Assembly: GCF_036194065.1 (NCBI RefSeq)
Contig: NZ_CP108095.1
Coordinates: 3,782,001 to 3,846,000, forward strand
From: Streptomyces sp. NBC_00239
GTDB taxonomy: Bacteria > Actinomycetota > Actinomycetes > Streptomycetales > Streptomycetaceae
Direction of reading: 5' to 3'
DNA: 64,000 nt
Below, piece by piece: positions 1 through 64,000 of this stretch. The translations under genes were made by a program, and so were the position numbers. The notes beneath the pieces were generated by a model. That model saw only the letters and a program-made list of their open reading frames with translations. It ran no database searches and was not told where the DNA came from. How positions within the stretch are numbered: the stretch's first letter is position 1; every line of letters starts with the position of its first letter.

Positions 1-110
1 GCATGCGGGAGCGGGTGGGCATGGTGGGCGGCACGCTGGACGCGGGGCCGCGGCCCGGCGGCGGCTTCCGGATCAGTGCGCTGCTGCCCCTGAAGGGAAA
101 GGGATCTTAA
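1..110 (+). CDS. Sensor histidine kinase, C-terminal fragment
   Basis: Only the last 35 or so codons are in the window, ending at TAA 108-110. The tail reads MRERVGMVGG, then GGGFRISALLPL, which is the usual end of the HATPase_c domain in NarX/DesK-type kinases (the G2 box region and final beta strand). It stops 3 bases before a NarL-family response regulator, so the two form a two-component pair. Family assignment rests on this short tail and the neighbour. Confidence 0.75.
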   Translation, partial: MRERVGMVGGTLDAGPRPGGGFRISALLPLKGKGS

Positions 111-113
111 GAG

Positions 114-794
114 ATGTCCATCCGCGTGATGCTGGTCGACGACCAGATGCTGCTCCGGACCGGCTTCCGGATGGTGCTGGCCGCACAGCCGGACATGGAG
201 GTGGTCGCCGAGGCCGGTGACGGCCTTGAGGCACTGGAGGTGCTGCGGGCGACGACCGTGGACGTGGTCCTGATGGACGTCCGCATGCCCAGGCTCGACG
301 GGGTCGAGGCCACCCGGCGGATCTGTGCGCCGGAGAACCACCCCAAGGTGATCATCCTGACCACCTTCGACCTCGACGAGTACGCGTTCTCGGGACTGAA
401 GGCGGGTGCGAGCGGCTTCATGCTGAAGGACGTGCCGCCGTCCGAGCTGCTGGCGGCGATCCGCTCGGTGCACAGCGGGGACGCGGTGGTCGCGCCGTCG
501 ACCACGCGCCGCCTGCTGGACCGGTTCGCGCCGATGCTGCCGACGACGACGCAGGAGCCGCAGCACAAGGAGCTGGAGCGGCTGACCGACCGCGAGCGCG
601 AGGTCATGCTGCTGGTCGCGCAGGGCCTGTCGAACGGCGAGATCGCGGCCCGCCTGGTGCTGTCCGAGGCGACGGTCAAGACCCACGTGGGCCGCATCCT
701 CACCAAGCTGGGCCTGCGCGACCGCGTCCAGGTCGTCGTCCTCGCCTACGAGACGGGCCTGGTGCGCGCCGGCGGGGGCGGCGGAGCGGCGTAA
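114..794 (+). CDS. NarL/FixJ-family response regulator
   Basis: A 226-residue two-domain regulator. The receiver domain spans about residues 4-120, with acidic residues D9-D10 and the phosphoacceptor D55 in VVLMDVRMP. A LuxR-type helix-turn-helix follows at about 158-220 (LTDREREVMLLVAQGLSNGE, then ATVKTHVGRI). It starts 3 bases after the stop of the kinase fragment, so the pair is translated as one operon. It ends in a glycine/alanine-rich tail. The promoters controlled are not visible. A large inverted repeat just downstream probably ends the transcript. Confidence 0.92.
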   Translation: MSIRVMLVDDQMLLRTGFRMVLAAQPDMEVVAEAGDGLEALEVLRATTVDVVLMDVRMPRLDGVEATRRICAPENHPKVIILTTFDLDEYAFSGLKAGASGFMLKDVPPSELLAAIRSVHSGDAVVAPSTTRRLLDRFAPMLPTTTQEPQHKELERLTDREREVMLLVAQGLSNGEIAARLVLSEATVKTHVGRILTKLGLRDRVQVVVLAYETGLVRAGGGGGAA

Positions 795-802
795 CCCCCG
801 GC

Positions 803-831
803 GGCCCCGGGCCCGGGCCGGGCCCGGGGCC
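803..831. terminator. Bidirectional terminator hairpin
   Basis: A perfect 13-bp inverted repeat (GGCCCCGGGCCCG, 3-nt loop, complement) lies between the convergent response regulator (ends 794) and PH-domain gene (ends 843). There is no T-run, as is common for Streptomyces terminators. Confidence 0.65.
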
Positions 832-842
832 CGCTGCGGGCC

Positions 843-2168
843 TCAGGTCATCCAGCGGTCGGGGCGGGCGTCGGCGCGGCCGGTGCGGGAGCGGTCGGCC
901 TGCGCCCACAGCAGGGCGGACGCCTCGGCGGCGGGCCGCAGCCGGGCCGTGACGGTGCCGTTCGCGCCGGTGTCCACGCGGACGTCCGCGACGCCCCGGG
1001 CCCGCTCCCACGGGCCCTGGCTCAGCCGTACGCTCTGCACCTTCGCGTGCGGCACCACCTCGGTACGCCGGCACAGCCGGCCGTGTCGGGCGGCGAACAC
1101 CTCGTCCGAGACGGCCAGCCCGTACCCCTTCCACCAGACCGGCACCACCCACCGGGAGCCCCGCCGCGGCGCGGGCGCGAAGTCGAGCGCGGCCAGGTCC
1201 ACCCCGGGCAGCACCCGGGCGATCACCGCGGCCGCCTCCGCCCGCGCGGCGACCGGCACCAGGACCTCGTTCGAGGACCCGGCCACCGCCAGCTCCACCC
1301 GGACCCAGCCGCGCCGCCGCCACAGCAGCGGCTCCACGATCCGTACGGTCTGCACCCGGCCCGGCGGCACGGTCTCGTGCGCCCGGTCCAGCAGGCCGTG
1401 GTCGAGCCGCAGCCCGTCCGGGGACTCGGCGACGGTCCAGTCGTACTCGGACAGGAACCGCCCGGCGCTGGCCGACCACGCGCCGCCCAGGACCGGCACC
1501 AGGACCGCGAGGGCCACCCACACGCTGTCGCTGAGCCACCACACCACCACCGGCGCCAGCACCCCGGCGGCCAGGGCCGCCCACACCCCCGCGGTCAGCA
1601 GCATCGACACCACCAGGCGGCGCGGCCCGACCCGCAGCAGCTCGTGCACCGGCGCCTCCCCGACGGCCGCCGCCTCCTCCGGGGCGAAGCCGGCCGCGCG
1701 GGCCAGCAGCTCGGCGCGCAGCGAGCGGGCGTCCCGCTCGGCGAGGTAGGCCAGCTCGTCCTTGTCCTCGGTGCCGATCACGTCGAGCTTGAGCTTGGCG
1801 ACCCCGGCCACCCGGGCCAGCAGCGGCTGCGTGACGTCGACGGCCTGCAGCCGGTCCAGCCGGATGTGCGCGGTCCGCCGGAACAGCAGCCCGGTCCGGA
1901 TCCGCAGCTCGGTCGCGGTCACCGAGTAGTAGGTGAACCACCAGGTCAGGAAGCCGTACAGGCCGGCCGCCAGCAGGACCGCGGCGACGATCGCCGTGCC
2001 CAGGCCGGTGGACAGGCCGTGGGACCACTCGCGGGCCCGCTCCGGCTGCTGGAAGACGAGGCCGGCGAGCAGCGCCACCGGCGCCCAGGCCCGCCGGAAC
2101 GGCGTCACCGGATGCAGCCGCCGCTCCCCGTCCCGCACCCGCCCGGCTTCCCGCACCCGCCCGGTCAC
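843..2168 (-). CDS. PH domain-containing membrane protein (YdbT-like)
   Basis: A 441-residue protein with an N-terminal hydrophobic pair (ALLAGLVF and AAVLLAAGLYGFLTWWF), followed by bacterial PH-like (bPH2) modules with the signatures YYSVTATELRIRTGLLFRRT and HIRLDRLQAVDVTQPLLAR. A second pair of membrane segments lies mid-protein (AALAAGVLAPVVVWWL) and a further PH-like repeat follows. The GTG start at 2168 is chosen because GTG overlaps the TGA of the upstream PH gene (GTGA), which implies translational coupling. The YdbS/YdbT pair is a known bacterial arrangement; its biochemical role is unknown. Confidence 0.85.
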   Translation of the reverse strand: MTGRVREAGRVRDGERRLHPVTPFRRAWAPVALLAGLVFQQPERAREWSHGLSTGLGTAIVAAVLLAAGLYGFLTWWFTYYSVTATELRIRTGLLFRRTAHIRLDRLQAVDVTQPLLARVAGVAKLKLDVIGTEDKDELAYLAERDARSLRAELLARAAGFAPEEAAAVGEAPVHELLRVGPRRLVVSMLLTAGVWAALAAGVLAPVVVWWLSDSVWVALAVLVPVLGGAWSASAGRFLSEYDWTVAESPDGLRLDHGLLDRAHETVPPGRVQTVRIVEPLLWRRRGWVRVELAVAGSSNEVLVPVAARAEAAAVIARVLPGVDLAALDFAPAPRRGSRWVVPVWWKGYGLAVSDEVFAARHGRLCRRTEVVPHAKVQSVRLSQGPWERARGVADVRVDTGANGTVTARLRPAAEASALLWAQADRSRTGRADARPDRWMT

Positions 2169-2665
2169 AGTCCCGCCGACCTTGCCTGGCCGAGCTCGGT
2201 CAGCCGGTCGCGCAGCCGCTCGGCCTCGGCGGGCAGCAGGCCCGGGATGCGGGCGTCGGTGGCCGCCGCGGCCGTGTGCAGTTGTACGGAGGCCAGCCCG
2301 AAGCGGCGTTCCAGCGGCCCCGAGGTGACCTCGACCAGCTGCATCCGCCCGTACGGGACCACCGTCTCCTCGCGCCACAGCACCCCGCGCGAGATCAGCA
2401 GGTCGTCGGCGCGCTCCGCGTACCGCCAGGACCGCCAGTTGCGGCCGAGCAGCACCCACCCCCAGCCGAGCAGGCCCAGCGGCAGCGCCGCGAAGGCCGC
2501 CCAGGCGGGGCCGGCGAACACCCACAGCAGCACCCCGGCCGCCACCGCGGCCGCCCCCAGCCAGAGCGCCAGCAGCAGCCTGCGCAGTGACAGCAGGCCG
2601 CCCGGCAGCCCCGTCCACCGCGGCTCGGTCCGCCCGCCGTGCCCGTCAGTCGTCCCCGTATCCAT
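2165..2665 (-). CDS. PH domain-containing membrane protein (YdbS-like)
   Basis: A 166-residue protein with two transmembrane helices at about residues 28-75 (LALWLGAAAVAAGVLLWVFA and AALPLGLLGWGWVLL), then one bPH2 domain. The domain shows the typical pattern DDLLISRGVLWREETVVPYG, then MQLVEVTSGPLERRFGLASV. It is the first gene of a two-gene unit with the larger PH protein, overlapping it by 4 bases. It is divergent from the nuoD-like gene that starts about 30 bases away, so both promoters share that short gap. Function unknown. Confidence 0.85.
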   Translation of the reverse strand: MDTGTTDGHGGRTEPRWTGLPGGLLSLRRLLLALWLGAAAVAAGVLLWVFAGPAWAAFAALPLGLLGWGWVLLGRNWRSWRYAERADDLLISRGVLWREETVVPYGRMQLVEVTSGPLERRFGLASVQLHTAAAATDARIPGLLPAEAERLRDRLTELGQARSAGL

Positions 2666-2696
2666 TCTTCAACCCTAGGGCTGAGACACTGTGCGC

Positions 2697-3839
2697 ATGA
2701 CGGAGACGACGGTCGGCATCGGCGGAGCGGCGGAGAGCACCGACATGGTGCTCAACATCGGCCCCCAGCACCCTTCCACGCACGGCGTGCTGCGCCTGCG
2801 GCTCGTACTGGACGGCGAGCGCATCGTCAGCGCCGAGCCGGTGGTCGGCTACATGCACCGCGGCGCCGAGAAACTCTTCGAGGCCCGCGACTACCGCCAG
2901 ATCGTCATGCTGGCCAACCGCCACGACTGGCTGTCCGCCTTCTCCAACGAGCTCGGCGTGGTCATGGCCGTCGAGCGGATGCTCGGCATGGAGGTCCCGG
3001 AGCGGGCGGTGTGGATGCGCACCCTCCTCGCCGAGCTGAACCGGGTCCTGAACCACCTGATGTTCCTCGGGTCGTACCCCCTCGAACTGGGCGGAATCAC
3101 CCCGATCTTCCACGCGTTCCGCGAGCGCGAGGAGCTCCAGGCCGTCATGGAGGAGATCTCCGGCGGCCGCATGCACTACATGTTCAACCGGGTCGGCGGC
3201 CTCAAGGAGGACCTGCCGCTGGGCTGGCTCGACCGGGCGCGCGCCGCCATCGCGGACGTCAGTACGCGCATGGACGTCTACGACAACCTGGTCCTCGGCA
3301 ACGAGATCTTCCGCGGCCGCACCCGCGGCGTCGGCGTGCTGTCCGCCGAGGCGGTCCACGCGTACGGGGTCAGCGGGCCCATCGCGCGCGCCTCGGGCGT
3401 CGACTTCGACCTGCGCCGCGACGAGCCGTACCTCGCGTACGGGGAGCTCCAGGACACCCTCAAGGTGGCCACCCGGCAGGAGGGCGACTGCCTGGCCCGC
3501 TTCGAGTGCCTCTTGGAACAGACTCACAACTCGCTCGAACTGGCGACGGCCTGCCTGGACCGGCTCGCCGAACTGCCGCCCGGCCCGATCAACCAGCGCC
3601 TCCCCAAGGTGCTGAAGGCGCCGGAGGGCCAGACGTACGCCTGGACCGAGAACCCGCTCGGCATCAACGGCTACTACCTCGTCTCGAAGGGCGAGAAGAC
3701 CCCGTACCGCCTGAAGCTGCGCTCGGCCTCGTACAACAACATCCAGGCGCTGGCGGTGCTGCTGCCGGGCACGCTGGTCGCTGACATGGTCGCCATCCTC
3801 GGTTCGCTGTTCTTCGTCGTCGGCGACATCGACAAGTAA
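2697..3839 (+). CDS. nuoD: Orphan NADH-quinone oxidoreductase subunit D paralogue
   Basis: A 380-residue homologue of the 49-kDa/NuoD subunit of respiratory complex I. The hallmark [15 protein letters not shown] is at 20-34, [20 protein letters not shown] at 58-77, and a family-typical C-terminus ([19 protein letters not shown]) closes the protein. No other nuo gene is nearby, so this copy is outside a complex I operon; its partners are unknown. The quinone-site His (H29) is kept, but the position that is Tyr in canonical subunits (RMDY) is Trp here (RHDW, W78). ATG 2697 is chosen; a GTG at 2691 is also possible. A leaderless or near-leaderless mRNA is plausible. Confidence 0.9.
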
Positions 3840-3924
3840 CGCCAGAAACAGACAAGTTGCAGCAGGCATCCGGGCAGCACGGCGGAGGAAGACAGCCACG
3901 CGGACGCCTGCCTAGCCTGAAGAG

Positions 3925-4809
3925 ATGATTTCTGGGATATACGCGGACTATCTTCGGCATCTCGGTGTCGAGGGCCGGGGCTCCCCTTCCGCAGAGGGCC
4001 TCTTCGACCTCCAGCAGGCCCACCTGGAGCACGTGCCGTACGAGAACATCGGCATCCAGGTCGGGCGCCCGCCGTGCATCGAACCGGAGTTATCGGCTCT
4101 CCGGTTCACCCTCGGCCGCGGCGGCTACTGCTTCCACCTCAACGGCGGCTTCGCCGCCCTCCTCGACCACCTCGGATACGACGTCACCCGCCACTACGGC
4201 GACGTCCACGTCGTCCCGTCCGAGACCGTCAACGGCCACCACCTCGCGCTGACCGTCCGCGTGGACGGCAGGGAGTACCTGGTCGACGTCGGCCTGGGCG
4301 ACGGCCCGCTGCTGCCGCTCCCGCTGCGCGAAGGCACGTACGAGCAGCTGGGGTTCACGTACCGGCTGGAGCGTACGAGCGGCCCGGCGGCCGGCCGTTC
4401 GGCGGGCTGGGTACTGCACCACGACGCGCGCGGGTCGTTCGAGCGGATGGTGTTCCACTCCGCCCCGGCGCAGATGACCGACTTCGACACCCCGCACTAC
4501 CGGCTCACCACCGGCGAGGACTCGCCGTTCGTCCGCACCTTCGCCATGATGCGCCGCCACCGCGGCGGTACGGACGCCCTGCGCGGCCGGGTCCTGACGC
4601 GCATCCGGCCGGACGGCAACGAGAAGCACGAGATCACCACCGAGCGCGAGTGGTTCGAGGTCTTCGGCTCCGTCTTCGGCCGCTCCCTGGTGGGGCTGAC
4701 GCCCGACGACCTGAGCGGGCTGTGGCAGCGGGTCTGCCGGGCGCACGACGCCTGGCTGGCGGCACGCGCCGCGGCGATGGCCGGCCGGCGCGTCGTCGGC
4801 GCCCGCTGA
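3925..4809 (+). CDS. Arylamine N-acetyltransferase
   Basis: A 294-residue NAT-family enzyme. It transfers acetyl from acetyl-CoA to arylamines, or in actinomycetes closes or releases aromatic-amine-started products. The catalytic triad is visible: Cys69 in GRGGYCFHLNGG, His106 in VNGHHLALTV and Asp121 in LVDVGLGDGPLL. Length and motif spacing match the family (about 280). It lies alone between nuoD and a small Cys-rich gene on the same strand, with no biosynthetic cluster around it, so a detoxification or housekeeping role is more likely than rifamycin-like amide synthesis. Confidence 0.92.
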   Translation: MISGIYADYLRHLGVEGRGSPSAEGLFDLQQAHLEHVPYENIGIQVGRPPCIEPELSALRFTLGRGGYCFHLNGGFAALLDHLGYDVTRHYGDVHVVPSETVNGHHLALTVRVDGREYLVDVGLGDGPLLPLPLREGTYEQLGFTYRLERTSGPAAGRSAGWVLHHDARGSFERMVFHSAPAQMTDFDTPHYRLTTGEDSPFVRTFAMMRRHRGGTDALRGRVLTRIRPDGNEKHEITTEREWFEVFGSVFGRSLVGLTPDDLSGLWQRVCRAHDAWLAARAAAMAGRRVVGAR

Positions 4810-4821
4810 GACACTGGCGCC

Positions 4822-5031
4822 ATGTCCACGTCTCCCCGCCGCGCCTGCCCCGCCTGCGGGCGCGACTGCGCCGTCACCGCCGGACGCATCGCCCGCCACG
4901 ATCCGCCCGCCAGCCGCGGGGACCTGGTCTCCTGCCCGGGCTCGCGGGCCCGGGTCGTACTGGGGGCCTCCGCGCCGGTCCTGGACGGCTTCACACTGCC
5001 CGACCTGCCGGGCCAGCTGCCGCTGTTCTGA
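4822..5031 (+). CDS. Small Cys-rich (zinc-binding?) protein
   Basis: A 69-residue basic protein, starting with ATG 12 bases after the NAT stop and so probably cotranscribed. It has CPACGRDC near the N-terminus, then RIARHDPP and a later Cys in LVSCPGSRARVV. This spacing suggests a small zinc ribbon. It ends with a Pro/Leu-rich tail (LPDLPGQLPLF). No catalytic domain is visible and the function is unknown. The coding call rests on the codon pattern, spacing and the ordered Cys/His pattern. Confidence 0.65.
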   Translation: MSTSPRRACPACGRDCAVTAGRIARHDPPASRGDLVSCPGSRARVVLGASAPVLDGFTLPDLPGQLPLF

Positions 5032-5044
5032 CGCGGCATGGCGG

Positions 5045-5072
5045 CGGCCGGCACCCGGGTGGGCGCCGGCCG
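5045..5072. terminator. Terminator hairpin between convergent genes
   Basis: The inverted repeat CGGCCGGC...GCCGGCCG, with an additional inner pairing ACCC/GGGT, lies in the 53-bp gap between the small Cys-rich gene and the convergent cyclophilin gene. Confidence 0.5.
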
Positions 5073-5084
5073 TCCGCCGGGGGA

Positions 5085-5582
5085 TCAGACGGTGCCGCAG
5101 TCCGAGATGACGATCTTCTTGCTGGTGTTGCCGGACTGGCTGCCGAGGGCCTCGATGGCCTTGACGACGTCCATGCCCTCGACGACCTCGCCGAAGACGA
5201 CGTGCTTGCCGTCCAGCCAGCCGGTGACGATCGTGGTGATGAAGAACTGCGAGCCGTTGGTGTTCTTGCCGGCGTTCGCCATGCTCAGCAGACCCGGCTT
5301 GGTGTGCTTCAGCTGGAAGTTCTCGTCGGCGAACTTCTCGCCGTAGATGCTCTTGCCGCCGGTGCCGTTCTGGTTGGTGAAGTCACCGCCCTGGAGCATG
5401 AAGTCCGGGATCACGCGGTGGAACGGGGAACCCTTGTAGCCGAAGCCGTGCTGGCCGGTGGCCAGCTCGCGGAAGTTCTGGGCCGTCTTCGGGACGACGT
5501 CGTCGTACAGCTTGAACTCGATGCGGCCGAGCGGCTCGCCGTTCGCGGTGACCTCGAAGAAGACGTTCTTGTTCTCGCTCAT
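5085..5582 (-). CDS. Peptidyl-prolyl cis-trans isomerase (cyclophilin)
   Basis: A 165-residue cytosolic cyclophilin, with no signal peptide, that speeds proline isomerisation during folding. Core motifs are present: [20 protein letters not shown], with the active-site Arg and the Phe/Met pocket, then [11 protein letters not shown], and the Trp loop [20 protein letters not shown]. The start at 5582 (MSENKN) is chosen over upstream in-frame starts because AGAGGAGC, a strong ribosome site, lies just before it and the length then fits the family. Confidence 0.95.
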
Positions 5583-5724
5583 TGCTCTGCTCCTCTTGGA
5601 TTCGAATGTTCGCATCCGAGCATAGGAGACACCCCGGACAGACCACGGCACCGGACGACACACCAGGCCACAGCGCCCACACCCTCGGCCGACCGGGAGC
5701 CCCTCGCCCGGGCCCGCGGACCGG

Positions 5725-6867
5725 CTACGAGATCGCGGTGCGCAGCGAGGCGACGTCGATGGGCTCGGTCTCGTCGTGCTCGGTCAGGTCGACCACCTGA
5801 CCCACGGCCCGGTGGCCGGGGTCGCGCGGCTTGAACGCCGGGGCCGCCGACTCCGCCTTGTGGACCGCGAGGGCCTCGGCGCCGACCACGTCCGCGAGGT
5901 CCTCGTTCTGCACGGCCTCGATGGCCTCGCGCGCCTCGGCCGCCGTCTTGGTGCCGAAGAAGTCGAAACCGCCCTCGACGCGGGAGGCGGAGTGGCGGGC
6001 CGCGGTGGACGGCTCCACGCTGGTGGCGGCCGGTGCGGGGCGGCGGGCCGGCAGCGGGACGCCCGCCGCGAGGGCGACCGCGGTGCTCCGCGGTGCCTGC
6101 TCGGCCCGGCGGTGCTCACCGGAGCCGTGGCCCGACCGGGCGTCGGCTCCGGTCGCGGGCGCGGGCGCAATCTCGGTCGCGGCCTCGGCATCGGTCACGG
6201 GCGCGTTGCCGGCCGGGACGGCTCCTTTGGCCACGGCCGCCGCCTCCGCAGGCTCCGATTCCGCAGGCTCCGATTCCGCTTCCGCCGCCTCGGCCTTGCG
6301 GAGCAGGGCCGCCAGGGCGGCGTTGGCCCGGGCGTAGCCCATCGCGGTCGGGGCGCCGGCCGCCGTGCGGTCCTCGGAGACCGGGGGCAGTTCCCTGGGC
6401 GCCGCCGGGGCGGTGGCCTCGATGGCCAGCAGCCTGCGGTCCTCCAGGACGCTCGCCCGCTCGGTCTCGGCGGTCGCGTACCGGCGCAGCAGCGCCGCGT
6501 GCTCGCCGCGCAGGCCGGCGAGCTCCACGCGCTTGGCCCGCAGCTTCTTGTCCAGCTTGGCCCGCAGCGCCCGGGACTCCTCCAGATCGGACTCCAGTTC
6601 GGCTATCCGGTCCTCGGTGCGCCATTCGTCGCGGACCCGGTCCCGGGTCAGTTCGGCCACCCGGCGTCCCGCCGCCCGGTCCCAGCCGCGCATCACGACC
6701 GCACCCGACACTCCGGCGGCAGCGGTGAGCGCCACCAGGAGACGCAGCGCCAGGGGCTCCGCGAGCAGCCAGGCGACGGCGGCGCTGGTGACGGACACAC
6801 CGGCAATCGCCGAGGGGGTCAGCAGCCTGTGCAGGGGAGGTGATTGGCGGTGGCGTCCACGTGGCAT
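5725..6867 (-). CDS. Membrane-anchored coiled-coil protein, unknown function
   Basis: A 380-residue protein. After a short basic start (MPRGRHRQ) come two hydrophobic segments ([16 protein letters not shown] and [18 protein letters not shown]). A long charged alpha-helical stretch with heptad-like pattern follows ([20 protein letters not shown] onward), then a low-complexity Ala/Glu/Pro region, and a conserved-looking tail ([20 protein letters not shown], then [17 protein letters not shown]). This is the layout of secreted or integral membrane scaffold proteins of unknown role in Streptomyces. ATG 6867 is chosen as the start because the upstream extension is not protein-like. Confidence 0.75.
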
Positions 6868-6961
6868 GGCGTGAAATTTACAGGGCGAGGACGGGGTGTG
6901 GGGCAACCGCCCGGCAATCTGTTCCCGGCAGTTGCCCCACAGGTTGATCACAGCCGTACGG

Positions 6962-7942
6962 CTACTTCTTCAGCAGGCCCTTCGATTCCAGATATTCCTT
7001 CGCGACATCGGCCGGCTTGGCCCGCTCGGCGTCCACCTTGCGGTTGAGTTCCACGAGATCAGCCGTGGTCAGGGCCTTGGTGAGCTTGTCGAGGACGGCC
7101 GCGACCTCCGGGCCGCCGGCGTCCTTCGCATTCACGACAGGCAGGACGTTGTCGGCATTCTGCAGCTTTTTGTCGTCCTCCAGCAGGACCAGACCGAAGC
7201 TCTCCAGCGTCGCGTCCGTGGTGGTGGTGAGGACGAGCTGGTCGACACCGTCCTTGACCGCCTGCTTTGCCTGCGGGGTACCGACTCCCTTGGGGTCAAT
7301 ACCGGACACGTCGATTCCGTATTTCTGCTTCAGGCCGACCGCGCAGAACGGCCGCACGGCGCATTCGTCACCGGCGGCGATCTTCACCTTCAGCTTCGAC
7401 TTCCCAAGATCCGAAAGCGTCTTGAGCTTGTTCTTCTCGGCGAATTCCTTGGTGACCGCGAACGCGTTCTGGTCCACCGCACCACCGGCCGCCAGCGCCT
7501 TCAGACCGAGCGGCCCGGCGAGCTTCTCCAGCGCCGCCACCGTCGCCGCGACGTCGCTCGAGGCGACCGGCTTCTGCTCCGCCGCCTTCGAGCCGTTCAC
7601 CTTGGCGTTGAGGAACTCCGCGAGCGTCGCCGCGTATTCCGGTACGACGTCTATCTGGCCCTTCTCCAGGGCGGGCTCGTACAGCTCGCGGTTGGCGACC
7701 GTGGTGATCGACGTGCCGTAGCCGGCGTCCTCCAGCAGTTGCGCGTACAGCTCGGCCAGCACGTTCGACTCGGTGAACCCGGCCGAGCCGACGACCAGCG
7801 AGCCCTTCTTGTCCGTGTCGGACGCGGCGCTGCTGCCGCCGTCCTTGTTCTTCTCCAGGCTGTCGCCACCGCAGGCGGCGAGCGAGCCCGTCAGCGCCAG
7901 CACGCCCAGGGCCGCGCCGAGGACGCGCGAGGTCTTGCTCAT
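6962..7942 (-). CDS. Osmoprotectant ABC transporter substrate-binding lipoprotein
   Basis: A 326-residue OpuCC/ProX-OsmF type binding protein for quaternary amines such as glycine betaine or choline. The signal peptide ends in a lipobox (LAAC, Cys24), so it is a lipoprotein outside the membrane. The mature domain shows SLVVGSAGFTESNVLAELYA, LYEPALEKGQIDVVPEYAAT and VDQLVLTTTTDATLESFGLV, the usual OpuAC-fold landmarks. It is the last of three leftward genes with two permeases; the ATPase is divergent. The actual ligand cannot be read from sequence. Confidence 0.92.
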   Translation of the reverse strand: MSKTSRVLGAALGVLALTGSLAACGGDSLEKNKDGGSSAASDTDKKGSLVVGSAGFTESNVLAELYAQLLEDAGYGTSITTVANRELYEPALEKGQIDVVPEYAATLAEFLNAKVNGSKAAEQKPVASSDVAATVAALEKLAGPLGLKALAAGGAVDQNAFAVTKEFAEKNKLKTLSDLGKSKLKVKIAAGDECAVRPFCAVGLKQKYGIDVSGIDPKGVGTPQAKQAVKDGVDQLVLTTTTDATLESFGLVLLEDDKKLQNADNVLPVVNAKDAGGPEVAAVLDKLTKALTTADLVELNRKVDAERAKPADVAKEYLESKGLLKK

Positions 7943-8035
7943 GGGAACTCTCCGTTCACGGGATCAGGACGGGGGGAGGTCGGGAGGGGGCCGGAGGCGC
8001 GGGGCACGCCGGACCGGCGGAACGACCGGCAGGTG

Positions 8036-8698
8036 TCAGCGGCGCACCGGGCCCAGCAGCCGGTCGGCCGCCACCAGCACGCCTTCCACCAGCAGCGCCA
8101 GCAGCGCCACCAGCAGGGCGCCCGCGACGACCTGCGGGGTGTTGTACGTGTTGAAGCCGGCGGTGATGATCCGCCCCAGGCCGCCCTGGCCGACCATCGC
8201 CGCGATCGTGGCCGTGGCCACGACCTGGACGGCCGCCGACCGCAGACCGGTCATCACGAGCGGGCGGGCCAGCGGCAGTTCCACCTGGCGGAACAGCTGG
8301 CCGCCGGACATGCCCATGCCGCGGGCGGCCTCGATCACCGACCGGTCCACCTCGCGCATGCCCACGTACGCGTTGGTCAGCAGCGGCGGGAGCGCGAACA
8401 GCACGAGCGCCGTCACCGTCGGCACGTACCCCGCGCTGCGCAGCGGCGAGACCATGAAGAGGGCGAGCACCGCGAAGACCGGCACCGCCCGGCCCACGTT
8501 GGAGATGTTGACGGCGAGCGCGCCGCCCTTGCCGAGGTGGCCCAGCCCCAGGCCGACCGGCAGCGCGACCGCGCAGGCGATCAGCAGGGCCAGCCCGCTG
8601 ACGTACACGTGCTCGCCGAGCCGGTGCCACACCCCGCTCTCCCCGGACCAGTTGGCGCCGTCCGCCAGCCAGTCCCCCGCCTGTCCCACCACGCCCAT
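8036..8698 (-). CDS. Osmoprotectant ABC transporter permease 1
   Basis: A permease of about 220 residues with five or six membrane helices and the EAA loop VIEAARGMGMSGGQLFRQVE, then LPLARPLVMTGLR, that docks on the ATPase. The segment TIAAMVGQGGLGRIITAGFN is typical of OpuCB/OpuCD. It begins at ATG 8698 (GTG 8701 also possible), 4 bases after the stop of the second permease, so the two are translated together. With its partner it forms the heterodimeric channel. Confidence 0.92.
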   Translation of the reverse strand: MGVVGQAGDWLADGANWSGESGVWHRLGEHVYVSGLALLIACAVALPVGLGLGHLGKGGALAVNISNVGRAVPVFAVLALFMVSPLRSAGYVPTVTALVLFALPPLLTNAYVGMREVDRSVIEAARGMGMSGGQLFRQVELPLARPLVMTGLRSAAVQVVATATIAAMVGQGGLGRIITAGFNTYNTPQVVAGALLVALLALLVEGVLVAADRLLGPVRR

Positions 8699-8702
8699 CA
8701 CC

Positions 8703-9413
8703 TCAGGCCTCCTTCACCGCGGACGCCCGGGACGCCTTCGGCAGCCGGGACACCCGCGTCCACGGAGTGAGCAGCCGCTGCACTCCGAGCAGCAGCAGGT
8801 CGGCGACGAGCGCGAGGAGCACGCACAGCACGGAGGCGGTGAGCACCTGCGCCTTGAAGGACGTGTTGACGGCCGGGGCGATGAGGTTGCCCAGGCCGCC
8901 CTTGCCGACGATCGAGCCGACGGTCGTCAGCGCGACGGTCGAGACGGTGGCGATCCGCACCCCCGCGAGCAGCGCGGGCAGCGCGAGCGGCAGTTCGACC
9001 TGCCACAGCAGCCGGGCGGGCCCGTACCCCATGCCGCGCGCGGCCTCCCGTACGTCGTCCGGTACGGCCTCCAGGCCCGCCAGGACGTTGCGCACGAGGA
9101 TCGTCAGCGAGTAGAGCACCAGGCCCGTCACCACGAGCGAGGCCGACAGCCCGAACACGGGCAGCAGCAGCGAGAACATGGCGAGCGACGGGATCGTGTA
9201 GAGGAGCGTGGTCAGGCCCAGCACGGGCGCCGCCCAGCCCCGGCCGCGGCGGGCCAGCAGCGCGAGGGGCACGGCCACCGCGATCCCTATGAGCACGGAC
9301 AGCGCGGTGATCCAGACGTGCTCGACGGTCGCGTCGGTCAGCTCCTCGCTGCGCGAGCGCACGTACTCCCAGCAGACCCAGTCGTTGGCCACCAGACAGT
9401 TCCGTCCGGCCAT
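8703..9413 (-). CDS. Osmoprotectant ABC transporter permease 2
   Basis: A 236-residue permease paralogous to the gene after it. The EAA motif is VREAARGMGYGPARLLWQVE followed by LPLALPALLAG; the conserved GSIVGKGGLGNLIAPAVNTS follows. It is the first gene of the leftward permease-permease-lipoprotein operon. It starts 125 bp from the divergent ATPase gene, so that gap must hold back-to-back promoters. Confidence 0.92.
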   Translation of the reverse strand: MAGRNCLVANDWVCWEYVRSRSEELTDATVEHVWITALSVLIGIAVAVPLALLARRGRGWAAPVLGLTTLLYTIPSLAMFSLLLPVFGLSASLVVTGLVLYSLTILVRNVLAGLEAVPDDVREAARGMGYGPARLLWQVELPLALPALLAGVRIATVSTVALTTVGSIVGKGGLGNLIAPAVNTSFKAQVLTASVLCVLLALVADLLLLGVQRLLTPWTRVSRLPKASRASAVKEA

Positions 9414-9538
9414 CCCCTCACCCCCCGTCAGCCCCAGCCCTGTGTACAGCGACCATAACCCCGGGGGACGACCCGGGCGGTGATCTTTTGCACCGGGGCA
9501 ACACGCCCTTCACACAACCCTGGCACGGCTGCGGGAAG

Positions 9539-10519
9539 ATGGACGGTGTGATCCGATTCGAGCATGTGACCAAGCGCTACCCGGACGGGACCACCGCCGT
9601 CGAGGACCTCTCCTTCGAAGTCGCGGAGGGGGAACTGGTCACGCTCGTCGGACCGTCGGGGTGCGGCAAGACGACCACCATGAAGATGGTGAACCGCCTC
9701 ATCGAGCCGACCGGCGGGCGGATCCTGCTGGCCGGCGAGGACATCGCCGCCGCGGACCCCGTGGAGCTGCGGCGCCGGATCGGGTACGTCATCCAGCAGG
9801 TCGGGCTGTTCCCGCACAAGACGGTCCTGGAGAACACCGCGACCGTCCCGCAGCTGCTCGGCGCCGGCCGGGCCAGGGCGCGGGCGCGCGCGGCCGAACT
9901 CCTGGAACTGGTCGGTTTGGACCCCTCGGTGTACGGGAGCCGGTACCCGGAGCAGCTGTCCGGCGGGCAGCGCCAGCGGGTGGGCGTGGCCCGGGCGCTC
10001 GCGGCCGATCCGCCGGTGCTGCTCATGGACGAGCCGTTCGGCGCGGTGGACCCGGTGGTCCGCGAGCGGCTCCAGAACGAGTTCCTGGCGCTGCAGAAAT
10101 CTGTCCGGAAGACGATCCTGCTGGTCACCCACGACCTGGAGGAGGCGGTGCGCCTCGGCGACCGCATCGCGGTCTACGGGCAGGGCACCATCGAGCAGTT
10201 CGCTCCGCCCGCGGAGGTGCTGGCGGCGCCCGCCACCGATTACGTGGCCGGATTCGTCGGCGCGGACCGCGGGCTCAAGCGGCTCGCGGTGACGCCGGTC
10301 GCGGCGGCCGACGTGGAACCGGCGGAGGCCGGGACCGGCCCGGTGCCGGGGACGGAGGTGGCGCTGGGGGTCTCGCTGCGGGAGGCGCTCGCGCTGCTGC
10401 TGCAGGAGGACTCGGGGCGGATCGCGGTGACCGACCCGGAGTCGGGCGAGCGGGTCGGGGTGCTCACCCCGGCGGGCGTGCACCGGGCACTGCGCCGCGC
10501 GGAGCCGCAGGACGCCTGA
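9539..10519 (+). CDS. Osmoprotectant ABC transporter ATP-binding protein
   Basis: A 326-residue OpuCA-type ATPase. It has Walker A GPSGCGKTT, signature LSGGQRQRVGVARALA, Walker B VLLMDEPFGAVDP and H-loop LLVTHDLEEA. The C-terminus (about 240-326) ends in a segment resembling a single CBS-like half (GRIAVTDPESGERVGVLTPA); OpuCA usually has a CBS pair that senses ionic strength, so this part looks shortened. ATG 9539 (MDGVIRFEH) is chosen; GTG 9548 is an alternative. It powers the permease pair encoded divergently. Confidence 0.92.
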   Translation: MDGVIRFEHVTKRYPDGTTAVEDLSFEVAEGELVTLVGPSGCGKTTTMKMVNRLIEPTGGRILLAGEDIAAADPVELRRRIGYVIQQVGLFPHKTVLENTATVPQLLGAGRARARARAAELLELVGLDPSVYGSRYPEQLSGGQRQRVGVARALAADPPVLLMDEPFGAVDPVVRERLQNEFLALQKSVRKTILLVTHDLEEAVRLGDRIAVYGQGTIEQFAPPAEVLAAPATDYVAGFVGADRGLKRLAVTPVAAADVEPAEAGTGPVPGTEVALGVSLREALALLLQEDSGRIAVTDPESGERVGVLTPAGVHRALRRAEPQDA

Positions 10520-10537
10520 CGCGCGCGGGGCGGCCGG

Positions 10538-11647
10538 TCAGGCCTGGAGGCGGCCGCTCAGCCACGCCAGCATCGGCGCGATCTCGCGGCGCCAGGTGTT
10601 GAAGTTGTGGCCGCCGCTGTCGAGGACGATCGAGGAGACGCGGTCCGGGGACTTCACGTCCTTGATGAACTGCTTGGTCGGGCGGAAGTTGTCCTCGCCC
10701 TTCTTGCTGGTGGTCACCAGGAACGAGGTCTTCGTCGGGGCCTTCTGCTTCAGGCTGTGCAGCAGGTCGGCGCGCTGCTTGAGGGCCTTGTCGCCGTGGA
10801 AGAGGTCGCCGGTCGTCGGGTCGTCGGCCGCCTTGTAGTAGGCGGAGAGGCCGACGGCGACGCCGAAGGTGCCGGGGTGGTGGATGCCCATCTTCAGCGC
10901 GCAGTAGCCGCCGGTGGAGTTCCCGACGAAGGCCAGGTTCGCGGGCTTGCCGCCGACCCGGTAGGACTCGCGGACCGCCTGCGGCACGTCCTTGGCGAAG
11001 AACGTCTCGGTCTGCGGGCCGCCGGGGATGTCCACGCACTCGGTGTCGCGCGGCGGCGCCACGGTCGGCCGCATCATCACGAGGATCATCGGCTTCATCT
11101 TGCCCGCCTTGACCTGCTTGTAGGCGGTCATCGGGTAGTCGAGCCCTTTGATCAGGTTCTCTGCGATGCCCGGGAATCCGGTGAGCACGACCGCCGCGGG
11201 AAAGTTCTCCTTGGCGTGCTGCGGCTGGAAGTACTCCGGCGGCAGGTACACGAATCCCGGGGTGGTTATCTTCGAGCGGTCGCCCGCCACCACGACCTTC
11301 TGGATCAGGCCGCCGACCGCCGGATTGGCGCCGCCGGGCACGTCCAGCTTCCGGGTGTCGACCACGCGGATGTCCTTGGCGCCGGCCGAGTGGTCGACGA
11401 CCACGCCCATCTCGGTCTCCTGGCCGAAGAGGTCGGCCCAGGACCCGTAGAAGAGAAACGATTTGTTCGCGCCGAGGCCGATCGCCGAGAACAGGGCCAG
11501 CTGAGTCGCGAGCAGCAGGGCGACCCGGCCGACGACGGCACGCCAGGTGCGGCCCGCCAGCCGCGGCCAGAACCAGACGGTGGCCGCGAAGAGCAGCACA
11601 CCGGCGACGATGGCGAGCGCCAGAACCGTATTGCTGGTGAGACCCAT
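10538..11647 (-). CDS. Membrane-anchored alpha/beta-hydrolase (esterase D/antigen 85-like)
   Basis: A 369-residue protein with two N-terminal hydrophobic helices (VLALAIVAGVLLFAATVWFW and VALLLATQLALFSAIGLG) and an extracellular esterase domain. The nucleophile elbow is GNSTGGYCALKMG, an acidic residue lies downstream, and the histidine is in DSGGHNFNTWRRE. This matches the putative esterase (PF00756) family of S-formylglutathione hydrolases and mycolyltransferases. Its substrate is unknown. It is divergent from the lysyltransferase-like gene. The start MGLTSNTV was chosen because the upstream extension reads as non-protein. Confidence 0.88.
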   Translation of the reverse strand: MGLTSNTVLALAIVAGVLLFAATVWFWPRLAGRTWRAVVGRVALLLATQLALFSAIGLGANKSFLFYGSWADLFGQETEMGVVVDHSAGAKDIRVVDTRKLDVPGGANPAVGGLIQKVVVAGDRSKITTPGFVYLPPEYFQPQHAKENFPAAVVLTGFPGIAENLIKGLDYPMTAYKQVKAGKMKPMILVMMRPTVAPPRDTECVDIPGGPQTETFFAKDVPQAVRESYRVGGKPANLAFVGNSTGGYCALKMGIHHPGTFGVAVGLSAYYKAADDPTTGDLFHGDKALKQRADLLHSLKQKAPTKTSFLVTTSKKGEDNFRPTKQFIKDVKSPDRVSSIVLDSGGHNFNTWRREIAPMLAWLSGRLQA

Positions 11648-11796
11648 GAGCAGTGAGTGACTTTCTGGTGGCGGGTGGAGTTTTTTCTGCCAAAACAGTG
11701 AACCCGCTCCCGGTCTGCGCCGTCCTAGTGGTCGCACATGTCCGGATGCCGCTGTGGCAGCTCGGCCACAGGATCACTTACGGAGTACGGGAAGCG

Positions 11797-13659
11797 ATGT
11801 CTAGCAGGATAGATGGCGATAAGTCGGGACAGGTTCCGCACAAGGTCCGTCGCATCCTCCGCGGGCCACGGCCCGAGTCGGTGCCTTCCCTCGTCGGCAC
11901 GGCGGCCGCCGTCGTCGGTCTCCTCGACATCGCCGCGGGCGTCTTCCCGCGGTTCCGCCACAGCCGCATCCACGCCGTCACCGAGGTGCTGCCCGGCTCC
12001 CTGGGCCCCTTCGCCGCCGCCCTCGCGCTCAGCGCCGGCGTCCTCCTGCTGCTGCTCGCGCACGGGCTCAAGCGCCGCAAGCGCCGCGCCTGGCGGGCCG
12101 CCGTCGTCCTGCTGCCCGCCGGCGCCGTGGCGCAGTTCACCTACCGGCACTCGATCATCGGCGTGCTCATCGCCGCGGCCCTGCTCGCGCTGCTCCTGCG
12201 CCACCAGGGTGAATTCGACGCGCTGCCCGACCCGCGCAGCCGCTGGAAGGCCCTCGCCAACTTCGTCCTGCTGAGCGCCGGCTCCATCGGCCTGGGCCTG
12301 GTCATCGTCAACTCCCACCCCGGCCGGGTGATCGGCAACCCCGGCATCGCCGAGCAGATCACCCACGTCGTCTACGGGCTCTTCGGCTTCGAAGGCCCGG
12401 TCGACTACGCCGGCCGGGTGTCCTGGACCGTCGGCTACTCCCTCGGCGCGCTCGGCATGCTGACCGCCATCACCACCATCTACCTGGCCTTCCGCCCCGA
12501 GCACCCGGCCGCCCGGCTCACCGCCGAGGACGAGGCCCGGCTGCGCGAGCTGCTCGCCCGGCACGGCGGCCGCGACTCCCTCGGCCACTTCGCCCTGCGC
12601 CACGACAAGGCCGTCGTCTTCTCCCCCAGCGGCAAGGCAGCCGTCACCTACCGCGTGGTCTCCGGCGTGATGCTCGCCTCCGGCGACCCGATCGGCGACG
12701 TCGAGGCCTGGCCCGGCGCGATCGAGCGGTTCATGGACGAGGCCAAGGCCCACTCCTGGACCCCCGCCGTCATGGGCTGCAGCGAGACCGGCGGCGAGGT
12801 GTGGACCCGCGAGACCGGCCTCGACGCCCTGGAGCTCGGCGACGAGGCCATCGTCGACGTCGCGGACTTCTCCCTCAGCGGCCGCGCGATGCGCAACGTC
12901 CGCCAGATGGTCAAGCGCATCGAGCGCAACGGCTACACCACCAAGGTCCGCCGGGTCAGCGAGCTCGACGAGACCGAGCTGGCGCACGTACGGGCCGCGG
13001 CCTCCGCCTGGCGCGGCACCGACACCGAGCGCGGCTTCTCCATGGCCCTGGGCCGCGTCGGCGAGCCCGGCGACGGCGACTGCATCATCGCCACCGCCCA
13101 CCGGGCCGCCGAAGAGGGCGACCCCGCCTCCCCGTACGGCGACCTGAAGGCCGTCCTGCACTTCGTTCCGTGGGGCCCGGACGGCATGTCCCTCGACCTC
13201 ATGCGCCGCGACCGCGCCGCCGACCCCGGCATGAACGAGCTGCTGATCTGCGCCGCCCTGCAGGCCGCCCCCGGCCTGCGGATCGAGAAGGTCTCCCTCA
13301 ACTTCGCGATGTTCCGCTCGGCCCTGGCCCGCGGCGAGAAGATCGGCGCCGGCCCCGTCCTGCGGATGTGGCGCGGCCTGCTGGTCTTCCTGTCCCGCTG
13401 GTTCCAGATCGAGTCGCTCTACAAGTTCAACGCGAAGTTCCGCCCCCGCTGGGAACCCCGCTTCGTGGTCTTCCGCACCACCCGCGACCTGCCCCGCATC
13501 GGCTTCGCCGCCATGCAGGCCGAGGGCTTCGTCACGCTGGCCCTGCCCCGGCTGCTGTCCCGCCGCTCCGGCCCCAAGCAGCGGCCCTGCGCCCACGCCG
13601 CCCTCACCCCCGCCAAGGTCGTGGCCCCGGCCGGCGAGCGCGAGATCCGCGCTGCATGA
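11797..13659 (+). CDS. Phosphatidylglycerol lysyltransferase-like membrane protein (MprF/LysX-type)
   Basis: A 620-residue protein. The N-terminal third holds several membrane helices (LVGTAAAVVGLLDIAAGVF; FAAALALSAGVLLLLLAHGL; VLIAAALLALLL). The C-terminal half is a DUF2156 aminoacyl-transferase domain of the FPG synthase family (SGVMLASGDPIGDVEAWPGA, then GCSETGGEVWTRETGLDALE). These enzymes move an amino acid from aminoacyl-tRNA to phosphatidylglycerol and change surface charge. No lysyl-tRNA synthetase domain is attached, unlike mycobacterial LysX. The start at 11797 (MSSRIDGDKS) is inferred; it lies 149 bp from the divergent esterase. Confidence 0.85.
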   Translation: MSSRIDGDKSGQVPHKVRRILRGPRPESVPSLVGTAAAVVGLLDIAAGVFPRFRHSRIHAVTEVLPGSLGPFAAALALSAGVLLLLLAHGLKRRKRRAWRAAVVLLPAGAVAQFTYRHSIIGVLIAAALLALLLRHQGEFDALPDPRSRWKALANFVLLSAGSIGLGLVIVNSHPGRVIGNPGIAEQITHVVYGLFGFEGPVDYAGRVSWTVGYSLGALGMLTAITTIYLAFRPEHPAARLTAEDEARLRELLARHGGRDSLGHFALRHDKAVVFSPSGKAAVTYRVVSGVMLASGDPIGDVEAWPGAIERFMDEAKAHSWTPAVMGCSETGGEVWTRETGLDALELGDEAIVDVADFSLSGRAMRNVRQMVKRIERNGYTTKVRRVSELDETELAHVRAAASAWRGTDTERGFSMALGRVGEPGDGDCIIATAHRAAEEGDPASPYGDLKAVLHFVPWGPDGMSLDLMRRDRAADPGMNELLICAALQAAPGLRIEKVSLNFAMFRSALARGEKIGAGPVLRMWRGLLVFLSRWFQIESLYKFNAKFRPRWEPRFVVFRTTRDLPRIGFAAMQAEGFVTLALPRLLSRRSGPKQRPCAHAALTPAKVVAPAGEREIRAA

Positions 13660-13689
13660 CCCACGGCGCCCGGCCCTACCCTTGATGCC

Positions 13690-14565
13690 ATGAACACGTT
13701 GCGCGGTGCAGGCATCGCCAGGGGCCGGGTCGAGGGACTGCCGGACTGGGACCGCTGTGCGGTGATGGGGGTCGTCAACGTGACCCCCGACTCCTTCTCC
13801 GACGGCGGCCGCTGGTTCGACACCGGCGCCGCCGTCAAGCGCGGCCTGGAACTGGTCGCCCAGGGCGCCGACCTCGTCGACGTCGGCGGCGAGTCCACCC
13901 GCCCCGGCGCCAGCCGCGTCGACCTCGACGAAGAGCTGCGCCGGGTCGTCCCGGTGGTCCGCGGCCTCGCCTCCGAGGGCGTCACCGTCTCCGTCGACAC
14001 CATGCGCGCGGCCGTCGCCGAGCAGGCGGTGGCCGCCGGAGCGGCCCTGGTCAACGACGTCAGCGGCGGCCTCGCGGACCCCGCCATGATCCCCGCCGTC
14101 GCCACCGCGCAGGTGCCCTTCGTGGTGATGCACTGGCGCGGCTTCAGCGCCGACATGAACAGCCGGGCCGTCTACCGCGACGTCGTCGCCGAGGTAGCCG
14201 ACGAGCTGCGGGCCCGGATGGACGCCGTCATCGAGGGCGGCATCGCCCCCGAGCGCCTCCTCGTGGACCCCGGCCTCGGCTTCGCCAAGGACGCCGAACA
14301 CGACCTCGCGCTGCTGGCCCGGCTCGGCGAGCTGCGCGCGCTGGGCCGCCCCCTCCTGGTGGCCGCCTCCCGCAAGCGCTTCCTCGGCCGGGTACTGGCC
14401 GGCACCCCCGGCGGCACCCCGCCGCCCGCCCGCGAACGCGACGCCGCGACCGCCGCCGTCTCCGCGATCGCCGCCCACGAGGGCGCCTGGGCCGTCCGCG
14501 TCCACGAGGTACGGGCCACCGCCGACGCGGTCCGCGTGGCCCGGGCCGTCGAGGGCGCCCGGTGA
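13690..14565 (+). CDS. folP: Dihydropteroate synthase
   Basis: A 291-residue TIM-barrel enzyme that joins p-aminobenzoate to dihydropterin pyrophosphate in folate synthesis, the sulfonamide target. Diagnostic motifs in order: MGVVNVTPDSFSDGGRW, DVGGESTRPGA, VSVDTMRAAVAEQAV with LVNDVSGG, FVVMHWRG, LLVDPGLGFAKDAEHD and LLVAASRKRFLG. It heads a folate run with an NTF2-like gene, folB and folK; folE is nearby on the other strand. Its stop overlaps the next start (GTGA). Confidence 0.96.
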   Translation: MNTLRGAGIARGRVEGLPDWDRCAVMGVVNVTPDSFSDGGRWFDTGAAVKRGLELVAQGADLVDVGGESTRPGASRVDLDEELRRVVPVVRGLASEGVTVSVDTMRAAVAEQAVAAGAALVNDVSGGLADPAMIPAVATAQVPFVVMHWRGFSADMNSRAVYRDVVAEVADELRARMDAVIEGGIAPERLLVDPGLGFAKDAEHDLALLARLGELRALGRPLLVAASRKRFLGRVLAGTPGGTPPPARERDAATAAVSAIAAHEGAWAVRVHEVRATADAVRVARAVEGAR

Positions 14566-15011
14566 CCCGGAGACGTTCCGAGGCCGAGGCCGTCGAACAG
14601 CTCAACACGGCCTTCTACGACGCACTGGAACGCGGCGACTTCGACGAGCTGTCCGCGCTCTGGCTCGACGACGAGATCTCCTGCGTGCACCCCGGCTGGC
14701 CGGTCCTGTCCGGCCGCGGCGAGGTGCTGCGCTCGTACGCGCTGATCATGGCGAACACCGAGTACATCCAGTTCTTCCTCACCGACACCAAGGTCACCGT
14801 GATCGGCGACAGCGCGGTCGTCACGTGCACGGAGAACATCCTCAGCGGCGGCCCCGCCGAGGACGGCGGCGAGCTGGGCCCGCTCGTGGGCCAGCTCGTG
14901 GTCGCCACGAATGTGTTCCGGCGCACACCCGAGGGCTGGCGCATCTGGTCCCACCACGGCTCGCCCGTACTGGCGGACTCCGACGACGACGAGGACGAGC
15001 CCGGGAGCTGA
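14562..15011 (+). CDS. NTF2-like (SnoaL) domain protein in the folate operon
   Basis: A 149-residue protein with one NTF2-like fold: helix EAVEQLNTAFYDALERGDFD, WLDDEISCVHPGWPVLSG, then beta strands ending TPEGWRIWSHHGSPVL. It belongs to the nuclear transport factor 2 superfamily commonly found between folP and folB in actinomycetes. The GTG start overlaps the folP stop, so translation is coupled. The role in folate metabolism is unknown; a binding or small-ligand role is possible. The tail is very acidic (DSDDDEDEPGS). Confidence 0.88.
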   Translation: MTRRRSEAEAVEQLNTAFYDALERGDFDELSALWLDDEISCVHPGWPVLSGRGEVLRSYALIMANTEYIQFFLTDTKVTVIGDSAVVTCTENILSGGPAEDGGELGPLVGQLVVATNVFRRTPEGWRIWSHHGSPVLADSDDDEDEPGS

Positions 15012-15307
15012 CGGGCACCCCGGCGCGCGCCCGGGGCCGGGGCGCCGCAAGGGCCCGGCCCCGCGGACGGCCTCCGGCCGGCGGGCCGGCGGGCGCCCCG
15101 CGGCCCGCCCCGGCCACCCTGCGGAAGCCTGGCCTCCGCCCCCGGCAGAACACCCGATCCCGAGGCGCGGAGCCGCCCTCGGCCACCCCATGGGCGACCG
15201 ATGTCATGGCTCGCAGGTAAATTCGAAGGAGGACGACGCCGACCGCACTCGGCGTAGGCCCATGGGACCGGGGAGCCCCGGACCCGGAAGTACCTACGAA
15301 AGCAGGA
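15012..15307 (+). other. Intergenic stretch upstream of folB
   Basis: About 296 bp without a convincing gene. It begins with GC-rich self-complementary sequence (candidate terminator or leader structure, 15020-15110). It continues with a less GC-rich part near 15195-15240 that contains an 18-codon reading frame (15201-15257, MSWLAGKFEG...) and a GGAGG purine tract that serves no gene. A promoter or leader for folB/folK is the likely content. Confidence 0.35.
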
Positions 15308-15676
15308 GTGATTCGCGTGGATCGTGTCGCACTGCGCGGCCTCAAGGCCCGCGGGCACCATGGCGTCTTCCCCCGGGAGCGCGAGGAAGGCCAGACCTTC
15401 ATCGTCGACCTGGTGCTGCACATCGACACCCGCCCCGCGGCGGCCGACGACGACCTGGCCAAGACCGTCCACTACGGCGTCGTCGCCGAGGAGGTCGTCG
15501 ACGTGGTCCAGGGCGAGCCGGTCGACCTTATCGAGACCCTGGCCGAACGCATCGCCCAGCAGTGCCTGAAGCACGAGGCGGTCGCCCAGGTCGAGGTGGT
15601 CGTCCACAAGCCGGACGCCCCGATCACGGTGCCGTTCGACGACGTGACCATCACGATCACCCGGAGCCGCGCATGA
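15308..15676 (+). CDS. folB: Dihydroneopterin aldolase
   Basis: A 122-residue enzyme that cleaves dihydroneopterin to hydroxymethyldihydropterin and glycolaldehyde. Motifs: DRVALRGLKARGHHGVFPRE near the N-terminus, VDLVLHIDTRPAAADDDLAK with VHYGVVAEEV, then VDLIETLAERIA and VEVVVHKPDAPI. Length matches the family, which forms octamers. GTG 15308 is preceded by AGCAGGAG; GTG 15317 is an alternative. Its stop overlaps the folK start by ATGA. Confidence 0.95.
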   Translation: MIRVDRVALRGLKARGHHGVFPREREEGQTFIVDLVLHIDTRPAAADDDLAKTVHYGVVAEEVVDVVQGEPVDLIETLAERIAQQCLKHEAVAQVEVVVHKPDAPITVPFDDVTITITRSRA

Positions 15677-16281
15677 ACAACGGTCTGAACGCCCAGAGCG
15701 ACCCGACCGTACAGCCCGTACCCGCCTCCGTCGTGGAGGCCGTGGACGCGGCCGACGTCACCCTGTCCAACCCGAAGTGGGCCGTCATCGCCCTCGGCGC
15801 GAACCTCGGCAACCGCCTGGACACCCTCCAGGGCGCCATCGACGCCCTCGGGGACACCCCGGGCATGCGGGTCAAGGCCGTCTCCCCCGTGTACGAGACG
15901 GAGCCCTGGGGCGTCGAGCCCGGCTCCCAGCCGTCGTACTTCAACGCGGTCGTCGTCGTGAAGACCACGCTGCCCCCCGGCTCGCTCCTGGAGCGCGGAC
16001 AGGCCATCGAAGAGGCCTTCGACCGGGTCCGCGAGGAGCGCTGGGGACCGCGCACCATCGACGTGGACATCGTGACCTACGCGGACGTGGTCTCCGACGA
16101 CCCCGTCCTCACCCTCCCGCACCCGCGCGCCCACCAGCGCGCCTTCGTGCTGGCCCCCTGGAACGACGTCCAGCCGGAAGCCCAGCTCCCCGGCCACGGC
16201 CCGGTCGCCACCCTCCTCGCGGCCCTCGACACCACCGTCGTCACGCCGCGCCCCGACCTGGAACTCCGCCTGCCGGAGTAG
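15673..16281 (+). CDS. folK: 6-hydroxymethyl-dihydropterin pyrophosphokinase
   Basis: A 202-residue HPPK that uses ATP to pyrophosphorylate the pterin for FolP. Motifs: VIALGANLGNRLDTLQGAID, YETEPWGVEPGSQPSYFNAV, EERWGPRTIDVDIVTY with the Mg-binding aspartates, and LPHPRAHQRAFVLAPW. It carries about 35 extra residues at the N-terminus compared with E. coli FolK. ATG 15673 overlaps the folB TGA, supporting this start and coupled translation. Confidence 0.95.
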   Translation: MNNGLNAQSDPTVQPVPASVVEAVDAADVTLSNPKWAVIALGANLGNRLDTLQGAIDALGDTPGMRVKAVSPVYETEPWGVEPGSQPSYFNAVVVVKTTLPPGSLLERGQAIEEAFDRVREERWGPRTIDVDIVTYADVVSDDPVLTLPHPRAHQRAFVLAPWNDVQPEAQLPGHGPVATLLAALDTTVVTPRPDLELRLPE

Positions 16282-16330
16282 TCGTTAGTAGCCTGTTCAC
16301 TGCGAGTCGCCGAAAGTGGGGAACAGGCAC

Positions 16331-16825
16331 GTGAAGCAATTGAGGCCGGTCGTCCTCACCGGGATCTTCCTGATCGCCGGAGTCCTGTCGTGGGCGGGCG
16401 CGAAGCTGTGGAACGCCCACGGCACGCTGCCCGGGGTGCCGCTGGCGGCGCCCATCGTGCTGGCCGTGATCGCGGTCGTCCTGCTGGCGACCGCGCTCTC
16501 GCTGCGCTCGCGGCTCAAGGCCCAGCGGGAGCGGCGGCCGGGCGCCAAGGGCGTGGAGCCGCTGATGGCGGCCCGGTCGGTGGTCTTCGGGCAGTCCAGC
16601 GCGCTGGTCGCGGCCCTCGTGGCGGGCATGTACGGCGGCACCGGGCTCTTCCTGGTCCTCGACGGCCTCGACGTACCGGCCCGCCGCGACCAGGCCGTCT
16701 ACGCCGGCTTCGCGGTCCTCGCGGGCGCCTGCGTCATCGCGGCGGCCCTCTTCCTGGAGCGCGTCTGCAAGCTTCCCGAAGACCCCGACGACTCCCCGCC
16801 CACCACCACCCGCGCCCGCGCCTGA
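16331..16825 (+). CDS. DUF3180 membrane protein
   Basis: A 164-residue protein with four predicted membrane helices: VVLTGIFLIAGVLSWAGAKL, PIVLAVIAVVLLATALSL, ALVAALVAGMYGGTGLFLVL and AVYAGFAVLAGACVIAAALF. This is the layout of DUF3180, a family found next to folK across actinobacteria. GTG 16331 is chosen because GTGGGGAACAGGCAC gives a purine-rich site before it; GTG 16316 would add five residues. Function unknown; its position suggests it is cotranscribed with the folate genes. Confidence 0.85.
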   Translation: MKQLRPVVLTGIFLIAGVLSWAGAKLWNAHGTLPGVPLAAPIVLAVIAVVLLATALSLRSRLKAQRERRPGAKGVEPLMAARSVVFGQSSALVAALVAGMYGGTGLFLVLDGLDVPARRDQAVYAGFAVLAGACVIAAALFLERVCKLPEDPDDSPPTTTRARA

Positions 16826-16871
16826 GCGGCGGCGGGGCTTACCGGGCGTCCTCGCCCGCTGTGGGGCGGGG

Positions 16872-17477
16872 TCAGCGGGCCATGATGAGGCTCATGGCCT
16901 CGTTGCGGGTCGCGGGGTCGCGGAGCTGGCCGCGGACCGCCGAGGTGATGGTCTTCGCGCCGGGCTTGCGGACTCCGCGCATGGTCATGCACATGTGCTC
17001 GCACTCGATGACCACGATCACGCCGCGCGGCTCCAGGATCTCCATCAGGGAGTCCGCGATCTGCGTGGTCAGGCGCTCCTGGACCTGGGGGCGGCGGGCG
17101 AAGACGTCCACCAGCCGGGCCAGCTTCGACAGGCCGGTGATCTTGCCGTCGGTGGACGGGATGTAGCCGACGTGCGCGACGCCGTGGAACGGCACGAGGT
17201 GGTGCTCACAGGAGGACATGACCTCGATGTCCTTGACCAGCACCATCTCGTCGTGGCCGAGGTCGAACGTCGTGGTCAGCACCTCTTCGGGCTTCTGCCA
17301 CAGGCCGCCGAATATCTCCCTGTACGCCCGGGCCACGCGGGCCGGTGTCTCCTGGAGACCTTCGCGGTCCGGGTCTTCACCGACCGCGATGAGGAGCTCA
17401 CGAACGGCGGCCTCGGCGCGCTTCTCGTCGAACTCGCCGATCGTGCCCTCGCCGTCCAGAGTCACTGGGTCGGTCAT
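16872..17477 (-). CDS. folE: GTP cyclohydrolase I
   Basis: A 201-residue enzyme converting GTP to dihydroneopterin triphosphate, the first folate step. Zinc ligands are in [12 protein letters not shown] and in [16 protein letters not shown]; the pterin-binding [20 protein letters not shown] is intact. ATG 17477 (MTDPVTL) is chosen, with GAGGCACAG before it; upstream in-frame ATGs would add a basic, unconserved tail. It lies convergent to the folP-folK operon, downstream of the ftsH terminator. Confidence 0.95.
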
Positions 17478-17508
17478 CTGTGCCTCGTTCCTGTGTTCCG
17501 TGCGCATG

Positions 17509-17531
17509 TTCGTACGCAAGTTTCGTACGCA
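17509..17531. repeat. Direct repeat TTCGTACGCA upstream of folE
   Basis: Two copies of TTCGTACGCA, 13 bp apart, lie 32-54 bp upstream of the folE start and just downstream of the ftsH terminator hairpin. They could be a binding site for a folE regulator or part of its promoter. No known motif is recognised. Confidence 0.4.
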
Positions 17532-17540
17532 TGCGAAAGT

Positions 17541-17576
17541 GCCGCGCCCCCCAGGCTAGAACCTGGGGGGCGCGGC
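17541..17576 (-). terminator. ftsH terminator
   Basis: A perfect 15-bp inverted repeat (GCCGCGCCCCCCAGG, 6-nt loop, complement), followed on the minus strand by CACTTTCG. It lies 30 bp after the ftsH stop and about 65 bp before the folE start, so it ends ftsH transcripts. Confidence 0.8.
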
Positions 17577-17605
17577 ATCCATTCCGGGCTGTCCGGGACC
17601 GGTGA

Positions 17606-19627
17606 TCAGGCCTCGGGGCGGTCCTCGGGGGACACGTCGAGGGCCTTCTCGGTGGTGACCGGGGCCGCGCTGCCGTTCGCCGCGTTCGTCAGGGACAGCT
17701 CCTTGGGGGAGAGCACCGGCGGACGGGTGGACGGGGTGCGGCGGGAGGATCCGGTCCACGCGGGGCGGGCCGGGCGCTTGACGATGGTCGAGAAGATCTC
17801 GGCGATCTGCTCCTTGTTCAGCGTCTCCTTCTCAAGGAGCGCCAGGACCAGGTTGTCGAGGACGTCGCGGTTCTCGACCAGGATCTCCCAGGCCTCGTTG
17901 TGCGCCGTCTCGATGAGCTTCTTGACCTCTTCGTCGACGAGCGCCGCGACCTCTTCCGAGTAGTCCCGGGGGTGCGACATCTCGCGCCCCAGGAACGGTT
18001 CGGTGTTGTCGCCGCCGAACTTGATGGCGCCGAGCCGCTCGGTCATGCCGTACTGCGTGACCATCGCGCGGGCCGTGGCAGTGGCCTTCTCGATGTCGTT
18101 CGCAGCGCCGGTGGTCGGGTCGTGGAAGACCAGCTCCTCGGCCGCGCGCCCGCCCAGCATGTACGCCAGCTGGTCGAGCATCTCGTTGCGCGTGGTCGAG
18201 TACTTGTCCTCGTCGGGCAGGACCATGGTGTAGCCCAGTGCCCGGCCGCGGGACAGGATCGTGATCTTGTGCACCGGGTCGGAGTTCGGGGAGGCCGCCG
18301 CGACCAGGGCGTGTCCGCCCTCGTGGTACGCGGTGATCTTCTTTTCCTTGTCCGACATGATCCGGGTCCGCTTCTGCGGGCCCGCCACGACGCGGTCGAT
18401 CGCCTCGTCCAGGGCGTGGTTGTCGATCAGCTTCTTGTCCGAGCGGGCCGTGAGGAGCGCGGCCTCGTTCAGGACGTTGGAGAGATCGGCACCGGTGAAG
18501 CCGGGCGTGCGACGGGCGACAGCACCCAGGTCGACGTCCGGAGCGACCGGCTTGCCCTTCTGGTGGACCTTGAGGATCTCCAGGCGGCCCTGCATGTCCG
18601 GACGGTCGACGGCGATCTGCCGGTCGAAGCGGCCGGGACGCAGGAGCGCCGGGTCGAGGATGTCCGGGCGGTTCGTGGCGGCGATCAGGATGACGCCGCC
18701 CTTCACATCGAAGCCGTCCATCTCGACGAGCAGCTGGTTGAGGGTCTGCTCGCGCTCGTCGTGACCGCCGCCGAGGCCCGCACCGCGGTGCCGGCCGACG
18801 GCGTCGATCTCGTCGACGAAGACGATCGCCGGAGCGTTGGCCTTGGCCTGTTCGAACAGGTCACGGACACGCGAGGCACCGACACCGACGAACATCTCGA
18901 CGAAGTCGGAACCGGAGATCGAGTAGAAGGGAACGCCGGCCTCGCCCGCGACGGCGCGCGCGAGGAGCGTCTTGCCCGTACCGGGCGGGCCGTACAGGAG
19001 TACGCCCTTGGGGATCTTGGCGCCGACGGCCTGGAACTTCGCCGGCTCCTGGAGGAACTCCTTGATCTCGTGGAGCTCCTCGACGGCCTCGTCGGACCCC
19101 GCCACATCGGCGAAGGTCGTCTTCGGGGTGTCCTTGGTGATGAGCTTGGCCTTGGACTTCCCGAAGTTCATGACCCGGGAGCCGCCGCCCTGCATCTGGT
19201 TCATCAGGAACAGGAACACCACGACGATGAGGACGAACGGCAGGAGCGACAGCAGCACCCCGAGGAAGGGGTTCGTCTTGTCGGGAGAGACGGAGTAGCC
19301 ACTGGGGATCTGCCCGCTGTCGGAGCTGGCCTGGAGCTGCTTGGCGATGTCGACGCCCTGGTCGCCGATGTAGTTCGCCTGGAACTTGCTGCCGCTTTCG
19401 TCGCCGAGCTTCTGGCCGTCCTTCAGCTCGATCTTGATCATCTGGGAGTCACCGGTGGTCAGCTTCGCCGACTCGACCTGGTTCTGGCTGATCGCGTGCA
19501 GAACCTTGCTGGTGTCCACCGACTTGTAGCCGCCGGACGAACCAACGACATTCATCAACACGACCACGGCGAGGACGGCCAGCACGATCCACATGACCGG
19601 CCCACGGAAGTATCGCTTCACGTCCAT
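17606..19627 (-). CDS. ftsH: ATP-dependent zinc metalloprotease FtsH
   Basis: A 673-residue membrane AAA protease that extracts and degrades membrane and short-lived proteins. Two membrane helices (about 11-28 and 121-141) flank an external domain. The AAA module has Walker A GPPGTGKT (213-220), Walker [13 protein letters not shown] and SRH region [20 protein letters not shown]. The zinc site HEGGH is at 435-439. The tail has about 50 extra residues after the protease domain, rich in Pro/Thr/Ala. A hairpin follows the gene. Confidence 0.97.
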
Positions 19628-19811
19628 CCATACGGGGCGGCGTGCACCCCGTCCCTCCTGCCCGTAGGTAAATGCTGCTGTGAGTGAGTCTGAGAGTAAG
19701 AACTGTTCTTCGGTTCTTCGGAATGTACCCCTGCATTGTCACCCGTGACCTCGCGGTTCGGCTGACAAACCCGCCTTCCCCTGCTCCAACGGCAGGAATC
19801 CCCGGAGGGTT

Positions 19812-19835
19812 CCCCGGCGGCCTGGGCCGCCGGGG
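19812..19835 (-). terminator. Terminator hairpin downstream of hpt
   Basis: A perfect 10-bp inverted repeat CCCCGGCGGC / GCCGCCGGGG with a 4-nt loop, located 17 bp after the hpt stop and before the ftsH promoter region. It probably separates hpt and ftsH transcripts. Confidence 0.6.
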
Positions 19836-19852
19836 TCGCGCGCAGCGGTGGC

Positions 19853-20413
19853 TCAGCCGCCGTAGACGTGCGGGGCGAGCGTGCCGACGAACGGCAGGTT
19901 GCGGTACTTCTCGGCGTAGTCGAGGCCGTAGCCGACGACGAACTCGTTGGGGATGTCGAAGCCGACCCACTTGACGTCGATGGCGACCTTGGCGGCCTCG
20001 GGCTTGCGCAGCAGCGTGACGACCTCCAGGGAGGCCGGCTGGCGGGAGCCCAGGTTCGACAGCAGCCAGGACAGCGTCAGACCGGAGTCGATGATGTCCT
20101 CGACGATCAGGACGTGCTTGTCCTTGATGTCGGTGTCCAGGTCCTTGAGGATCCGGACCACGCCGGAGGACTGGGTGCCCGCGCCGTACGAGGACACCGC
20201 CATCCAGTCCATGGTCAGCGGGGTGGACAAGGCACGCGCCAGGTCCGCCATCACCATCACCGCGCCCTTGAGGACGCCGACGATGAGCAGGTCCTTGCCC
20301 GCGTACTCCGCGTCGATCTTCGCGGCCAGCTCGGCGAGCTTCGCGTCGATCTCTTCCTTGGTGATGAGCACCGACTGGAGGTCGCTGCCCATGTCCTTCT
20401 CGTCCACCCGCAT
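19853..20413 (-). CDS. hpt: Hypoxanthine phosphoribosyltransferase
   Basis: A 186-residue purine salvage enzyme. The PRPP-binding loop is [37 protein letters not shown] and [20 protein letters not shown] are the substrate and flexible-loop regions; [19 protein letters not shown] is the family C-terminal signature. ATG 20413 ([10 protein letters not shown]) is preferred; the longer upstream frame overlaps the tilS end and is Pro-rich. tilS, hpt and ftsH lie in the same order as in many bacteria. Confidence 0.95.
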
Positions 20414-20477
20414 CACTTTCGTTGTCGGCCGGGGCTCCGGGGGGTGCCCCGGAGGACTCAGCCGTGTTTCAGCACCA

Positions 20478-21527
20478 TCAGCCCTGCCGGATGACAAGTC
20501 TGCCACCCTGCCGCTGGGCCTCGACCCGGCCGGGCAGGTTGATGGCTCCCTGACCGCGCCAGCCGGTGATGAGCCGGTCGACTTCTTCGATGTGCCGGGC
20601 GAAGAGCGAGCCGGCGGGGGAACCGGCCGCGACGGCCGCCCTGCGCAGCACCCGGCGGCGGACGGCCGGGGGCAGGGCGTACAGCTTGGCGCACTCCAGC
20701 TGGCCGCCCTCGTCCCGTACGGTCGCCTCGGCGGAGGCGGCCCAGGAGTCGAGCGCGTCGGCGTCGTCCCGGGAGAGCTGGGCGGTCCGGGCGAGCGCCT
20801 CGACCACTCCCTTGCCCAGGGCCTTCTCGAGGGCGGGCAGTCCCTCGTGGCGCAGCCGGGAGCGGGTGTAGGCGGGGTCGGTGTTGTGCGGGTCGTCCCA
20901 GACGGGCAGGGACTGGACCATGCAGGCCTTGCGGGCGGTCTGGCGGTCGATGTTCAGGAAGGGCCGCCGGTAGCGGGCGGTGCCGGAGCCGGATCCCGTG
21001 CCGCCGGACTTCTCGGCCATGCCGGACAGCGAGCGGATGCCGGAGCCGCGGGCGAGCCCCAGCAGGACGGTTTCGGCCTGGTCGTCGCGGGTGTGGCCGA
21101 GCAGGACCGCGGCGGCGCCGAGCCGCTCGGCGGCCTCGTCGAGGGCGCCGTAGCGGGCGTCGCGGGCGGCGGCCTCGGGTCCGCCGTCGCGGCCGACGCG
21201 TACGGCGACGGATTCCACCGGGTCGAGGCGCAGGGCGGTCATGCGGGTGACGACTTCGGCTGCGCGCAGGTCCGAGCCGGGCTGGAGGCCGTGATCGACG
21301 GTGATCCCGCCGGCGCGAACGGAAAGTTTGGGGGCCTCGAAGGCGAGCGCGGAGGCGAGCGCCATCGAGTCGGCGCCGCCGGAGCAGGCGACGAGCACGA
21401 GGGGTCGGTCCCCCTCGGTGCCGGCGGTGGCCGGGGTGGTGGTGACGTCGGTGAGGTCGGTGAGGACGTCGTGGAGTACGCGGCGGACCGCCAGGCGTAT
21501 CGCTGCGACCGCAGGATGGGGACCCAT
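20478..21527 (-). CDS. tilS: tRNA(Ile)-lysidine synthetase
   Basis: A 349-residue PP-loop ATPase that makes lysidine at C34 of tRNA-Ile(CAU), letting it read AUA. The PP-loop is [20 protein letters not shown]; further family blocks are [40 protein letters not shown] and [15 protein letters not shown]. The C-terminal region is shorter than in E. coli, as is usual in actinobacteria. The gene ends about 65 bp before the hpt start. Confidence 0.94.
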
Positions 21528-21783
21528 GTCCGGTGCCCTTCGGTGGAGTTGGGGTGCCTCGGGGTGGCTTCGGGGTGTGTGGCTCGGGCTGGCGCTCGGG
21601 GTGGTCCGCCGGCTTCCGCCCGGGGCGGGGCCGGTGGGACGTCACTCAGAGTGCGTCGATGGTGACAGAGCCGAGCCATTCCCTGAGCATCGCACGCCTA
21701 TCCACGGCTCACGGTCCCTCGGATGGGTGATGCTGGGGCCCTCACAGAGACGTCTTTGAGCCTCATACGTCACTCGCGTTGCG

Positions 21784-23010
21784 TCACCCCTCGCCCGTCT
21801 CGTGGTCCCCGCGCTGCCCGCGGTCCTCGTCCCGGGGCGTGTCCCCGGCCGTTTCCCCGGCGGTCTCGGCCGTGTTCCCGCCGCCGGCCGGGCGGCCGTG
21901 GACGCGGGCGATCCAGTCGGCGGGGCGGGCGATCTCCGCCTTGGTGGGGAGGGTGTTGGGCGAGGTCCAGACGCGGTTGAAGCCGTCCATGCCGACCTGG
22001 CCGACGACGGCCCGTACGAAGCGCTCGCCGTCGCGGTACTGGCGGAGTTTCGCGTCGAGGCCCAGGAGCCTGCGCAGCGCCGCGTCGAGGCGGCCGGCCC
22101 CGGTGGCCCGGCGCTTCTGGAACTTCTCGCGGATCTCCGTGACGGTGGGCACGACCTCGGGGCCGACGCCGTCCATCACGTAGTCCGCGTGTCCCTCCAG
22201 CAGGGACATCACGGCGGTGAGCCGGCCGAGCACCTCGCGCTGCTCGGGGGTCTGCACCAGCTCGACCAGGGAGCGTCCGGCCTCGCCGGTCTCGCCTTCG
22301 GGGCGGGCTCCGGCCAGCGACTGGGCGGCCTCGCGCAGCCGCTCCAGGACGGTCATGGGGTCCATCTCGGTGGCGCCGAGGAACGACTGGATTTCGCCCT
22401 GGAGGTGGTCGCGGAGCCAGGGCACCGCGGTGAACTGCGTCCGGTGCGTCTCCTCGTGGAGGCACACCCACAGCCGGAAGTCGTGCGGGTTCACGTCCAG
22501 CTCGCGCTCGACGTGGACGATGTTGGGGGCGACCAGCAGCAGCCGGCCGCCGGCGGGCCCGGAGCCGGGCAGCTCGCGGGTGGCCGGGGCGAAGGTCTCG
22601 TACTGCCCGAGGACCCGGGAGGCGAGGAAGCCGAGGAGCATGCCCAGCTCGACGCCGGTGATCTTGCCGCCGACCGCGCCGAGGACGGCGCCGCCCGCGG
22701 TGGGGCCGCGGCGTTCCTGCATGGAGTCGAGGAGGGGGCCGAGGAGCGCGCGGAAGCCCGCGACGTTGGCCTTGGCCCAGCCGGCCCGGTCCACCACGAG
22801 GACCGGGGTGTCGTGCACGTCGGCGCCGTCGGGAAGCATCCGGGTGTAGGCCCGTACGTGCCGTTCCGAGGCCTTGGCGTGTCTGCGCAGCTCGGCCACG
22901 ATTTCGCGGGCCTCGTCCCGGGTCACCTCGGGACCGGGCCGCACCAGTCGGGTCGCGGTCGCCACCGCGAGGTTCCAGTCGACCATCTCCGCACCACGGA
23001 TGCTCGTCAT
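21784..23010 (-). CDS. Zinc-dependent metalloprotease (DUF2342)
   Basis: A 408-residue protein of the DUF2342 / 'coenzyme F420 biosynthesis-associated' family. It has an HExxH zinc motif in LWVCLHEETHRTQF and a downstream acidic stretch (MSLLEGHADYVMDGVG) that can supply the third ligand. The N-terminus MVDWNLAVATATRLVRPGP is typical. The conserved glycine-rich helical segment GAVGGKITGVELGMLLGFLA may contact membrane. No signal peptide is evident. The C-terminus is rich in Gly/Thr/Asp. The substrate is unknown; the F420 link is known only by family name. Confidence 0.85.
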   Translation of the reverse strand: MTSIRGAEMVDWNLAVATATRLVRPGPEVTRDEAREIVAELRRHAKASERHVRAYTRMLPDGADVHDTPVLVVDRAGWAKANVAGFRALLGPLLDSMQERRGPTAGGAVLGAVGGKITGVELGMLLGFLASRVLGQYETFAPATRELPGSGPAGGRLLLVAPNIVHVERELDVNPHDFRLWVCLHEETHRTQFTAVPWLRDHLQGEIQSFLGATEMDPMTVLERLREAAQSLAGARPEGETGEAGRSLVELVQTPEQREVLGRLTAVMSLLEGHADYVMDGVGPEVVPTVTEIREKFQKRRATGAGRLDAALRRLLGLDAKLRQYRDGERFVRAVVGQVGMDGFNRVWTSPNTLPTKAEIARPADWIARVHGRPAGGGNTAETAGETAGDTPRDEDRGQRGDHETGEG

Positions 23011-23093
23011 GCGTCAACCGTACGTGGACCGGCGCCCGCCCGGTGAGGGGTACGCGGCGAGTCCGCTCGGGTCCGGGCGGTCCCGGAGCCCGC

Positions 23094-24572
23094 TCAGACC
23101 CCGGCGAGGGCGGCGGCGAGCCGGTCGAGGACCGCGGGGGCGGCGGTGCGGTCGGTGCCGTCGGAGGCCAGGAAGGCGAAGGCGAGGAGCCGTCCGGAGG
23201 GGGCGACGACGGTGCCGGCCAGGGAGCTCACGCCGGTGAGGGTGCCGGTTTTGGCGCGGACCAGGCCGGCGGCGGCGCCGTCGGCGTTGCGGCCGGCGAG
23301 GGTGCCGGTGAAGCCGGCGACGGGCAGGCCGGTGAGGACCGGGCGCAGTTCGGGGCGGGCCGGGTCGGCGGCGCGGACGAGCAGGGAGGTGAGGAGTCCG
23401 GCGCTGATCCGGTCGGCGCGGTCGAGGCCGCTGCCGTCGGCGAGGCGGGCGCCGCGCAGGTCGACGCCGAGGGTGCGCAGGCGGGCGGTGACGGCCTGTT
23501 CGGCGCCGGTGAAGGAGGCGGGCTTGCCGTCGGCGAGGGCGGTCTGGCGGGCGAGTGCCTCGGCGATGTCGTTGTCGCTGTGGGTGAGCATGCGCTCGAC
23601 GAGGGCGGCGAGGGGCGCGGAGAGGGTGCGGGCGAGCGGGGCGGCGTCGGCGGCGGCGCGGCCGGCGGCGGGTTCGCCGTGGACGGTGATGCCGCGTTCG
23701 CTCAGCAGCCGCGCGAAGGTGCGGGCGGCGTCGGGGGCGGGGGTCAGGCTGCGCTCGTGGTCGCCGGAGGTGGAGTCGTCGAGGCGGGCCTCGTCGGCCA
23801 TGAGCGGGGTGACGGGGGCGAGGTTGCCGTTGGTGCCGATGGGGTGGTCGACGGGTCCGGTGTAGAGCGACTCGTCGTACGCGAGGGTCACGGCGGGCGC
23901 GGGGGGCGCGGCGGCGCTCTTGGCGCCGGGGGTGCCGGCGGCGCCCCGAGGGGCGCCCGTGGGGGCCGTACGGGCCTTCAGGGCGGCCGCGGTGTCGTCG
24001 GCGAGGGCGAGGAGGCTGGCGGCGCCGGGGCGGTCCGTACGGGCGGTCAGGGTGGGGTCGCCGCCGCCGGTCAGCACGATGCGGCGGCCGCCGGGGTCGG
24101 CGAGCACGCGGGTCTCGATGCGGTACTCGGGTCCGCGGGCGGCGAGCACGGCGGCCGCGGTGGCGATCTTGATGGTGGAGGCGGGGGTCTGCGGCAGCGC
24201 GGGGTCGGCGGCGTACAGGACCTTGCCGGTGGCGACGTCGACGACGGAGGCGGACCGGGAGCGGCCGAGCGCCGGGTCGGCGAGCAGCGGGGCGAGGGCG
24301 GCGGCGAGGGTGCGGTGCGCCGGGCCGGCGGGGGCCGTGGAGGGCAGGGCGGGGAGTACACCCGGGGCGCTGGGGGCTGCGGTGGGCGGCGCGGCGGGGG
24401 CGGGGGCTCCGTGATCTGCGCCACCCATCCGGCTCCGGGAGGCGGCCCAGTCCCGCTCGGCCTTACGCTGGCCGGAGTCCCAGGGACCGGATGCGGCCAC
24501 CGCTCCGATCGCCAGGGTCAGGCCAATGGCGGCCGAACCCGCGGCGACCTGCCACGTTCTGACCAAAGGCAC
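23094..24572 (-). CDS. dacB: D-alanyl-D-alanine carboxypeptidase/endopeptidase (PBP4 family)
   Basis: A protein of about 492 residues exported by an N-terminal signal or anchor (VRTWQVAAGSAAIGLTLAIG). It trims peptidoglycan peptides. The three penicillin-binding motifs are present: SxxK in PASTIKIATAAA, SxN in THSDNDIAEALA and KTG in VRAKTGTLTGVSSLAG. A Pro/Ala-rich linker (PAAPPTAAPSAPG) precedes the catalytic domain. The GTG at 24572 has AAAGGGG upstream; a GTG at 24617 is a less likely start. It is divergent from ppa. Confidence 0.92.
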   Translation of the reverse strand: MPLVRTWQVAAGSAAIGLTLAIGAVAASGPWDSGQRKAERDWAASRSRMGGADHGAPAPAAPPTAAPSAPGVLPALPSTAPAGPAHRTLAAALAPLLADPALGRSRSASVVDVATGKVLYAADPALPQTPASTIKIATAAAVLAARGPEYRIETRVLADPGGRRIVLTGGGDPTLTARTDRPGAASLLALADDTAAALKARTAPTGAPRGAAGTPGAKSAAAPPAPAVTLAYDESLYTGPVDHPIGTNGNLAPVTPLMADEARLDDSTSGDHERSLTPAPDAARTFARLLSERGITVHGEPAAGRAAADAAPLARTLSAPLAALVERMLTHSDNDIAEALARQTALADGKPASFTGAEQAVTARLRTLGVDLRGARLADGSGLDRADRISAGLLTSLLVRAADPARPELRPVLTGLPVAGFTGTLAGRNADGAAAGLVRAKTGTLTGVSSLAGTVVAPSGRLLAFAFLASDGTDRTAAPAVLDRLAAALAGV

Positions 24573-24753
24573 CTCGGACCAGCCCCTTTCGCGATCACAC
24601 GACTGCGTGAGGGACACTTAACCACTGCGTCTTGCCGCGAGCATGGCACCCCACCCGGCTGGGGGCACCTCCCAGCGGTGGCTGGGCCGGACGCGCACGC
24701 AATTGAATTCAATGCAGTCTCGAAGCATGAAGCTGATCATGGAGGAGCAGGAC

Positions 24754-25245
24754 GTGGAGTTCGACGTCACCATCGAGATCCCCAAGGGTTCGCGGAACAA
24801 GTACGAGGTGGACCACGAGACCGGCCGGATCCGCCTGGACCGTCGCCTCTTCACTTCCACGAGCTACCCGGCCGACTACGGCTTCGTCGAGAACACCCTG
24901 GGTGAGGACGGCGACCCGCTGGACGCCCTCGTGATCCTGGACGAGCCGACGTTCCCCGGCTGCCTGATCAAGTGCCGCGCGATCGGCATGTTCCGGATGA
25001 CCGACGAGGCGGGCGGCGACGACAAGCTGCTGTGCGTCCCGGCGTCGGACCCGCGGGTGGAGCACCTGCGCGACATCCACCACGTGTCCGAGTTCGACCG
25101 CCTGGAGATCCAGCACTTCTTCGAGGTCTACAAGGACCTGGAGCCGGGCAAGTCGGTCGAGGGCGCCAACTGGGTCGGCCGCGCCGAGGCCGAGGTCGAG
25201 ATCGAGGCCTCCTTCAAGCGTCTGCAGGAGCACGGCGGCCACTGA
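24754..25245 (+). CDS. ppa: Inorganic pyrophosphatase
   Basis: A 163-residue family I pyrophosphatase that pulls biosynthetic reactions forward by hydrolysing PPi. Key blocks: [40 protein letters not shown] with the metal-binding D-x-D-P-L-D core, then [23 protein letters not shown] 24754 is chosen: GGAGGAGCAG sits just before it and the resulting length equals the family norm. Upstream ATGs would overlap the palindrome TTGAATTCAA near 24705, which may be part of the promoter. Confidence 0.96.
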
Positions 25246-25295
25246 GCCGGCGCGCCGCGGGCGGCCCGCGCGCCGCTCACGGTCCGATTCCGCTT

Positions 25296-25331
25296 CGACG
25301 GGCGGCATCCCCACGGGGGTGCCGCCCGTCG
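25296..25331 (+). terminator. ppa terminator
   Basis: A 12-bp perfect stem (CGACGGGCGGCA / TGCCGCCCGTCG) with an inner CCCC/GGGG pairing, 51 bp after the ppa stop and before the ThrE-like gene. Confidence 0.7.
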
Positions 25332-25403
25332 GCGTATCCCCGGTGCCCTTGGATGAAACGATTCCGCATACTGTGATCACGGGCCTGGACAGATGGAGTG
25401 CGT

Positions 25404-27038
25404 GTGGCGGAGTCCGAGGGGGCAGAGGACCGTAAACCACGGTCCGACGAGGCGCGGAGCGCGTTCACGGCGCCGCCCGGAACGGATCCCGGGGGGCCGC
25501 CCGAGGAGGACCATCCGTCCTCGGAATTCGCGATTCCGCCGGGCATGGCCGCCGCGCAGACGGAGCCCGAGGGTTCCGCTTTCGTCCATCCGAGCAGCTA
25601 CAGCGCCCACCAGCCCGGCACCGGGTACCCGCCCGGCCAGGGGTTTCCCGGCGGCCGGATGCCGGAGTCACCTTGGCAGGACCGGATGCGCACGATGCTC
25701 CGGATGCCGGTCGGCGAGCGGCCCGTGGCCGAGGCGGCGGCAAAACCGGACGAAGCCGGTCCGCCGGTCGGCCGCGTACTCGACCTCACCCTGCGCATCG
25801 GCGAGCTGCTGCTGTCCGGCGGCGAAGGGGCGGAGGACGTGGAGGCGGCGATGTTCGCCGTCAGCCGCTCGTACGGGCTCGACCGCTGCGAGCCGACCGT
25901 CACCTTCACCATGCTGTCGATCTCGTACCAGCCCTCGTTGGTCGCGGACCCGGTCACGGCCAGCCGTACGGTCCGCCGCCGCGGCACCGACTACAACCGG
26001 CTGGCGGCGGTCTACCGGCTGGTCGCCGACATCAGCGCGCCGGAGAGCGAGATCACGCTGGAGGACGCGTACCGCCGGCTCGCCGAGATCCGCCGCAACC
26101 GGCACCCGTACCCGACCTGGGTGCTGACCGGGGCCGCGGGGCTGCTGGCGGGCGCGGCCTCGACGCTGGTCGGCGGCGGGGTGCTGGTGTTCTTCGCGGC
26201 GGCCCTCGGCGCGGTCCTCGGCGACCGGCTGGCGTGGCTGTCCGCCGGGCGCGGGCTGCCGGAGTTCTACCAGTTCACGGTGGCCGCGATGCCGCCGGCC
26301 GCGATCGGGGTGGCGCTGTCCCTGATGCACGCGGACGTGAAGGCCTCGGCGGTGATCACGGGCGGGCTGTTCGCGCTGCTTCCGGGGCGGGCCCTGGTCG
26401 CGGCCGTGCAGGACGGCCTGACCGGCTACTACATCACCGCCGCGGCCCGGCTGCTGGAGGTCATGTACCTCTTCATCGGGATCATCGTCGGCGTGCTGGT
26501 GGTGCTGTACTTCGGCCTCCAGCTGGGCCCGCCGCTGGACCCGGAGACGGTCCTGCACATCACCGAGCGGCCGCTGGTGCAGATCGCCGCGTCAATGGTG
26601 CTGGTGCTGACCTTCGCGATCCTGCTCCAGCAGGAGCGCTCCACGGTGCTGATGGTGACCCTGAACGGCGGCGTGGCCTGGGTGATCTTCGGGGCGATGC
26701 GCTACGCGGGCGACATCCCGCCGGTGCCCTCGACCGCGGTCGCGGCCGGCGTGGTCGGCCTGTTCGGCCAGCTCTTCTCGCGCTACCGGCACAGCTCGGC
26801 GCTGCCGTACACCACGGCCGCGATCGGCCCGCTGCTGCCGGGTTCGGCCACGTACTTCGGACTGCTGTCGATCGCCGAGAACGAGCTGAACAAGGGCCTC
26901 GGCTCGCTCACCAACGCGGTGGCGGTGGCGCTCGCCATCGCGATCGGGGTGAACCTGGGGTCGGAGGTGTCCCGTCTGTTCATCCGGATCCCGGGGGCGG
27001 CCAAGCGCAGCGCGGCCAAGCGGACGCGCGGCTTCTGA
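25404..27038 (+). CDS. Threonine/serine exporter family protein (ThrE-like)
   Basis: A 544-residue membrane protein. A disordered N-terminus of about 110 residues leads into the DUF1212/ThrE domain (LDLTLRIGELLLSGGEGAED, then VTFTMLSISYQPSL). About ten hydrophobic helices follow, the second half being the DUF3815-type part (AVAAGVVGLFGQLFSRYRHS). In Corynebacterium ThrE exports Thr and Ser; substrate here is inferred. GTG 25404 is chosen with ATGGAG 5 nt upstream; GTG 25398 is possible. It runs alone between ppa and dedA. Confidence 0.88.
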   Translation: MAESEGAEDRKPRSDEARSAFTAPPGTDPGGPPEEDHPSSEFAIPPGMAAAQTEPEGSAFVHPSSYSAHQPGTGYPPGQGFPGGRMPESPWQDRMRTMLRMPVGERPVAEAAAKPDEAGPPVGRVLDLTLRIGELLLSGGEGAEDVEAAMFAVSRSYGLDRCEPTVTFTMLSISYQPSLVADPVTASRTVRRRGTDYNRLAAVYRLVADISAPESEITLEDAYRRLAEIRRNRHPYPTWVLTGAAGLLAGAASTLVGGGVLVFFAAALGAVLGDRLAWLSAGRGLPEFYQFTVAAMPPAAIGVALSLMHADVKASAVITGGLFALLPGRALVAAVQDGLTGYYITAAARLLEVMYLFIGIIVGVLVVLYFGLQLGPPLDPETVLHITERPLVQIAASMVLVLTFAILLQQERSTVLMVTLNGGVAWVIFGAMRYAGDIPPVPSTAVAAGVVGLFGQLFSRYRHSSALPYTTAAIGPLLPGSATYFGLLSIAENELNKGLGSLTNAVAVALAIAIGVNLGSEVSRLFIRIPGAAKRSAAKRTRGF

Positions 27039-27050
27039 CGGCTCGCCCGG

Positions 27051-27116
27051 GGGCTTGCGACTGCCCCAGCCAGGGGCTTGCAACCGCCCGCCGAGGGGCT
27101 TGCGACCGCCCGCCGC
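27051..27116. repeat. Three tandem 22-bp repeats
   Basis: The unit GGGGCTTGCGACCGCCCGCC (plus two bases) occurs three times with start points 27051, 27073 and 27095. It begins 13 bp after the ThrE-like stop and lies in the gap to the convergent dedA gene. The first copy diverges in its second half. Purpose unknown; possibly a structured 3' end. Confidence 0.7.
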
Positions 27117-27215
27117 AACGACGGCCGCCGCCCGCCCGTCCGCGGACTGCGGTCGGGCGGGCGGCGGTCGGGGTCGGCGTCCGGGTCGGGGCCGGTCTGC
27201 GGCCTGCGGCCCGGG

Positions 27216-27914
27216 TCAGCGCTTGGCGTGGCGGCCGCGCTGGGCGGGCGCCGGGGTGGCGCCGTCCTCGACCGCGCCGGCCGCGGCGTTGCGGGCCTCC
27301 TTGCGGGCCTTGAGGACCTCGAAGGCGACCGGGATCAGGGAGAGCAGGACGATCAGGACGAGGATCGGCTCGATGTTGTTCTTGATCAGGCTGATCTGGC
27401 CGAGCCAGTAGCCGGCCAGGGTGACGCCCGCGCCCCAGCCGATGCCGCCGATGATGTTGTACGTCAGGAAGGTGCGGTACTTCATCGAGCCGGCGCCCGC
27501 GACGATCGGCGCGAAGGTGCGGATGATCGGCACGAAACGGGCCAGCACGATGGCCTTGGGACCGTGGTGGTCCATGAACTCGTGCGCCTTGTCGAGGTTC
27601 TCGCGCTTGAAGAGCTTGGAGTTCGGCCGGTTGAAGAGCTTCGGCCCCAAGAATTTGCCGATCATGTAGCCGACCTGGTCACCGACGACGGCGGCCGCCA
27701 CGATCAGGGTGCAGACCAGCCACAGCGGCTCGTCGATGTACTCGCCGTTGGCGACCAGAAGACCGGCCGTGAAGAGCAGCGAGTCACCCGGGAGGAAGGC
27801 GAAGAGCCCCGACTCGGCGAAGACGATGACCAGGATGCCGATCAAGCCGTATTCCGAGATCAGGTAGTCCGGGGACAGCCACTCGGGGGCGAGTGCAAGC
27901 GTCGTCGTGTACAC
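27216..27914 (-). CDS. DedA family membrane protein
   Basis: A 232-residue member of the DedA/SNARE-associated (VTT) family, which includes lipid flippases/scramblases. Motifs: VFAESGLFAFLPGDSLLFTA (E-x(9)-PG-D/E), GDQVGYMIGKFLGPKLF, RFVPIIRTFAPIVAGAGSMK and NIIGGIGWGAGVTLAGYWLG. Four to five membrane helices. The basic C-terminus ends GRHAKR. The GTG start at 27914 follows GGAGCCCGGAACC. Function in lipid transport is inferred from the family. Confidence 0.9.
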   Translation of the reverse strand: MYTTTLALAPEWLSPDYLISEYGLIGILVIVFAESGLFAFLPGDSLLFTAGLLVANGEYIDEPLWLVCTLIVAAAVVGDQVGYMIGKFLGPKLFNRPNSKLFKRENLDKAHEFMDHHGPKAIVLARFVPIIRTFAPIVAGAGSMKYRTFLTYNIIGGIGWGAGVTLAGYWLGQISLIKNNIEPILVLIVLLSLIPVAFEVLKARKEARNAAAGAVEDGATPAPAQRGRHAKR

Positions 27915-28037
27915 GGGTTCCGGGCTCCTGGCTTGAGGGGTCGCGGCGATGCGGGGGCAGAGAGTCCGCCTTCAATTATCAACGCACGTCACCCCCACCC
28001 GGTTCCAGTACCGGGCAGGGGTAACTTTGCCATGCTT

Positions 28038-28799
28038 TTACCGATCGTGGCGCGCCGCGTTGGCCAGGATCGCCCGCCGGGTGTACCGCGCGAGGCCCGG
28101 GGCGGCCTCGTCGATGTTCTTCGTGAACCGCGGGTCCGCGACGTACATCTCGGCGAGCCCGCGGTGGATCTCGTACGAGCAGGCGTAGTGGTTGCGGGTG
28201 ATCATGGCGCGGTGCTCCTCGGCGACGTCCATCGCCGCCGCCGACTCCGGGGCGGCCCCCGACGCCATCACGGCCACCATCCGGCGGGTGTTCTCCTCGG
28301 CCTCGTCCCGGATCCGCTCCCAGTCCGCCTTGGTGTACGAGGCGGAGCGGCGGGCGGACTCGCGGTAGGCGTCGGTGTCGCCCCAGCGCTGCTCGGCCTC
28401 CTGGGCGTACGCGTCGGGGTCGTGGTCCCCGAAGACCTCGAACTTCTCCTCGGGGGTGAGGTTGATGCTCATCGTGCGTGCCTCCATTGCGCGCTCCACG
28501 GCGGCGGCCATGTCCTGGAGCCGCCGGATCCGGCCCGACAGCAGCGCGTGCTGCCGGCGCAGGTGCTCCCGCGGGTCGGAGTCCGGGGCGTCCAGCAGGA
28601 CCGCCACCTCGTCGAGGGGGAATCCGAGCTCCCGGTAGAACAGGATCTGCTGCAACCGGTCCAGGTCGGCGTCCTCGTAACGCCGGTGGCCGGCCGCACT
28701 GCGCCCGCTCGGGCAGAGCAGGCCGATCTCGTCGTAGTGGTGCAGGGTCCGCACCGTCACTCCGGCGAAACCGGCGACCTGGCCCACGGAGTAGCTCAT
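28038..28799 (-). CDS. tipA: TipA thiopeptide-responsive MerR-family regulator
   Basis: A 253-residue protein, exactly the length of Streptomyces lividans TipAL. The MerR DNA-binding domain (1-70) reads MSYSVGQVAGFAGVTVRTLH; a coiled-coil dimer helix follows; the drug-binding TipAS domain starts at an internal ATG (28472, MSINLTPEEKFEVFGD), which would give the same 144-residue short form as in S. lividans. Cys207 is present (NHYACSYE), but position 214, the cysteine reported to bond covalently to thiostrepton, is Gly here (IHRGLAEM). The promoter upstream matches ptipA, so it probably activates itself. Confidence 0.95.
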   Translation of the reverse strand: MSYSVGQVAGFAGVTVRTLHHYDEIGLLCPSGRSAAGHRRYEDADLDRLQQILFYRELGFPLDEVAVLLDAPDSDPREHLRRQHALLSGRIRRLQDMAAAVERAMEARTMSINLTPEEKFEVFGDHDPDAYAQEAEQRWGDTDAYRESARRSASYTKADWERIRDEAEENTRRMVAVMASGAAPESAAAMDVAEEHRAMITRNHYACSYEIHRGLAEMYVADPRFTKNIDEAAPGLARYTRRAILANAARHDR

Positions 28800-28828
28800 C
28801 GTTTCCGCTCCTTCTCGGTACGCACCCC

Positions 28829-28859
28829 ACTGTGTGACCTCACGTCGGGTGAGGTGCAA
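28829..28859 (-). promoter_or_regulatory. tipA promoter with MerR-type 19-bp spacer and operator
   Basis: On the minus strand: -35 TTGCAC (28854-28859), a 19-bp spacer, then CACAGT (28829-28834) as -10. The spacer region carries the perfect inverted repeat ACCTCAC-5 nt-GTGAGGT (28837-28855). This is the known layout of ptipA, where the over-long spacer is corrected by TipAL plus thiopeptide. Confidence 0.85.
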
Positions 28860-28901
28860 GCCGAAGCCGCCGCGTCTCATTTGTCCCTATACGGTGGGCC
28901 G

Positions 28902-30248
28902 ATGGATCCTCGCCTGCTCCTGCGTGCCGCCGTACCCGCGCTCGTGGTCGGAGTGGGCGCGAGCCTGCTGCTGCTCGGCGTCAGCGAACTGGCCGAGTCC
29001 TTCAAGGACGTGCTGTGGGAAACCCTGCCGGACGCGATGGGGCTGGGCCGGTACTCGGTGGTGTGGATCCTCTGCGTCCTGACCGCGACCGGCATGGCCG
29101 TGGGGCTGGTGGTGTGGAAGGTGCCCGGGCACGCCGGGCCGGACCCGGCGACCACCGGACTGGTGGACGCGCCGCTGCCGGCCGCGGTGGTGCCGAGCCT
29201 GCTGCTCGCGAGCATGCTGGCGCTGGCGGGCGGGGTGAGCCTGGGGCCCGAGAACCCGATCACCGCGGCGAACATCGCGCTGGCGTGGTGGCTTGGGCGC
29301 AGACTCGCACCGGACAGCCCGGCGCAGGTGTGGGCGGCGCTGGCGGCCGCGGGCACGATCGGGGCGCTCTTCGGCACACCGGTGGCGGCGGCGCTGGTCC
29401 TGTCGGAGATGCTCGCCACCCGGCCGGCGGCGGTGGGGGCGGCGGCTGGTGCGGGCGGTACGGGTGCGGCGGATGGTACGGGTGGGGCGGGCAGCGCGGG
29501 CTCGGCGGGCGGGCCCGGCGGGGCGGGGCGGGCTCCGGCGTTGTGGGACCGGCTGTTCGCGCCGCTGGTGGCGGCCGCTGCCGGCGGGCTGACGACGACC
29601 CTGATCGCGCACCCGTCCTTCGAGCTGACCCTGCCGGACTTCGACGGGCCGGGCTGGGCCGACCTGCTGGCCGCCCTGGTGGTCGCGTCGGCCGGGGCGC
29701 TGGCGGGGCTGGCCGCGGTGTTCCTGTTCCCGTACGCGCACCGGGCGTTCGGCCGGCTGGGCCATCCGCTGCTGATGCTGCCCGCGGGCGGGTTGGTGCT
29801 GGGGCTGCTGGGGGCGCTGGGCGGCCCCCTGACGCTCTTCAAGGGGCTGGACGAGGTCCACGAGCTGTCCCTGGACCCGGGGGCGTACTCGGGGGCCGCG
29901 CTGCTGGGCATGGCGGCGGTGAAGCTGGTGGCGCTGACGACCGCGTCGGCGTCCGGGTTCCGGGGCGGGCGGATCTTCCCGGCGGTGTTCGCGGGCGTGG
30001 CCCTGGGCTTCGCCGCGCACGCGCTCGTGCCGTCCGTGCACCCCACGGTGGGGGTGACGTGCGCGGTCCTGGGCGTCCTGATGGCGGTCACCCGGCAGGG
30101 CTGGCTGAGCCTGTTCACGGCGGCGGTGCTCGCCGGGGCGGCCCCGGGCCTGATCCCGCTGCTGTGCCTGGCCAGCCTCCCGGCCTGGCTCCTGGTCTCG
30201 GACCGCCCGCAGATGCAGCTGACGGAAGCCGGAACTCCGCTGCGCTGA
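28902..30248 (+). CDS. ClC-type ion channel protein
   Basis: A 448-residue membrane protein with ten or more hydrophobic segments. ClC landmarks are recognisable but altered: the second motif (usually GxEGP) reads GGVSLGPENP, so the gating glutamate is replaced by Leu; the third (usually GGxFxP) reads SGFRGGRIFPAVFAG. The first motif (GSGIP) is not seen. A Gly/Ala-rich linker at about residues 180-210 is low complexity. ATG 28902 follows the divergent tipA promoter. It is annotated as a channel by fold; ion and direction are unknown. Confidence 0.75.
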   Translation: MDPRLLLRAAVPALVVGVGASLLLLGVSELAESFKDVLWETLPDAMGLGRYSVVWILCVLTATGMAVGLVVWKVPGHAGPDPATTGLVDAPLPAAVVPSLLLASMLALAGGVSLGPENPITAANIALAWWLGRRLAPDSPAQVWAALAAAGTIGALFGTPVAAALVLSEMLATRPAAVGAAAGAGGTGAADGTGGAGSAGSAGGPGGAGRAPALWDRLFAPLVAAAAGGLTTTLIAHPSFELTLPDFDGPGWADLLAALVVASAGALAGLAAVFLFPYAHRAFGRLGHPLLMLPAGGLVLGLLGALGGPLTLFKGLDEVHELSLDPGAYSGAALLGMAAVKLVALTTASASGFRGGRIFPAVFAGVALGFAAHALVPSVHPTVGVTCAVLGVLMAVTRQGWLSLFTAAVLAGAAPGLIPLLCLASLPAWLLVSDRPQMQLTEAGTPLR

Positions 30249-30291
30249 ACGGCCGGGACACCGAGCGCCGGCCCGGCCCTAGGCTTGGCGC

Positions 30292-30873
30292 ATGTCCGCG
30301 ATCCGGCTCCTCGTCCTCGGTGCGGTCCGCCAGCACGGGCGGGCGCACGGCTACCAGGTGCGGGGCGATCTGGAGTCCTGGGGCGCCCACGCGTGGTCGA
30401 ACGCCAAGCCCGGCTCGATCTACCACGCGCTCAAGCAGATGGCGAAGCAGGGCGTCCTGCTGGCCCACGAGGTGGCCCCGAGCGCGGCGGGCGGGCCGCC
30501 GCGCACCGAGTACGAGCTGACGGACGCCGGCCGCGAGGAGTACGTACGACTGCTGCGCGCGGCGCTGGCCGGCCACGAGCCGCACCGGGACGTGCTCGCC
30601 GCGGCGCTCGGCTTCATGGTGGACCTGCCGCGGGCGGAGGTGCTGCGGCTGCTCGGGGAACGGCTGGAGCAGCTGTCCGGCCGGCACCGCGCCGCGACCC
30701 GGCAGGACCGGGCCGGCGACGGCGCCGAGCGGCCGGCCCACCTCGCGGAGGTCGCACACATGTGGGTCCACGCCGCGGACGCGGAGGCCGAGTGGACCCG
30801 CGGGCTGGCGGCCCGCATCGAGGGCGGAGCGTACGCCTTCGCGGACGACACCGGGCGCCTGCGGAGACCATGA
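30292..30873 (+). CDS. PadR-family transcriptional regulator
   Basis: A 193-residue regulator. The winged-helix PadR domain (about 1-85) has LVLGAVRQHGRAHGYQVRGD, GSIYHALKQMAKQGVLLAHE and RTEYELTDAGREEYVRLLRA. A C-terminal helical dimerisation domain follows (PHRDVLAAALGFMVDLPRAE). Forty-four bases separate it from the ClC-like gene, so cotranscription is possible. The effector and targets are unknown; the target is often a neighbouring transporter. Confidence 0.9.
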   Translation: MSAIRLLVLGAVRQHGRAHGYQVRGDLESWGAHAWSNAKPGSIYHALKQMAKQGVLLAHEVAPSAAGGPPRTEYELTDAGREEYVRLLRAALAGHEPHRDVLAAALGFMVDLPRAEVLRLLGERLEQLSGRHRAATRQDRAGDGAERPAHLAEVAHMWVHAADAEAEWTRGLAARIEGGAYAFADDTGRLRRP

Positions 30874-30876
30874 GGG

Positions 30877-31467
30877 CTACGAGGCCCGGGACTCCGTCTC
30901 CGGCTCCGGCTCCGGCTCCGGGGACCGGCCGGCCGTCTCCAGGTCCGCGATCAGTTCGAAGGCGGTCCGGCCGTCGAGGGACTCGCGGACGATGTCCGCG
31001 TGCCCGGCGTGCCGGGCGAACTCCTCGATCAGGTGCAGCACCAGCCAGCGCATCGAGACCTTGCTGTCCTTGGGGTACCAGGGGGCCTCGGGCAGCGGGA
31101 AGGTGTCGTCGAGGCTGGGCACCGAGCGGACGAACTCCTCGGTCTCCGCCGCGACCGCGTCCCAGAACTCCAGCATGGCGGGCAGCGACTCGTCCGTGAC
31201 CAGCCGGAAGCTCTCGGACCACGTCTCCCGGGTCCGCTCCTTCTCGTTGGGCCGCTGCTGGGCGAGCCGCAGCCAGCCCAGCTCGGTCTCCGCCACGTGC
31301 TTGACCAGCCCGGACAACGAGAGCTCACTGGCGCTGGGACGGCTCGCGGCCTGCTCCTCGGTCAGCCCGAGCACCGAGCGGCGGATCGCGCCGCGCTGGG
31401 CCTGCGCGAAGGCCAGGAGCGCTCCGCGCTCGTCGCCGTACTGCTCCGAGGGAACGTGGGTCACCAT
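30877..31467 (-). CDS. DinB family protein (DUF664)
   Basis: A 196-residue four-helix-bundle protein of the DinB/mycothiol-dependent superfamily. Three candidate metal-binding histidines lie in LSGLVKHVAETELGW and EEFARHAGHADIVRES. In actinomycetes this fold includes mycothiol S-transferases and maleylpyruvate isomerases. The C-terminus is an extra (PE)n tail of four units from a GGCTCC repeat. The start MVTHVP (31467) is chosen; upstream sequence is not protein-like. It is convergent with the PadR gene. Confidence 0.88.
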   Translation of the reverse strand: MVTHVPSEQYGDERGALLAFAQAQRGAIRRSVLGLTEEQAASRPSASELSLSGLVKHVAETELGWLRLAQQRPNEKERTRETWSESFRLVTDESLPAMLEFWDAVAAETEEFVRSVPSLDDTFPLPEAPWYPKDSKVSMRWLVLHLIEEFARHAGHADIVRESLDGRTAFELIADLETAGRSPEPEPEPETESRAS

Positions 31468-31658
31468 GTTCAACCGCCTTTGTGGTCCGGGGTGTTGCCG
31501 TTGCCGTCCTGCTGACAAGACACACACTACGAACCAATGCGGTCAGGTTCTGTCCTCGATCCGCGTGGCGCGGGCCGGGAGTTCGGAAAACGCCCGGGTC
31601 CGGCGGCCCCGGGCCCGCCAGGCAGAGACCTCAGACGGCCTCAGGCGGCTCGGACGGC

Positions 31659-33116
31659 TCAGAAGGGGAATTCCGTCCGGCCGTGCTGCACCGAGATCCA
31701 CTTCTGGGTGGTGAAGGCCTCGACGGTGGAGTCGCCGTTGAGGCGGCCCAGCCCGGAGGCCTTCTCGCCCCCGAAGGCGGCCAGCGGCTCGTCCCCGATG
31801 GTCGAGTCGTTGACGTGGATCATGCCGGTCTCGATCCGCTGGGCGAACCGGACGCCGCGCTCCACGTCACGGGTGTGCACGGCCCCGCTGAGCCCGTACG
31901 GCGTGGCGTTGGCGAGGCGGACCCCGTCCTCCTCGCCGTCGAAGGGCACCAGGAGGGCGACGGGCCCGAAGATCTCCTGCCCGAGCAGCGGCGAGTCCTC
32001 GTCGATGCCGGTGAGGACGGTCGGCTCGACCAGGTTGCCGCGGGTGGTGCCGCGTACGAGCACGGTCGCGCCGTCCTCGACGGCGCGGTCGACGAGCGCG
32101 GTGAGGGCATCGGCCTGGAAGGAGTTGATCAGGGGGCCGATCTGGGTGTCCTCGTCGCGGGGGTCCCCGGTCTTCAGGCCCCGGACCCGGGCGATGAACT
32201 TGGCGGTGAACTCGTCCGCGATGCTGCGGTCGACCAGGATCCGGTTGGCGGCCATGCAGACCTGCCCCTGGTACACGAAGCGGCTGAACACGGCAGCGTC
32301 CACGGCGTAGTCGAGGTCGGCGTCGTCGAGCACGACGAGGGCGCTGTTCCCGCTGAGGTTGAGCACGGTCCGCTTGAAGTGGCGGGCGGCGACCGCTCCC
32401 ACGTGCCGGCCGACCCGGTCCGAGCCGGCGAAGGAGATGACCTTCGGCACCGGGTGGGTGAGGAGCGCGTCGCCGATCTCGGCGATGTCGGTGACCAGGA
32501 CGTTGAGCAGCCCGGCGGGCAGTCCGGCGTCCTCGAAGAGCTTGGCGATGACACCGCCGCCGACGACCGGCGCGTTCTGGTTGGGCTTGATCACGACGGC
32601 GTTGCCGAGGGCGAGCGCCGGGGCCACGGACTTCAGGGTGACCAGGAAGGGGAAGTTGAAGGGGCTGATGACGGCGACGACGCCGATGGGCAGCCGCTGC
32701 ACCCGGTTCTCCTTGCCCTGCACGGGCGACGGGAGGATCCGGCCCTCGGGCCGGACGGCGAGCTGGACGGCCTCGCGGAGGAACTCCTGGGCCAGGTAGA
32801 TCTCGTAGGCGGCCTTGGTGCGGGTGCCGCCGAGCTCGTCGACCATCGCCTCGACGAGCTCCGCCTCGCGCTCGGCGGTCAGCCGGAGCACGGTCTCCAG
32901 GACCGCGCGTCTGCGGTACGGGCTGGTCTCGGCCCAGACCCGCTGGGCCCGCTCGGCGGCGCGGTAGGCCCGGTCGACCTGTTCCACGGTGGCCACGGTG
33001 ATCGCGGCGAGCTTCTCACCGTTGTACGGGTTGACGTCGATGATGTCCCACGAGCCGGTGCCGGCCAGCCATTCGCCGTCTATGTACTGGTGAGCCAGCT
33101 CGGTGAATATGGACAT
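31659..33116 (-). CDS. Aldehyde dehydrogenase superfamily protein (benzaldehyde/vanillin dehydrogenase-like)
   Basis: A 485-residue ALDH closest in pattern to aromatic aldehyde dehydrogenases. Landmarks: VISPFNFPFLVTLKSVAPAL (Asn that holds the thioacyl intermediate), NAVVIKPNQNAPV, FAGSDRVGRHVG, catalytic Cys287 in YQGQVCMAANR and FGPVALLVPFDGEEDG. The general-base Glu of the normal LELGG motif is Asn253 (VLNLSGNSAL), 34 residues before the Cys as expected, so hydrolysis of the thioester may be impaired. It stands alone, between the DinB gene and the XRE regulator. ATG 33116 chosen. Confidence 0.9.
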   Translation of the reverse strand: MSIFTELAHQYIDGEWLAGTGSWDIIDVNPYNGEKLAAITVATVEQVDRAYRAAERAQRVWAETSPYRRRAVLETVLRLTAEREAELVEAMVDELGGTRTKAAYEIYLAQEFLREAVQLAVRPEGRILPSPVQGKENRVQRLPIGVVAVISPFNFPFLVTLKSVAPALALGNAVVIKPNQNAPVVGGGVIAKLFEDAGLPAGLLNVLVTDIAEIGDALLTHPVPKVISFAGSDRVGRHVGAVAARHFKRTVLNLSGNSALVVLDDADLDYAVDAAVFSRFVYQGQVCMAANRILVDRSIADEFTAKFIARVRGLKTGDPRDEDTQIGPLINSFQADALTALVDRAVEDGATVLVRGTTRGNLVEPTVLTGIDEDSPLLGQEIFGPVALLVPFDGEEDGVRLANATPYGLSGAVHTRDVERGVRFAQRIETGMIHVNDSTIGDEPLAAFGGEKASGLGRLNGDSTVEAFTTQKWISVQHGRTEFPF

Positions 33117-33209
33117 GCCATCCCTTACTGCGAGCGGCGCGCGCACCGTTGCGCCCGCCGGACCCCGATGACTCCTACTACCCTGAATGGCCGTCATCCT
33201 ACTTGTGGT

Positions 33210-34091
33210 TCAGGAGAGTTGGAGCAGTCCGCGAAGAAGATCCCGGGTTGCATCCGGACCCGGGCAGTCCGCCTGGAGCCGTTCCATGGCCCGCTCGTAC
33301 TGGCCGACCTCCTCGTCCTTGTCGAGGTAGAGGGCACTGGTGAGCTGCTCCAGGTACACGATGTCCTGGAGATCCGACTCGGGGAACCGCAGCAGGGTGA
33401 AGGCGCCGCTCTCGCCGGCGTGCCCGCCGAAGCTGAACGGCATGACCTGCAGGCGCACGTTGGGGCGCTGCGAGAATTCGATGAGGTGCTCCAACTGGCC
33501 CCGCATCACGTCGCGGTCGCCGTAGGGGCGGCGCAGCGCGGCCTCGTCGAGCACGGCGTGGAAGACCGGCGCGTTCTCGGCGACGAGGACCTTCTGCCGT
33601 TCCAGCCGGAGTGCGACGCGGCGGTCGATCTCGGCGGCCGAGGCGTCGGGCATGCCCCGGCTGACGACGGCGTGCGCGTACGCCTCGGTCTGCAACAGGC
33701 CGTGGACGAACTGCACTTCGTAGATGCGGATGAGGGAGGCGGCGCCTTCCAGGCCGATGTACGTCTGGAACCATCCGGGCAGCACGTCGCCGTAACTGTG
33801 CCACCAGCCCGCCGCGTTGGCCTCGCGCACGAGACCCAGGAGCGACTCGCGCTCGGCGCCGTCGGTGACTCCGTAGAGGGTCAGCAGATCCTCGACGTCT
33901 CTGGCCTTGAAGCTCACCCTTCCCAACTCCAAGCGGCTGATCTTCGATTCGGACGCGCGGATCGAGTAGCCGGCCGCCTCACGGGTGATCCCACGGGATT
34001 CACGCAGTCGCCTGAGCTGAGACCCCAGGAGGATGCGCCGCACCACTGATCCACTGGATTCAGTCGCGGTCACTTCTCCAACCCTCCCCAT
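33210..34091 (-). CDS. XRE-family regulator with DUF5753 domain
   Basis: A 293-residue protein. The N-terminal helix-turn-helix (about 18-75) reads LGSQLRRLRESRGITREAAG, then ASESKISRLELGRVSFKARD. The DUF5753 domain follows (WFQTYIGLEGAASLIRIYEV, HGLLQTEAYAHAVVSRGMPD, RPNVRLQVMPFSFGGHAGES). This family (WhiJ-type) is typically encoded beside a DUF397 protein and a RsbW-like ATPase, as here, and affects development and antibiotic production in Streptomyces. ATG 34091 chosen. Candidate operators lie 170 bp upstream and beside the DUF397 gene. Confidence 0.92.
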   Translation of the reverse strand: MGRVGEVTATESSGSVVRRILLGSQLRRLRESRGITREAAGYSIRASESKISRLELGRVSFKARDVEDLLTLYGVTDGAERESLLGLVREANAAGWWHSYGDVLPGWFQTYIGLEGAASLIRIYEVQFVHGLLQTEAYAHAVVSRGMPDASAAEIDRRVALRLERQKVLVAENAPVFHAVLDEAALRRPYGDRDVMRGQLEHLIEFSQRPNVRLQVMPFSFGGHAGESGAFTLLRFPESDLQDIVYLEQLTSALYLDKDEEVGQYERAMERLQADCPGPDATRDLLRGLLQLS

Positions 34092-34394
34092 CGCGGTATG
34101 TGTGCGGGCCCCCGTGCCCCGAGGTCCCGCAGTCTGCCACCAAAACGCATTGGGCCGTACTCGTTCTGTAACGGAATCGGGGGTCGCGGTGAAGAAGTCC
34201 GTAAGTATGCGTAGGAAGAAATGAGCAAGAACCGTCACGGGAGCGGACAGGTCCGGCGCGTGCACGTGCATCTGCCCTTGCATCTGCCCTACGCATTCGG
34301 AACCATGGTGCCGCGCAGCAGCGTGCAATCCGCGCATGCGCACAGGGCCCGCCCCGCAGTACCGCTCCGTCCGCGACTTCCGGGAGTGCCTCGC
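34092..34394. other. Divergent control region of the XRE/ATPase module
   Basis: About 303 bp between the XRE regulator start (34091) and the ATPase start (34395). It is less GC-rich than its surroundings near 34140-34230. It holds the tandem operator-like repeats at 34259-34289 and a second inverted symmetry within TGCACGTGCA (34261-34270). Promoters for both genes must lie here. No further gene is seen. Confidence 0.6.
34259..34289 (+). promoter_or_regulatory. Candidate operator, two TGCATCTGCCC repeats
   Basis: TGCATCTGCCC occurs at 34267-34277 and 34279-34289, 12 bp apart. The block 34259-34277 is repeated perfectly in inverted orientation at 35336-35354, upstream of the DUF397 gene. Shared copies at both genes of the module suggest binding by the XRE regulator. 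Confidence 0.55.
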
Positions 34395-34919
34395 ATGGGG
34401 ACGAATGGATCGACCATGCTCGAGCCTTTACGGCAGGGGCTGCCCCCGGTCGACCCCACGGCCGTCTCCGGGTCCGCGTCGTGCGCCCTGCCCCCCCGCT
34501 TCGAGGCGGTCCGCGGTGCCCGCTCCTTCACCCGCTCCACGCTCGGCCAGTGGGGCCTCGACGACCGCTTCGACGACGTCTCCCTGGTGGTCTCCGAGCT
34601 CGTCACCAATGCGCTGCGGCACGCCCTGCCGGACGGCTCGCGCGACGCGTGCCCGCGCGAGGGCGACCCGGAGTCGCCGGTGCGGCTGCACCTGATGCGG
34701 TGGAGCACCCGGCTGGTGTGCGCGGTACGGGATCCCAGCGAGGACTGTCCGGCCGGATCGGGCGAGCGGTTCTCGCCGGAGCGGACCGAGGACTTCGACC
34801 TGGAGTCGGGCCGCGGGCTGTTCCTGGTGGACTCTTACAGCGACAACTGGGGCTGGCACCCGCTGGCGGGCCGGCTCACCGGCAAGGTCGTGTGGGCCCT
34901 GTTCCTGCTCCAGGACTGA
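34395..34919 (+). CDS. RsbW-like ATP-binding protein (anti-sigma kinase family)
   Basis: A protein of about 174 residues with one GHKL/HATPase_c_2 domain. The N-box is VSLVVSELVTNALRHALPDG and the G1 box region ESGRGLFLVDSYSDNWGW. No sensor domain is present. Such proteins in Streptomyces are stand-alone kinases or binding partners in XRE-DUF397 modules. The start is uncertain; ATG 34395 is the best supported (GGGAGTGCC upstream). It converges on the DUF397 gene across a strong hairpin. Confidence 0.85.
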   Translation: MGTNGSTMLEPLRQGLPPVDPTAVSGSASCALPPRFEAVRGARSFTRSTLGQWGLDDRFDDVSLVVSELVTNALRHALPDGSRDACPREGDPESPVRLHLMRWSTRLVCAVRDPSEDCPAGSGERFSPERTEDFDLESGRGLFLVDSYSDNWGWHPLAGRLTGKVVWALFLLQD

Positions 34920-34988
34920 GTCCCCGCTCGGAGGCCGGGCGCCCGCTCGGGACCTGACCCCGCGGACGACAGCGCGTCACACACGGGC

Positions 34989-35016
34989 GAGCGCCCGGCC
35001 GGATGGCCGGGCGCTC
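34989..35016. terminator. Bidirectional terminator
   Basis: A perfect 12-bp inverted repeat GAGCGCCCGGCC / GGCCGGGCGCTC with a GGAT loop followed by TTGCG, between the convergent ATPase and DUF397 genes. Confidence 0.75.
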
Positions 35017-35030
35017 TTGCGCGTGTGCGG

Positions 35031-35303
35031 TCAGGGGGCGATCAGGTGGTCGAATTCCCCGTCCTTGACCCCGAGCAGCAGTGCCTCTATCTCCGCGGGT
35101 GTGTACACCAGCGCCGGCCCTTCGGGAAACCGCGAGTTGCGCACCGCGACCTCACCACCGGGCAGTTTGGCGAACTCCACGCAGGATCCCTGCGAGTTGC
35201 TGTGCCTGCTCTTCTGCCAGATCACCCCGTCGAGTTCTGTGGCCGCCATGCCGTTGTACGCGTGGTCCACAGGACGCCCCCGATTGTGCAGTGTCAACTC
35301 CAC
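35031..35303 (-). CDS. DUF397 domain protein
   Basis: A 90-residue protein with the DUF397 core: VIWQKSRHSNSQGSCVEFAK, then GEVAVRNSRFPEGPALVYTP and the C-terminal helix AEIEALLLGVKDGEFDHL. DUF397 proteins pair with DUF5753 XRE regulators and are thought to act as antagonists, as in WhiJ-type systems and abaA loci. The inverted copy of the module's candidate operator lies 28-51 bp upstream, overlapping where its promoter should be. Confidence 0.92.
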   Translation of the reverse strand: MELTLHNRGRPVDHAYNGMAATELDGVIWQKSRHSNSQGSCVEFAKLPGGEVAVRNSRFPEGPALVYTPAEIEALLLGVKDGEFDHLIAP

Positions 35304-35330
35304 CGGATCATAGCTGTGTTCATATGCGCC

Positions 35331-35354
35331 TGCATGGGCAGATGCACGTGCACG
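35331..35354 (-). promoter_or_regulatory. Candidate operator upstream of DUF397 gene
   Basis: On the minus strand this is CGTGCACGTGCATCTGCCC followed by ATGCA. It is a 19-bp perfect copy of 34259-34277, and 23 of 24 bp match when extended. It lies just upstream of the DUF397 start. Confidence 0.55.
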
Positions 35355-35419
35355 GGGGGTGGCGGCCCCGTCACTCGATCAGTGGTGCGCCGTCCGCGAA
35401 CGCGTGCCCACAGCAGGAT

Positions 35420-37465
35420 TCACGTGCGGAGGGCTGCCGAAAGTTCCTCCAGGTCCGCCACCAGACGGTCGGCGCCGCACCGGAAGACGTCCGCGCCCGG
35501 GGCGTCACAGGCGGCGAGGGCCGCCCGCACCGGGCCCCAGTCCGGCACCCTGCCGTCCCGGATCTCCTTCGCCGCCCGCTCGGTGGCCGCGGCGAGGGCG
35601 TCCGCCAGCCCCGCCGCGCCCGGCGCCGGATCCTGCCCGCTGTCGGGCAGGTGCGCCTCCAGGATCATCGCGTTGCGGCCCAGCAGAGCCAGCGCCTCGT
35701 CCGCCGCGTCCGCCGCCGCCCGGGACAGCCCGCGGTGCCGTACCGGCTCGCCGGCCGCCCGGGCGACCGCCTCCCGCCAGGCGATCCGGGCCTCCCGTAC
35801 GGCCAGCAGGGCTTCGCGGACCTCGGACCGCCGGGCGCCCGCCGGGTCGGCGTACTGTCTCAGCACCGCTGCCGCGTAGCGGCCGTCCGCCGCCGTCCAG
35901 TCGGCGAGCCGGGTGCGCAGCCGCGGGGTCTCCCACGCCGGGTAGAGGGCGTAGCCGAGCATCGCGAGCAGCCCGCCGACCAGGGTGAGCGCCACCCGGT
36001 CGGGCACGGTCTGGTCCCAGCGGGTGCCGCCCATGCCGAGCAGGAAGACCACGTACGAGGAAACGAAGACCTGCGAGACGGCGTACCCGGTGCGCAGCAG
36101 CGCGTACACGAGGCCGGCGCTGAGCACGGCGAGCACCCCCGACAGGTACATGCCCGGGTGGAGGAGTTGGACGATGCCGGTGGCGACGGCGACGCCGACC
36201 AGGGTGCCGGCGAACCGGGCCACCGCCCGGGAGTACGTCTGCGAGAAGTCGGGGCGCATCACCATCACGGAGGCCATCGGCGCCCAGTACGCGTGGCCCA
36301 GCGGCAGCGCCTGCCCGATGAGGTAGCCCGCCGAGGCCACCACCGAGACGCGTACGGCGTGCCGGAAGACCGGCGAGTCCGGCCGCAGTTGCGCGCGGAC
36401 CTCCTTGAGCGCGAGGGGCACCAGCCGGGGCAGGGTGGGCCGGATGATCGATTCCTCGGGGCTGGCGGTGCGCCCCGAACCGGGCGCCGCGGTCTCCACG
36501 ACGTCGTCGAGGAGGTGCGCCAGCCGGGCTGCGGCCCGGCGGGGCGCCCCGGTCAGCAGGTCACCGGTGTCGGGCGAGCGGAGCACGGAGAGCGCCGGCG
36601 CCGGCAGGCGTACGGGCTCCCCGTGCCGGATCGCGCGGGCGGCGGCGTCCAGCACGGCGGCGGCCGCGGCGAGCACCTCGCGGGCCCGGTCCCGGGCCGG
36701 GCCCTCCTCCGGCACGCCCACCGCGGGGTCGGCGAGCGAGGCGAGCACCGGGCGGATCCGCTCCGCCAGGCCCCGGGCGCCGTGCAGCTCCAGCGGGCGG
36801 CGGCGTGCCTGGCGCGGGGTGACGGCGGCCGCCGCGCGGGCCGTCATCAACGGCTGCGGGTCGAAGGCGGCGAGCGGCTCGTGGCGCAGCCGGCGGGCGT
36901 AGTCGGCCTCGGCGGCCAGCGCGTCGGCGAGCGCGTCGCGCTGCGCGCCCCAGCGGCGTACCGGGAACAGCACGATCAGCAGCGCCTGCACGACCCCGCC
37001 CGCGGCGATCAGCGCGGCGTGCCCGGCCGCCTGCGCGACGGAGGTCGGCAGGGTGACGGTCACCAGCATGATCGCCACGTTGCCGGAGGCGATGATGCCC
37101 GCGGTGGGACCGGCCGCCCAGGCCATGCCGGCTGCGAACGCCCACACCGCGAGCAGGACCTGGAAGGCCGCGGTGTGCGAGGAGCCGACCAGGTAGCCGA
37201 TGAACGTACTGGCGGCCAGGGTCGCTCCGGAGGCCAGCGCGAGCACGGGGCGGGGGCGCCAACTGCGCTGGAAGGTGGCGATGGCCGCCTGGAACGCGCC
37301 GAACGCCGAGCTGGCGGCGGAGCCGGGGCCGAACAGGGCGAGGCCGGCGAAGACGACGATCGCCAGGCCGGTGGCGGCGCGGAGTGCGACGAGGGGTTCC
37401 AGGCGGGTCCGCTCCACGGTCATAGCCGACCGGACGGTCTCCTTCAGCGCCCGCACCCAGCTCAT
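35420..37465 (-). CDS. FUSC-family membrane protein
   Basis: A 681-residue protein with two blocks of hydrophobic helices separated by a cytosolic region of about 200 residues. The first block begins PLVALRAATGLAIVVFAGLA and the second FRHAVRVSVVASAGYLIGQA, followed by HAYWAPMASVMVMRPDFSQT. That is the repeated FUSC signature of aromatic acid exporters (AaeB-like) and related permeases. The N-terminal MSWVRALKETVRSAMTVER is the start chosen (ATG 37465). Substrate unknown. It is monocistronic. Confidence 0.88.
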   Translation of the reverse strand: MSWVRALKETVRSAMTVERTRLEPLVALRAATGLAIVVFAGLALFGPGSAASSAFGAFQAAIATFQRSWRPRPVLALASGATLAASTFIGYLVGSSHTAAFQVLLAVWAFAAGMAWAAGPTAGIIASGNVAIMLVTVTLPTSVAQAAGHAALIAAGGVVQALLIVLFPVRRWGAQRDALADALAAEADYARRLRHEPLAAFDPQPLMTARAAAAVTPRQARRRPLELHGARGLAERIRPVLASLADPAVGVPEEGPARDRAREVLAAAAAVLDAAARAIRHGEPVRLPAPALSVLRSPDTGDLLTGAPRRAAARLAHLLDDVVETAAPGSGRTASPEESIIRPTLPRLVPLALKEVRAQLRPDSPVFRHAVRVSVVASAGYLIGQALPLGHAYWAPMASVMVMRPDFSQTYSRAVARFAGTLVGVAVATGIVQLLHPGMYLSGVLAVLSAGLVYALLRTGYAVSQVFVSSYVVFLLGMGGTRWDQTVPDRVALTLVGGLLAMLGYALYPAWETPRLRTRLADWTAADGRYAAAVLRQYADPAGARRSEVREALLAVREARIAWREAVARAAGEPVRHRGLSRAAADAADEALALLGRNAMILEAHLPDSGQDPAPGAAGLADALAAATERAAKEIRDGRVPDWGPVRAALAACDAPGADVFRCGADRLVADLEELSAALRT

Positions 37466-37560
37466 ACCGCCGACCCTAACCTCCCACCCCCATTCCGGAC
37501 TTATCCCCCTCTCCCCCCCCCACCCCACCACTGCCCGAACAGCCCCCGGGCGCGCCTCCC

Positions 37561-37660
37561 AGCCTCGCCGGCGCCCGGGGCATCATCAGCCTCGCCGGCG
37601 GCCGGGGCATCACCAGCCTCGCCGGCGTTCGAGGCGCGGGTCCGGGCGGAGCCCGGTGCC
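37561..37660. repeat. 27-bp tandem repeat of a dispersed Streptomyces-type element
   Basis: AGCCTCGCCGGCG begins at 37561, 37588 and 37615 with 27-bp spacing. The third copy continues into GTTCGAGGCGCGGGTCCGGG, where CCTCG and CGAGG can pair. This resembles short GC-rich intergenic repeats seen many times in Streptomyces chromosomes. Confidence 0.6.
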
Positions 37661-37937
37661 CGGCGCCAGCCGGGGTGCGGGTCGCCGGCACCGTCTTCAC
37701 GGCCGAGCCGGGCGACCTCCGGGCAGGCCAGCCGGCGTGCACGCCGGCCCGCACGCAGTCGCTGTCACCCCCGACGTCCGGCCCGACCGGGTCCGCGGCA
37801 CCCTGGACGGCGACGGTCCGCCCACCCCGCCCCTGGCCTGCGCCCCCTACCTGGACCACCGCCCCTGGCCTGCACCCCCTACCTGACCCGCCGCCCCTGA
37901 CCGGCCGGCCCGTCCCAAGGCGGTGAGCGGATCGGCT

Positions 37938-37957
37938 GTCCACACCCTGTGGACAGC
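37938..37957. promoter_or_regulatory. Palindrome CTGTCCACACCCTGTGGACAG upstream of the DUF2786 gene
   Basis: TGTCCAC and GTGGACA form a perfect 7-bp inverted repeat around ACCCT, about 42 bp upstream of the DUF2786 start. The position suits an operator; no regulator is known. Confidence 0.45.
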
Positions 37958-37998
37958 CGGGCGGCTCGCCGGCGCCGGCCGCTCCTTACCCTGAAGGC

Positions 37999-39192
37999 AT
38001 GCGCACCCTCGTCGACCAGGCCTTCGCGGCCGCCCTCTACTCCCAGGACGACACCGGCCTCGACACCGGTGCCTCGCTGCTCGCCGCCGACGCCGCCGCC
38101 TGGCCGGAGACCGGCCGCGAGCTGCTGCGCCGCGGCGAGGACTTCGTACGGCAGGCCTGGGAGCGGGGGTGGCAGCCCGCGGACGTCGCCCGGCTGGTCC
38201 GGCGGGACCTCGACGAACGGCACCTGCGGCTGTGCGCCGACCTGATCGCGGCGGAGGGCCGGCGGTACGCGCAGCTGCCTGAGCGCTGGCAGGCACAGCT
38301 GGCCGCGCTCGACGGCGCCGCCGCGGTGTGGTGGGACGGCGACGCCGCCTACGCCCCGGGGCTGGCCCGGCGCGAAGCCGCGGACCGCTTCACCCTGGCC
38401 ACCGCGTTCCTCGAACTCCTGCGGCTGCTGATCCGGCTGCCCGGCATCGAACCGGTCGGCCCGCCCCCCGGGGATCCGCTGGCCGCGGTCGCGGCGGTGC
38501 ACGGCGACCCGAAGATGCTGGCCCGGATCCGGGCCCTGCTCGCCAAGGCGGAGGCCACGCAGTATCCGGAGGAGGCCGAGGCGCTCAGCGCCAAGGCCCA
38601 GGAACTGATGGCCCGGCACACCGTCGACGAGGCGCTGCTCGCGGCCCGCGGCACCGGCCCCGCGCAGCTGCCGGCCGCCTGCCGGATCGGCGTCGAGCCG
38701 CCGTACGAGGAGGCGAAGGCGGTCCTGCTGGACGCGGTGTCGACCGCGAACCGGTGCCGGGCCGTGTGGAACGGCAGCTTCGACTTCTCCACGGTGGTCG
38801 GCTTCGAGGCGGACCTGGAGGCGGTCGAGCTGCTGTACACCTCGCTGCTGGTGCAGGGCACCGCCGCGATGGCCCGGGCCGAACACGCCCAGCGCGCCGG
38901 CGGCCGCAAGCGCACCAAGACCTTCCGGCAGTCCTTCTTCCTTGCCTACGCGAGCCGGATCGGGCACCGGCTGGAGGAGACCGCGACCCGCACCACCGAG
39001 GCCGCGGGCGGCGCCTCGCTGCTGCCCGTGCTGGCGGCCCGCGACGTGGCGGTGACCTCGCGCGCCGAGGAGCTCTTCCCCCGGACGACCACGACCCGGC
39101 TGCGCGGCGCCACCGACTACGACGGCTGGACGGACGGCACCGCTGCCGCCGACCGCGCCAACGTCTCCCCCGGCCGCCCCCGCCTCCCCTGA
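37999..39192 (+). CDS. DUF2786 domain protein
   Basis: A 397-residue protein. Residues about 173-215 carry the DUF2786 motif (LARIRALLAKAEATQYPEEA, then AEALSAKAQELMARHTVDEA), a short helical domain also found in phage and plasmid proteins. The N-terminal half is helical (VAALYSQDD-like start, then VARLVRRDLDERHLRLCADL), and the rest includes VVGFEADLEAVELLYTSLLV and RQSFFLAYASRIGHRL. No catalytic motif is visible. Function unknown. ATG 37999 follows CTGAAGG. Confidence 0.8.
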   Translation: MRTLVDQAFAAALYSQDDTGLDTGASLLAADAAAWPETGRELLRRGEDFVRQAWERGWQPADVARLVRRDLDERHLRLCADLIAAEGRRYAQLPERWQAQLAALDGAAAVWWDGDAAYAPGLARREAADRFTLATAFLELLRLLIRLPGIEPVGPPPGDPLAAVAAVHGDPKMLARIRALLAKAEATQYPEEAEALSAKAQELMARHTVDEALLAARGTGPAQLPAACRIGVEPPYEEAKAVLLDAVSTANRCRAVWNGSFDFSTVVGFEADLEAVELLYTSLLVQGTAAMARAEHAQRAGGRKRTKTFRQSFFLAYASRIGHRLEETATRTTEAAGGASLLPVLAARDVAVTSRAEELFPRTTTTRLRGATDYDGWTDGTAAADRANVSPGRPRLP

Positions 39193-39590
39193 CACCGGCG
39201 CCCCTGCCACCCCCGGCACCCGCGGCACCCGCGGCCCGACCGCCGCCCCCGGCACCGCCACCGCCCTCACCTCTCCCGCTACTTCTACGCCCTCGTCGGC
39301 CTCCACGGCCTCCACGACCCCGTCGACCGCCACGACCCCGTCGACCGCCACAACCTCTGACATCGCTGCCCCCGCCCTCGCCCCTCGGTCCTGCATCCGG
39401 CACCGGCGCCAACCCCACACCGACGCCCTGAACCAGTCCTGCCCGCGCCCCGGGACCGAGGCACCCCCAGCCACCCCTGATCCGCCCCCGAGCCGCCCCC
39501 GACCGACCCCCGAGAAGCCCTCGAACACACCCCTGACCTGGCCCGCGTGGTGGCCGGGCATTGTCAGTGCCCGGTGTCACACTCGCACTC
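39193..39590. other. 398-bp gap with low-complexity C-rich DNA
   Basis: Between the DUF2786 and polymerase genes. It is dominated by Pro/Arg/Pro-coding low complexity and an 18-bp tandem repeat CACGACCCCGTCGACCGC (two copies within 39312-39350). No credible gene. The last 40 bases should hold the promoter of the polymerase gene (ATTGTCA near 39560). Confidence 0.45.
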
Positions 39591-41252
39591 ATGAACGAGC
39601 GGTGGGCCCTCGCGGAGGGCGAAGGCGGGGCCGTGCACACGGTGCCCCTGGGCCGCGACGGGCTCCCGGCCGGCTCCGCCCGGACCGCACCGGACCTCGC
39701 CGCGGCCGTCGCCGCCGCGCCCGCGGGCACCCGGTGGGTCTGGCGCGCCACCCACGAGGTGTACCCGCGGCTGCTCGCCGCCGGCGTCCGCGTCGAGCGG
39801 TGCTACGACATCGAGGACGCCGAACTGCTCCTCCTCGGCCACGAGGGCCGCTTCGGCGAGCCGCGCTCGGCCGCGGCCGCCCACGCCCGGCTGCGCCACG
39901 CCCCGGTCCCCCCGGACCCGCCACTGCGCTCCGCGCTGCCGGGCAGCCAGTCCTCCCTGTTCGAGCCGCAGAGCACCCCGGTGTCCTTCGACGCGCTCCT
40001 GGAGGTCTACGCGGAGCAGCAGCGCCGCCACGACGCGGCCGAACACCCCGGCCGGATGCGGCTGCTGACGGCCGCCGAGTCCGCCGCGATGCTGGTGGCC
40101 GCCGAGATGAACAGGTCCGGTCTGCCCTGGCGGGCCGACGTCCACCGCGCGCTGCTCACCGAACTCCTCGGCGAGCGGTACGCGGGCGGCGGGCAGCCGC
40201 GCCGGCTGGCCGAACTCGCCGACGACATCTCCCGGGCCTTCGGCCGCCGGGTGAGCCCCGACCTGCCGGCCGACGTGGTCAAGGCCTTCGCCGAGGCCGG
40301 CATCAAGGTGAAGTCGACCCGCCGTTGGGAACTCCAGGAGCTGGACCACCCGGCAGTCGAGCCGCTGCTCGCCTTCAAGAAGCTGTACCGGATCTACACC
40401 GCGCACGGCTGGGGCTGGCTCCAGGACTGGGTGCACGAGGGCCGCTTCCGCCCCGAGTACGTGCCCGGGGGCACGGTCACCGGCCGCTGGGTCACCAACG
40501 GCGGCGGAGCCCTGCAGATCCCGAAGGTGATCCGCCGGGCCGTGGTCGCCGACCCGGGCTGGCGGCTCGTCGTCGCGGACGCCGACCAGATGGAGCCGCG
40601 GGTGCTCGCCGCGATCTCCCGGGACCCGGGCCTGATGGAGGTGGCCGGCCAGCCCGGCGACCTCTACAAGGCCGTCTCCGACCGGGCCTTCGCCGGCGAC
40701 CGCGACGCCGCCAAGATCGCCGTGCTCGGCGCCGTGTACGGGCAGACCTCCGGCGACGGCCTGAAGAACCTGGCCGCCCTGCGCCGCCGCTACCCCCGTG
40801 CCGTGGCGTACGTGGACGAGGCGGCGAAGGCGGGCGAGGAAGGCCGGCTCGTACGGACCTGGCTGGGCCGCACCTGCCCGCCGGCCGCGGGCGCCGACGA
40901 GGACGGCGGCGAGGCCGGGCTGCCCCAGGACGAGTGGACCCCGGGCTACGCCTCCACCAACACCCGCGCCCGCGGCCGCTTCACGCGGAACTTCGTCGTC
41001 CAGGGCAGCGCCGCCGACTGGGCGCTGCTGATGCTGGCGGCGCTGCGGCAGGCGCTGACGGGCCTGCGGGCCGAGCTGGTCTTCTTCCAGCACGACGAAG
41101 TGATCGTGCACTGCCCGGCCGAGGAGGCCGGGCAGGTGACGGAGGCGATCCGCGCGGCCGCCGGGCTGGCCGGGCGGATCGCCTTCGGTGAGACACCGGT
41201 CCGCTTCCCCTTCACGACGGCGGTGGTGGAGTGCTACGCCGACGCGAAGTAG
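39591..41252 (+). CDS. Family A DNA polymerase (PolA-like) with degenerate exonuclease part
   Basis: A 553-residue polymerase. The C-terminal 350 residues hold the palm/fingers motifs: TVTGRWVTNGGGALQIPKVI, motif A VVADADQMEPRVLAA, O-helix RDAAKIAVLGAVYGQTSGDG and motif C FFQHDEVIVHCP. The N-terminal 200 residues sit where a 3'-5' exonuclease should be, but no DxE/D..D metal-binding pattern is seen. It lacks a 5' nuclease domain, so it is not the main Pol I. Possibly a repair or bypass enzyme. ATG 39591 chosen. Confidence 0.85.
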   Translation: MNERWALAEGEGGAVHTVPLGRDGLPAGSARTAPDLAAAVAAAPAGTRWVWRATHEVYPRLLAAGVRVERCYDIEDAELLLLGHEGRFGEPRSAAAAHARLRHAPVPPDPPLRSALPGSQSSLFEPQSTPVSFDALLEVYAEQQRRHDAAEHPGRMRLLTAAESAAMLVAAEMNRSGLPWRADVHRALLTELLGERYAGGGQPRRLAELADDISRAFGRRVSPDLPADVVKAFAEAGIKVKSTRRWELQELDHPAVEPLLAFKKLYRIYTAHGWGWLQDWVHEGRFRPEYVPGGTVTGRWVTNGGGALQIPKVIRRAVVADPGWRLVVADADQMEPRVLAAISRDPGLMEVAGQPGDLYKAVSDRAFAGDRDAAKIAVLGAVYGQTSGDGLKNLAALRRRYPRAVAYVDEAAKAGEEGRLVRTWLGRTCPPAAGADEDGGEAGLPQDEWTPGYASTNTRARGRFTRNFVVQGSAADWALLMLAALRQALTGLRAELVFFQHDEVIVHCPAEEAGQVTEAIRAAAGLAGRIAFGETPVRFPFTTAVVECYADAK

Positions 41253-41293
41253 ACCGGGGCCGGCCGTCGCGCCGGCCGTCGCCCCCGTACCCG

Positions 41294-42538
41294 CTACTTG
41301 TCGCGGGTGAGGCGGGTGTCCGTGGCGATCTTCTCCATCAGGGCCATGGTCACCCCCGGCTCCGGACGGGTCGCGGCCAGGTGCTGGGCCGGGGAGTTGA
41401 AGGCGGAGACGATGATCCGCACCCCGTCCGGGCGGACCGTGTCCACGGTCCACCAGACCACGCCCTCGCCACCCTTCTCGCCGGGCCGCTGCTCCCGCAC
41501 GATCTTGGTGCCGTCCGGCAGGGTCTTGATGCGGCCCTTCGGGTTGAAGGACTCCAGCACCCCGCTCATGCCCTCCTGGAGCTGGACGGTGACGTGGAAG
41601 ACGCCGTTCCCGTCGTCGAGCCGCACCTCGGCGAACTCGCCGCCGCCCTCCTTGCGGACCACCGTCAGGTCGTCGGGCAGGTGGGACAGCAGCACCGGCA
41701 GCGTCGGGCGGTTCAGCCCCCGGCCCGGCGGAACCGGCTGCTCCTTCTCCGCGGGCGTCAGGTCCCGGAGCGCGGGCAGCCACTTCTCCGACCGGACCAG
41801 CGCCTCGAGCTGCGTGGGGTCCAGCGGCGGGGTGGGCCGGGAGATCGGCGCGTCCTTCTCGGCGGCGGCGTTCCACTCGCTCGCGTCGACGACGTATCCC
41901 TCCTTGGTGACCAGCGTGGCCCGCCAGGCCTTGGTGTCGACGCGCCGGTCCGGGTACTCGTACCCCTTGACGACCAGCAGTCGGCTGCCACCGGCCAGGT
42001 TCTTGGACGTGCATCCGTCGACGGGCACGTTGTCCGGGTCCGGGCAGACCGTCAGTTCCTTGGCCTGGACACCGCCGGGGTCGAGGCGCCACATGCCCAC
42101 GTTGATCGCGGCCTTGCCGTTGCCGTCGTCGTACACGCCGCCGGCCATCGGGCCCTCGGCGGTGCCGCGGCCGGTGGTGCCGGTGAGGGTGCCGCCCGGC
42201 AGCAGCTCCTTGAGGACCTGCACCAGCTGCTCCCCGGAGACGTTCCCGCCCCCGGTCGGCCGCTGCCTGCTGTCGACGCCCGTCGGGGACGGCTTCAGCT
42301 CGCCGGGCGCGGCGACCGAGGTCTTCTCCGCGCCGCCGCCCAGCAGACCGGCCGTGAAGGCGCCGGTGGTGCCGATCGCGGCCAGCGCGAGCACGCTGCC
42401 TCCGACGACGGCCGCCCGCCGCCGGCGCACCAGCCGCCGGCCGCGCTGCTCCCCGCCCTCGACCAGGGCGTGCCGGTCGGTGGCGAAGGAACCCCCGGCG
42501 CTCCGGAGCGCCTCGCCGAGCTCGTCTTCAAAGGGCAT
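41294..42538 (-). CDS. Membrane-anchored protein in ECF sigma operon
   Basis: A 414-residue protein with a short cytosolic N-terminus (MPFEDELGEALRSAGGSFAT), a basic segment (RRLVRRRRAAVVGG) and one membrane helix (SVLALAAIGTTGAFTAGLLG), then a long extracytoplasmic part with few cysteines (VCPDPDNVPVDGCTS). This layout, 81 bp downstream of an ECF sigma gene, is common for SigE-family partners in Streptomyces and suggests an anti-sigma-like or sensor role; this is inferred from context. No zinc-binding anti-sigma motif is seen. Confidence 0.75.
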   Translation of the reverse strand: MPFEDELGEALRSAGGSFATDRHALVEGGEQRGRRLVRRRRAAVVGGSVLALAAIGTTGAFTAGLLGGGAEKTSVAAPGELKPSPTGVDSRQRPTGGGNVSGEQLVQVLKELLPGGTLTGTTGRGTAEGPMAGGVYDDGNGKAAINVGMWRLDPGGVQAKELTVCPDPDNVPVDGCTSKNLAGGSRLLVVKGYEYPDRRVDTKAWRATLVTKEGYVVDASEWNAAAEKDAPISRPTPPLDPTQLEALVRSEKWLPALRDLTPAEKEQPVPPGRGLNRPTLPVLLSHLPDDLTVVRKEGGGEFAEVRLDDGNGVFHVTVQLQEGMSGVLESFNPKGRIKTLPDGTKIVREQRPGEKGGEGVVWWTVDTVRPDGVRIIVSAFNSPAQHLAATRPEPGVTMALMEKIATDTRLTRDK

Positions 42539-42619
42539 GGGAAACCAGACCTTCCGCGGAATGAGGATGAGGTGGATGCGATGAGCTGAAGCTGAATACG
42601 GTGCGTTGAGCGGGATGCC

Positions 42620-43132
42620 TCAGCGGGCGGCGAACTCCCACAGCGAGCCGCCGAGCTGCTCCCGGAGCCGGGCCAGCGCCCGGTTGGCGCGGCTGCGGAC
42701 GGCGGCGGAGCTGACGTTCATGGCGTCGGCCGTCTCCTCGATGCTGCGGTCCTCCCAGTAGCGGAGCACCACCACGGCCCGGTCCTGCGCCGACAGCCGG
42801 GCGAGCGCGTCGAGCAGCGTCACGCGCAGCGCCGGATCGGCCCACGCGTACGCGGACGTGCTCTCCGGGACCTCCTCGACGGGCCGCTCCGTCGACGAGC
42901 GGCGCCGCTGGTGCGTGAGGAACGTACGCACCAGGACGGTCTGCGCGTACGCAGCCGGATTGCCGATCCGCGCGATCCGCCCCCACGTCAGGTACATCCG
43001 ACCGAGGGTCTCCTGCACCAAGTCCTCGGCGAGATGCGTGTCGCCGCTGGTCAACAGGCAGGCCGAACGGAACAGATGGCCGGTGCGGGCGTCCGCGAAC
43101 TCGCGGAACCCGTCACGGCGCGACTGCCTCAT
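42620..43132 (-). CDS. SigE-family (SACE-type) ECF sigma factor
   Basis: A 170-residue sigma factor. Region 2 reads GHLFRSACLLTSGDTHLAED, then LVQETLGRMYLTWGRIARI; region 4 reads LSAQDRAVVVLRYWEDRSIE, then NVSSAAVRSRANRALARLRE. It is short, as is usual for this group. It precedes a membrane protein that is its likely partner. The upstream gap of 289 bp to the divergent gene contains GGAAAC/GAAAC elements (43170-43215) that may be its own promoter. Confidence 0.92.
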   Translation of the reverse strand: MRQSRRDGFREFADARTGHLFRSACLLTSGDTHLAEDLVQETLGRMYLTWGRIARIGNPAAYAQTVLVRTFLTHQRRRSSTERPVEEVPESTSAYAWADPALRVTLLDALARLSAQDRAVVVLRYWEDRSIEETADAMNVSSAAVRSRANRALARLREQLGGSLWEFAAR

Positions 43133-43421
43133 GACTCCCCCTCACTTCTGCTTCACCTCAATGACGCGCCGGCCCCGCCACAATGTTTCACCCGTACGGA
43201 AACTCTTTCGCGGCGACCGGTGGCCCGGCCACCCCCGTTACCGGCGGTCGCAGCCGCGCCGCGCCGCAGGTCCCCGTACACCACCGTGCCCCGGCGGTGG
43301 CCGGGCACCTGCGCGAAGGCCCAGGAAGGTGGCGGGCGCACCTTCTCCGGGCCGCCCCCTGACGGCGAGCCTGGTGCGGGGGCGGCGGATAGTCCGCCGA
43401 TGTCACCGCCAGGGGGAAAGC
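43133..43421. promoter_or_regulatory. Divergent intergenic region of sigma factor and transposase-like gene
   Basis: 289 bp. The sequence GTTTCACCCGTACGGAAAC (43184-43202) has GTTTC/GAAAC symmetry, like paired ECF -35 elements. The rest is GC-rich and contains no credible gene. A ribosome site AGGGGGAAAG lies at its right end. Confidence 0.4.
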
Positions 43422-44708
43422 ATGGACATGGTCCGGGAAAGGCGCCGGCCGAGATCCGGCAGTGCCATGAGCGCGGAGGCGGGGGAGGTCCACGACGCCC
43501 TGTTCGCCTCCCTGGCCCGGCGGGACCAGCGGCTCAAGGGCGAGCAGTACCTGCGGGGGCTGCTCGTTTCCGAGGGCCGCAAGTCGATCCGGAACATCGC
43601 CGCCCACCTCGGCGAGGCCGCCCTGGAGCAGAGCCTGCACCACTTCATCTCCAGCTCCACCTGGGACTGGATGCCGGTCCGCGCCGCGCTCGCCGCCGGC
43701 ACCGGCCGGATCGTCCCCCCGCACGCCCTCGTGGTGCGGCCGCTCTCCATTCCCAAGACCGGCGAGCGCTCGGTCGGCGTTGACCGCGGCATCGACCCCC
43801 GGCTCGGGCACGCGTTCCGCGGCCAGCAGGCTTTCGGGGTCTGGCAGACCGCGCCCGCCCTCGGCGTCCCCGTGCACTGGCGGCTGCACCTGCCGGAAAG
43901 CTGGACCGAGGACCGGCTGCGGCGCCGTCGCGCCGAGATCCCGGCGGAGTTCGGCACCGAAACCCTGGAGGAGTGCGCGGTCGAAGCCGCCCTGGAGGCC
44001 GTCCGGTTCTCGTACGGCCCGCGCCGGCCGGTCGTCCTGGACCTGCCCGTCAACCGGGTGGGTGCGGTGCTGCGCCAGTTCAGCGCCGCCGGGGTGCCCG
44101 CCGTCGTACGGGTCGGCGACGAGACCCGCTTCAGTGTGGAGGACCCCGCGCTGCCCGGGCACGGCCGCGGACTGCTCCCGGCCCGTCAGATCCTGTCCTC
44201 CGTCACGGGCCTGCGCCGGCCCGCCACCTGGAGCGACCCGGCGGTCGCGTCGCCACTGCCGCGCACCTCGCTCGTGGCCGCCGTACGGGTGGGCCTGCCC
44301 GGCCCGGCACCGGCCGCGGGCACCCCCGGCGCGGCCACCACCGCGGCGGCCCCCGGAGCCGGCACCGCCGGCGGGCTGCTGCTGCTCGGGGAGTGGACCG
44401 ATCCGCGCTCCGGCCCGGCCGCCCTGTGGGTCACCAACACGCCCCGGGTGCGCCCCGAGACCCTGCTCCGCACCACCCGGCTGACCTCCCGCGTCGACCA
44501 CGACCTGGAGCGGTACGGGGAAGCCGCCGGGCTGCGCGACTTCGAGGGGCGGTCCTTCCGCGGCTGGCACCGCCACATCACGCTGGCCTCGGCCGCGCAC
44601 GCCCTCGCCGCCCTCGGCGACCTGCCGCCGGGCCACGAGCGGGCGGCCCCGGGCACACCGGCCGGGGCCAGGCGCCGGACCGGCTACCCGTCCGCGCTGT
44701 CGGCCTGA
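43422..44708 (+). CDS. Degenerate IS701-family transposase-like protein (probably domesticated)
   Basis: A 428-residue protein built like IS701 DDE transposases: QYLRGLLVSEGRKSIRNIAA, SLHHFISSSTWDW, ERSVGVDRGI, WRLHLPESWTEDRLRRRRAE and GWHRHITLASAAHALAAL. The first catalytic Asp of VVDESGFVKKG is Arg106 (VVRPLSIPKTG), and the catalytic Glu near the C-terminus is not kept, so transposition is unlikely. A Gly/Ala/Pro insertion lies at about residues 300-320. No terminal inverted repeats are evident. It has a strong ribosome site and overlaps the convergent GAF/PucR regulator by 25 bp. Confidence 0.8.
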   Translation: MDMVRERRRPRSGSAMSAEAGEVHDALFASLARRDQRLKGEQYLRGLLVSEGRKSIRNIAAHLGEAALEQSLHHFISSSTWDWMPVRAALAAGTGRIVPPHALVVRPLSIPKTGERSVGVDRGIDPRLGHAFRGQQAFGVWQTAPALGVPVHWRLHLPESWTEDRLRRRRAEIPAEFGTETLEECAVEAALEAVRFSYGPRRPVVLDLPVNRVGAVLRQFSAAGVPAVVRVGDETRFSVEDPALPGHGRGLLPARQILSSVTGLRRPATWSDPAVASPLPRTSLVAAVRVGLPGPAPAAGTPGAATTAAAPGAGTAGGLLLLGEWTDPRSGPAALWVTNTPRVRPETLLRTTRLTSRVDHDLERYGEAAGLRDFEGRSFRGWHRHITLASAAHALAALGDLPPGHERAAPGTPAGARRRTGYPSALSA

Positions 44709-46882
44709 CGGGGCAGCCCCCGGTGCGTGCCGCCCTGCCGGTGCCGCAGCAACTCGCGGGTGTGCAGCAGCCGCAGCGCGAGCTGGATCTCCAGCGCCCG
44801 GGACGGCTCCTGCCAGTCGGCGCCGAGCAGTTCGGTCAGCCGCTCCAGCCGCCGCGACACGGTGTTGGGGTGGACGTGCAGGATCCCGGCGGCGCGCGTC
44901 GGACTGGCCTGCGAGGCGAAGTACGCCTCCAGCGTGCGGACCAGCTCAGCGTCGCGCTGCTCGTCGTATTTGAGGACCGCGCCGAACGTCGAGTCGATGT
45001 ACCGGTCCACGTCGAGGTCGTCGGAGAGCAGCATGCCGAGGAAGCCGAGGTCGCCGGTGGCGGCCGCGGTGCCCTCGCCGCCGAGGGCGATCAGGGCCTC
45101 CAGGGAGCGGTGCGCCTCTTCGTAGACCTCCTTGATCTCGGACAGCACGCGGGCCGGCCCGGCCGAGCCGACCGAGACGGGCTGGCCGAGCAGCCCCGAG
45201 ATCTCGCGGTGTACGGCCGAGGCGGCGGCGGACGGATCGGGGTCGGGCAGCAGCAGGACGACGCAGCCGCCGTGCACGGTCTTCAGGCCGGCGTTCCGGT
45301 GGGCGTAGAGGGAGGCCCAGGCCACGGCCTGGCCCTGCTCGACGCCTTCGGGGCGGACCACGACCACGGAGTGCGGCCGCTCGGTGTCGATGCCGAACCG
45401 GCGAGCCCGCTCGGCGAGTTGGCGCGGCGAGCGGGTGGTGCCGACCAGCAGGTCGTCGAAGAGTTCGTCGCGCACCGGACCCGCGGTGACGGCGGCGCCT
45501 CTCTGGAGCAGCAGCACGAGGGCCGCGGCCCGGCCGGCGTGCCCGAGGAATCCGGCCTCCTCCGGTCCGGGAGCGGTACGCGTCCGGAGCAGCAGCACAC
45601 CGAGCTCCTCGGTGCCCGCGCACACGGGCGTGGCCCACAGCACCTCGGCGGGTGCGCCCGCATCGGGCCCGGGCCCCGAGTGGGGCTGGGACTGGGACTG
45701 GGACTGGGCGGCGGAGTCGGCGCCGGCGGCCGCCCCGCTGCCCGCACCCGCGCGCGGGACCGCGCCCGCTTCCAGGACCGCACCCGCACGCGGTACCCCG
45801 TCCGCCCCCGCGACCGGAGCAATCCCCGCCGCCGTGACCGAACCCGCGACCGCAAGCGCCCCCGCGACCGGCACCGGCCCCCGGGCGGCGAGCGCCGCAA
45901 GCGCGGCCTTGGCCACGGCTTCCTCGGGGAGCAGGCCGGCGCGCGCCGCCGCCTCGGTGGTGCGTCCCAGCGGCCGCCCGGCCGGGTCGTGGATGTGGAC
46001 GGTCCCGTCGAGCAGTTCACCGGCGACCGCGGCGACCTCGCCGAGGTCCGCGCCGTCGAGGACCATCGCGGAGAGCCGGTCCCGGCCGGCCGCGAGCGCC
46101 GTGACCCGGCCGAGTACGGCCCGCTCCCGGGTGCTGCGCCGGGACAGCTGCGCGAGTTCCGTCTTGGTGCCCTCCATCAGCCGGGCCTTCTCCAGCGCGA
46201 CCGCCGCCAGGTCGGCCAGCGAGCGCATCAGGCTGACCTCGTCGGGCGTGAAGTGGCGGAGCTTGCGGTCGGCCCCGTAGAGCGCGCCGACCGTCGTCGC
46301 ACCGTGGCAGAGCGGCACCGCCAGGATCGCGCGCAGGCCTTCGGCCCGTACGACCTCGTCGATGCGGGCGGAGTGCGGGAACGCGGTGTCGCTGAGGTAG
46401 TCGGCGGTCCAGAACGGCGCCCGCTTGTCCTGCGCGGCCTCGCCGAGGCCGTGACCCGTGTCGATCTGCAGGCCGACGTTGAACATGGTGGTCTCGCCGT
46501 CCGACGAGTGCACGTACGAGCCGCCCTCGGGCCGCCGCAGGCTGATGTACGCCATGTCGAAGCCGAGCAGCCGGCGGGCCCGCCCGGTGATCACGCTGAG
46601 CAGGCCGTCGAGGTCGTACGGGGAGGTCATGTCCCGCGCGGTGTCGACGAGGGCGGCCATGCCGGACTCGCGGCGGCGGCGCTGGTCCGCCGAGGCGTGC
46701 ACGGTCAGCGCGAGCTGAACCGCCTGGTCGAGCGAGGCCAGCCGCTCCGGGGTGATCGAGGGGTTGCCCCGGGCCGTGCGCAGCAGGTCGTCGAAGCGCT
46801 CGCGCGGGGCCTCCTGGGCGAGCAGCGCGAGGACGGACAGCGCATCGGCGTCACCCGTACCGGGCGCCTCATGCCATATCAC
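44684..46882 (-). CDS. GAF domain regulator with PucR-type helix-turn-helix
   Basis: A 732-residue regulator. A GAF domain occupies about residues 75-215 (MTSPYDLDGLLSVITGRARR, VGLQIDTGHGLGEAAQDKRA, AVPLCHGATTVGALYGADRK). A Gly/Ala/Pro low-complexity insert with SQSQSQSQ follows. The C-terminus carries a PucR/CdaR HTH (ELVRTLEAYFASQASPTRAA, then GILHVHPNTVSRRLERL). It likely senses a small molecule and controls catabolic or secondary-metabolism genes. GTG 46882 is chosen, with GAGGGGC upstream. The 3' end overlaps the transposase-like gene. Confidence 0.88.
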   Translation of the reverse strand: MIWHEAPGTGDADALSVLALLAQEAPRERFDDLLRTARGNPSITPERLASLDQAVQLALTVHASADQRRRRESGMAALVDTARDMTSPYDLDGLLSVITGRARRLLGFDMAYISLRRPEGGSYVHSSDGETTMFNVGLQIDTGHGLGEAAQDKRAPFWTADYLSDTAFPHSARIDEVVRAEGLRAILAVPLCHGATTVGALYGADRKLRHFTPDEVSLMRSLADLAAVALEKARLMEGTKTELAQLSRRSTRERAVLGRVTALAAGRDRLSAMVLDGADLGEVAAVAGELLDGTVHIHDPAGRPLGRTTEAAARAGLLPEEAVAKAALAALAARGPVPVAGALAVAGSVTAAGIAPVAGADGVPRAGAVLEAGAVPRAGAGSGAAAGADSAAQSQSQSQPHSGPGPDAGAPAEVLWATPVCAGTEELGVLLLRTRTAPGPEEAGFLGHAGRAAALVLLLQRGAAVTAGPVRDELFDDLLVGTTRSPRQLAERARRFGIDTERPHSVVVVRPEGVEQGQAVAWASLYAHRNAGLKTVHGGCVVLLLPDPDPSAAASAVHREISGLLGQPVSVGSAGPARVLSEIKEVYEEAHRSLEALIALGGEGTAAATGDLGFLGMLLSDDLDVDRYIDSTFGAVLKYDEQRDAELVRTLEAYFASQASPTRAAGILHVHPNTVSRRLERLTELLGADWQEPSRALEIQLALRLLHTRELLRHRQGGTHRGLPRQADSADG

Positions 46883-47112
46883 GCAAAGCCCCTCAGAATA
46901 CAGCAAAATTTGGGTCAAATCGGCCTAGGATCGTAAGATACCGCAACGTGGGGCGCCGGGCGGTTTGGGTGGCTGCGGGCGGTGTGCTCCGAGCACCTCA
47001 ACCGCGCGGGACAGTGTCACCCGCGCACCTTCCCACCCGCACGGACGCCCGGTAACGATGGTCGCGGGGGGAACCGGAGGCCTGACCTCCTCCGGCTCAC
47101 AAAGGGGTGGGA

Positions 47113-47826
47113 ATGACAGAGTTCACGAGCTACATGCGGTCCCTGGAGCGCAGCCGCGCCGCCCGGACCCGGCAGGACCGGCCCGAGACGTTCACGCTGT
47201 GCGGGCGCACCTGGGACCTGCTCGACGACGTGTTCGCGCCCCCCTTCTCGCGCTCCAGCGCGGTCGCCATGGAACTCGCCGGCCTCGCCGAGCCGCCGCG
47301 GCCGCACACCGGGTCCTTCCTGGAGGTCGGCTGCGGCACCGGGATCATCGCGGTGTCGGCGGCCCTGGCCGGCTGCGACCGGGTGGTCGCCACCGACATC
47401 AACCCGCAGGCCGTGGCCAACACCGAGCTCAACGCCCGGCGCCACGGGGTGGCCGGCCGGCTGCGCGCGGTGCACAGCGACCTGTTCGACGCGCTGGCAC
47501 CCGGCGAGCGCTTCGACACGATCTACTGGCACTCCAATTTCGTGCTGGCGCCCGAAGACTTCGAGTACGAGCACACCCACGACCGGGCCTACGTGGACGC
47601 CGGCTACCGGGCCCACGAGCGGTACCTCGCCCAGGCGCCGGACCTGCTCACCCCCGGCGGCCGCGTGCTGCTCCAGTTCAGCGACCGCGGCGACCTCGAC
47701 CTGCTGCACACCCTGGCCCGGCGGCACGGCCGGAGCCTGCGCCTGCTGGACTCCCGCCGGGACCCGGAGGGCGCGGAGACCGTGGAGCACCTGCTCTTCG
47801 AGGTCGCCGCCGCGACCCCCCAGTGA
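47113..47826 (+). CDS. Class I SAM-dependent methyltransferase
   Basis: A 237-residue enzyme. Motif I is FLEVGCGTGIIAVSAALAGC, followed by VVATDINPQAVANTELNARR and VHSDLFDAL. Motif IV reads IYWHSNFVLAPEDF, not the NPPY of N-methyltransferases, so the acceptor is probably oxygen or carbon, but this is not certain. ATG 47113 follows AAAGGGGTGG. It is 88 bp upstream of pabAB on the same strand, so it may be in the same operon. Confidence 0.88.
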   Translation: MTEFTSYMRSLERSRAARTRQDRPETFTLCGRTWDLLDDVFAPPFSRSSAVAMELAGLAEPPRPHTGSFLEVGCGTGIIAVSAALAGCDRVVATDINPQAVANTELNARRHGVAGRLRAVHSDLFDALAPGERFDTIYWHSNFVLAPEDFEYEHTHDRAYVDAGYRAHERYLAQAPDLLTPGGRVLLQFSDRGDLDLLHTLARRHGRSLRLLDSRRDPEGAETVEHLLFEVAAATPQ

Positions 47827-47913
47827 CCCCCCAGTGACCCCAGCCAAGGTCTGTACGGCGGCCTGACCGCCCGCCCTCACACACCTCACCTGCCCGAAAG
47901 CCCGGAAACCCCT

Positions 47914-50160
47914 GTGCGCATCCTCCTCGTCGACAACCACGACTCCTTCACCTACAACCTCTTCCACTACCTCGCCGAGATCACCGGCCGCGACCCCGAA
48001 GTGATCCCCAACGACGACTCGGGCTGGCACATGAGCCGGCTGGCGGACTTCGACGCCGTCGTCCTCTCCCCCGGCCCCGGGCACCCGGGGGTCGCCGCCG
48101 ACTTCGGGATCTGCCGCGAGATCGTGGCGGCGGGCGAGCTGCCCACGCTCGGCGTCTGCCTCGGCCACCAGGGCGCCGCACTGCTGCACGGGGCGACCGT
48201 GGACCGGGCCCCCGAGCCCCGGCACGGCCGACTCTCACCCGTGACGCACACCGGCACCGGCCTCTTCGCGGGCCTGCCCTCACCGTTCGACGTGGTCCGC
48301 TACCACTCACTCGCCGTCACGGACCTGCCGGCCGCGCTGACCCCCGTCGCGTGGACCGCGGACGGGGTGCTGATGGGCTTCGAACACCGCGAACGTCCCC
48401 TGTGGGGCGTGCAGTTCCACCCCGAGTCGATCCTCACCCGGCACGGGCACGACCTCCTGGCCAACTTCACCCGCCTGGCCGCCGACTGGCACGCGGCCCG
48501 ACCCGCGCGGCCGGCCCGCGCGGTCCGGCCGGTCCCGGAGCACACGGCCGCCGCACCCGCCACGCCCCGGCCGCCCACCCCGGCGCCGCTCCCCGCCACC
48601 CGCAAGCTGCGGGTGCTCGCCGAGACCCTGACCACCGCCTGGACCGAAGAAGACGCCTTCGGAAGGCTCTTCGGGCCGGGGCATCCGGGTGGGCCGGGCA
48701 CTCAGGCCGGCGCGGGGGATCCGGCGGGGGCGAGGGATCCGGCCGAGGCGGGGGATCCGGCCGGGGCGGGGGATCCGGCCGGGGCCGGGCTTCCGGCCCG
48801 GACCGGCGACCACCCGTTCTGGCTCGACGGCAGCACCGGCGGCAGCGGAGCCGGCCGGTTCTCCGTGATGGGCGACGCGTCCGGACCGCTGGCGCGGGTC
48901 GCGCGGGCCGACGTGAGCGCCCGGACCGTGACCGTACGGTCCGCGTCGGGCACCGAGGAGATAACCGGCGGCCTCTTCGACTGGCTGGACCGGGACCTCG
49001 CCGCGCTGCACACCGAAGTACCTCCGCTGGACTGCGCGTTCACCCTGGGATGGGTGGGCTACCTCGGCTACGAGCTGAAGGCCGAGTGCGGCGGTTCGGC
49101 CGCCCACACCTCCGAGGACCCTGACGCCACCCTGGTCTTCGCCGACCGGGCCCTGATCTTCGACCACGCCGAGAACACCACCACCCTGCTCGCGCTCGTC
49201 GAGGACGACGAGGAGCACACGGCGGACGCGGCACGGGCCTGGCTGGACTCGACCGCCGCCCTGCTCGCCGGACCGCCCCCGGCCGGTTCCGGGCCGGCCG
49301 CCCCGGAGCCCCTGCCCGGCCTGCGGCTGCGGCACGGCCGGGACGACTACCTGCGGCTGATCGCCGCCTGCCACGAGGACATCGCGGCGGGCGAGACGTA
49401 CGAGGTGTGCCTGACCAACATGGCCGAGGCCGCCGGCGACCTGGACCCGTGGGCCGCCTACCGCAAGCTGCGCCGCCTCAGCCCGGCCCCGTACGGCGCG
49501 CTGCTGCGCTTCGGGGACCTGTCGGTGCTGAGCACCTCGCCCGAGCGGTTCCTGCGGATCGGCGCGGACGGATCCGTCGAGTCCAAGCCGATCAAGGGCA
49601 CCCGCCCCCGCGGCGCGACGCCGCAGGAGGACGCGGCGCTGGTCGCGGACCTGCTCACCGACGAGAAGGACCGCGCCGAGAACCTGATGATCGTGGACCT
49701 GGTCCGCAACGACCTCGGCCGCCATGCGCTGACCGGCTCGGTGGACGCCCGGGACATCTTCCGCGTGGAGACGTACGCGACCGTGCACCAGCTGGTCAGC
49801 ACCGTACGGGCCCGGCTGCGGCCGGACCGCTCGACGGTGGCCTGCGTACGCGCGGCCTTCCCCGCCGGGTCCATGACGGGCGCCCCGAAGCTCCGCACCA
49901 TGCAGATCATCGACGGCCTGGAACAGGGCCCGCGCGGCGTCTACTCCGGCGCCATCGGCTACTTCTCGCTCTCGGGCGCGGCCGATCTGAGCGTGGCCAT
50001 ACGCACGGCCGTGGTCACACCGGGCCGGGTCCGCTACGGCGTGGGCGGCGCCATCGTGGCCCTGTCCGACCCGGCGGCCGAGTTCGAGGAGACCGCCGTG
50101 AAGGCCGCCCCTCTCCTGTCCCTCACCACCGCGCCGTTCCCGGACCGCGAAAGCGTCTGA
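47914..50160 (+). CDS. pabAB: Fused aminodeoxychorismate synthase (PabA-PabB)
   Basis: A 748-residue fusion. The N-terminal glutamine amidotransferase (1-190) has the catalytic Cys in LGVCLGHQGAAL and His-Glu in VQFHPESI. A linker with tandem GDPAGA units (about 250-290) joins it to the PabB chorismate-binding half, with SKPIKGTRPRGATPQEDA, MIVDLVRNDLGRHAL and AGSMTGAPKLRTMQIIDGLE. It makes ADC from chorismate and glutamine, on the path to p-aminobenzoate. Fused enzymes of this type occur in antibiotic pathways (chloramphenicol, candicidin) as well as in folate synthesis. GTG start. Confidence 0.94.
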   Translation: MRILLVDNHDSFTYNLFHYLAEITGRDPEVIPNDDSGWHMSRLADFDAVVLSPGPGHPGVAADFGICREIVAAGELPTLGVCLGHQGAALLHGATVDRAPEPRHGRLSPVTHTGTGLFAGLPSPFDVVRYHSLAVTDLPAALTPVAWTADGVLMGFEHRERPLWGVQFHPESILTRHGHDLLANFTRLAADWHAARPARPARAVRPVPEHTAAAPATPRPPTPAPLPATRKLRVLAETLTTAWTEEDAFGRLFGPGHPGGPGTQAGAGDPAGARDPAEAGDPAGAGDPAGAGLPARTGDHPFWLDGSTGGSGAGRFSVMGDASGPLARVARADVSARTVTVRSASGTEEITGGLFDWLDRDLAALHTEVPPLDCAFTLGWVGYLGYELKAECGGSAAHTSEDPDATLVFADRALIFDHAENTTTLLALVEDDEEHTADAARAWLDSTAALLAGPPPAGSGPAAPEPLPGLRLRHGRDDYLRLIAACHEDIAAGETYEVCLTNMAEAAGDLDPWAAYRKLRRLSPAPYGALLRFGDLSVLSTSPERFLRIGADGSVESKPIKGTRPRGATPQEDAALVADLLTDEKDRAENLMIVDLVRNDLGRHALTGSVDARDIFRVETYATVHQLVSTVRARLRPDRSTVACVRAAFPAGSMTGAPKLRTMQIIDGLEQGPRGVYSGAIGYFSLSGAADLSVAIRTAVVTPGRVRYGVGGAIVALSDPAAEFEETAVKAAPLLSLTTAPFPDRESV

Positions 50161-50424
50161 CCGGGACGTCCCTCATCCATCGCCCCCGCCACCCCTCGCG
50201 GGTTGGGCTGTGCTCCGCAGCGCCTGCCCGGCCAGGGGAGTGCAAGGCAGGCCTGCGTCCGTGCCTCTGTCCGGGGGCGCAGGGTGGTCGGGCCTGCTCC
50301 CCGGTGACCGACGCGACCCGACTCGGACGCTGCGGACATGGCACCAGCCTGACCGCAGCGGCCCACCCCCGGCAACGCCGCCCGGGACACTACGTCAGGT
50401 CCATCGGAACACCCCGCTCCAGGG

Positions 50425-50949
50425 CTACTCCTTCGGGCCCTTCAGGTCCTTCAGATCCTTCAGATCCTTCAGATCCTTCAGATCCTTCAGATCCTTCAGC
50501 CCGTGGAAGTAGATGTGGTACGGGTCGCGCTCGAACCCCTCGGCCTCGTACAGGCCCTGCGCGACGTGATTGTCGTACCCGGTTTCCAGCTGGACCCCGG
50601 CCACGCCCTCGGCCCGGGCCCGCTCCAGCACGTCCCGCAGCAGCGCCCGCCCCGCCCCGGTCCGCCGCCCGCCGGGCGCCACGAACAGGTCGCTGAGCAC
50701 CCACACCGGCGCCATCGACAGCGACGAGAACGTCCGGTACACCTGCGCGAACCCGACGGCCTCCCCCGCACCGTCCTCGGCCAGCAGGATCAACGACTCC
50801 CCGTTCCGGACCCGCTCCTCCAGGTACGCCCGCGGCCGCTCCTCATCGACGACCTCGACCTCGTAGAAGTCGAGATACCCCCGAAACAGCTCACCCACAG
50901 CCCCCAACTCCGCAACCCCGGCCACCCGCACAGCCACCCCACCACTCAC
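50425..50949 (-). CDS. GNAT N-acetyltransferase with LKD repeat tail
   Basis: A 174-residue acetyltransferase. The acetyl-CoA motif A is VLSDLFVAPGGRRTGAGRAL, with the following helix LLRDVLERARAEGVAGVQLE and motif B AQGLYEAEGFERDPYHIYFH. The domain is complete by about residue 150. After it come six LKD units and LKGPKE, encoded by a 9-bp tandem repeat. The GTG start at 50949 has GGAGAGG upstream. Substrate unknown. Confidence 0.9.
   Translation of the reverse strand: MSGGVAVRVAGVAELGAVGELFRGYLDFYEVEVVDEERPRAYLEERVRNGESLILLAEDGAGEAVGFAQVYRTFSSLSMAPVWVLSDLFVAPGGRRTGAGRALLRDVLERARAEGVAGVQLETGYDNHVAQGLYEAEGFERDPYHIYFHGLKDLKDLKDLKDLKDLKDLKGPKE
50441..50499. repeat. 9-bp tandem repeat inside the GNAT gene
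   Basis: TTCAGATCC (first unit TTCAGGTCC) is repeated six times from 50441, plus a partial TTCAG. In the gene's frame it codes for a Leu-Lys-Asp repeat. A slippage-prone sequence in a GC-rich chromosome. Confidence 0.9.
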
Positions 50950-51204
50950 AACAAAACCTCTCCTTCACCCCAACACCACATGCCAACTCCCCCTATCTTC
51001 CTGCACCCCGGGAATCGGTGACGGGTGGTCATCGCGCCGGGCCGGCGATCACTCTTCGCAGTGGACTGCTCCCGGGGACAGCACCCCGAGCAGACGAGCA
51101 GGAGTTCCGATCAACAGACACCCTCGGCAAGGCGTGCGTGCACCCAGGCAGCAACGCCGCTCGCCGGGCCAGCCGGTGCCACCACACCACGAAGTGAGCC
51201 ACAC

Positions 51205-51471
51205 GTGACCCCCCAGCCCGCCCCGGAAGACCGCGCCGCGAAAGCCGAGCGCCGGCGCACTGGCGTCGCCGCCTTCGCCACAGGCACCGCCGCATCCCTC
51301 GCCTGCTTCGCCTTCCTCCCCGGCCTCCCCCACGTCATCGACTGGGGCGCCGCCCTCGCCTCCCTCGCCACCGGCTGGCTGTCCCGCCGTGCCTGGCAGT
51401 CCCACATGACGAGGAAACACGCCATCGCAGCAGTCAGAGGGCATGAAAAAGCCCCAGGTCACGGCGAGTGA
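51205..51471 (+). CDS. Small membrane protein, unknown
   Basis: A possible 88-residue protein with a charged N-terminus (MTPQPAPEDRAAKAERRRTG) and two hydrophobic stretches (VAAFATGTAASLACFAFLPG; VIDWGAALASLATGWL). GTG 51205 follows GAAGTGAG. Its last codons lie in the terminator hairpin of the tRNA gene on the other strand, and it ends 18 bp before the tRNA core. It has no recognisable domain. It may be chromosomal or a relic of an earlier insertion at this tRNA. Confidence 0.5.
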   Translation: MTPQPAPEDRAAKAERRRTGVAAFATGTAASLACFAFLPGLPHVIDWGAALASLATGWLSRRAWQSHMTRKHAIAAVRGHEKAPGHGE

Positions 51472-51482
51472 GTCCTGGGGCT
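51446..51482 (-). terminator. Intrinsic terminator of the tRNA-Thr transcript
   Basis: The 9-bp stem AGCCCCAGG / CCTGGGGCT with a 15-nt loop is followed on the minus strand by TTTTTCATG. It lies 7 bp beyond the 3' end of the tRNA-Thr core, on the same strand. Confidence 0.8.
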
Positions 51483-51488
51483 GATCCG

Positions 51489-51530
51489 AGCCGCCTTCGG
51501 GATTCGAACCCGAGACCTACGCATTACGAG
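51489..51530 (-). other. Prophage left attachment core: 3' part of tRNA-Thr(CGT)
   Basis: On the minus strand the 42 bases fit tRNA-Thr positions 32-73 exactly: anticodon loop CTCGTAA (anticodon CGT), stem half TGCGT, variable loop AGGTC, T-arm TCGGG-TTCGAAT-CCCGA, acceptor half AGGCGGC and T73. The base-pairing partners (ACGCA, D-arm, GCCGCCT) are missing; the preceding minus-strand bases are CTGGGG. So this is a 3' tRNA copy created by site-specific integration, with the intact tRNA expected at the far right end of the element. The chromosome lies to the left, with the tRNA terminator intact. Confidence 0.85.
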
Positions 51531-51650
51531 CCCCAGACGCTTCCTGTCGGATAGGTTCACGGGGTGCCATCGTGGGGCGGTTTCCGCAGGTCAACGCGAT
51601 GTGATGGCACTTCCCCGTGCCAACCCGTGACAACCGGTTCAGAGCAGTTC

Positions 51651-51691
51651 GGGCACGCGATGGGCACGCATTGGGCACGCGGTGGGCACTC
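51651..51691. repeat. Four 11-bp phased repeats, candidate integrase arm sites
   Basis: GGGCACGC at 51651, 51662 and 51673 and GGGCACTC at 51684: exactly 11 bp apart, about one helical turn, 120 bp from the crossover core. This fits arm-type binding sites of a tyrosine recombinase. Confidence 0.65.
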
Positions 51692-51763
51692 AAAAAGGGG
51701 GCCCTGACCTGCGTAAACGGTGCACCTTCAAACCTCACGCTACACCGGGACCCTGACATGCAG

Positions 51764-51798
51764 AAGGGGCCGCACGGCTCGCGCCGCGCGGCCCCTTT
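51764..51798 (-). terminator. Terminator of the leftward repressor operon
   Basis: The 10-bp perfect stem AAGGGGCCGC / GCGGCCCCTT with a 14-nt loop, eight bases after the stop of the 51806 gene on the minus strand. Confidence 0.75.
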
Positions 51799-51805
51799 GC
51801 CGTCT

Positions 51806-52087
51806 TTACGCCCCGCCCGCTTCGGGACGCGGCGAACACTTCGAAGCTCGTTCCCGACCGCCACCGGTGGGGGGCAGGGCGTTCAGGACGGCCTCAAGGG
51901 CTATGGCCCCGGTGTCCGTGATGTGTCTGTCGTCGAGCAGGATGTCGCGCTTGTCAGCGGTGGCACGCCCTGCTGCGGGTGCTTCGTCGTCGAGTCGGGT
52001 ACGGCGGACGCGGTACAAGATGCCCCCCTCGTGGCATGGCCGAGTACCTTGCTCGAACATATGTCCGAGGCAAGGCTCGATCCACAT
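51806..52087 (-). CDS. Small prophage protein, unknown
   Basis: A 93-residue protein on the repressor strand, 30 bp after the repressor gene and directly before a terminator, so the two form the lysogeny operon. Residues 1-60 (MWIEPCLGHMFEQGTRPCHE, then GILYRVRRTRLDDEAP) have two Cys and two His near the N-terminus that could bind metal; the C-terminal half is helical (DTGAIALEAVLNALPP). No family is recognised. Position suggests a partner of the repressor or a superinfection-exclusion factor. Confidence 0.6.
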   Translation of the reverse strand: MWIEPCLGHMFEQGTRPCHEGGILYRVRRTRLDDEAPAAGRATADKRDILLDDRHITDTGAIALEAVLNALPPTGGGRERASKCSPRPEAGGA

Positions 52088-52116
52088 TAGCGCCCATATC
52101 GCCGCAGGTCACGCGA

Positions 52117-52551
52117 CTACGACGCTCCGTAAGACTCCTCAGCGATCGTGATCGTTGCATCTTCAAGATCAAGATTTTTGAGCGCCTCTTTAACCAACGG
52201 CAGATCCTCCGGCCGTGTTCCTGGCTGGTAGGCAACGACGATGGAAACCTTGGGTGTTGACATGCCGAGGATGTCGCCGGCCGTCAATCCGACCCACTCG
52301 GCCGCCGCCGCTTTCCGCACCTCGACGGGATCGAGCCCGGTCGCCGCCGCGACTGCGCCGACGATCCACTTGTCGTGCCGGTAGCTCTCGCCGTTCTTGA
52401 TCTTCGCGAGGGTTGTCCACTGGAGCTTCTTGCCCGTCTCGGGGTCGACTGCCCGCTCGGCCACGCTTCGCAGGGTCGCGCCCGGGACGGCGAGCACCTC
52501 GCGAACCATGTCGGTGAAGGGCGTCGAGCTCTCGCCGCCTATGGGGGACAC
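52117..52551 (-). CDS. Phage repressor-like helix-turn-helix protein
   Basis: A 144-residue protein. The N-terminal part is an HTH of XRE type (FTDMVREVLAVPGATLRSVA, TTLAKIKNGESYRHDKWIVG, AVAAATGLDPVEVRKAAAAE); the C-terminal part (STPKVSIVVAYQPGTRPED) may dimerise. It has no LexA-type peptidase, so induction would not be by self-cleavage. It starts at GTG 52551, with GGAGATGAG upstream, facing an early promoter across three operator-like repeats, one of them 14 bp from its own start. This is the layout of an immunity repressor. Confidence 0.75.
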   Translation of the reverse strand: MSPIGGESSTPFTDMVREVLAVPGATLRSVAERAVDPETGKKLQWTTLAKIKNGESYRHDKWIVGAVAAATGLDPVEVRKAAAAEWVGLTAGDILGMSTPKVSIVVAYQPGTRPEDLPLVKEALKNLDLEDATITIAEESYGAS

Positions 52552-52564
52552 GGGTTCTCATCTC

Positions 52565-52744
52565 CGTTCTTGTCGCAGAACGCGAACGATCTTATCTAAC
52601 CAGCCATTACCCCGGATTGCACACCCCGGAACTGCGTTGACGTGCAGATTCAGCCAAGACTAGGTTGTTCTTGTTCGAGAACAGCAACAGACAAACAGTC
52701 TGTACCGGGCAGCTTGTGCCCGTCGCCGTTCCTGTCCGAGAACA
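52565..52744. promoter_or_regulatory. Prophage immunity switch region with three operator copies
   Basis: Three inverted repeats of the form GTTCT-N6-AGAAC: 52565-52582 (CGTTCTTGTCGCAGAACG), 52666-52683 (TGTTCTTGTTCGAGAACA) and 52727-52744 (CGTTCCTGTCCGAGAACA, one mismatch). Shared centre TGT. Site 1 abuts the repressor start; site 2 begins at the -10 box of the early promoter; site 3 ends one base before the first early gene. No other gene lies in the gap. Confidence 0.75.
52637..52666 (+). promoter_or_regulatory. Prophage early rightward promoter
   Basis: TTGACG (52637-52642), 18-bp spacer, TAGGTT (52661-52666): a good sigma-70/HrdB-type promoter. Operator 2 overlaps its -10 and start point, so bound repressor would block it. 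Confidence 0.75.
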
Positions 52745-52745
52745 C

Positions 52746-53027
52746 ATGGGGGATCTTGTGTCTGTCGTCTTCACCGGGCCGCCGCCGCGCAGCCGGAACA
52801 CCAAGCACGCGCTGATCGCGACGGAGCTCGCCGACCGTCCGGGCGAGTGGGCGATCGTGCAGCGGCTCGCGTCGATCGCTCGGGCATCGTCGGCCGCGCA
52901 GGCCATCCGCAGCGGTCGACTGGCCGCTTACCCCGACGGCGCGTTCGAGGCGGTCGCCCGGTCTGTCGTTGAGCAGGGACGCGTCGAGCACCGGGTCTAC
53001 GCCCGCTTCGTCGGCGCCGAGCAGTGA
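52746..53027 (+). CDS. First early prophage protein, unknown
   Basis: A 93-residue protein with sequence MGDLVSVVFTGPPPRSRNTK, then IATELADRPGEWAIVQRLAS and EHRVYARFVGAEQ. ATG 52746 is one base after operator 3, so the RBS is inside or next to the operator, and repressor binding could also affect translation. It overlaps the methyltransferase start by GTGA. It has a basic N-terminus and a small mixed fold. No family is recognised; similar small proteins are found in other Streptomyces phages and integrative elements (from memory, not searched). Confidence 0.7.
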   Translation: MGDLVSVVFTGPPPRSRNTKHALIATELADRPGEWAIVQRLASIARASSAAQAIRSGRLAAYPDGAFEAVARSVVEQGRVEHRVYARFVGAEQ

Positions 53028-54100
53028 GTGCGGCCGGTCCGCGGATCGGCAGTCTCTGCTCGGGGTACGGCGGTCTCGACATGGCCGTGCAGCAGGTGTT
53101 CGGTGGCTCGGTCGCGTGGCACTCCGAGATCGACGAGAACGCCTCGGCGATCCTCGCGCATCACTGGCCCGAGGTGCCCAACGTCGGCGACCTGGCCGCC
53201 GTCGACTTCACCACGGTCGAGCCCGTCGATGCAGTCGTCGCCGGGTTCCCGTGCACCGACCTCTCGCTCGCCGGCCGCATGGCCGGTATCGCGCCCGGTA
53301 CCCAATCCGGTCTGTGGCTGCACGTCGCCCGCGCCCTTGAAGCCCTACGCCCCCGATTGGTGGTGATCGAAAATGTCCCGGGTCTCCTCTCGACGCACGC
53401 CCATAGCAACGTGGAACTTTGCCCGTGGTGTGTGGGAGACGGAAGCGATCAGCCTGCTTTGCGAGCACTCGGCGCCGTACTCGGCGACTTGGCCCGCCTC
53501 GGGTTCGATGCGACTTGGGCGTGCGTACGCGCTGAGGAGATCGGCGCTCCGCACATCCGACGACGCGTCTTCATCCTCGCCGTGCCTACCGACGCCGAGG
53601 GCGAGGGACTACCGGGGCCGGGGGTTCTCGGATGGGCTCGCGAACGTGGTGATGGAGTTGCTGCCGACGCCAGCAGCAGCGGACGGACACCGGGGCCCGG
53701 ACTACGCCCGCATGGGTCGTCCGGCCTCGGGGGGCGACGACTTGGTGACGAGAATTGCCAGGATGACCCCGCGACGGCCGTCGAGTGGGGAGAGTTCCGC
53801 CCCGCCATCGAGCGGTGGGAACGGCTCACCCGCCCCGCTCCCCGACCAACTGACGATCACGGACGGTTGAGCCCGAGATTCGTCGAGTGGCTCATGGGCC
53901 TACCCGACCACCACGTGACCGGCGTCCCGGGCCTCTCCCGGTCCGCACAACTGCGGGCGCTCGGCAACGGGGTCATCCCTTCGCAGGCGCCTGCCGGGCG
54001 ATCGGCGCCCGCCGCTACATCGTCGGCAACCGCTGCCCACTCCACACCCCCGCCGCCCTCGCTGGACACCCCGAGGCACCCGGCGTCACAACTCCCTTAA
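53024..54100 (+). CDS. DNA (cytosine-5-)-methyltransferase
   Basis: A 358-residue m5C methyltransferase. Motif I is IGSLCSGYGGLDMAVQQVFG; the catalytic Cys77 is in VVAGFPCTDLSLAG (motif IV); motif VI is VVIENVPG; motif VIII is EIGAPHIRRRVFILAV; motif IX region ends RALGNGVIPSQ. After that, the final helix normal for the family is replaced by a Pro/Ser/Thr-rich tail. No restriction enzyme is encoded next to it, so it is probably an orphan enzyme protecting phage DNA. GTG start overlaps the upstream stop. Confidence 0.92.
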   Translation: MSAAGPRIGSLCSGYGGLDMAVQQVFGGSVAWHSEIDENASAILAHHWPEVPNVGDLAAVDFTTVEPVDAVVAGFPCTDLSLAGRMAGIAPGTQSGLWLHVARALEALRPRLVVIENVPGLLSTHAHSNVELCPWCVGDGSDQPALRALGAVLGDLARLGFDATWACVRAEEIGAPHIRRRVFILAVPTDAEGEGLPGPGVLGWARERGDGVAADASSSGRTPGPGLRPHGSSGLGGRRLGDENCQDDPATAVEWGEFRPAIERWERLTRPAPRPTDDHGRLSPRFVEWLMGLPDHHVTGVPGLSRSAQLRALGNGVIPSQAPAGRSAPAATSSATAAHSTPPPPSLDTPRHPASQLP

Positions 54101-54112
54101 GGAGACGTTCCC

Positions 54113-54928
54113 TTGAGCCTCGCCGCGACGGATTGGGTATGGACCCGGTCCCGCGCCCGAGGCGCCGCTCGTCTGGTCCTGCTCGCCGTAGCTGACCGCG
54201 CCGGCGCCGACGGCGTCGCCTACGCCGGTACGGCCGCGCTCATGCAGCGGACCCGGGCCGCCCGCTCCACCGTCCGCCACGCGGTCGACGCCCTGCTCGC
54301 CTCGGGTGAGCTCGCCGTCGTCGAGGGCCGGATCGGGCCCGGCGGGGAGACGGTCTACCGTCTGCCGCTCCTCGATGAGAGGCGGGCCGAGGACCGGCCC
54401 GGACCGGATTTCGACCCGGGCCGGGAATCGGCCCCCGGGGGGCCGGTGAGCGGCCCCGGGGAGGGCCGGACATCGGCCCCGGGGGGACCGGCCACCGGCC
54501 CGGGGGAGGGCCGCAGATCGGCCCCCCGGGGGCCGGATACCGGCCCCCAGAACGTACTTCCTACTTACTCACCACAAGAGCAGCAGCCGCGCGTGAGCTC
54601 GGCGGCTCTGATCCCTGAATTGCGCCCGCTCGACGACGCCCTCGCCGCGGCCTCGATCACCGTTCGGTGGTCGCTCGGACTCGGGGAACAGCGCGACGTC
54701 TACCGGCTGACGCAGCAGCACGGCGTCGAGGCCCTGGTCGACCTCGCCGCCCGCCGCACCGTCCCGGGCGAGGCCCCGAAAGCGGCCCGCTACTGGCTCA
54801 AGGTCTGGTCCGACCTCGACCGTCCGTCGAGCACCCCGTCGAGGGCGACGTCGTCGACCGCCGCCTACGCCGACAACTTGGCCGCCGGCCTCGCCCTGCT
54901 CAACGCACAGAAGGAGCGCACCCCATGA
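54113..54928 (+). CDS. Helix-turn-helix early protein, possible replication initiator
   Basis: A 271-residue protein with a winged-helix domain near the N-terminus (WVWTRSRARGAARLVLLAVA, AALMQRTRAARSTVRHAVDA, LLASGELAVVEGRIGPGGET). A Gly/Pro-rich linker with three GPGEGR-type repeats (about 100-145) follows, then a helical C-terminus (AAYADNLAAGLALLNAQKER). The layout recalls phage DnaA/O-type replication proteins. The start is TTG 54113 with AAGGAG upstream. The linker's nucleotide repeat could slip and change length. Confidence 0.72.
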   Translation: MSLAATDWVWTRSRARGAARLVLLAVADRAGADGVAYAGTAALMQRTRAARSTVRHAVDALLASGELAVVEGRIGPGGETVYRLPLLDERRAEDRPGPDFDPGRESAPGGPVSGPGEGRTSAPGGPATGPGEGRRSAPRGPDTGPQNVLPTYSPQEQQPRVSSAALIPELRPLDDALAAASITVRWSLGLGEQRDVYRLTQQHGVEALVDLAARRTVPGEAPKAARYWLKVWSDLDRPSSTPSRATSSTAAYADNLAAGLALLNAQKERTP

Positions 54929-55746
54929 ACGAGCAGCAGATCGCCGCCTTGCTCGCGTTCGCCGGAACGCTCGACTCCCGGGTGCGCCGCGCCCTCGCCG
55001 ACCCTCAGCAGTCCGCCCGCACCATCTCGGAGTGGACCGCCGCCGTCGCCGACGTTCCCGCCACGATGCCCGACGTCGGATGGGATGCCGCCCGCGCCAC
55101 CCGCCGGTACTACGAGCAGCAGGGCGGCAACCGCTCGTCGCAGTACCGGCCGATCGAGCCGCACGACCTGCTCGCCGCGTGGGGGCCGCTTCGGGCCGAG
55201 CTCATGGCCCGCCACACCGACCCCGTGCCGAACGTCGACCCGGACAACGTCGCCGCATGGCGCGAGGAACTGGTCGGAACCCGAGCCGCGGTTGCCGTCG
55301 GACACATCCCGCCCGCGCAGTACCGGGCCGAGATCAACGACGCGGGGCAGAAACGTCTCGCCGCGCTCATGTCCGGGGTCGGCGCCGGGCCTCGCCGGTA
55401 CCTGCCCGCGCACGTTGCGGCCGAGCTGCGCCCGTTCCGGAAGGCCCGCGCCCACCGCGAGCAGCTCGTCGCCGAGGGCATCCCCGACCCGCTCGGGGTG
55501 AAGTGCCCCTACTGCCTCGCCGCCATCGACGAGCAGTGCCGGAGCAGCTTCCGCAACAGGGGCAAGGGCCGGCGCCCGTTGACCGGCGTCCACCCCTCCC
55601 GCGTCGATGCGCTGGTCGCTCACCTCGGGGTCGACGAGCAGGGCGAGGCCGAGCAGATCAGGCTCGCCCGGATCATGTGCCAACCGCCCGCACCTCGACG
55701 GGATGGCCGAGCTCGGCACACCAGCGGCGGGGGCGGCGACCGATGA
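54925..55746 (+). CDS. Early prophage zinc-finger protein
   Basis: A 273-residue protein. The N-terminal two thirds are helical (QIAALLAFAGTLDSRVRRAL, ISEWTAAVADVPATMP, VAAWREELVGTRAAVAVGHI). Near the C-terminus, GVKCPYCLAAIDEQCRSS and the following GVHPSRVDAL form a zinc finger known from actinobacterial phage proteins. ATG 54925 overlaps the upstream TGA. Function unknown; DNA or RNA binding is plausible. Confidence 0.8.
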   Translation: MNEQQIAALLAFAGTLDSRVRRALADPQQSARTISEWTAAVADVPATMPDVGWDAARATRRYYEQQGGNRSSQYRPIEPHDLLAAWGPLRAELMARHTDPVPNVDPDNVAAWREELVGTRAAVAVGHIPPAQYRAEINDAGQKRLAALMSGVGAGPRRYLPAHVAAELRPFRKARAHREQLVAEGIPDPLGVKCPYCLAAIDEQCRSSFRNRGKGRRPLTGVHPSRVDALVAHLGVDEQGEAEQIRLARIMCQPPAPRRDGRARHTSGGGGDR

Positions 55747-56033
55747 TCCCCGCCGCCGCCCGAGCCGTGATCGCCGCGCACCTGACCGACGAGCTCGACG
55801 TGCAGCCGCACCTCGCGACCGCCGTCGTCGCCGCACTCGCCGACCGCCTCGCCATCGAGGGATGGCACATGACCGACCAATTCCCACTGTTTCGAGGTGC
55901 TCACGATGTCCATCAACAGCACCTCGAAGGCGCGCGACCGGTCGCGCCTCGCGCGCGGGAGATCCCGCGCGCTCGGCGCTCCCTCGACCGGCTGCTCGGC
56001 CGTGCCCGAACGAACGAGGGGAAGACCCCATGA
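55743..56033 (+). CDS. Small early prophage protein, unknown
   Basis: A 96-residue protein starting at ATG 55743 in an ATGA overlap with the gene before it. It reads MIPAAARAVIAAHLTDELDV, then LATAVVAALADRLAIEGW and a basic Arg-rich tail (PRAREIPRARRSLDRLLGRA). Helical and without known domain. The coding call rests on the overlap chain and protein-like composition. Confidence 0.68.
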   Translation: MIPAAARAVIAAHLTDELDVQPHLATAVVAALADRLAIEGWHMTDQFPLFRGAHDVHQQHLEGARPVAPRAREIPRARRSLDRLLGRARTNEGKTP

Positions 56034-56215
56034 GTTCGGTCCTGCTCGCCCTCGCCGTCGTGCTCGCCCTCGCGCTCGGCGCGTCCCTGGCCTACATGGT
56101 CCGGATCGACGACCGCCTCGACCGCGAGCTACGCCGCCTCGGCCGCACCCCCTGCTCGACCACCTGCACCGCCTGCTCGACGACCCGCCGAGCCGAGAAC
56201 GGAGAGACCCGATGA
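56030..56215 (+). CDS. Small early prophage membrane protein
   Basis: A 61-residue protein starting at ATG 56030 (overlap with the preceding stop). One membrane helix (VLLALAVVLALALGASLAYM), then a positively charged part with three Cys (PCSTTCTACSTT). The layout resembles phage single-pass membrane proteins. Position in the early operon argues against a holin. Function unknown. Confidence 0.65.
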   Translation: MSSVLLALAVVLALALGASLAYMVRIDDRLDRELRRLGRTPCSTTCTACSTTRRAENGETR

Positions 56216-56547
56216 ACGACACCACCCGAACCCGGTCCCGGCGAGGCCGGACCGCCGCCCGAGAGGGCGTGCGCGAGCAGCGGCGCGCGGCGCTGCGGCT
56301 GCTGCTCGCCCGCGCTGACCGAGGCGCTCTTACCCCGGGGGACGCGACCCAACTCCGCGACCTGGCCGAGGCCGAGATCGCCGAGGGCGACCGCTTCCGG
56401 CAGTCCGCCGGCGGGCAGCAGACGGCGGCGCTCAAGCTGCGCCACCGCATCGACGCCGCCGAGCAGGCCATGCAGGAGATCGAGGCCGAGCGCGACCAGT
56501 ACGCCGCCGAGGTCGAGGCGCTGCGCACCATCAAGGGGGACCAGTGA
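56212..56547 (+). CDS. Coiled-coil early prophage protein
   Basis: A 111-residue, highly charged helical protein. Basic N-terminus (MNDTTRTRSRRGRTAAREGV), then heptad-like helix ADRGALTPGDATQLRDLAEA and AEQAMQEIEAERDQYAAEVE. ATG 56212 overlaps the stop before it. No domain is recognised; coiled-coil oligomer likely. Confidence 0.7.
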   Translation: MNDTTRTRSRRGRTAAREGVREQRRAALRLLLARADRGALTPGDATQLRDLAEAEIAEGDRFRQSAGGQQTAALKLRHRIDAAEQAMQEIEAERDQYAAEVEALRTIKGDQ

Positions 56548-57320
56548 GTTACGCACAGGCTGTGGGTGAGACCGTGCGCGCCCTGCGGGTGGTCCGGGGC
56601 CGGTGGGCCGACCTGCTGCTCGCGATCGAGACACCGCCGGCGGATCACTGGCCGCCTCGGCAGCTCGCGCACACCATGCGCGACGACGACGAGCTGCTCG
56701 TCGAGGACCGGGCGCCGCTCGTGCTGCGCGAGCACCCCGCCCCGCTCAACCTCGGCGCGCTAGACGCCGGGCGGGCGGTCGAGCGCCTGATCTTCGATCT
56801 CGCCGACACGCTCGCCGCCGCCGTCCAGCGCACCGAGCAGGGCGACCCCCGGGCGTGGCTGAGCGCGGACCCGGGCGCACCCGACAACCACCGCGCGGCG
56901 GGCAGCAGGCGGCACGGGCTGCACTTCGCGTGCGTGTGGGTCGAGGGCCGGGTGCTCGACGAGGACACCGCCCCCGAGGCCGAGCTCGACGGGGCGATCA
57001 GCGCCCCGCCGTACGAGGTGCTGCCGCTCTACCTGCTGCACGAAGCGCGACGTACCGCGCGGATCGCCGAGGCCCGGGTGCTGCGCGCCCTCGGCCTCGA
57101 CCGGCGCGAGACTCCCCTGCCCGAGCCGTGCCCGTGGTGCGAGGGCGAGCTCACCCTGCACAGCACCCCCGACGGGCCGCCGAGCGTCACCTGCTCGGGC
57201 GCGCGCGAATGCTCGGCGCCCGTCCCCCTCGACAGCGGGGAGCAGGTGCGGGTGTGGGAGTGGGGCGACCTCCCCGAGCTGATCGCCGCGCTCGGCGTGG
57301 ACATCGCCGCCGCGGCGTAG
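56544..57320 (+). CDS. Early prophage protein with zinc ribbon
   Basis: A 258-residue protein, last of the coupled early genes. The N-terminal 170 residues are helical (AVGETVRALRVVRGRWADLL, LEHPAPL-type turns, DTLAAAVQRTEQGDPRAWLS). A C-terminal zinc ribbon has CPWCEGELTLHSTPDGPPSV and CSGARECSAPVPL. It ends six bases before the operon terminator. GTG 56544 overlaps the previous stop. Function unknown; the ribbon suggests nucleic-acid or protein binding. Confidence 0.8.
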   Translation: MSYAQAVGETVRALRVVRGRWADLLLAIETPPADHWPPRQLAHTMRDDDELLVEDRAPLVLREHPAPLNLGALDAGRAVERLIFDLADTLAAAVQRTEQGDPRAWLSADPGAPDNHRAAGSRRHGLHFACVWVEGRVLDEDTAPEAELDGAISAPPYEVLPLYLLHEARRTARIAEARVLRALGLDRRETPLPEPCPWCEGELTLHSTPDGPPSVTCSGARECSAPVPLDSGEQVRVWEWGDLPELIAALGVDIAAAA

Positions 57321-57325
57321 GGGTA

Positions 57326-57354
57326 GGTGGGGGCCGGTTCTCCCGGCCCCCACC
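57326..57354 (+). terminator. Terminator of the prophage early operon
   Basis: A perfect 12-bp stem GGTGGGGGCCGG / CCGGCCCCCACC with a 5-nt loop, six bases after the stop of the last early gene. Confidence 0.8.
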
Positions 57355-57455
57355 ATCACGACTTGATAACACCGCACGCAAACCAACCCCACCGGCCTCC
57401 AGTTGGCGCGACAGTTCACCACATAGCGGGATCTCTTGACCCTGCTCGGCCTCAT

Positions 57456-57478
57456 TTTACTTAGTTTAGCTAAGTAAA
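57456..57478. promoter_or_regulatory. AT-rich palindrome, candidate late-control operator
   Basis: TTTACTTAG - TTTAG - CTAAGTAAA is a perfect 9-bp inverted repeat in a pocket of AT-rich DNA (57450-57485) within a GC-rich region. TTGACC (57436-57441) lies just upstream and could be the -35 of a promoter the palindrome overlaps. The pattern resembles MarR-type operators. Confidence 0.6.
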
Positions 57479-57525
57479 TATTTAGGCTTGTACTCGCGCT
57501 GAACTTCTGGAAGGACGAATTACTG

Positions 57526-57666
57526 ATGAAGAACTATTGGGGGCGGGTAATTCGCGAGGCGCTCCAAAGCGGCGACGGCACATTGCGGCTCGTCTTCCTG
57601 CTGGGCTTCACCGCGGCATCGGCCGCGGCGCTAATGTTCGCGGCCCGCGTCGTCGGGCTCCTGTAG
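57526..57666 (+). CDS. Small hydrophobic prophage protein (46 aa)
   Basis: A 46-residue protein, too short for usual gene callers. ATG 57526 has AAGGAC 10 bp upstream. It begins MKNYWGRVIREALQSGDGTL, followed by one membrane helix (VFLLGFTAASAAALMFAARV). Located between the AT-rich palindrome and the late promoter, alone. The charged head and single helix suit a membrane regulator or antiholin-like function, but this is a guess. Confidence 0.6.
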   Translation: MKNYWGRVIREALQSGDGTLRLVFLLGFTAASAAALMFAARVVGLL

Positions 57667-57704
57667 CCGGAGCTCGGCGGGATCATGCATCACCTGCACT
57701 GAGG

Positions 57705-57734
57705 TTGCATTGTTATCTGTTCGTGACCTAGTGT
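57705..57734 (+). promoter_or_regulatory. Candidate prophage late promoter
   Basis: TTGCAT (57705-57710), 18-bp spacer, TAGTGT (57729-57734), about 100 bp upstream of terS. A GC hairpin (57778-57809) in the leader precedes the terS ribosome site. Confidence 0.6.
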
Positions 57735-57833
57735 GGGGAGCGCCTCCGGCGTGCCCGGAACCCAAACGCTGCACTCACGCCCTGCCACCATCCCCCCGGT
57801 GGCGGGGCGTTGGCATGTCCGGGAGGTGATCCC

Positions 57834-58277
57834 GTGGCCGAACCGATCACGGACGCCGACCGCGAGGCGGTCCGCCGACTGCACTCCGAGGGCAGGTCCC
57901 GCAACGCCATCGCCCGAGAGACCGGGCGCAGCGCCGCCACCGTCTCGAAGATCGCCGCCGAGCAGGGCCTCGCGTTCAGCGGCGGGGCGCGGGTGGCTGC
58001 TGCCACGCAAGCCCGTACGGCCGACGCCGTCACCCGGCGCGAGCGCCTCGCCGACGACGCGCTCGACGGCGCTCTTGCTCAGATCGAGCGGGTCGTCGAG
58101 GCCGAGTCCGCCAGGGACGCACGCGACTACGCGACGGCCGCACGCGCGCTCACCGAGGTACACGCCAAGGTCGCCGAGCTCGCCCGCCACACCAGCGGCG
58201 GCAGCGCCGGCGGGATGCTCGACCGCCTCGCCGACGCCCTGCTCGGGCCGCCGGGCGGTGACACCGACGGGGGGTGA
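57834..58277 (+). CDS. Terminase small subunit
   Basis: A 147-residue protein. The N-terminus carries a homeodomain-like HTH (DADREAVRRLHSEGRSRNAI, then ARETGRSAATVSKIAAEQGL) that would recognise the packaging site; a helical C-terminus follows (AARALTEVHAKVAELARHTS). It directly precedes TerL and overlaps it by GTGA. GTG 57834 is chosen because GGGAGGTGA lies just upstream. The assignment as TerS is by context plus HTH. Confidence 0.82.
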   Translation: MAEPITDADREAVRRLHSEGRSRNAIARETGRSAATVSKIAAEQGLAFSGGARVAAATQARTADAVTRRERLADDALDGALAQIERVVEAESARDARDYATAARALTEVHAKVAELARHTSGGSAGGMLDRLADALLGPPGGDTDGG

Positions 58278-59506
58278 TCCCCTCGGACGGCCACCTCTCC
58301 AACAAGCAACTCGCCTCTCTCCGCGAGTCAGTCGCCCGCATCAACGTGTGGCACGGCTCGGTCAGGTCCGGGAAGACGATCGCGAGCCTGCTCCGCTTCC
58401 TGTTCGCGGTGCGGCGCGCTCCGGCGTCGGGCCTGATCCTGATCGTCGGCCGGTCGCTCGCCACCATCGAGCGGAACGTGATCGAGCCGCTTCAAGACCC
58501 CCTGCTCTTCACCGACACCGCCGCCGAGGTCCACCACACTCGCGGCGCGACCACGGCCGTGATCCTCGGCAGGGTTGTCCACCTGATCGGCGCGAGCGAC
58601 GCCCGGTCCGAGGGCAGGCTGCGCGGCCTGACCGCGTCCGTCGCCTACGCCGACGAGATCACGCTGCTGCCCGAACCGTTCTTCGTGCAGCTCCTCGCCC
58701 GACTGTCCGTCCCCGGGGCGATCCTGCTCGGGACCACGAACCCGGACGGGCCCCGGCACTGGCTCAAAGCTCAGTACCTCGACCGGCAGCACGAACTCGA
58801 TCTTCGCTCCTGGCACTTCCAACTCGCCGACAATCCCGCGCTCTCCCCCGAGTACGTCGCCGCCCTGGCCGCTGAGTACACCGGCCTTTGGCGACGCCGG
58901 ATGATCCTCGGCGAGTGGTGCGTCGCCGAGGGCGCCATCTACGACGCGTACGACGAGCAGCGGCACGTCGTCGACACCTTGCCCGCGATGCGCCGGTACT
59001 GGTCCGGCGTGGACTACGGGACGAGCAATCCGTTCTCGATGGTCCTGCTCGGACTCGGCGAGGACGGGCGCCTGTACGCGGTGGGCGAGTGGCGCCACGA
59101 TGCCCGCGCCGCGCGCCGGCAGATGACCGACGCCGCGTACAGCCGCGCCGTCCGCGACTGGCTCGTCGCGCAGGACGTACACCCCGAGTGGACATTCATC
59201 GACCCCTCGGCCGCGAGCTTCTCCACGCAGCTTTGGGCCGACGGGTACACGGGCGTCGCCCGCGCGAACAATGCCGTGGGCGACGGCATCCGCAGCGTGG
59301 CGAACCTGCTCGACTCCGGCCGCCTGCTCATCCATCGCTCGTGCGAGGGGCTGCTCGCCGAGTTCCCCTCGTACGTATGGGACGACGCCGCCGCGGCGCA
59401 TGGCGAGGACCGGCCGGTTAAGGCGTCCGACCACAGCCTCGACGCGCTGCGGTACGCCGTGCACAGCACCGCGCACGAATGGCGCGGCCTGCTCGCCCCC
59501 GCTTGA
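58274..59506 (+). CDS. Terminase large subunit
   Basis: A 410-residue packaging motor. Walker A is GSVRSGKT (28-35), Walker B VAYADE (123-128), and the coupling motif LLGTTNPDG follows. The nuclease domain has D247 in WSGVDYGTSNPF, ATP-independent metal residues near WTFIDPSA, and the final Asp in KASDHSLDALRYAV. All catalytic landmarks are intact, so packaging should be functional. It is coupled to TerS by GTGA. Confidence 0.95.
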   Translation: MIPSDGHLSNKQLASLRESVARINVWHGSVRSGKTIASLLRFLFAVRRAPASGLILIVGRSLATIERNVIEPLQDPLLFTDTAAEVHHTRGATTAVILGRVVHLIGASDARSEGRLRGLTASVAYADEITLLPEPFFVQLLARLSVPGAILLGTTNPDGPRHWLKAQYLDRQHELDLRSWHFQLADNPALSPEYVAALAAEYTGLWRRRMILGEWCVAEGAIYDAYDEQRHVVDTLPAMRRYWSGVDYGTSNPFSMVLLGLGEDGRLYAVGEWRHDARAARRQMTDAAYSRAVRDWLVAQDVHPEWTFIDPSAASFSTQLWADGYTGVARANNAVGDGIRSVANLLDSGRLLIHRSCEGLLAEFPSYVWDDAAAAHGEDRPVKASDHSLDALRYAVHSTAHEWRGLLAPA

Positions 59507-59570
59507 TCCCCTCCCCCGCTCCGAGGCGCCGCGCCGTGCCTCGGGCCTGACGTGTCGAGGGGGTGGTCGC

Positions 59571-60002
59571 GTGCAAACGTTGACCGATCGGTTCCTCGCC
59601 AAGGTCGCCCCGGGGCCCCTCGGGTGCTGGGACTGGACCGGGCACGTGAAGCCCAACGGATACGGCCAAGTGAAGGTGGACGGTCGCCCCGCCTACGTCC
59701 ATCGGGTCGCCTACGAACTGACCCGGGGACCGATCCCCGACGGGCTCGTGATCGACCACCTGTGCCGACGCCGTCATTGCGTGAACCCCGACCACCTCGA
59801 ACCGGTCACCCACCGGATCAACATCCGGCGCGGGGTGAGCCCCGCCGCGCGGCGCGCTCATCAGACGCACTGCGGCCGTCGCCACATCTTCGACAACGCG
59901 AACACGTACACCGCCCCCAACGGCACCCGGCACTGCCGCCGTTGCGCAGCAGGACGTGCCCGCACACGACGACGTCGGGAGGTGAGCCGTGCCTCTGCCT
60001 GA
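59571..60002 (+). CDS. HNH endonuclease
   Basis: A 143-residue HNH nuclease. The N-terminal half resembles an AP2/HNH_3-type DNA-binding segment (GCWDWTGHVKPNGYGQVKVD, then YVHRVAYELTRGPIP); the HNH core is VIDHLCRRRHCVNPDHLEPV; a C-terminal zinc finger has THCGRRHIF and RHCRRCAAGR. GTG start with GAGGGGGTGG upstream. Its place between terL and portal matches HNH proteins that help terminase cut cos ends. The portal gene overlaps its end by 14 bp. Confidence 0.9.
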   Translation: MQTLTDRFLAKVAPGPLGCWDWTGHVKPNGYGQVKVDGRPAYVHRVAYELTRGPIPDGLVIDHLCRRRHCVNPDHLEPVTHRINIRRGVSPAARRAHQTHCGRRHIFDNANTYTAPNGTRHCRRCAAGRARTRRRREVSRASA

Positions 60003-61467
60003 GAACGGCGCCCCCTGGCCGCCGCCCGCCCTCGCCCGCCCGTACCAGCAGATCAGGATCGACGACGCTTGGTACAGCGGTCAGCACGAACGGCTCGCCG
60101 CCGTCTACCGGACCAGTGCGACCCGGCGGGACGGGCGCCGCCGGCTGTGGGGGCGCGACCGCGACCAGCAGCAGGCCATGTCCGATCAGCGCCTGCACAT
60201 ACCCCTGCCCGGTGACATCGCTGGCGCGAGTGCTGATCTCCTGTTCGCCGAGCCGCCCGTGCTCAGCGTCTCCGACCCGGTCACGCAGGACCGCCTCGAC
60301 GAGCTCGCCGAGTCCGACGGCATCGCGAACGCGCTGCTTGAGGCGGCCGAGGTATGCGCCGCGCTCGGCGGCGTCTATCTCCGGATCACGTGGGACCGTT
60401 CGCTAGCCGATCGCCCGTTGCTCACCAGCGTGCACCCGGACAGCGCGGTTCCTGAGATGCGGTGGGGGCGTTTGTCGGCCGTGACGTTCTGGCACGAGCT
60501 CACCTCGACCTCGGCGACCGTGTGGCGCCACCTCGAACGGCACTCCCCGGGATGGATCGAGCACGCCCTCTACGAGGGATCACCCGACAGCCTCGGTACC
60601 CGGGTCCCGCTCACCGAGCACCCCGAGGTCGCCGACCTGGCCGCCTCTCTCGGCCCCGAGGGCGACGCCCTGCCGACCGGGATCGACCGGCTCACCGCCG
60701 CCTACATCCCCAACATCCGCCCGGACCGCGCCAACCGGGGCAGCATCTTCGGCCGCTCCGATTTCGGCGCTCCCTTGTACGACTTGTTCGACGCCCTCGA
60801 CACGACATGGACGTCGTGGGTGCGCGACATCCGCCTCGCCCGAGCAAGGTTGCTCGTACCCGACGGCTACCTGCGCGACCACGGCCCCGGCCGCGGCGCG
60901 AGCTTCGACGACGACCGGGAAATCTGGACCCTGCTCAACATTCCGCCGACCGAGCAGAGCGGTGCGGGAATCACCTTGTCGCAGTTCGCGATCAGGGTCG
61001 ACGAGCACGAGCGCACCTCGGCCGCGACCACTCGGCAAGCCGTTCAGTCCGCTGGCTACAGTCTCGGCACATTCGGCCTCGACGATCAGGCCGCCGTGAC
61101 CGCGACCGAGATCCGGGCGCGCGACCGGCGGTCCATGACCACCCGCAAGAAGAAGATCCGCTATTGGTCGTCTGAACTCGCCGACATTCTGCACGCGATG
61201 CTCCTGCTCGACCGGGCGCTGTTCACTCCGCGCATCGCGCCGGAGCGGCCGACGGTCGCGTTCGGCCCGGTGGTCAGTGAGGACTCGGCCTCGCTCGCGC
61301 AGACCCTTTCGCTGCTCCAGCAGGCACAGGCCGTGTCCACGCTGACCAAGGTCCAGATGCTGCACCCCGATTGGGACTCGACCGCAGTACAGGAGGAGAC
61401 CGACCGCATCCTCACCGAGACCGGGGCCGCTGTACCGGACCCGATGCAGGCCGGGGCGTTGCTCTGA
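59989..61467 (+). CDS. Phage portal protein (SPP1 gp6-like)
   Basis: A 492-residue protein that forms the dodecameric DNA gate at the capsid vertex. Typical parts: N-terminal YQQIRIDDAWYSGQHERLAA, QRLHIPLPGDIAGASADLLF, a wing region with beta strands (TSVHPDSAVPEMRWGRLSAV), the IFGRSDFGAPLYDLFDALDT core and TATEIRARDRRSMTTRKKKI. Length fits SPP1-type portals. GTG start 59989 in an overlap with the HNH gene. Confidence 0.92.
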   Translation: MPLPENGAPWPPPALARPYQQIRIDDAWYSGQHERLAAVYRTSATRRDGRRRLWGRDRDQQQAMSDQRLHIPLPGDIAGASADLLFAEPPVLSVSDPVTQDRLDELAESDGIANALLEAAEVCAALGGVYLRITWDRSLADRPLLTSVHPDSAVPEMRWGRLSAVTFWHELTSTSATVWRHLERHSPGWIEHALYEGSPDSLGTRVPLTEHPEVADLAASLGPEGDALPTGIDRLTAAYIPNIRPDRANRGSIFGRSDFGAPLYDLFDALDTTWTSWVRDIRLARARLLVPDGYLRDHGPGRGASFDDDREIWTLLNIPPTEQSGAGITLSQFAIRVDEHERTSAATTRQAVQSAGYSLGTFGLDDQAAVTATEIRARDRRSMTTRKKKIRYWSSELADILHAMLLLDRALFTPRIAPERPTVAFGPVVSEDSASLAQTLSLLQQAQAVSTLTKVQMLHPDWDSTAVQEETDRILTETGAAVPDPMQAGALL

Positions 61468-61482
61468 CGCGAGGGGGTGCTC

Positions 61483-63735
61483 GTGCCCATCCATCCCGCG
61501 ATGGCCGAGGATCTCTCGGCGGCCGTCCGCGACCTGTACGCGGACGCCGAGACGCGCCTGCTCTCGCTCGTAGCGAGGCAGCTCGCCGACGGGTTCGAGG
61601 CGCCCGGGTGGGCGGTCGCGAAGCTCGCCGACATTCAGCCCCTGCGGCGCGCGGCTCAGGGGGTGGTCGACGCCCTCGGCTCGGCCACGCAGCTTGAGGT
61701 GTTCTCGGCGGTCACCGAGGCGTACGACGTTGGGGCGCGGGCCGGGCTCGCCGAGCTCGGCGCGCTGTCCGACGCCGACGGCCGGCGGATCGCCGAGCGC
61801 ACCCCGGGCACCCGGGCTGTGGACCGGCTCGCCGCCGAGACCGTCGATCTCGTGACGGCGACGCATCGCGGGATTCTCCGGGGCGTCGAAGACTCTTACC
61901 GGCAGATCATCAGTGAGGTTGCGGCGACGCCGCTGCTCGGGATCGACTCCCGCAGGCAGGCCACACAGCGCGCGATGGAGCGGTTCAGCGACGCCGGTCT
62001 GCGGACGTTCGTCGACCGCCGCGGCCGGTCGTGGCAGATGACGAGCTATGCGGAGATGGCCACCCGGACGGCGGTCGGCCGCGCCGCCGTCGAGGCGCAC
62101 GGCGACCGCCTGCGGGCCGCCGGTATCCGGCTGGTGATCGTGTCCAACGCGCCCCACAACTGCGAGCTTTGCGACCCCTTCGAGGGTCGGGTGCTCGCGC
62201 TCGACGGCCCGAGCGGCGCCCGAACGATCGAGGTGGAGCACGCCATCGAGGACGGGCGCACCGTGCGGGTGGACGTCGCCGGATCACTCGACGACGCCCG
62301 CCGCGCAGGGCTCCAGCACCCCAACTGTCGGCACTCCACCTCGGCGTTCCTGCCCGGGGTGACCCGGGCGCCGGTCGAGCACTCCGAGGACCCGGCGGGG
62401 TACGCCGCCTCACAGAGGCAGCGTGCGATCGAGCGGGCCATCAGGAAGTGGAAGAACCGCAGCGCCGCCGCCGTCACCCCCGAGGCCAAGCGCGCGGCCG
62501 AGGCCCGGGTGCGGCAGTACCAAGGCCGGATGCGCGAGCACCTGGCCGCGCACCCCGAGCTCATCCGCCGCCGTGAACGGGAAGCCCCGGGCGCCGGCAA
62601 CCTGCCGAACACCGCGCCGACCCCGCCGCACGACGCGGTGCAGGCGGCGCGCGTGCGGGCGGGCGACGACCGCACGCTGCCCGAGATGCGCGACGAGCAG
62701 CTCGGCGCCGCGCTGCGCCCGGGTGTGCTGGACGAACGCGACCGCGACCGGATCGCCGCCGAGGCGGACCGCCGCGACGAGCAGGCCCTGCTCGACCGGG
62801 TCCGCCCCGGTGGTCGCATGGTCGACAGCCTCGCCGAGTTCTCCGACGACGAGCTCGCCCGCATGGCGCTGCACCTCGACGACGAGGGGATGCTGCGGGT
62901 GATGGCCGAGGCCGACCGGCGCGACCTCGACGCCACTATGCCCTCGATCCGGACCGACCTGCTCGGCATGTCCGAGCGGGACCTCGCCACCCGTGCCCGC
63001 CATGTCCCCGAGGACCGGCCGGCGATCGGCGCCGAGGTCCACCGCCGCCGGATGCTCGGCGCCCTCTTTCCCGGCGGGCGCCTCGCCGCCGACCTGTCCG
63101 CGCTCGGCGACGACCTGCTCGTGTGGGGCACGCGTTACGCGAGCCCCGAGGACTCGATACGGATCGCCGCCGAGATCGACCGTCGGTACCCGCCCGTCCC
63201 ACCGCCGCCCCCGGCGGGGGCGAGCGCCACGGCCACGATCACGGCGCACGATGCCCTCGACGCCGCCATGCACCCGATGCGCCTCGACGACCCGCCCCCG
63301 GCCGACCCCGACGAATGGGGGCCGTACGGGGCCGACATCGAGCGCGGCCCGGACGGCACCGAGCACATGTCCACCGCCGAGCGATGGGTCTACGAGCGCG
63401 AGCTCGAAGCGAGGGCGTCGCGCGAGGCGTACAGCCGCGACGAGATCCGGTCCATGTACGACGAGCACATCTACGTGCAGTGGCTCGCCGCCGAGGACGC
63501 GACCCGGGGTCACATGCTCAACCGCCGCGCCGAGGCCGCCGACGTCGACCCGCGAACGCTGTTCACCGGGCCCGCTCACGTGGCCTACGCCCGAGCGTCC
63601 GAGGACCTGATCAGGTTTTGGGAGGACGTCCCCAGGGTGACGCTCGCCGAGTTCACCGAGCAGGTGACCGGCGTCCGCAACGGCGCGGGCGCCACCGCCC
63701 GCAGCGCACGCGACAACCAGCGCAACAAGCAGTGA
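61483..63735 (+). CDS. Minor capsid protein with repeat domain
   Basis: A 750-residue protein. Residues 1-300 follow the phage minor capsid 2 / Mu-F-like pattern (SYAEMATRTAVGRAAVEAHG, SNAPHNCELCDPFEGRV, GLQHPNCRHSTSAFLPG), involved in head-tail joining or DNA ejection. The second half holds four helical repeats of about 33-40 residues, each with a DDEL-like start and an AEADRR-like end (about 62680-63190), and a Pro-rich hinge (VPPPPPAG). GTG 61483 chosen (GAGGGGG upstream); GTG 61477 possible. The repeat domain is not recognised. Confidence 0.88.
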   Translation: MPIHPAMAEDLSAAVRDLYADAETRLLSLVARQLADGFEAPGWAVAKLADIQPLRRAAQGVVDALGSATQLEVFSAVTEAYDVGARAGLAELGALSDADGRRIAERTPGTRAVDRLAAETVDLVTATHRGILRGVEDSYRQIISEVAATPLLGIDSRRQATQRAMERFSDAGLRTFVDRRGRSWQMTSYAEMATRTAVGRAAVEAHGDRLRAAGIRLVIVSNAPHNCELCDPFEGRVLALDGPSGARTIEVEHAIEDGRTVRVDVAGSLDDARRAGLQHPNCRHSTSAFLPGVTRAPVEHSEDPAGYAASQRQRAIERAIRKWKNRSAAAVTPEAKRAAEARVRQYQGRMREHLAAHPELIRRREREAPGAGNLPNTAPTPPHDAVQAARVRAGDDRTLPEMRDEQLGAALRPGVLDERDRDRIAAEADRRDEQALLDRVRPGGRMVDSLAEFSDDELARMALHLDDEGMLRVMAEADRRDLDATMPSIRTDLLGMSERDLATRARHVPEDRPAIGAEVHRRRMLGALFPGGRLAADLSALGDDLLVWGTRYASPEDSIRIAAEIDRRYPPVPPPPPAGASATATITAHDALDAAMHPMRLDDPPPADPDEWGPYGADIERGPDGTEHMSTAERWVYERELEARASREAYSRDEIRSMYDEHIYVQWLAAEDATRGHMLNRRAEAADVDPRTLFTGPAHVAYARASEDLIRFWEDVPRVTLAEFTEQVTGVRNGAGATARSARDNQRNKQ

Positions 63736-63747
63736 GGGGGTGATCGC

Positions 63748-63903
63748 TTGGCCTTCCGTGAGGACGCCGTGCGCGCCCGCGCGGACGGGCTCGCCGCCGC
63801 GCGGGCCGGACATCCGGTGACCCGATGCCCCCGCTTCACCGACCCCCGGCTCACCGCCGCTTGGGTCCGTGGCTACGCCGCCGCCGTCCGGCCCGCGCCG
63901 TAG
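63748..63903 (+). CDS. Rmf/CrpP-like small protein (51 aa)
   Basis: A 51-residue protein starting with TTG 63748, with GAGGGGGTGA upstream, 12 bp after the minor capsid gene. It begins MAFREDAVRARADGLAAARA, then HPVTRCPRFTDPRLTAAWVR and GYAAAVR. The pattern G-x2-A-x3-G-x5-CP-x6-R-x3-W-x2-GY is that of ribosome modulation factor and CrpP-like small proteins. A strong terminator follows, so it ends a late transcript segment. Function inferred from pattern only. Confidence 0.7.
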   Translation: MAFREDAVRARADGLAAARAGHPVTRCPRFTDPRLTAAWVRGYAAAVRPAP

Positions 63904-63917
63904 CCCCTCCCTTCTGT

Positions 63918-63944
63918 AGGGCCGCCGATCCGGTGGCCCTTTTT
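63918..63944 (+). terminator. Intrinsic terminator in the prophage late region
   Basis: The stem AGGGCCGCC / GGTGGCCCT (one G-U pair) with a 5-nt loop and a TTTTTC run; 15 bp after the Rmf-like gene. A rare true T-run terminator here. Confidence 0.85.
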
Positions 63945-63978
63945 CATGCCCGCACGAGCCCCGGAGGGCCGCACCGCC

Positions 63979-64000
63979 ATGCCCGAGAACACCGCCGATC
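63979..64000 (+). CDS. Next late gene, N-terminal fragment
   Basis: Only seven codons are in view (MPENTAD...), with GGAGGGCC upstream. By position after the minor capsid gene it should be the scaffold or head-maturation protein; that is a prediction from phage gene order. Confidence 0.5.

Follow-up and report, generated by a model that had tools for sequence, protein, structure and literature searches.

We identified a putative lysogeny switch in a Streptomyces prophage, in which a predicted XRE-like repressor very probably acts on three 18-bp dyads, two of them (O1 and O2) at promoters and the third (O3) as a roadblock or in looping. The switch lies in a 64,000-nucleotide stretch of DNA, which as a whole is called the window below. 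A previous reading based on the letters of the window (the sequence-only reading) had proposed an immunity switch with three copies of the inverted repeat GTTCT-N6-AGAAC. The switch itself was well supported by comparison; prophages with the same repressor, which could have lacked the motif, keep three sites. The operator, in turn, was redefined from 23 related control regions as a predicted 18-bp dyad, TGT-N12-ACA. At the level of aligned sequences, the comparison demonstrated the sites and their common register in the family. It also showed that their spacing is fixed, that they adjoin promoter boxes and that they go together with the repressor family. Because the relatives keep the three signals at nearly the same distances, the region looks like the on/off switch of a dormant virus.

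The prophage is ~38 kb long and integrated in a tRNA-Thr gene, with 43-bp repeats at both ends; the host genome has 9.3 Mb, and the named relatives of the control region are Streptomyces. The intact tRNA-Thr(CGT) gene (L137:18708-18782) is located ~38 kb to the right of the attL core; its neighbor at the right prophage end is a phage integrase gene (Pfam PF00589, E 3.7e-18). Pfam and PHROG matches inside the window include methyltransferase, replication, terminase, portal and head genes, the last four downstream of the switch. The putative repressor gene is divergent from the early genes and lies just inside the left prophage end, with ~590 bp between its stop (52117) and the end of the attL core (51530). 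Megablast of positions 50900-64000 against phages gave a single match, a 316-base terminase stretch. Several other features of the prophage were observed. Between attL and the repressor gene lies a small ORF (51806-52087, minus strand), whose product contains GGILYRVxRTRLDD...DRHITDTGAIALE and has no Pfam match; a similar protein occurs in L052 and L058. Tandem GGGCACGC direct repeats were found near both prophage ends (51651-51692 and L137 ~18583-18620) and are perhaps integrase arm sites. One C5-cytosine methyltransferase gene is present in the early region (53024-54100), and a second, followed by a Vsr mismatch endonuclease, near the right end (L137:8420-9739 and 9736-10539).

We infer that the 144-aa product of the divergent gene is the immunity repressor of this prophage. 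It matched nothing in Pfam or PHROG at an E value of 1 or lower, and a sequence-profile search of solved structures returned three matches, all with E 0.47 or worse. An AlphaFold model (mean pLDDT 77.0) was also obtained, and ClgR structures headed its Foldseek matches; a protease-type C-terminal domain was not recognized in the 144 residues. Close homologs were present in L049 (94% identity), L050 (81%) and L051 (82%), and distant ones were 33-53% identical. In a sample of 392 genomes of the Streptomyces genus, at least 43 had a family-profile match at E 0.001 and at least 5, including that of the window, had one with E below 1e-50; in this sample the close repressor family is not common. A search with the early gene detected the same layout on further contigs. 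Among sequenced phages, Kromp alone contained a homolog, and one was found in plasmids.

Features of the control region are listed in Table 1. The sequence-only reading was correct about the 194-bp divergent gap and the early promoter boxes, TTGACG and TAGGTT with an 18-bp spacer. A σ70 consensus scan of the gap detected no promoter and one weak terminator-like site; both promoters were placed by conservation, that of the repressor tentatively, and in related prophages the conserved operators adjoin both of them. Of 22 loci, 14 have TTAGAT at a distance of 5 bp from O1, 5 have TTCAAT, TTATAT or TTGAAT there, and the remaining 3 have other letters.

Table 1. Features of the putative lysogeny switch (window positions)
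Feature	Positions	Strand	Remarks
attL core, 43 bp	51488..51530		Identical to 3' part of intact tRNA-Thr(CGT) at other prophage end; blastn of window 51301-51900 vs L137:18401-19200
Putative repressor gene	52117..52551	minus	Encodes 144 aa from a GTG start; XRE-like HTH predicted, with its recognition helix at ~residues 45-52
Operator O1 (predicted), TGTCGCAGAACGCGAACG	52571..52588	plus	5 bp downstream of putative repressor-promoter -10; position conserved
Putative repressor-promoter -10, TTAGAT	52594..52599	minus	Tentative; conserved position
Early-promoter -35, TTGACG	52637..52642	plus	TTGAC in 23/23 loci; alignment anchor
Early-promoter -10, TAGGTT	52661..52666	plus	TANNNT 5-6 bp before O2 in 23/23 loci
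Overlapping second register at O2 (site 2 of the sequence-only reading), TGTTCTTGTTCGAGAACA	52666..52683	plus	23.7 with outside matrix
Operator O2 (predicted), TGTTCGAGAACAGCAACA	52672..52689	plus	Near expected early transcription start; strongest dyad scanned, covariation, top matrix score 25.8
Operator O3 (predicted), CGTTCCTGTCCGAGAACA	52727..52744	plus	Expected 5' leader, directly before Shine-Dalgarno; 14.8 with outside matrix
First early gene, phrog_2660-like	52758..53027	plus	Probable GTG start, Shine-Dalgarno GGGGGA; PHROG match of form read from 52746

The 23 control regions were picked by eye with no formal identity cut-off, and no two of them share more than 89% identity between O1 and O3. 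All but L099, which is cut by a contig end, include the repressor (22 loci). We excluded repeat contigs and near-duplicates (including L023, L025, L026, L048, L049, L052, L054, L056, L069 and L073), weak matches from which the layout is absent (L079-L083), the early gene with a different control region (L097) and early-gene relatives with no divergent repressor in view (L102-L105). Kromp (L021) and L139 were kept outside the set as tests; L162 was a later find. For O2 we took the site with the best outer pairing in the 18-bp register at a distance of 34-36 bp from TTGAC. O3 was picked within 50-61 bp, and O1 within 99-105 bp by [TC]GT-N12-AC[AG], a pattern that, counting the true sites, matches 1.1% of positions in these regions. 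With these selection windows, on which the counts depend, the O1-O2 distance was 100-102 bp in 21 of 22 loci (105 in L077), and the O2-O3 distance 54-56 bp in 22 of 23 (65 in L078, whose O3 was set by hand). The L078 spacing exceeds the others by approximately one helical turn. The DNA between the sites has diverged: 71 of 91 equal-length pairs of O2-O3 spacers are <45% identical, and their O2 and O3 stay 72% and 66% identical.

The inverted repeat as first drawn was exact at two of its three places (52566-52581 and 52667-52682); the third copy (52728-52743) begins GTTCC and has one mismatch. Exact GTTCT-N6-AGAAC is expected 0.01 times in the window, and none of 100 shuffles contained two copies. 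The pattern GTTCYTGTYSNAGAAC, composed from the three gap sites themselves, had 20 matches genome-wide with at most one mismatch, and the three exact ones were the gap sites. What the relatives conserve at sites 1 and 2, however, is not this unit; they keep the 18-bp dyad 6 bp rightward, so that of the proposed centre spacings of 101 and 61 bp the first is retained and the second becomes 55 bp. The description of site 2 as lying on the -10 box also changes: the old register overlaps the box by its final base, and the 18-bp register starts 5 bp past it.

Several analyses of the 23 loci support the 18-bp register. We scanned dyads of lengths 10-30 at offsets 10-110 from the TTGAC anchor; the top dyad had 18 bp and was located at +35, with 3.39 of 4 outer pairs, and with one-base jitter the next separate dyad, at +90, also had 18 bp. 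The O2 dyad was paired at 75.2%, compared with 33-52% for slid versions, and 17 cells changed on both sides vs 8.2 in shuffles, none of 500 being as high. TGT and AC are invariant at O2 in all 23 loci, as are GT and AC at O3, although the choice of O3 had favored sites ending in TGT/ACA. We also built leave-one-out matrices, using O2 and O3 of all loci except the one examined; in 19 of 22 loci the best-scoring 18-mer on the left lay at 100-102 bp, a count that was the same with L078 O3 corrected in the training set; among the exceptions, L066 and L055 favor the GTTCT-N6-AGAAC register and L077 is a near tie. O1 of the window was the best such 18-mer left of O2 (16.4-16.6 vs 4.1-5.0 for GTTCT-N6-AGAAC). 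On the O1 side, the dyad scan ranked a 22-bp GTTC-N14-GAAC first and the GTTCT-N6-AGAAC register above the 18-bp one. The left GTTCT arm of site 1 lies in AGAACGGAGATGA of the repressor mRNA, which we take to resemble an extended Shine-Dalgarno sequence (a match to the anti-Shine-Dalgarno), giving its conservation a second possible cause.

We also searched the window with a matrix built without the window, L050, L051 and L078. O2 and its second register headed the matches, followed by 59887 (17.2), which lies among structural genes, 52571 (O1, 16.3) and 52727 (O3), and then by 29719, 2932 and 60977 (14.5-14.0). The maximum in 20 first-order Markov sequences of equal length was 15.8. Thus, the cluster of three sites stands out, and O3 alone is not significant apart from its conserved position.

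The second register at O2 raises an alternative for the window's clade, namely interleaved double operators, in which two dimers 6 bp apart would occupy opposite helix faces at O1 and O2, and one dimer would occupy O3. The O2 half-sites of the window do follow one another at 6-bp steps (GTTC-N2-GTTC-N2-GAAC-N2-CAAC), O2 of L058 contains GTTCCTGTTC-GT-GAACAGGAAC, a perfect palindrome with 10-bp arms, O2 scores >23 in both registers, and the 22-bp dyad tops O1 across loci. However, the outer left half-site at O2 is kept only in the window, L049, L050, L051, L057, L058 and L099, and the extra O1 arm overlaps the presumed Shine-Dalgarno. O2 in this clade fits both registers, so both may be used, and we consider double operators rather unlikely but worth keeping in mind. 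An operator that is exactly GTTCT-N6-AGAAC, in one register at all three sites with spacing of 101 and 61 bp, appears improbable. Within the window alone this version is the more symmetric and the more self-consistent, it has the second-highest matrix score at O2 (23.7), and across loci it is paired there at 59.0% vs 54.2 in shuffles (10 of 500 as high). Yet it had a weak 2.0 of 4 outer pairs in the scan of 23 loci (at +29), its covariation of 0.142 was matched by 73 of 500 shuffles and nearly reached by versions slid +1 to +3 (0.132-0.141), its site 3 mismatch in the window is followed by further departures in L050 and L051, and its left arm at site 1 may persist as a Shine-Dalgarno. A separate observation concerned the centers of the 18-bp dyads: at positions 8-11, most loci lean toward GAAC in O2 and toward GTTC in O3, and O3 therefore seems to be oriented opposite to O2.

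We then examined sequences outside the set that had defined the motif. L139, a Streptomyces nigrescens phage plasmid, has dyads spaced 100 and 55 bp, counted from 4 of 7 pairs, with one more such 18-mer far off at 5580. Kromp gp37 (MH744420) is a homolog of the repressor (40.6% identity over 70% of the query), and three TGTCC-N8-GGACA dyads were found beside it, with no further match in the 58,268 bases. In Kromp (4387-5291), gp37 is divergent and on the integrase side, the three dyads lie around gp37/gp38, and the record names gp38 as immunity repressor; this arrangement suggests that the lysogeny repressor is gp37, not gp38, which may be a Cro-like gene. Viral contigs were scanned with TTGACG and bare TGT-N12-ACA sites for O2 and O3 at set distances, O1 being left out of the pattern. 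Of 32 stretches detected, 17 had the repressor family, 14 did not, and one (L146) was a truncated L099 contig. O1 was present in 16 of the 17 stretches with the family and in none of the 14 without it. Protein searches had already found 16 of the 17; the sole new one, L162, had no O1 at 97-105. When TGT and ACA were exchanged as a control, 5 stretches were found, none with the repressor family. Of 25 loci of remote homologs (L111-L135), 3 had TGT-N12-ACA dyads in which 5 or more of the 7 positions pair (three in L122, two in L123 and one in L131), so the 18-bp frame is not demonstrated for remote relatives. The three L122 palindromes of this frame (TGTTCATCTCGATGAACA and relatives, 1230-1377) are located upstream of the gene, 44 and 86 bp apart from start to start.

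The first early gene had been read from ATG 52746, which is probably wrong: an extra G in L050 puts this ATG out of frame and the GGGGGATCTTGTG stretch is kept, indicating that the start is probably the GTG at 52758. No Pfam match and no HTH family in Pfam or PHROG was recognized for the protein, and its model (pLDDT 72.8) has a helix-strand-helix-strand-strand order and is not of the five-helix kind. The model and the missing HTH match speak against a Cro-like identity, and a Cro could be encoded further downstream. It had also been suggested that site 3 could block translation of this gene, which as an action on RNA would involve a leader hairpin. By eye, site 3 of the 23 loci precedes a Shine-Dalgarno-like stretch by no more than ~15 nt, and the segment of L024 has a somewhat stronger fold than its shuffled versions (z -2.07; 7 of 200 equally good). 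The window leader, in contrast, folds no better than shuffles (z -0.30; L050, z 0.24), the site 3 segment gave z +2.41 with all 200 shuffles folding at least equally well, and positions 51400-53100 had no Rfam match. With nothing from folding or Rfam, we rejected RNA action of site 3 for the window and regard it as highly improbable. Host-factor sites or inherited repeats unrelated to the repressor are scarcely credible: O1 fits by eye, with two mismatches, the ClgR consensus WNNWMGCYNNNRGCGWWS given in the available part of one paper (PMC2905415), and ClgR structures top the repressor's Foldseek list, but operator letters vary with the recognition-helix segment of the repressor, O1 accompanies the repressor family and is absent from the 14 other pattern matches, and the spacing has persisted across spacers that have themselves diverged.

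The preferred reading, a prophage repressor acting on three 18-bp dyads, would work as follows. The repressor would bind the three sites, in which the outer TGT/ACA hardly varies and the inner bases change from one repressor subgroup to another. At O2 it would cover the start of the early lytic promoter and block it, and at O1 it would cover the start of its own promoter and so keep its own production in check. O3 lies 55 bp downstream, in the early leader; there the repressor could act as a roadblock, or the array could be held by contacts between bound repressors; the fixed spacing across diverged DNA suggests such contacts. From these sequence patterns we infer binding, a dimer state, repression of each promoter, and cooperativity or looping. 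Across loci, changes in the recognition-helix segment go along with changes in the O2 core. WTTLAKI, YTTLHRI and HTTLPKI occur with TGTTCG or TGTTGC, HTLLWKI with TGTTCA, HTTLWKI with TGTTCC, HN(T/S/V)LWKI with TGTCTC, HQTLWKI with TGTCGC, and RDTLWKI (Kromp) with TGTCCG. HNQLPKI (L058 and L062) occurs with TGTTCG and breaks a simple one-residue rule. With few independent events, this co-change is only suggestive of specificity. It is conceivable, although we hold it only tentatively, that these proteins form an unnamed Streptomyces prophage repressor family in which one assembly bridges O1-O3 at fixed helical positions, silences both promoters, stalls polymerase in the early leader without Cro, and switches immunity type by swapping just the inner bases of the 18-bp frame along with the recognition helix.

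To our knowledge, there are few actinobacterial phages in which the control of immunity has been elucidated. The present analysis describes a repressor family without Pfam or PHROG match, predicts its operator, finds the geometry of the sites to be fixed and supplies about twenty natural pairs of operator and repressor. These pairs are a ready set for tests of homo- and heteroimmunity, may aid recognition of such prophages from sequence, and provide candidate repressor-promoter pairs for use in Streptomyces.

The layout had been called lambda-like. Lambdoid CI/Cro switches have divergent repressor and early genes, three adjacent operators, an HTH repressor and operators beside both promoters. 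The switch described here resembles them in its divergent genes, three related operators, predicted HTH repressor and operators beside both promoters. However, lambda operators are a few bp apart, whereas centers here are ~101 and 55 bp apart, O3 lies in the early leader, and the first early protein was not recognized as Cro-like; the label is therefore not supported. In Staphylococcus phage phi11, according to the available part of the report, three homologous operators are located between two divergent genes for repressors, CI and Cro (PMC3991615); three operators between divergent genes are also found here, but with one recognized repressor. Mycobacteriophage BPs, as described in the accessible portion of another paper, has a short repressor (gp33), divergent Prep and PR promoters, and palindromes inside larger operator sites, one at PR, one downstream of Prep near the repressor gene, and further sites elsewhere (PMC4557955). 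The short repressor, the divergent promoters, the operators near the repressor gene and at the early promoter, and palindromes that lie within larger operator sites are shared with our switch, which has three operators in the gap in place of two. BPs immunity depends on integration, for which the attachment site lies within the repressor gene (PMC4557955), whereas attL here lies ~590 bp beyond the repressor stop. The same portion reports 18-30 repressor sites dispersed over the genomes of phiC31 and L5 (PMC4557955); these phages likewise infect actinobacteria, and not all of their repressor sites are at promoters. In contrast, a single cluster of three stands out here: a matrix scan of the window plus 60 kb spanning the prophage gave the gap sites and a few single matches of 11-17. 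The sequence-only reading had not recognized the operator from known actinophage repressors, and the literature searched, including a few papers available in part, names no such operator. The available part of the Samy prophage paper names a putative repressor, with the word "operator" not found in it (PMC11302927), and that of the Tubberson paper describes repressor/Cro synteny and no site (PMC12243558). Another likeness in operator form is the Kromp gp37/gp38 region, where a homolog stands beside three 18-bp TGT-N12-ACA dyads that differ in their core (TGTCC) and spacing (144 and 281 bp). Overall, the predicted switch would work like other phage repressor-operator switches; it has neither the adjacent operators of lambda, nor the widely scattered sites of phiC31/L5, nor an attachment site within the repressor gene as in BPs.
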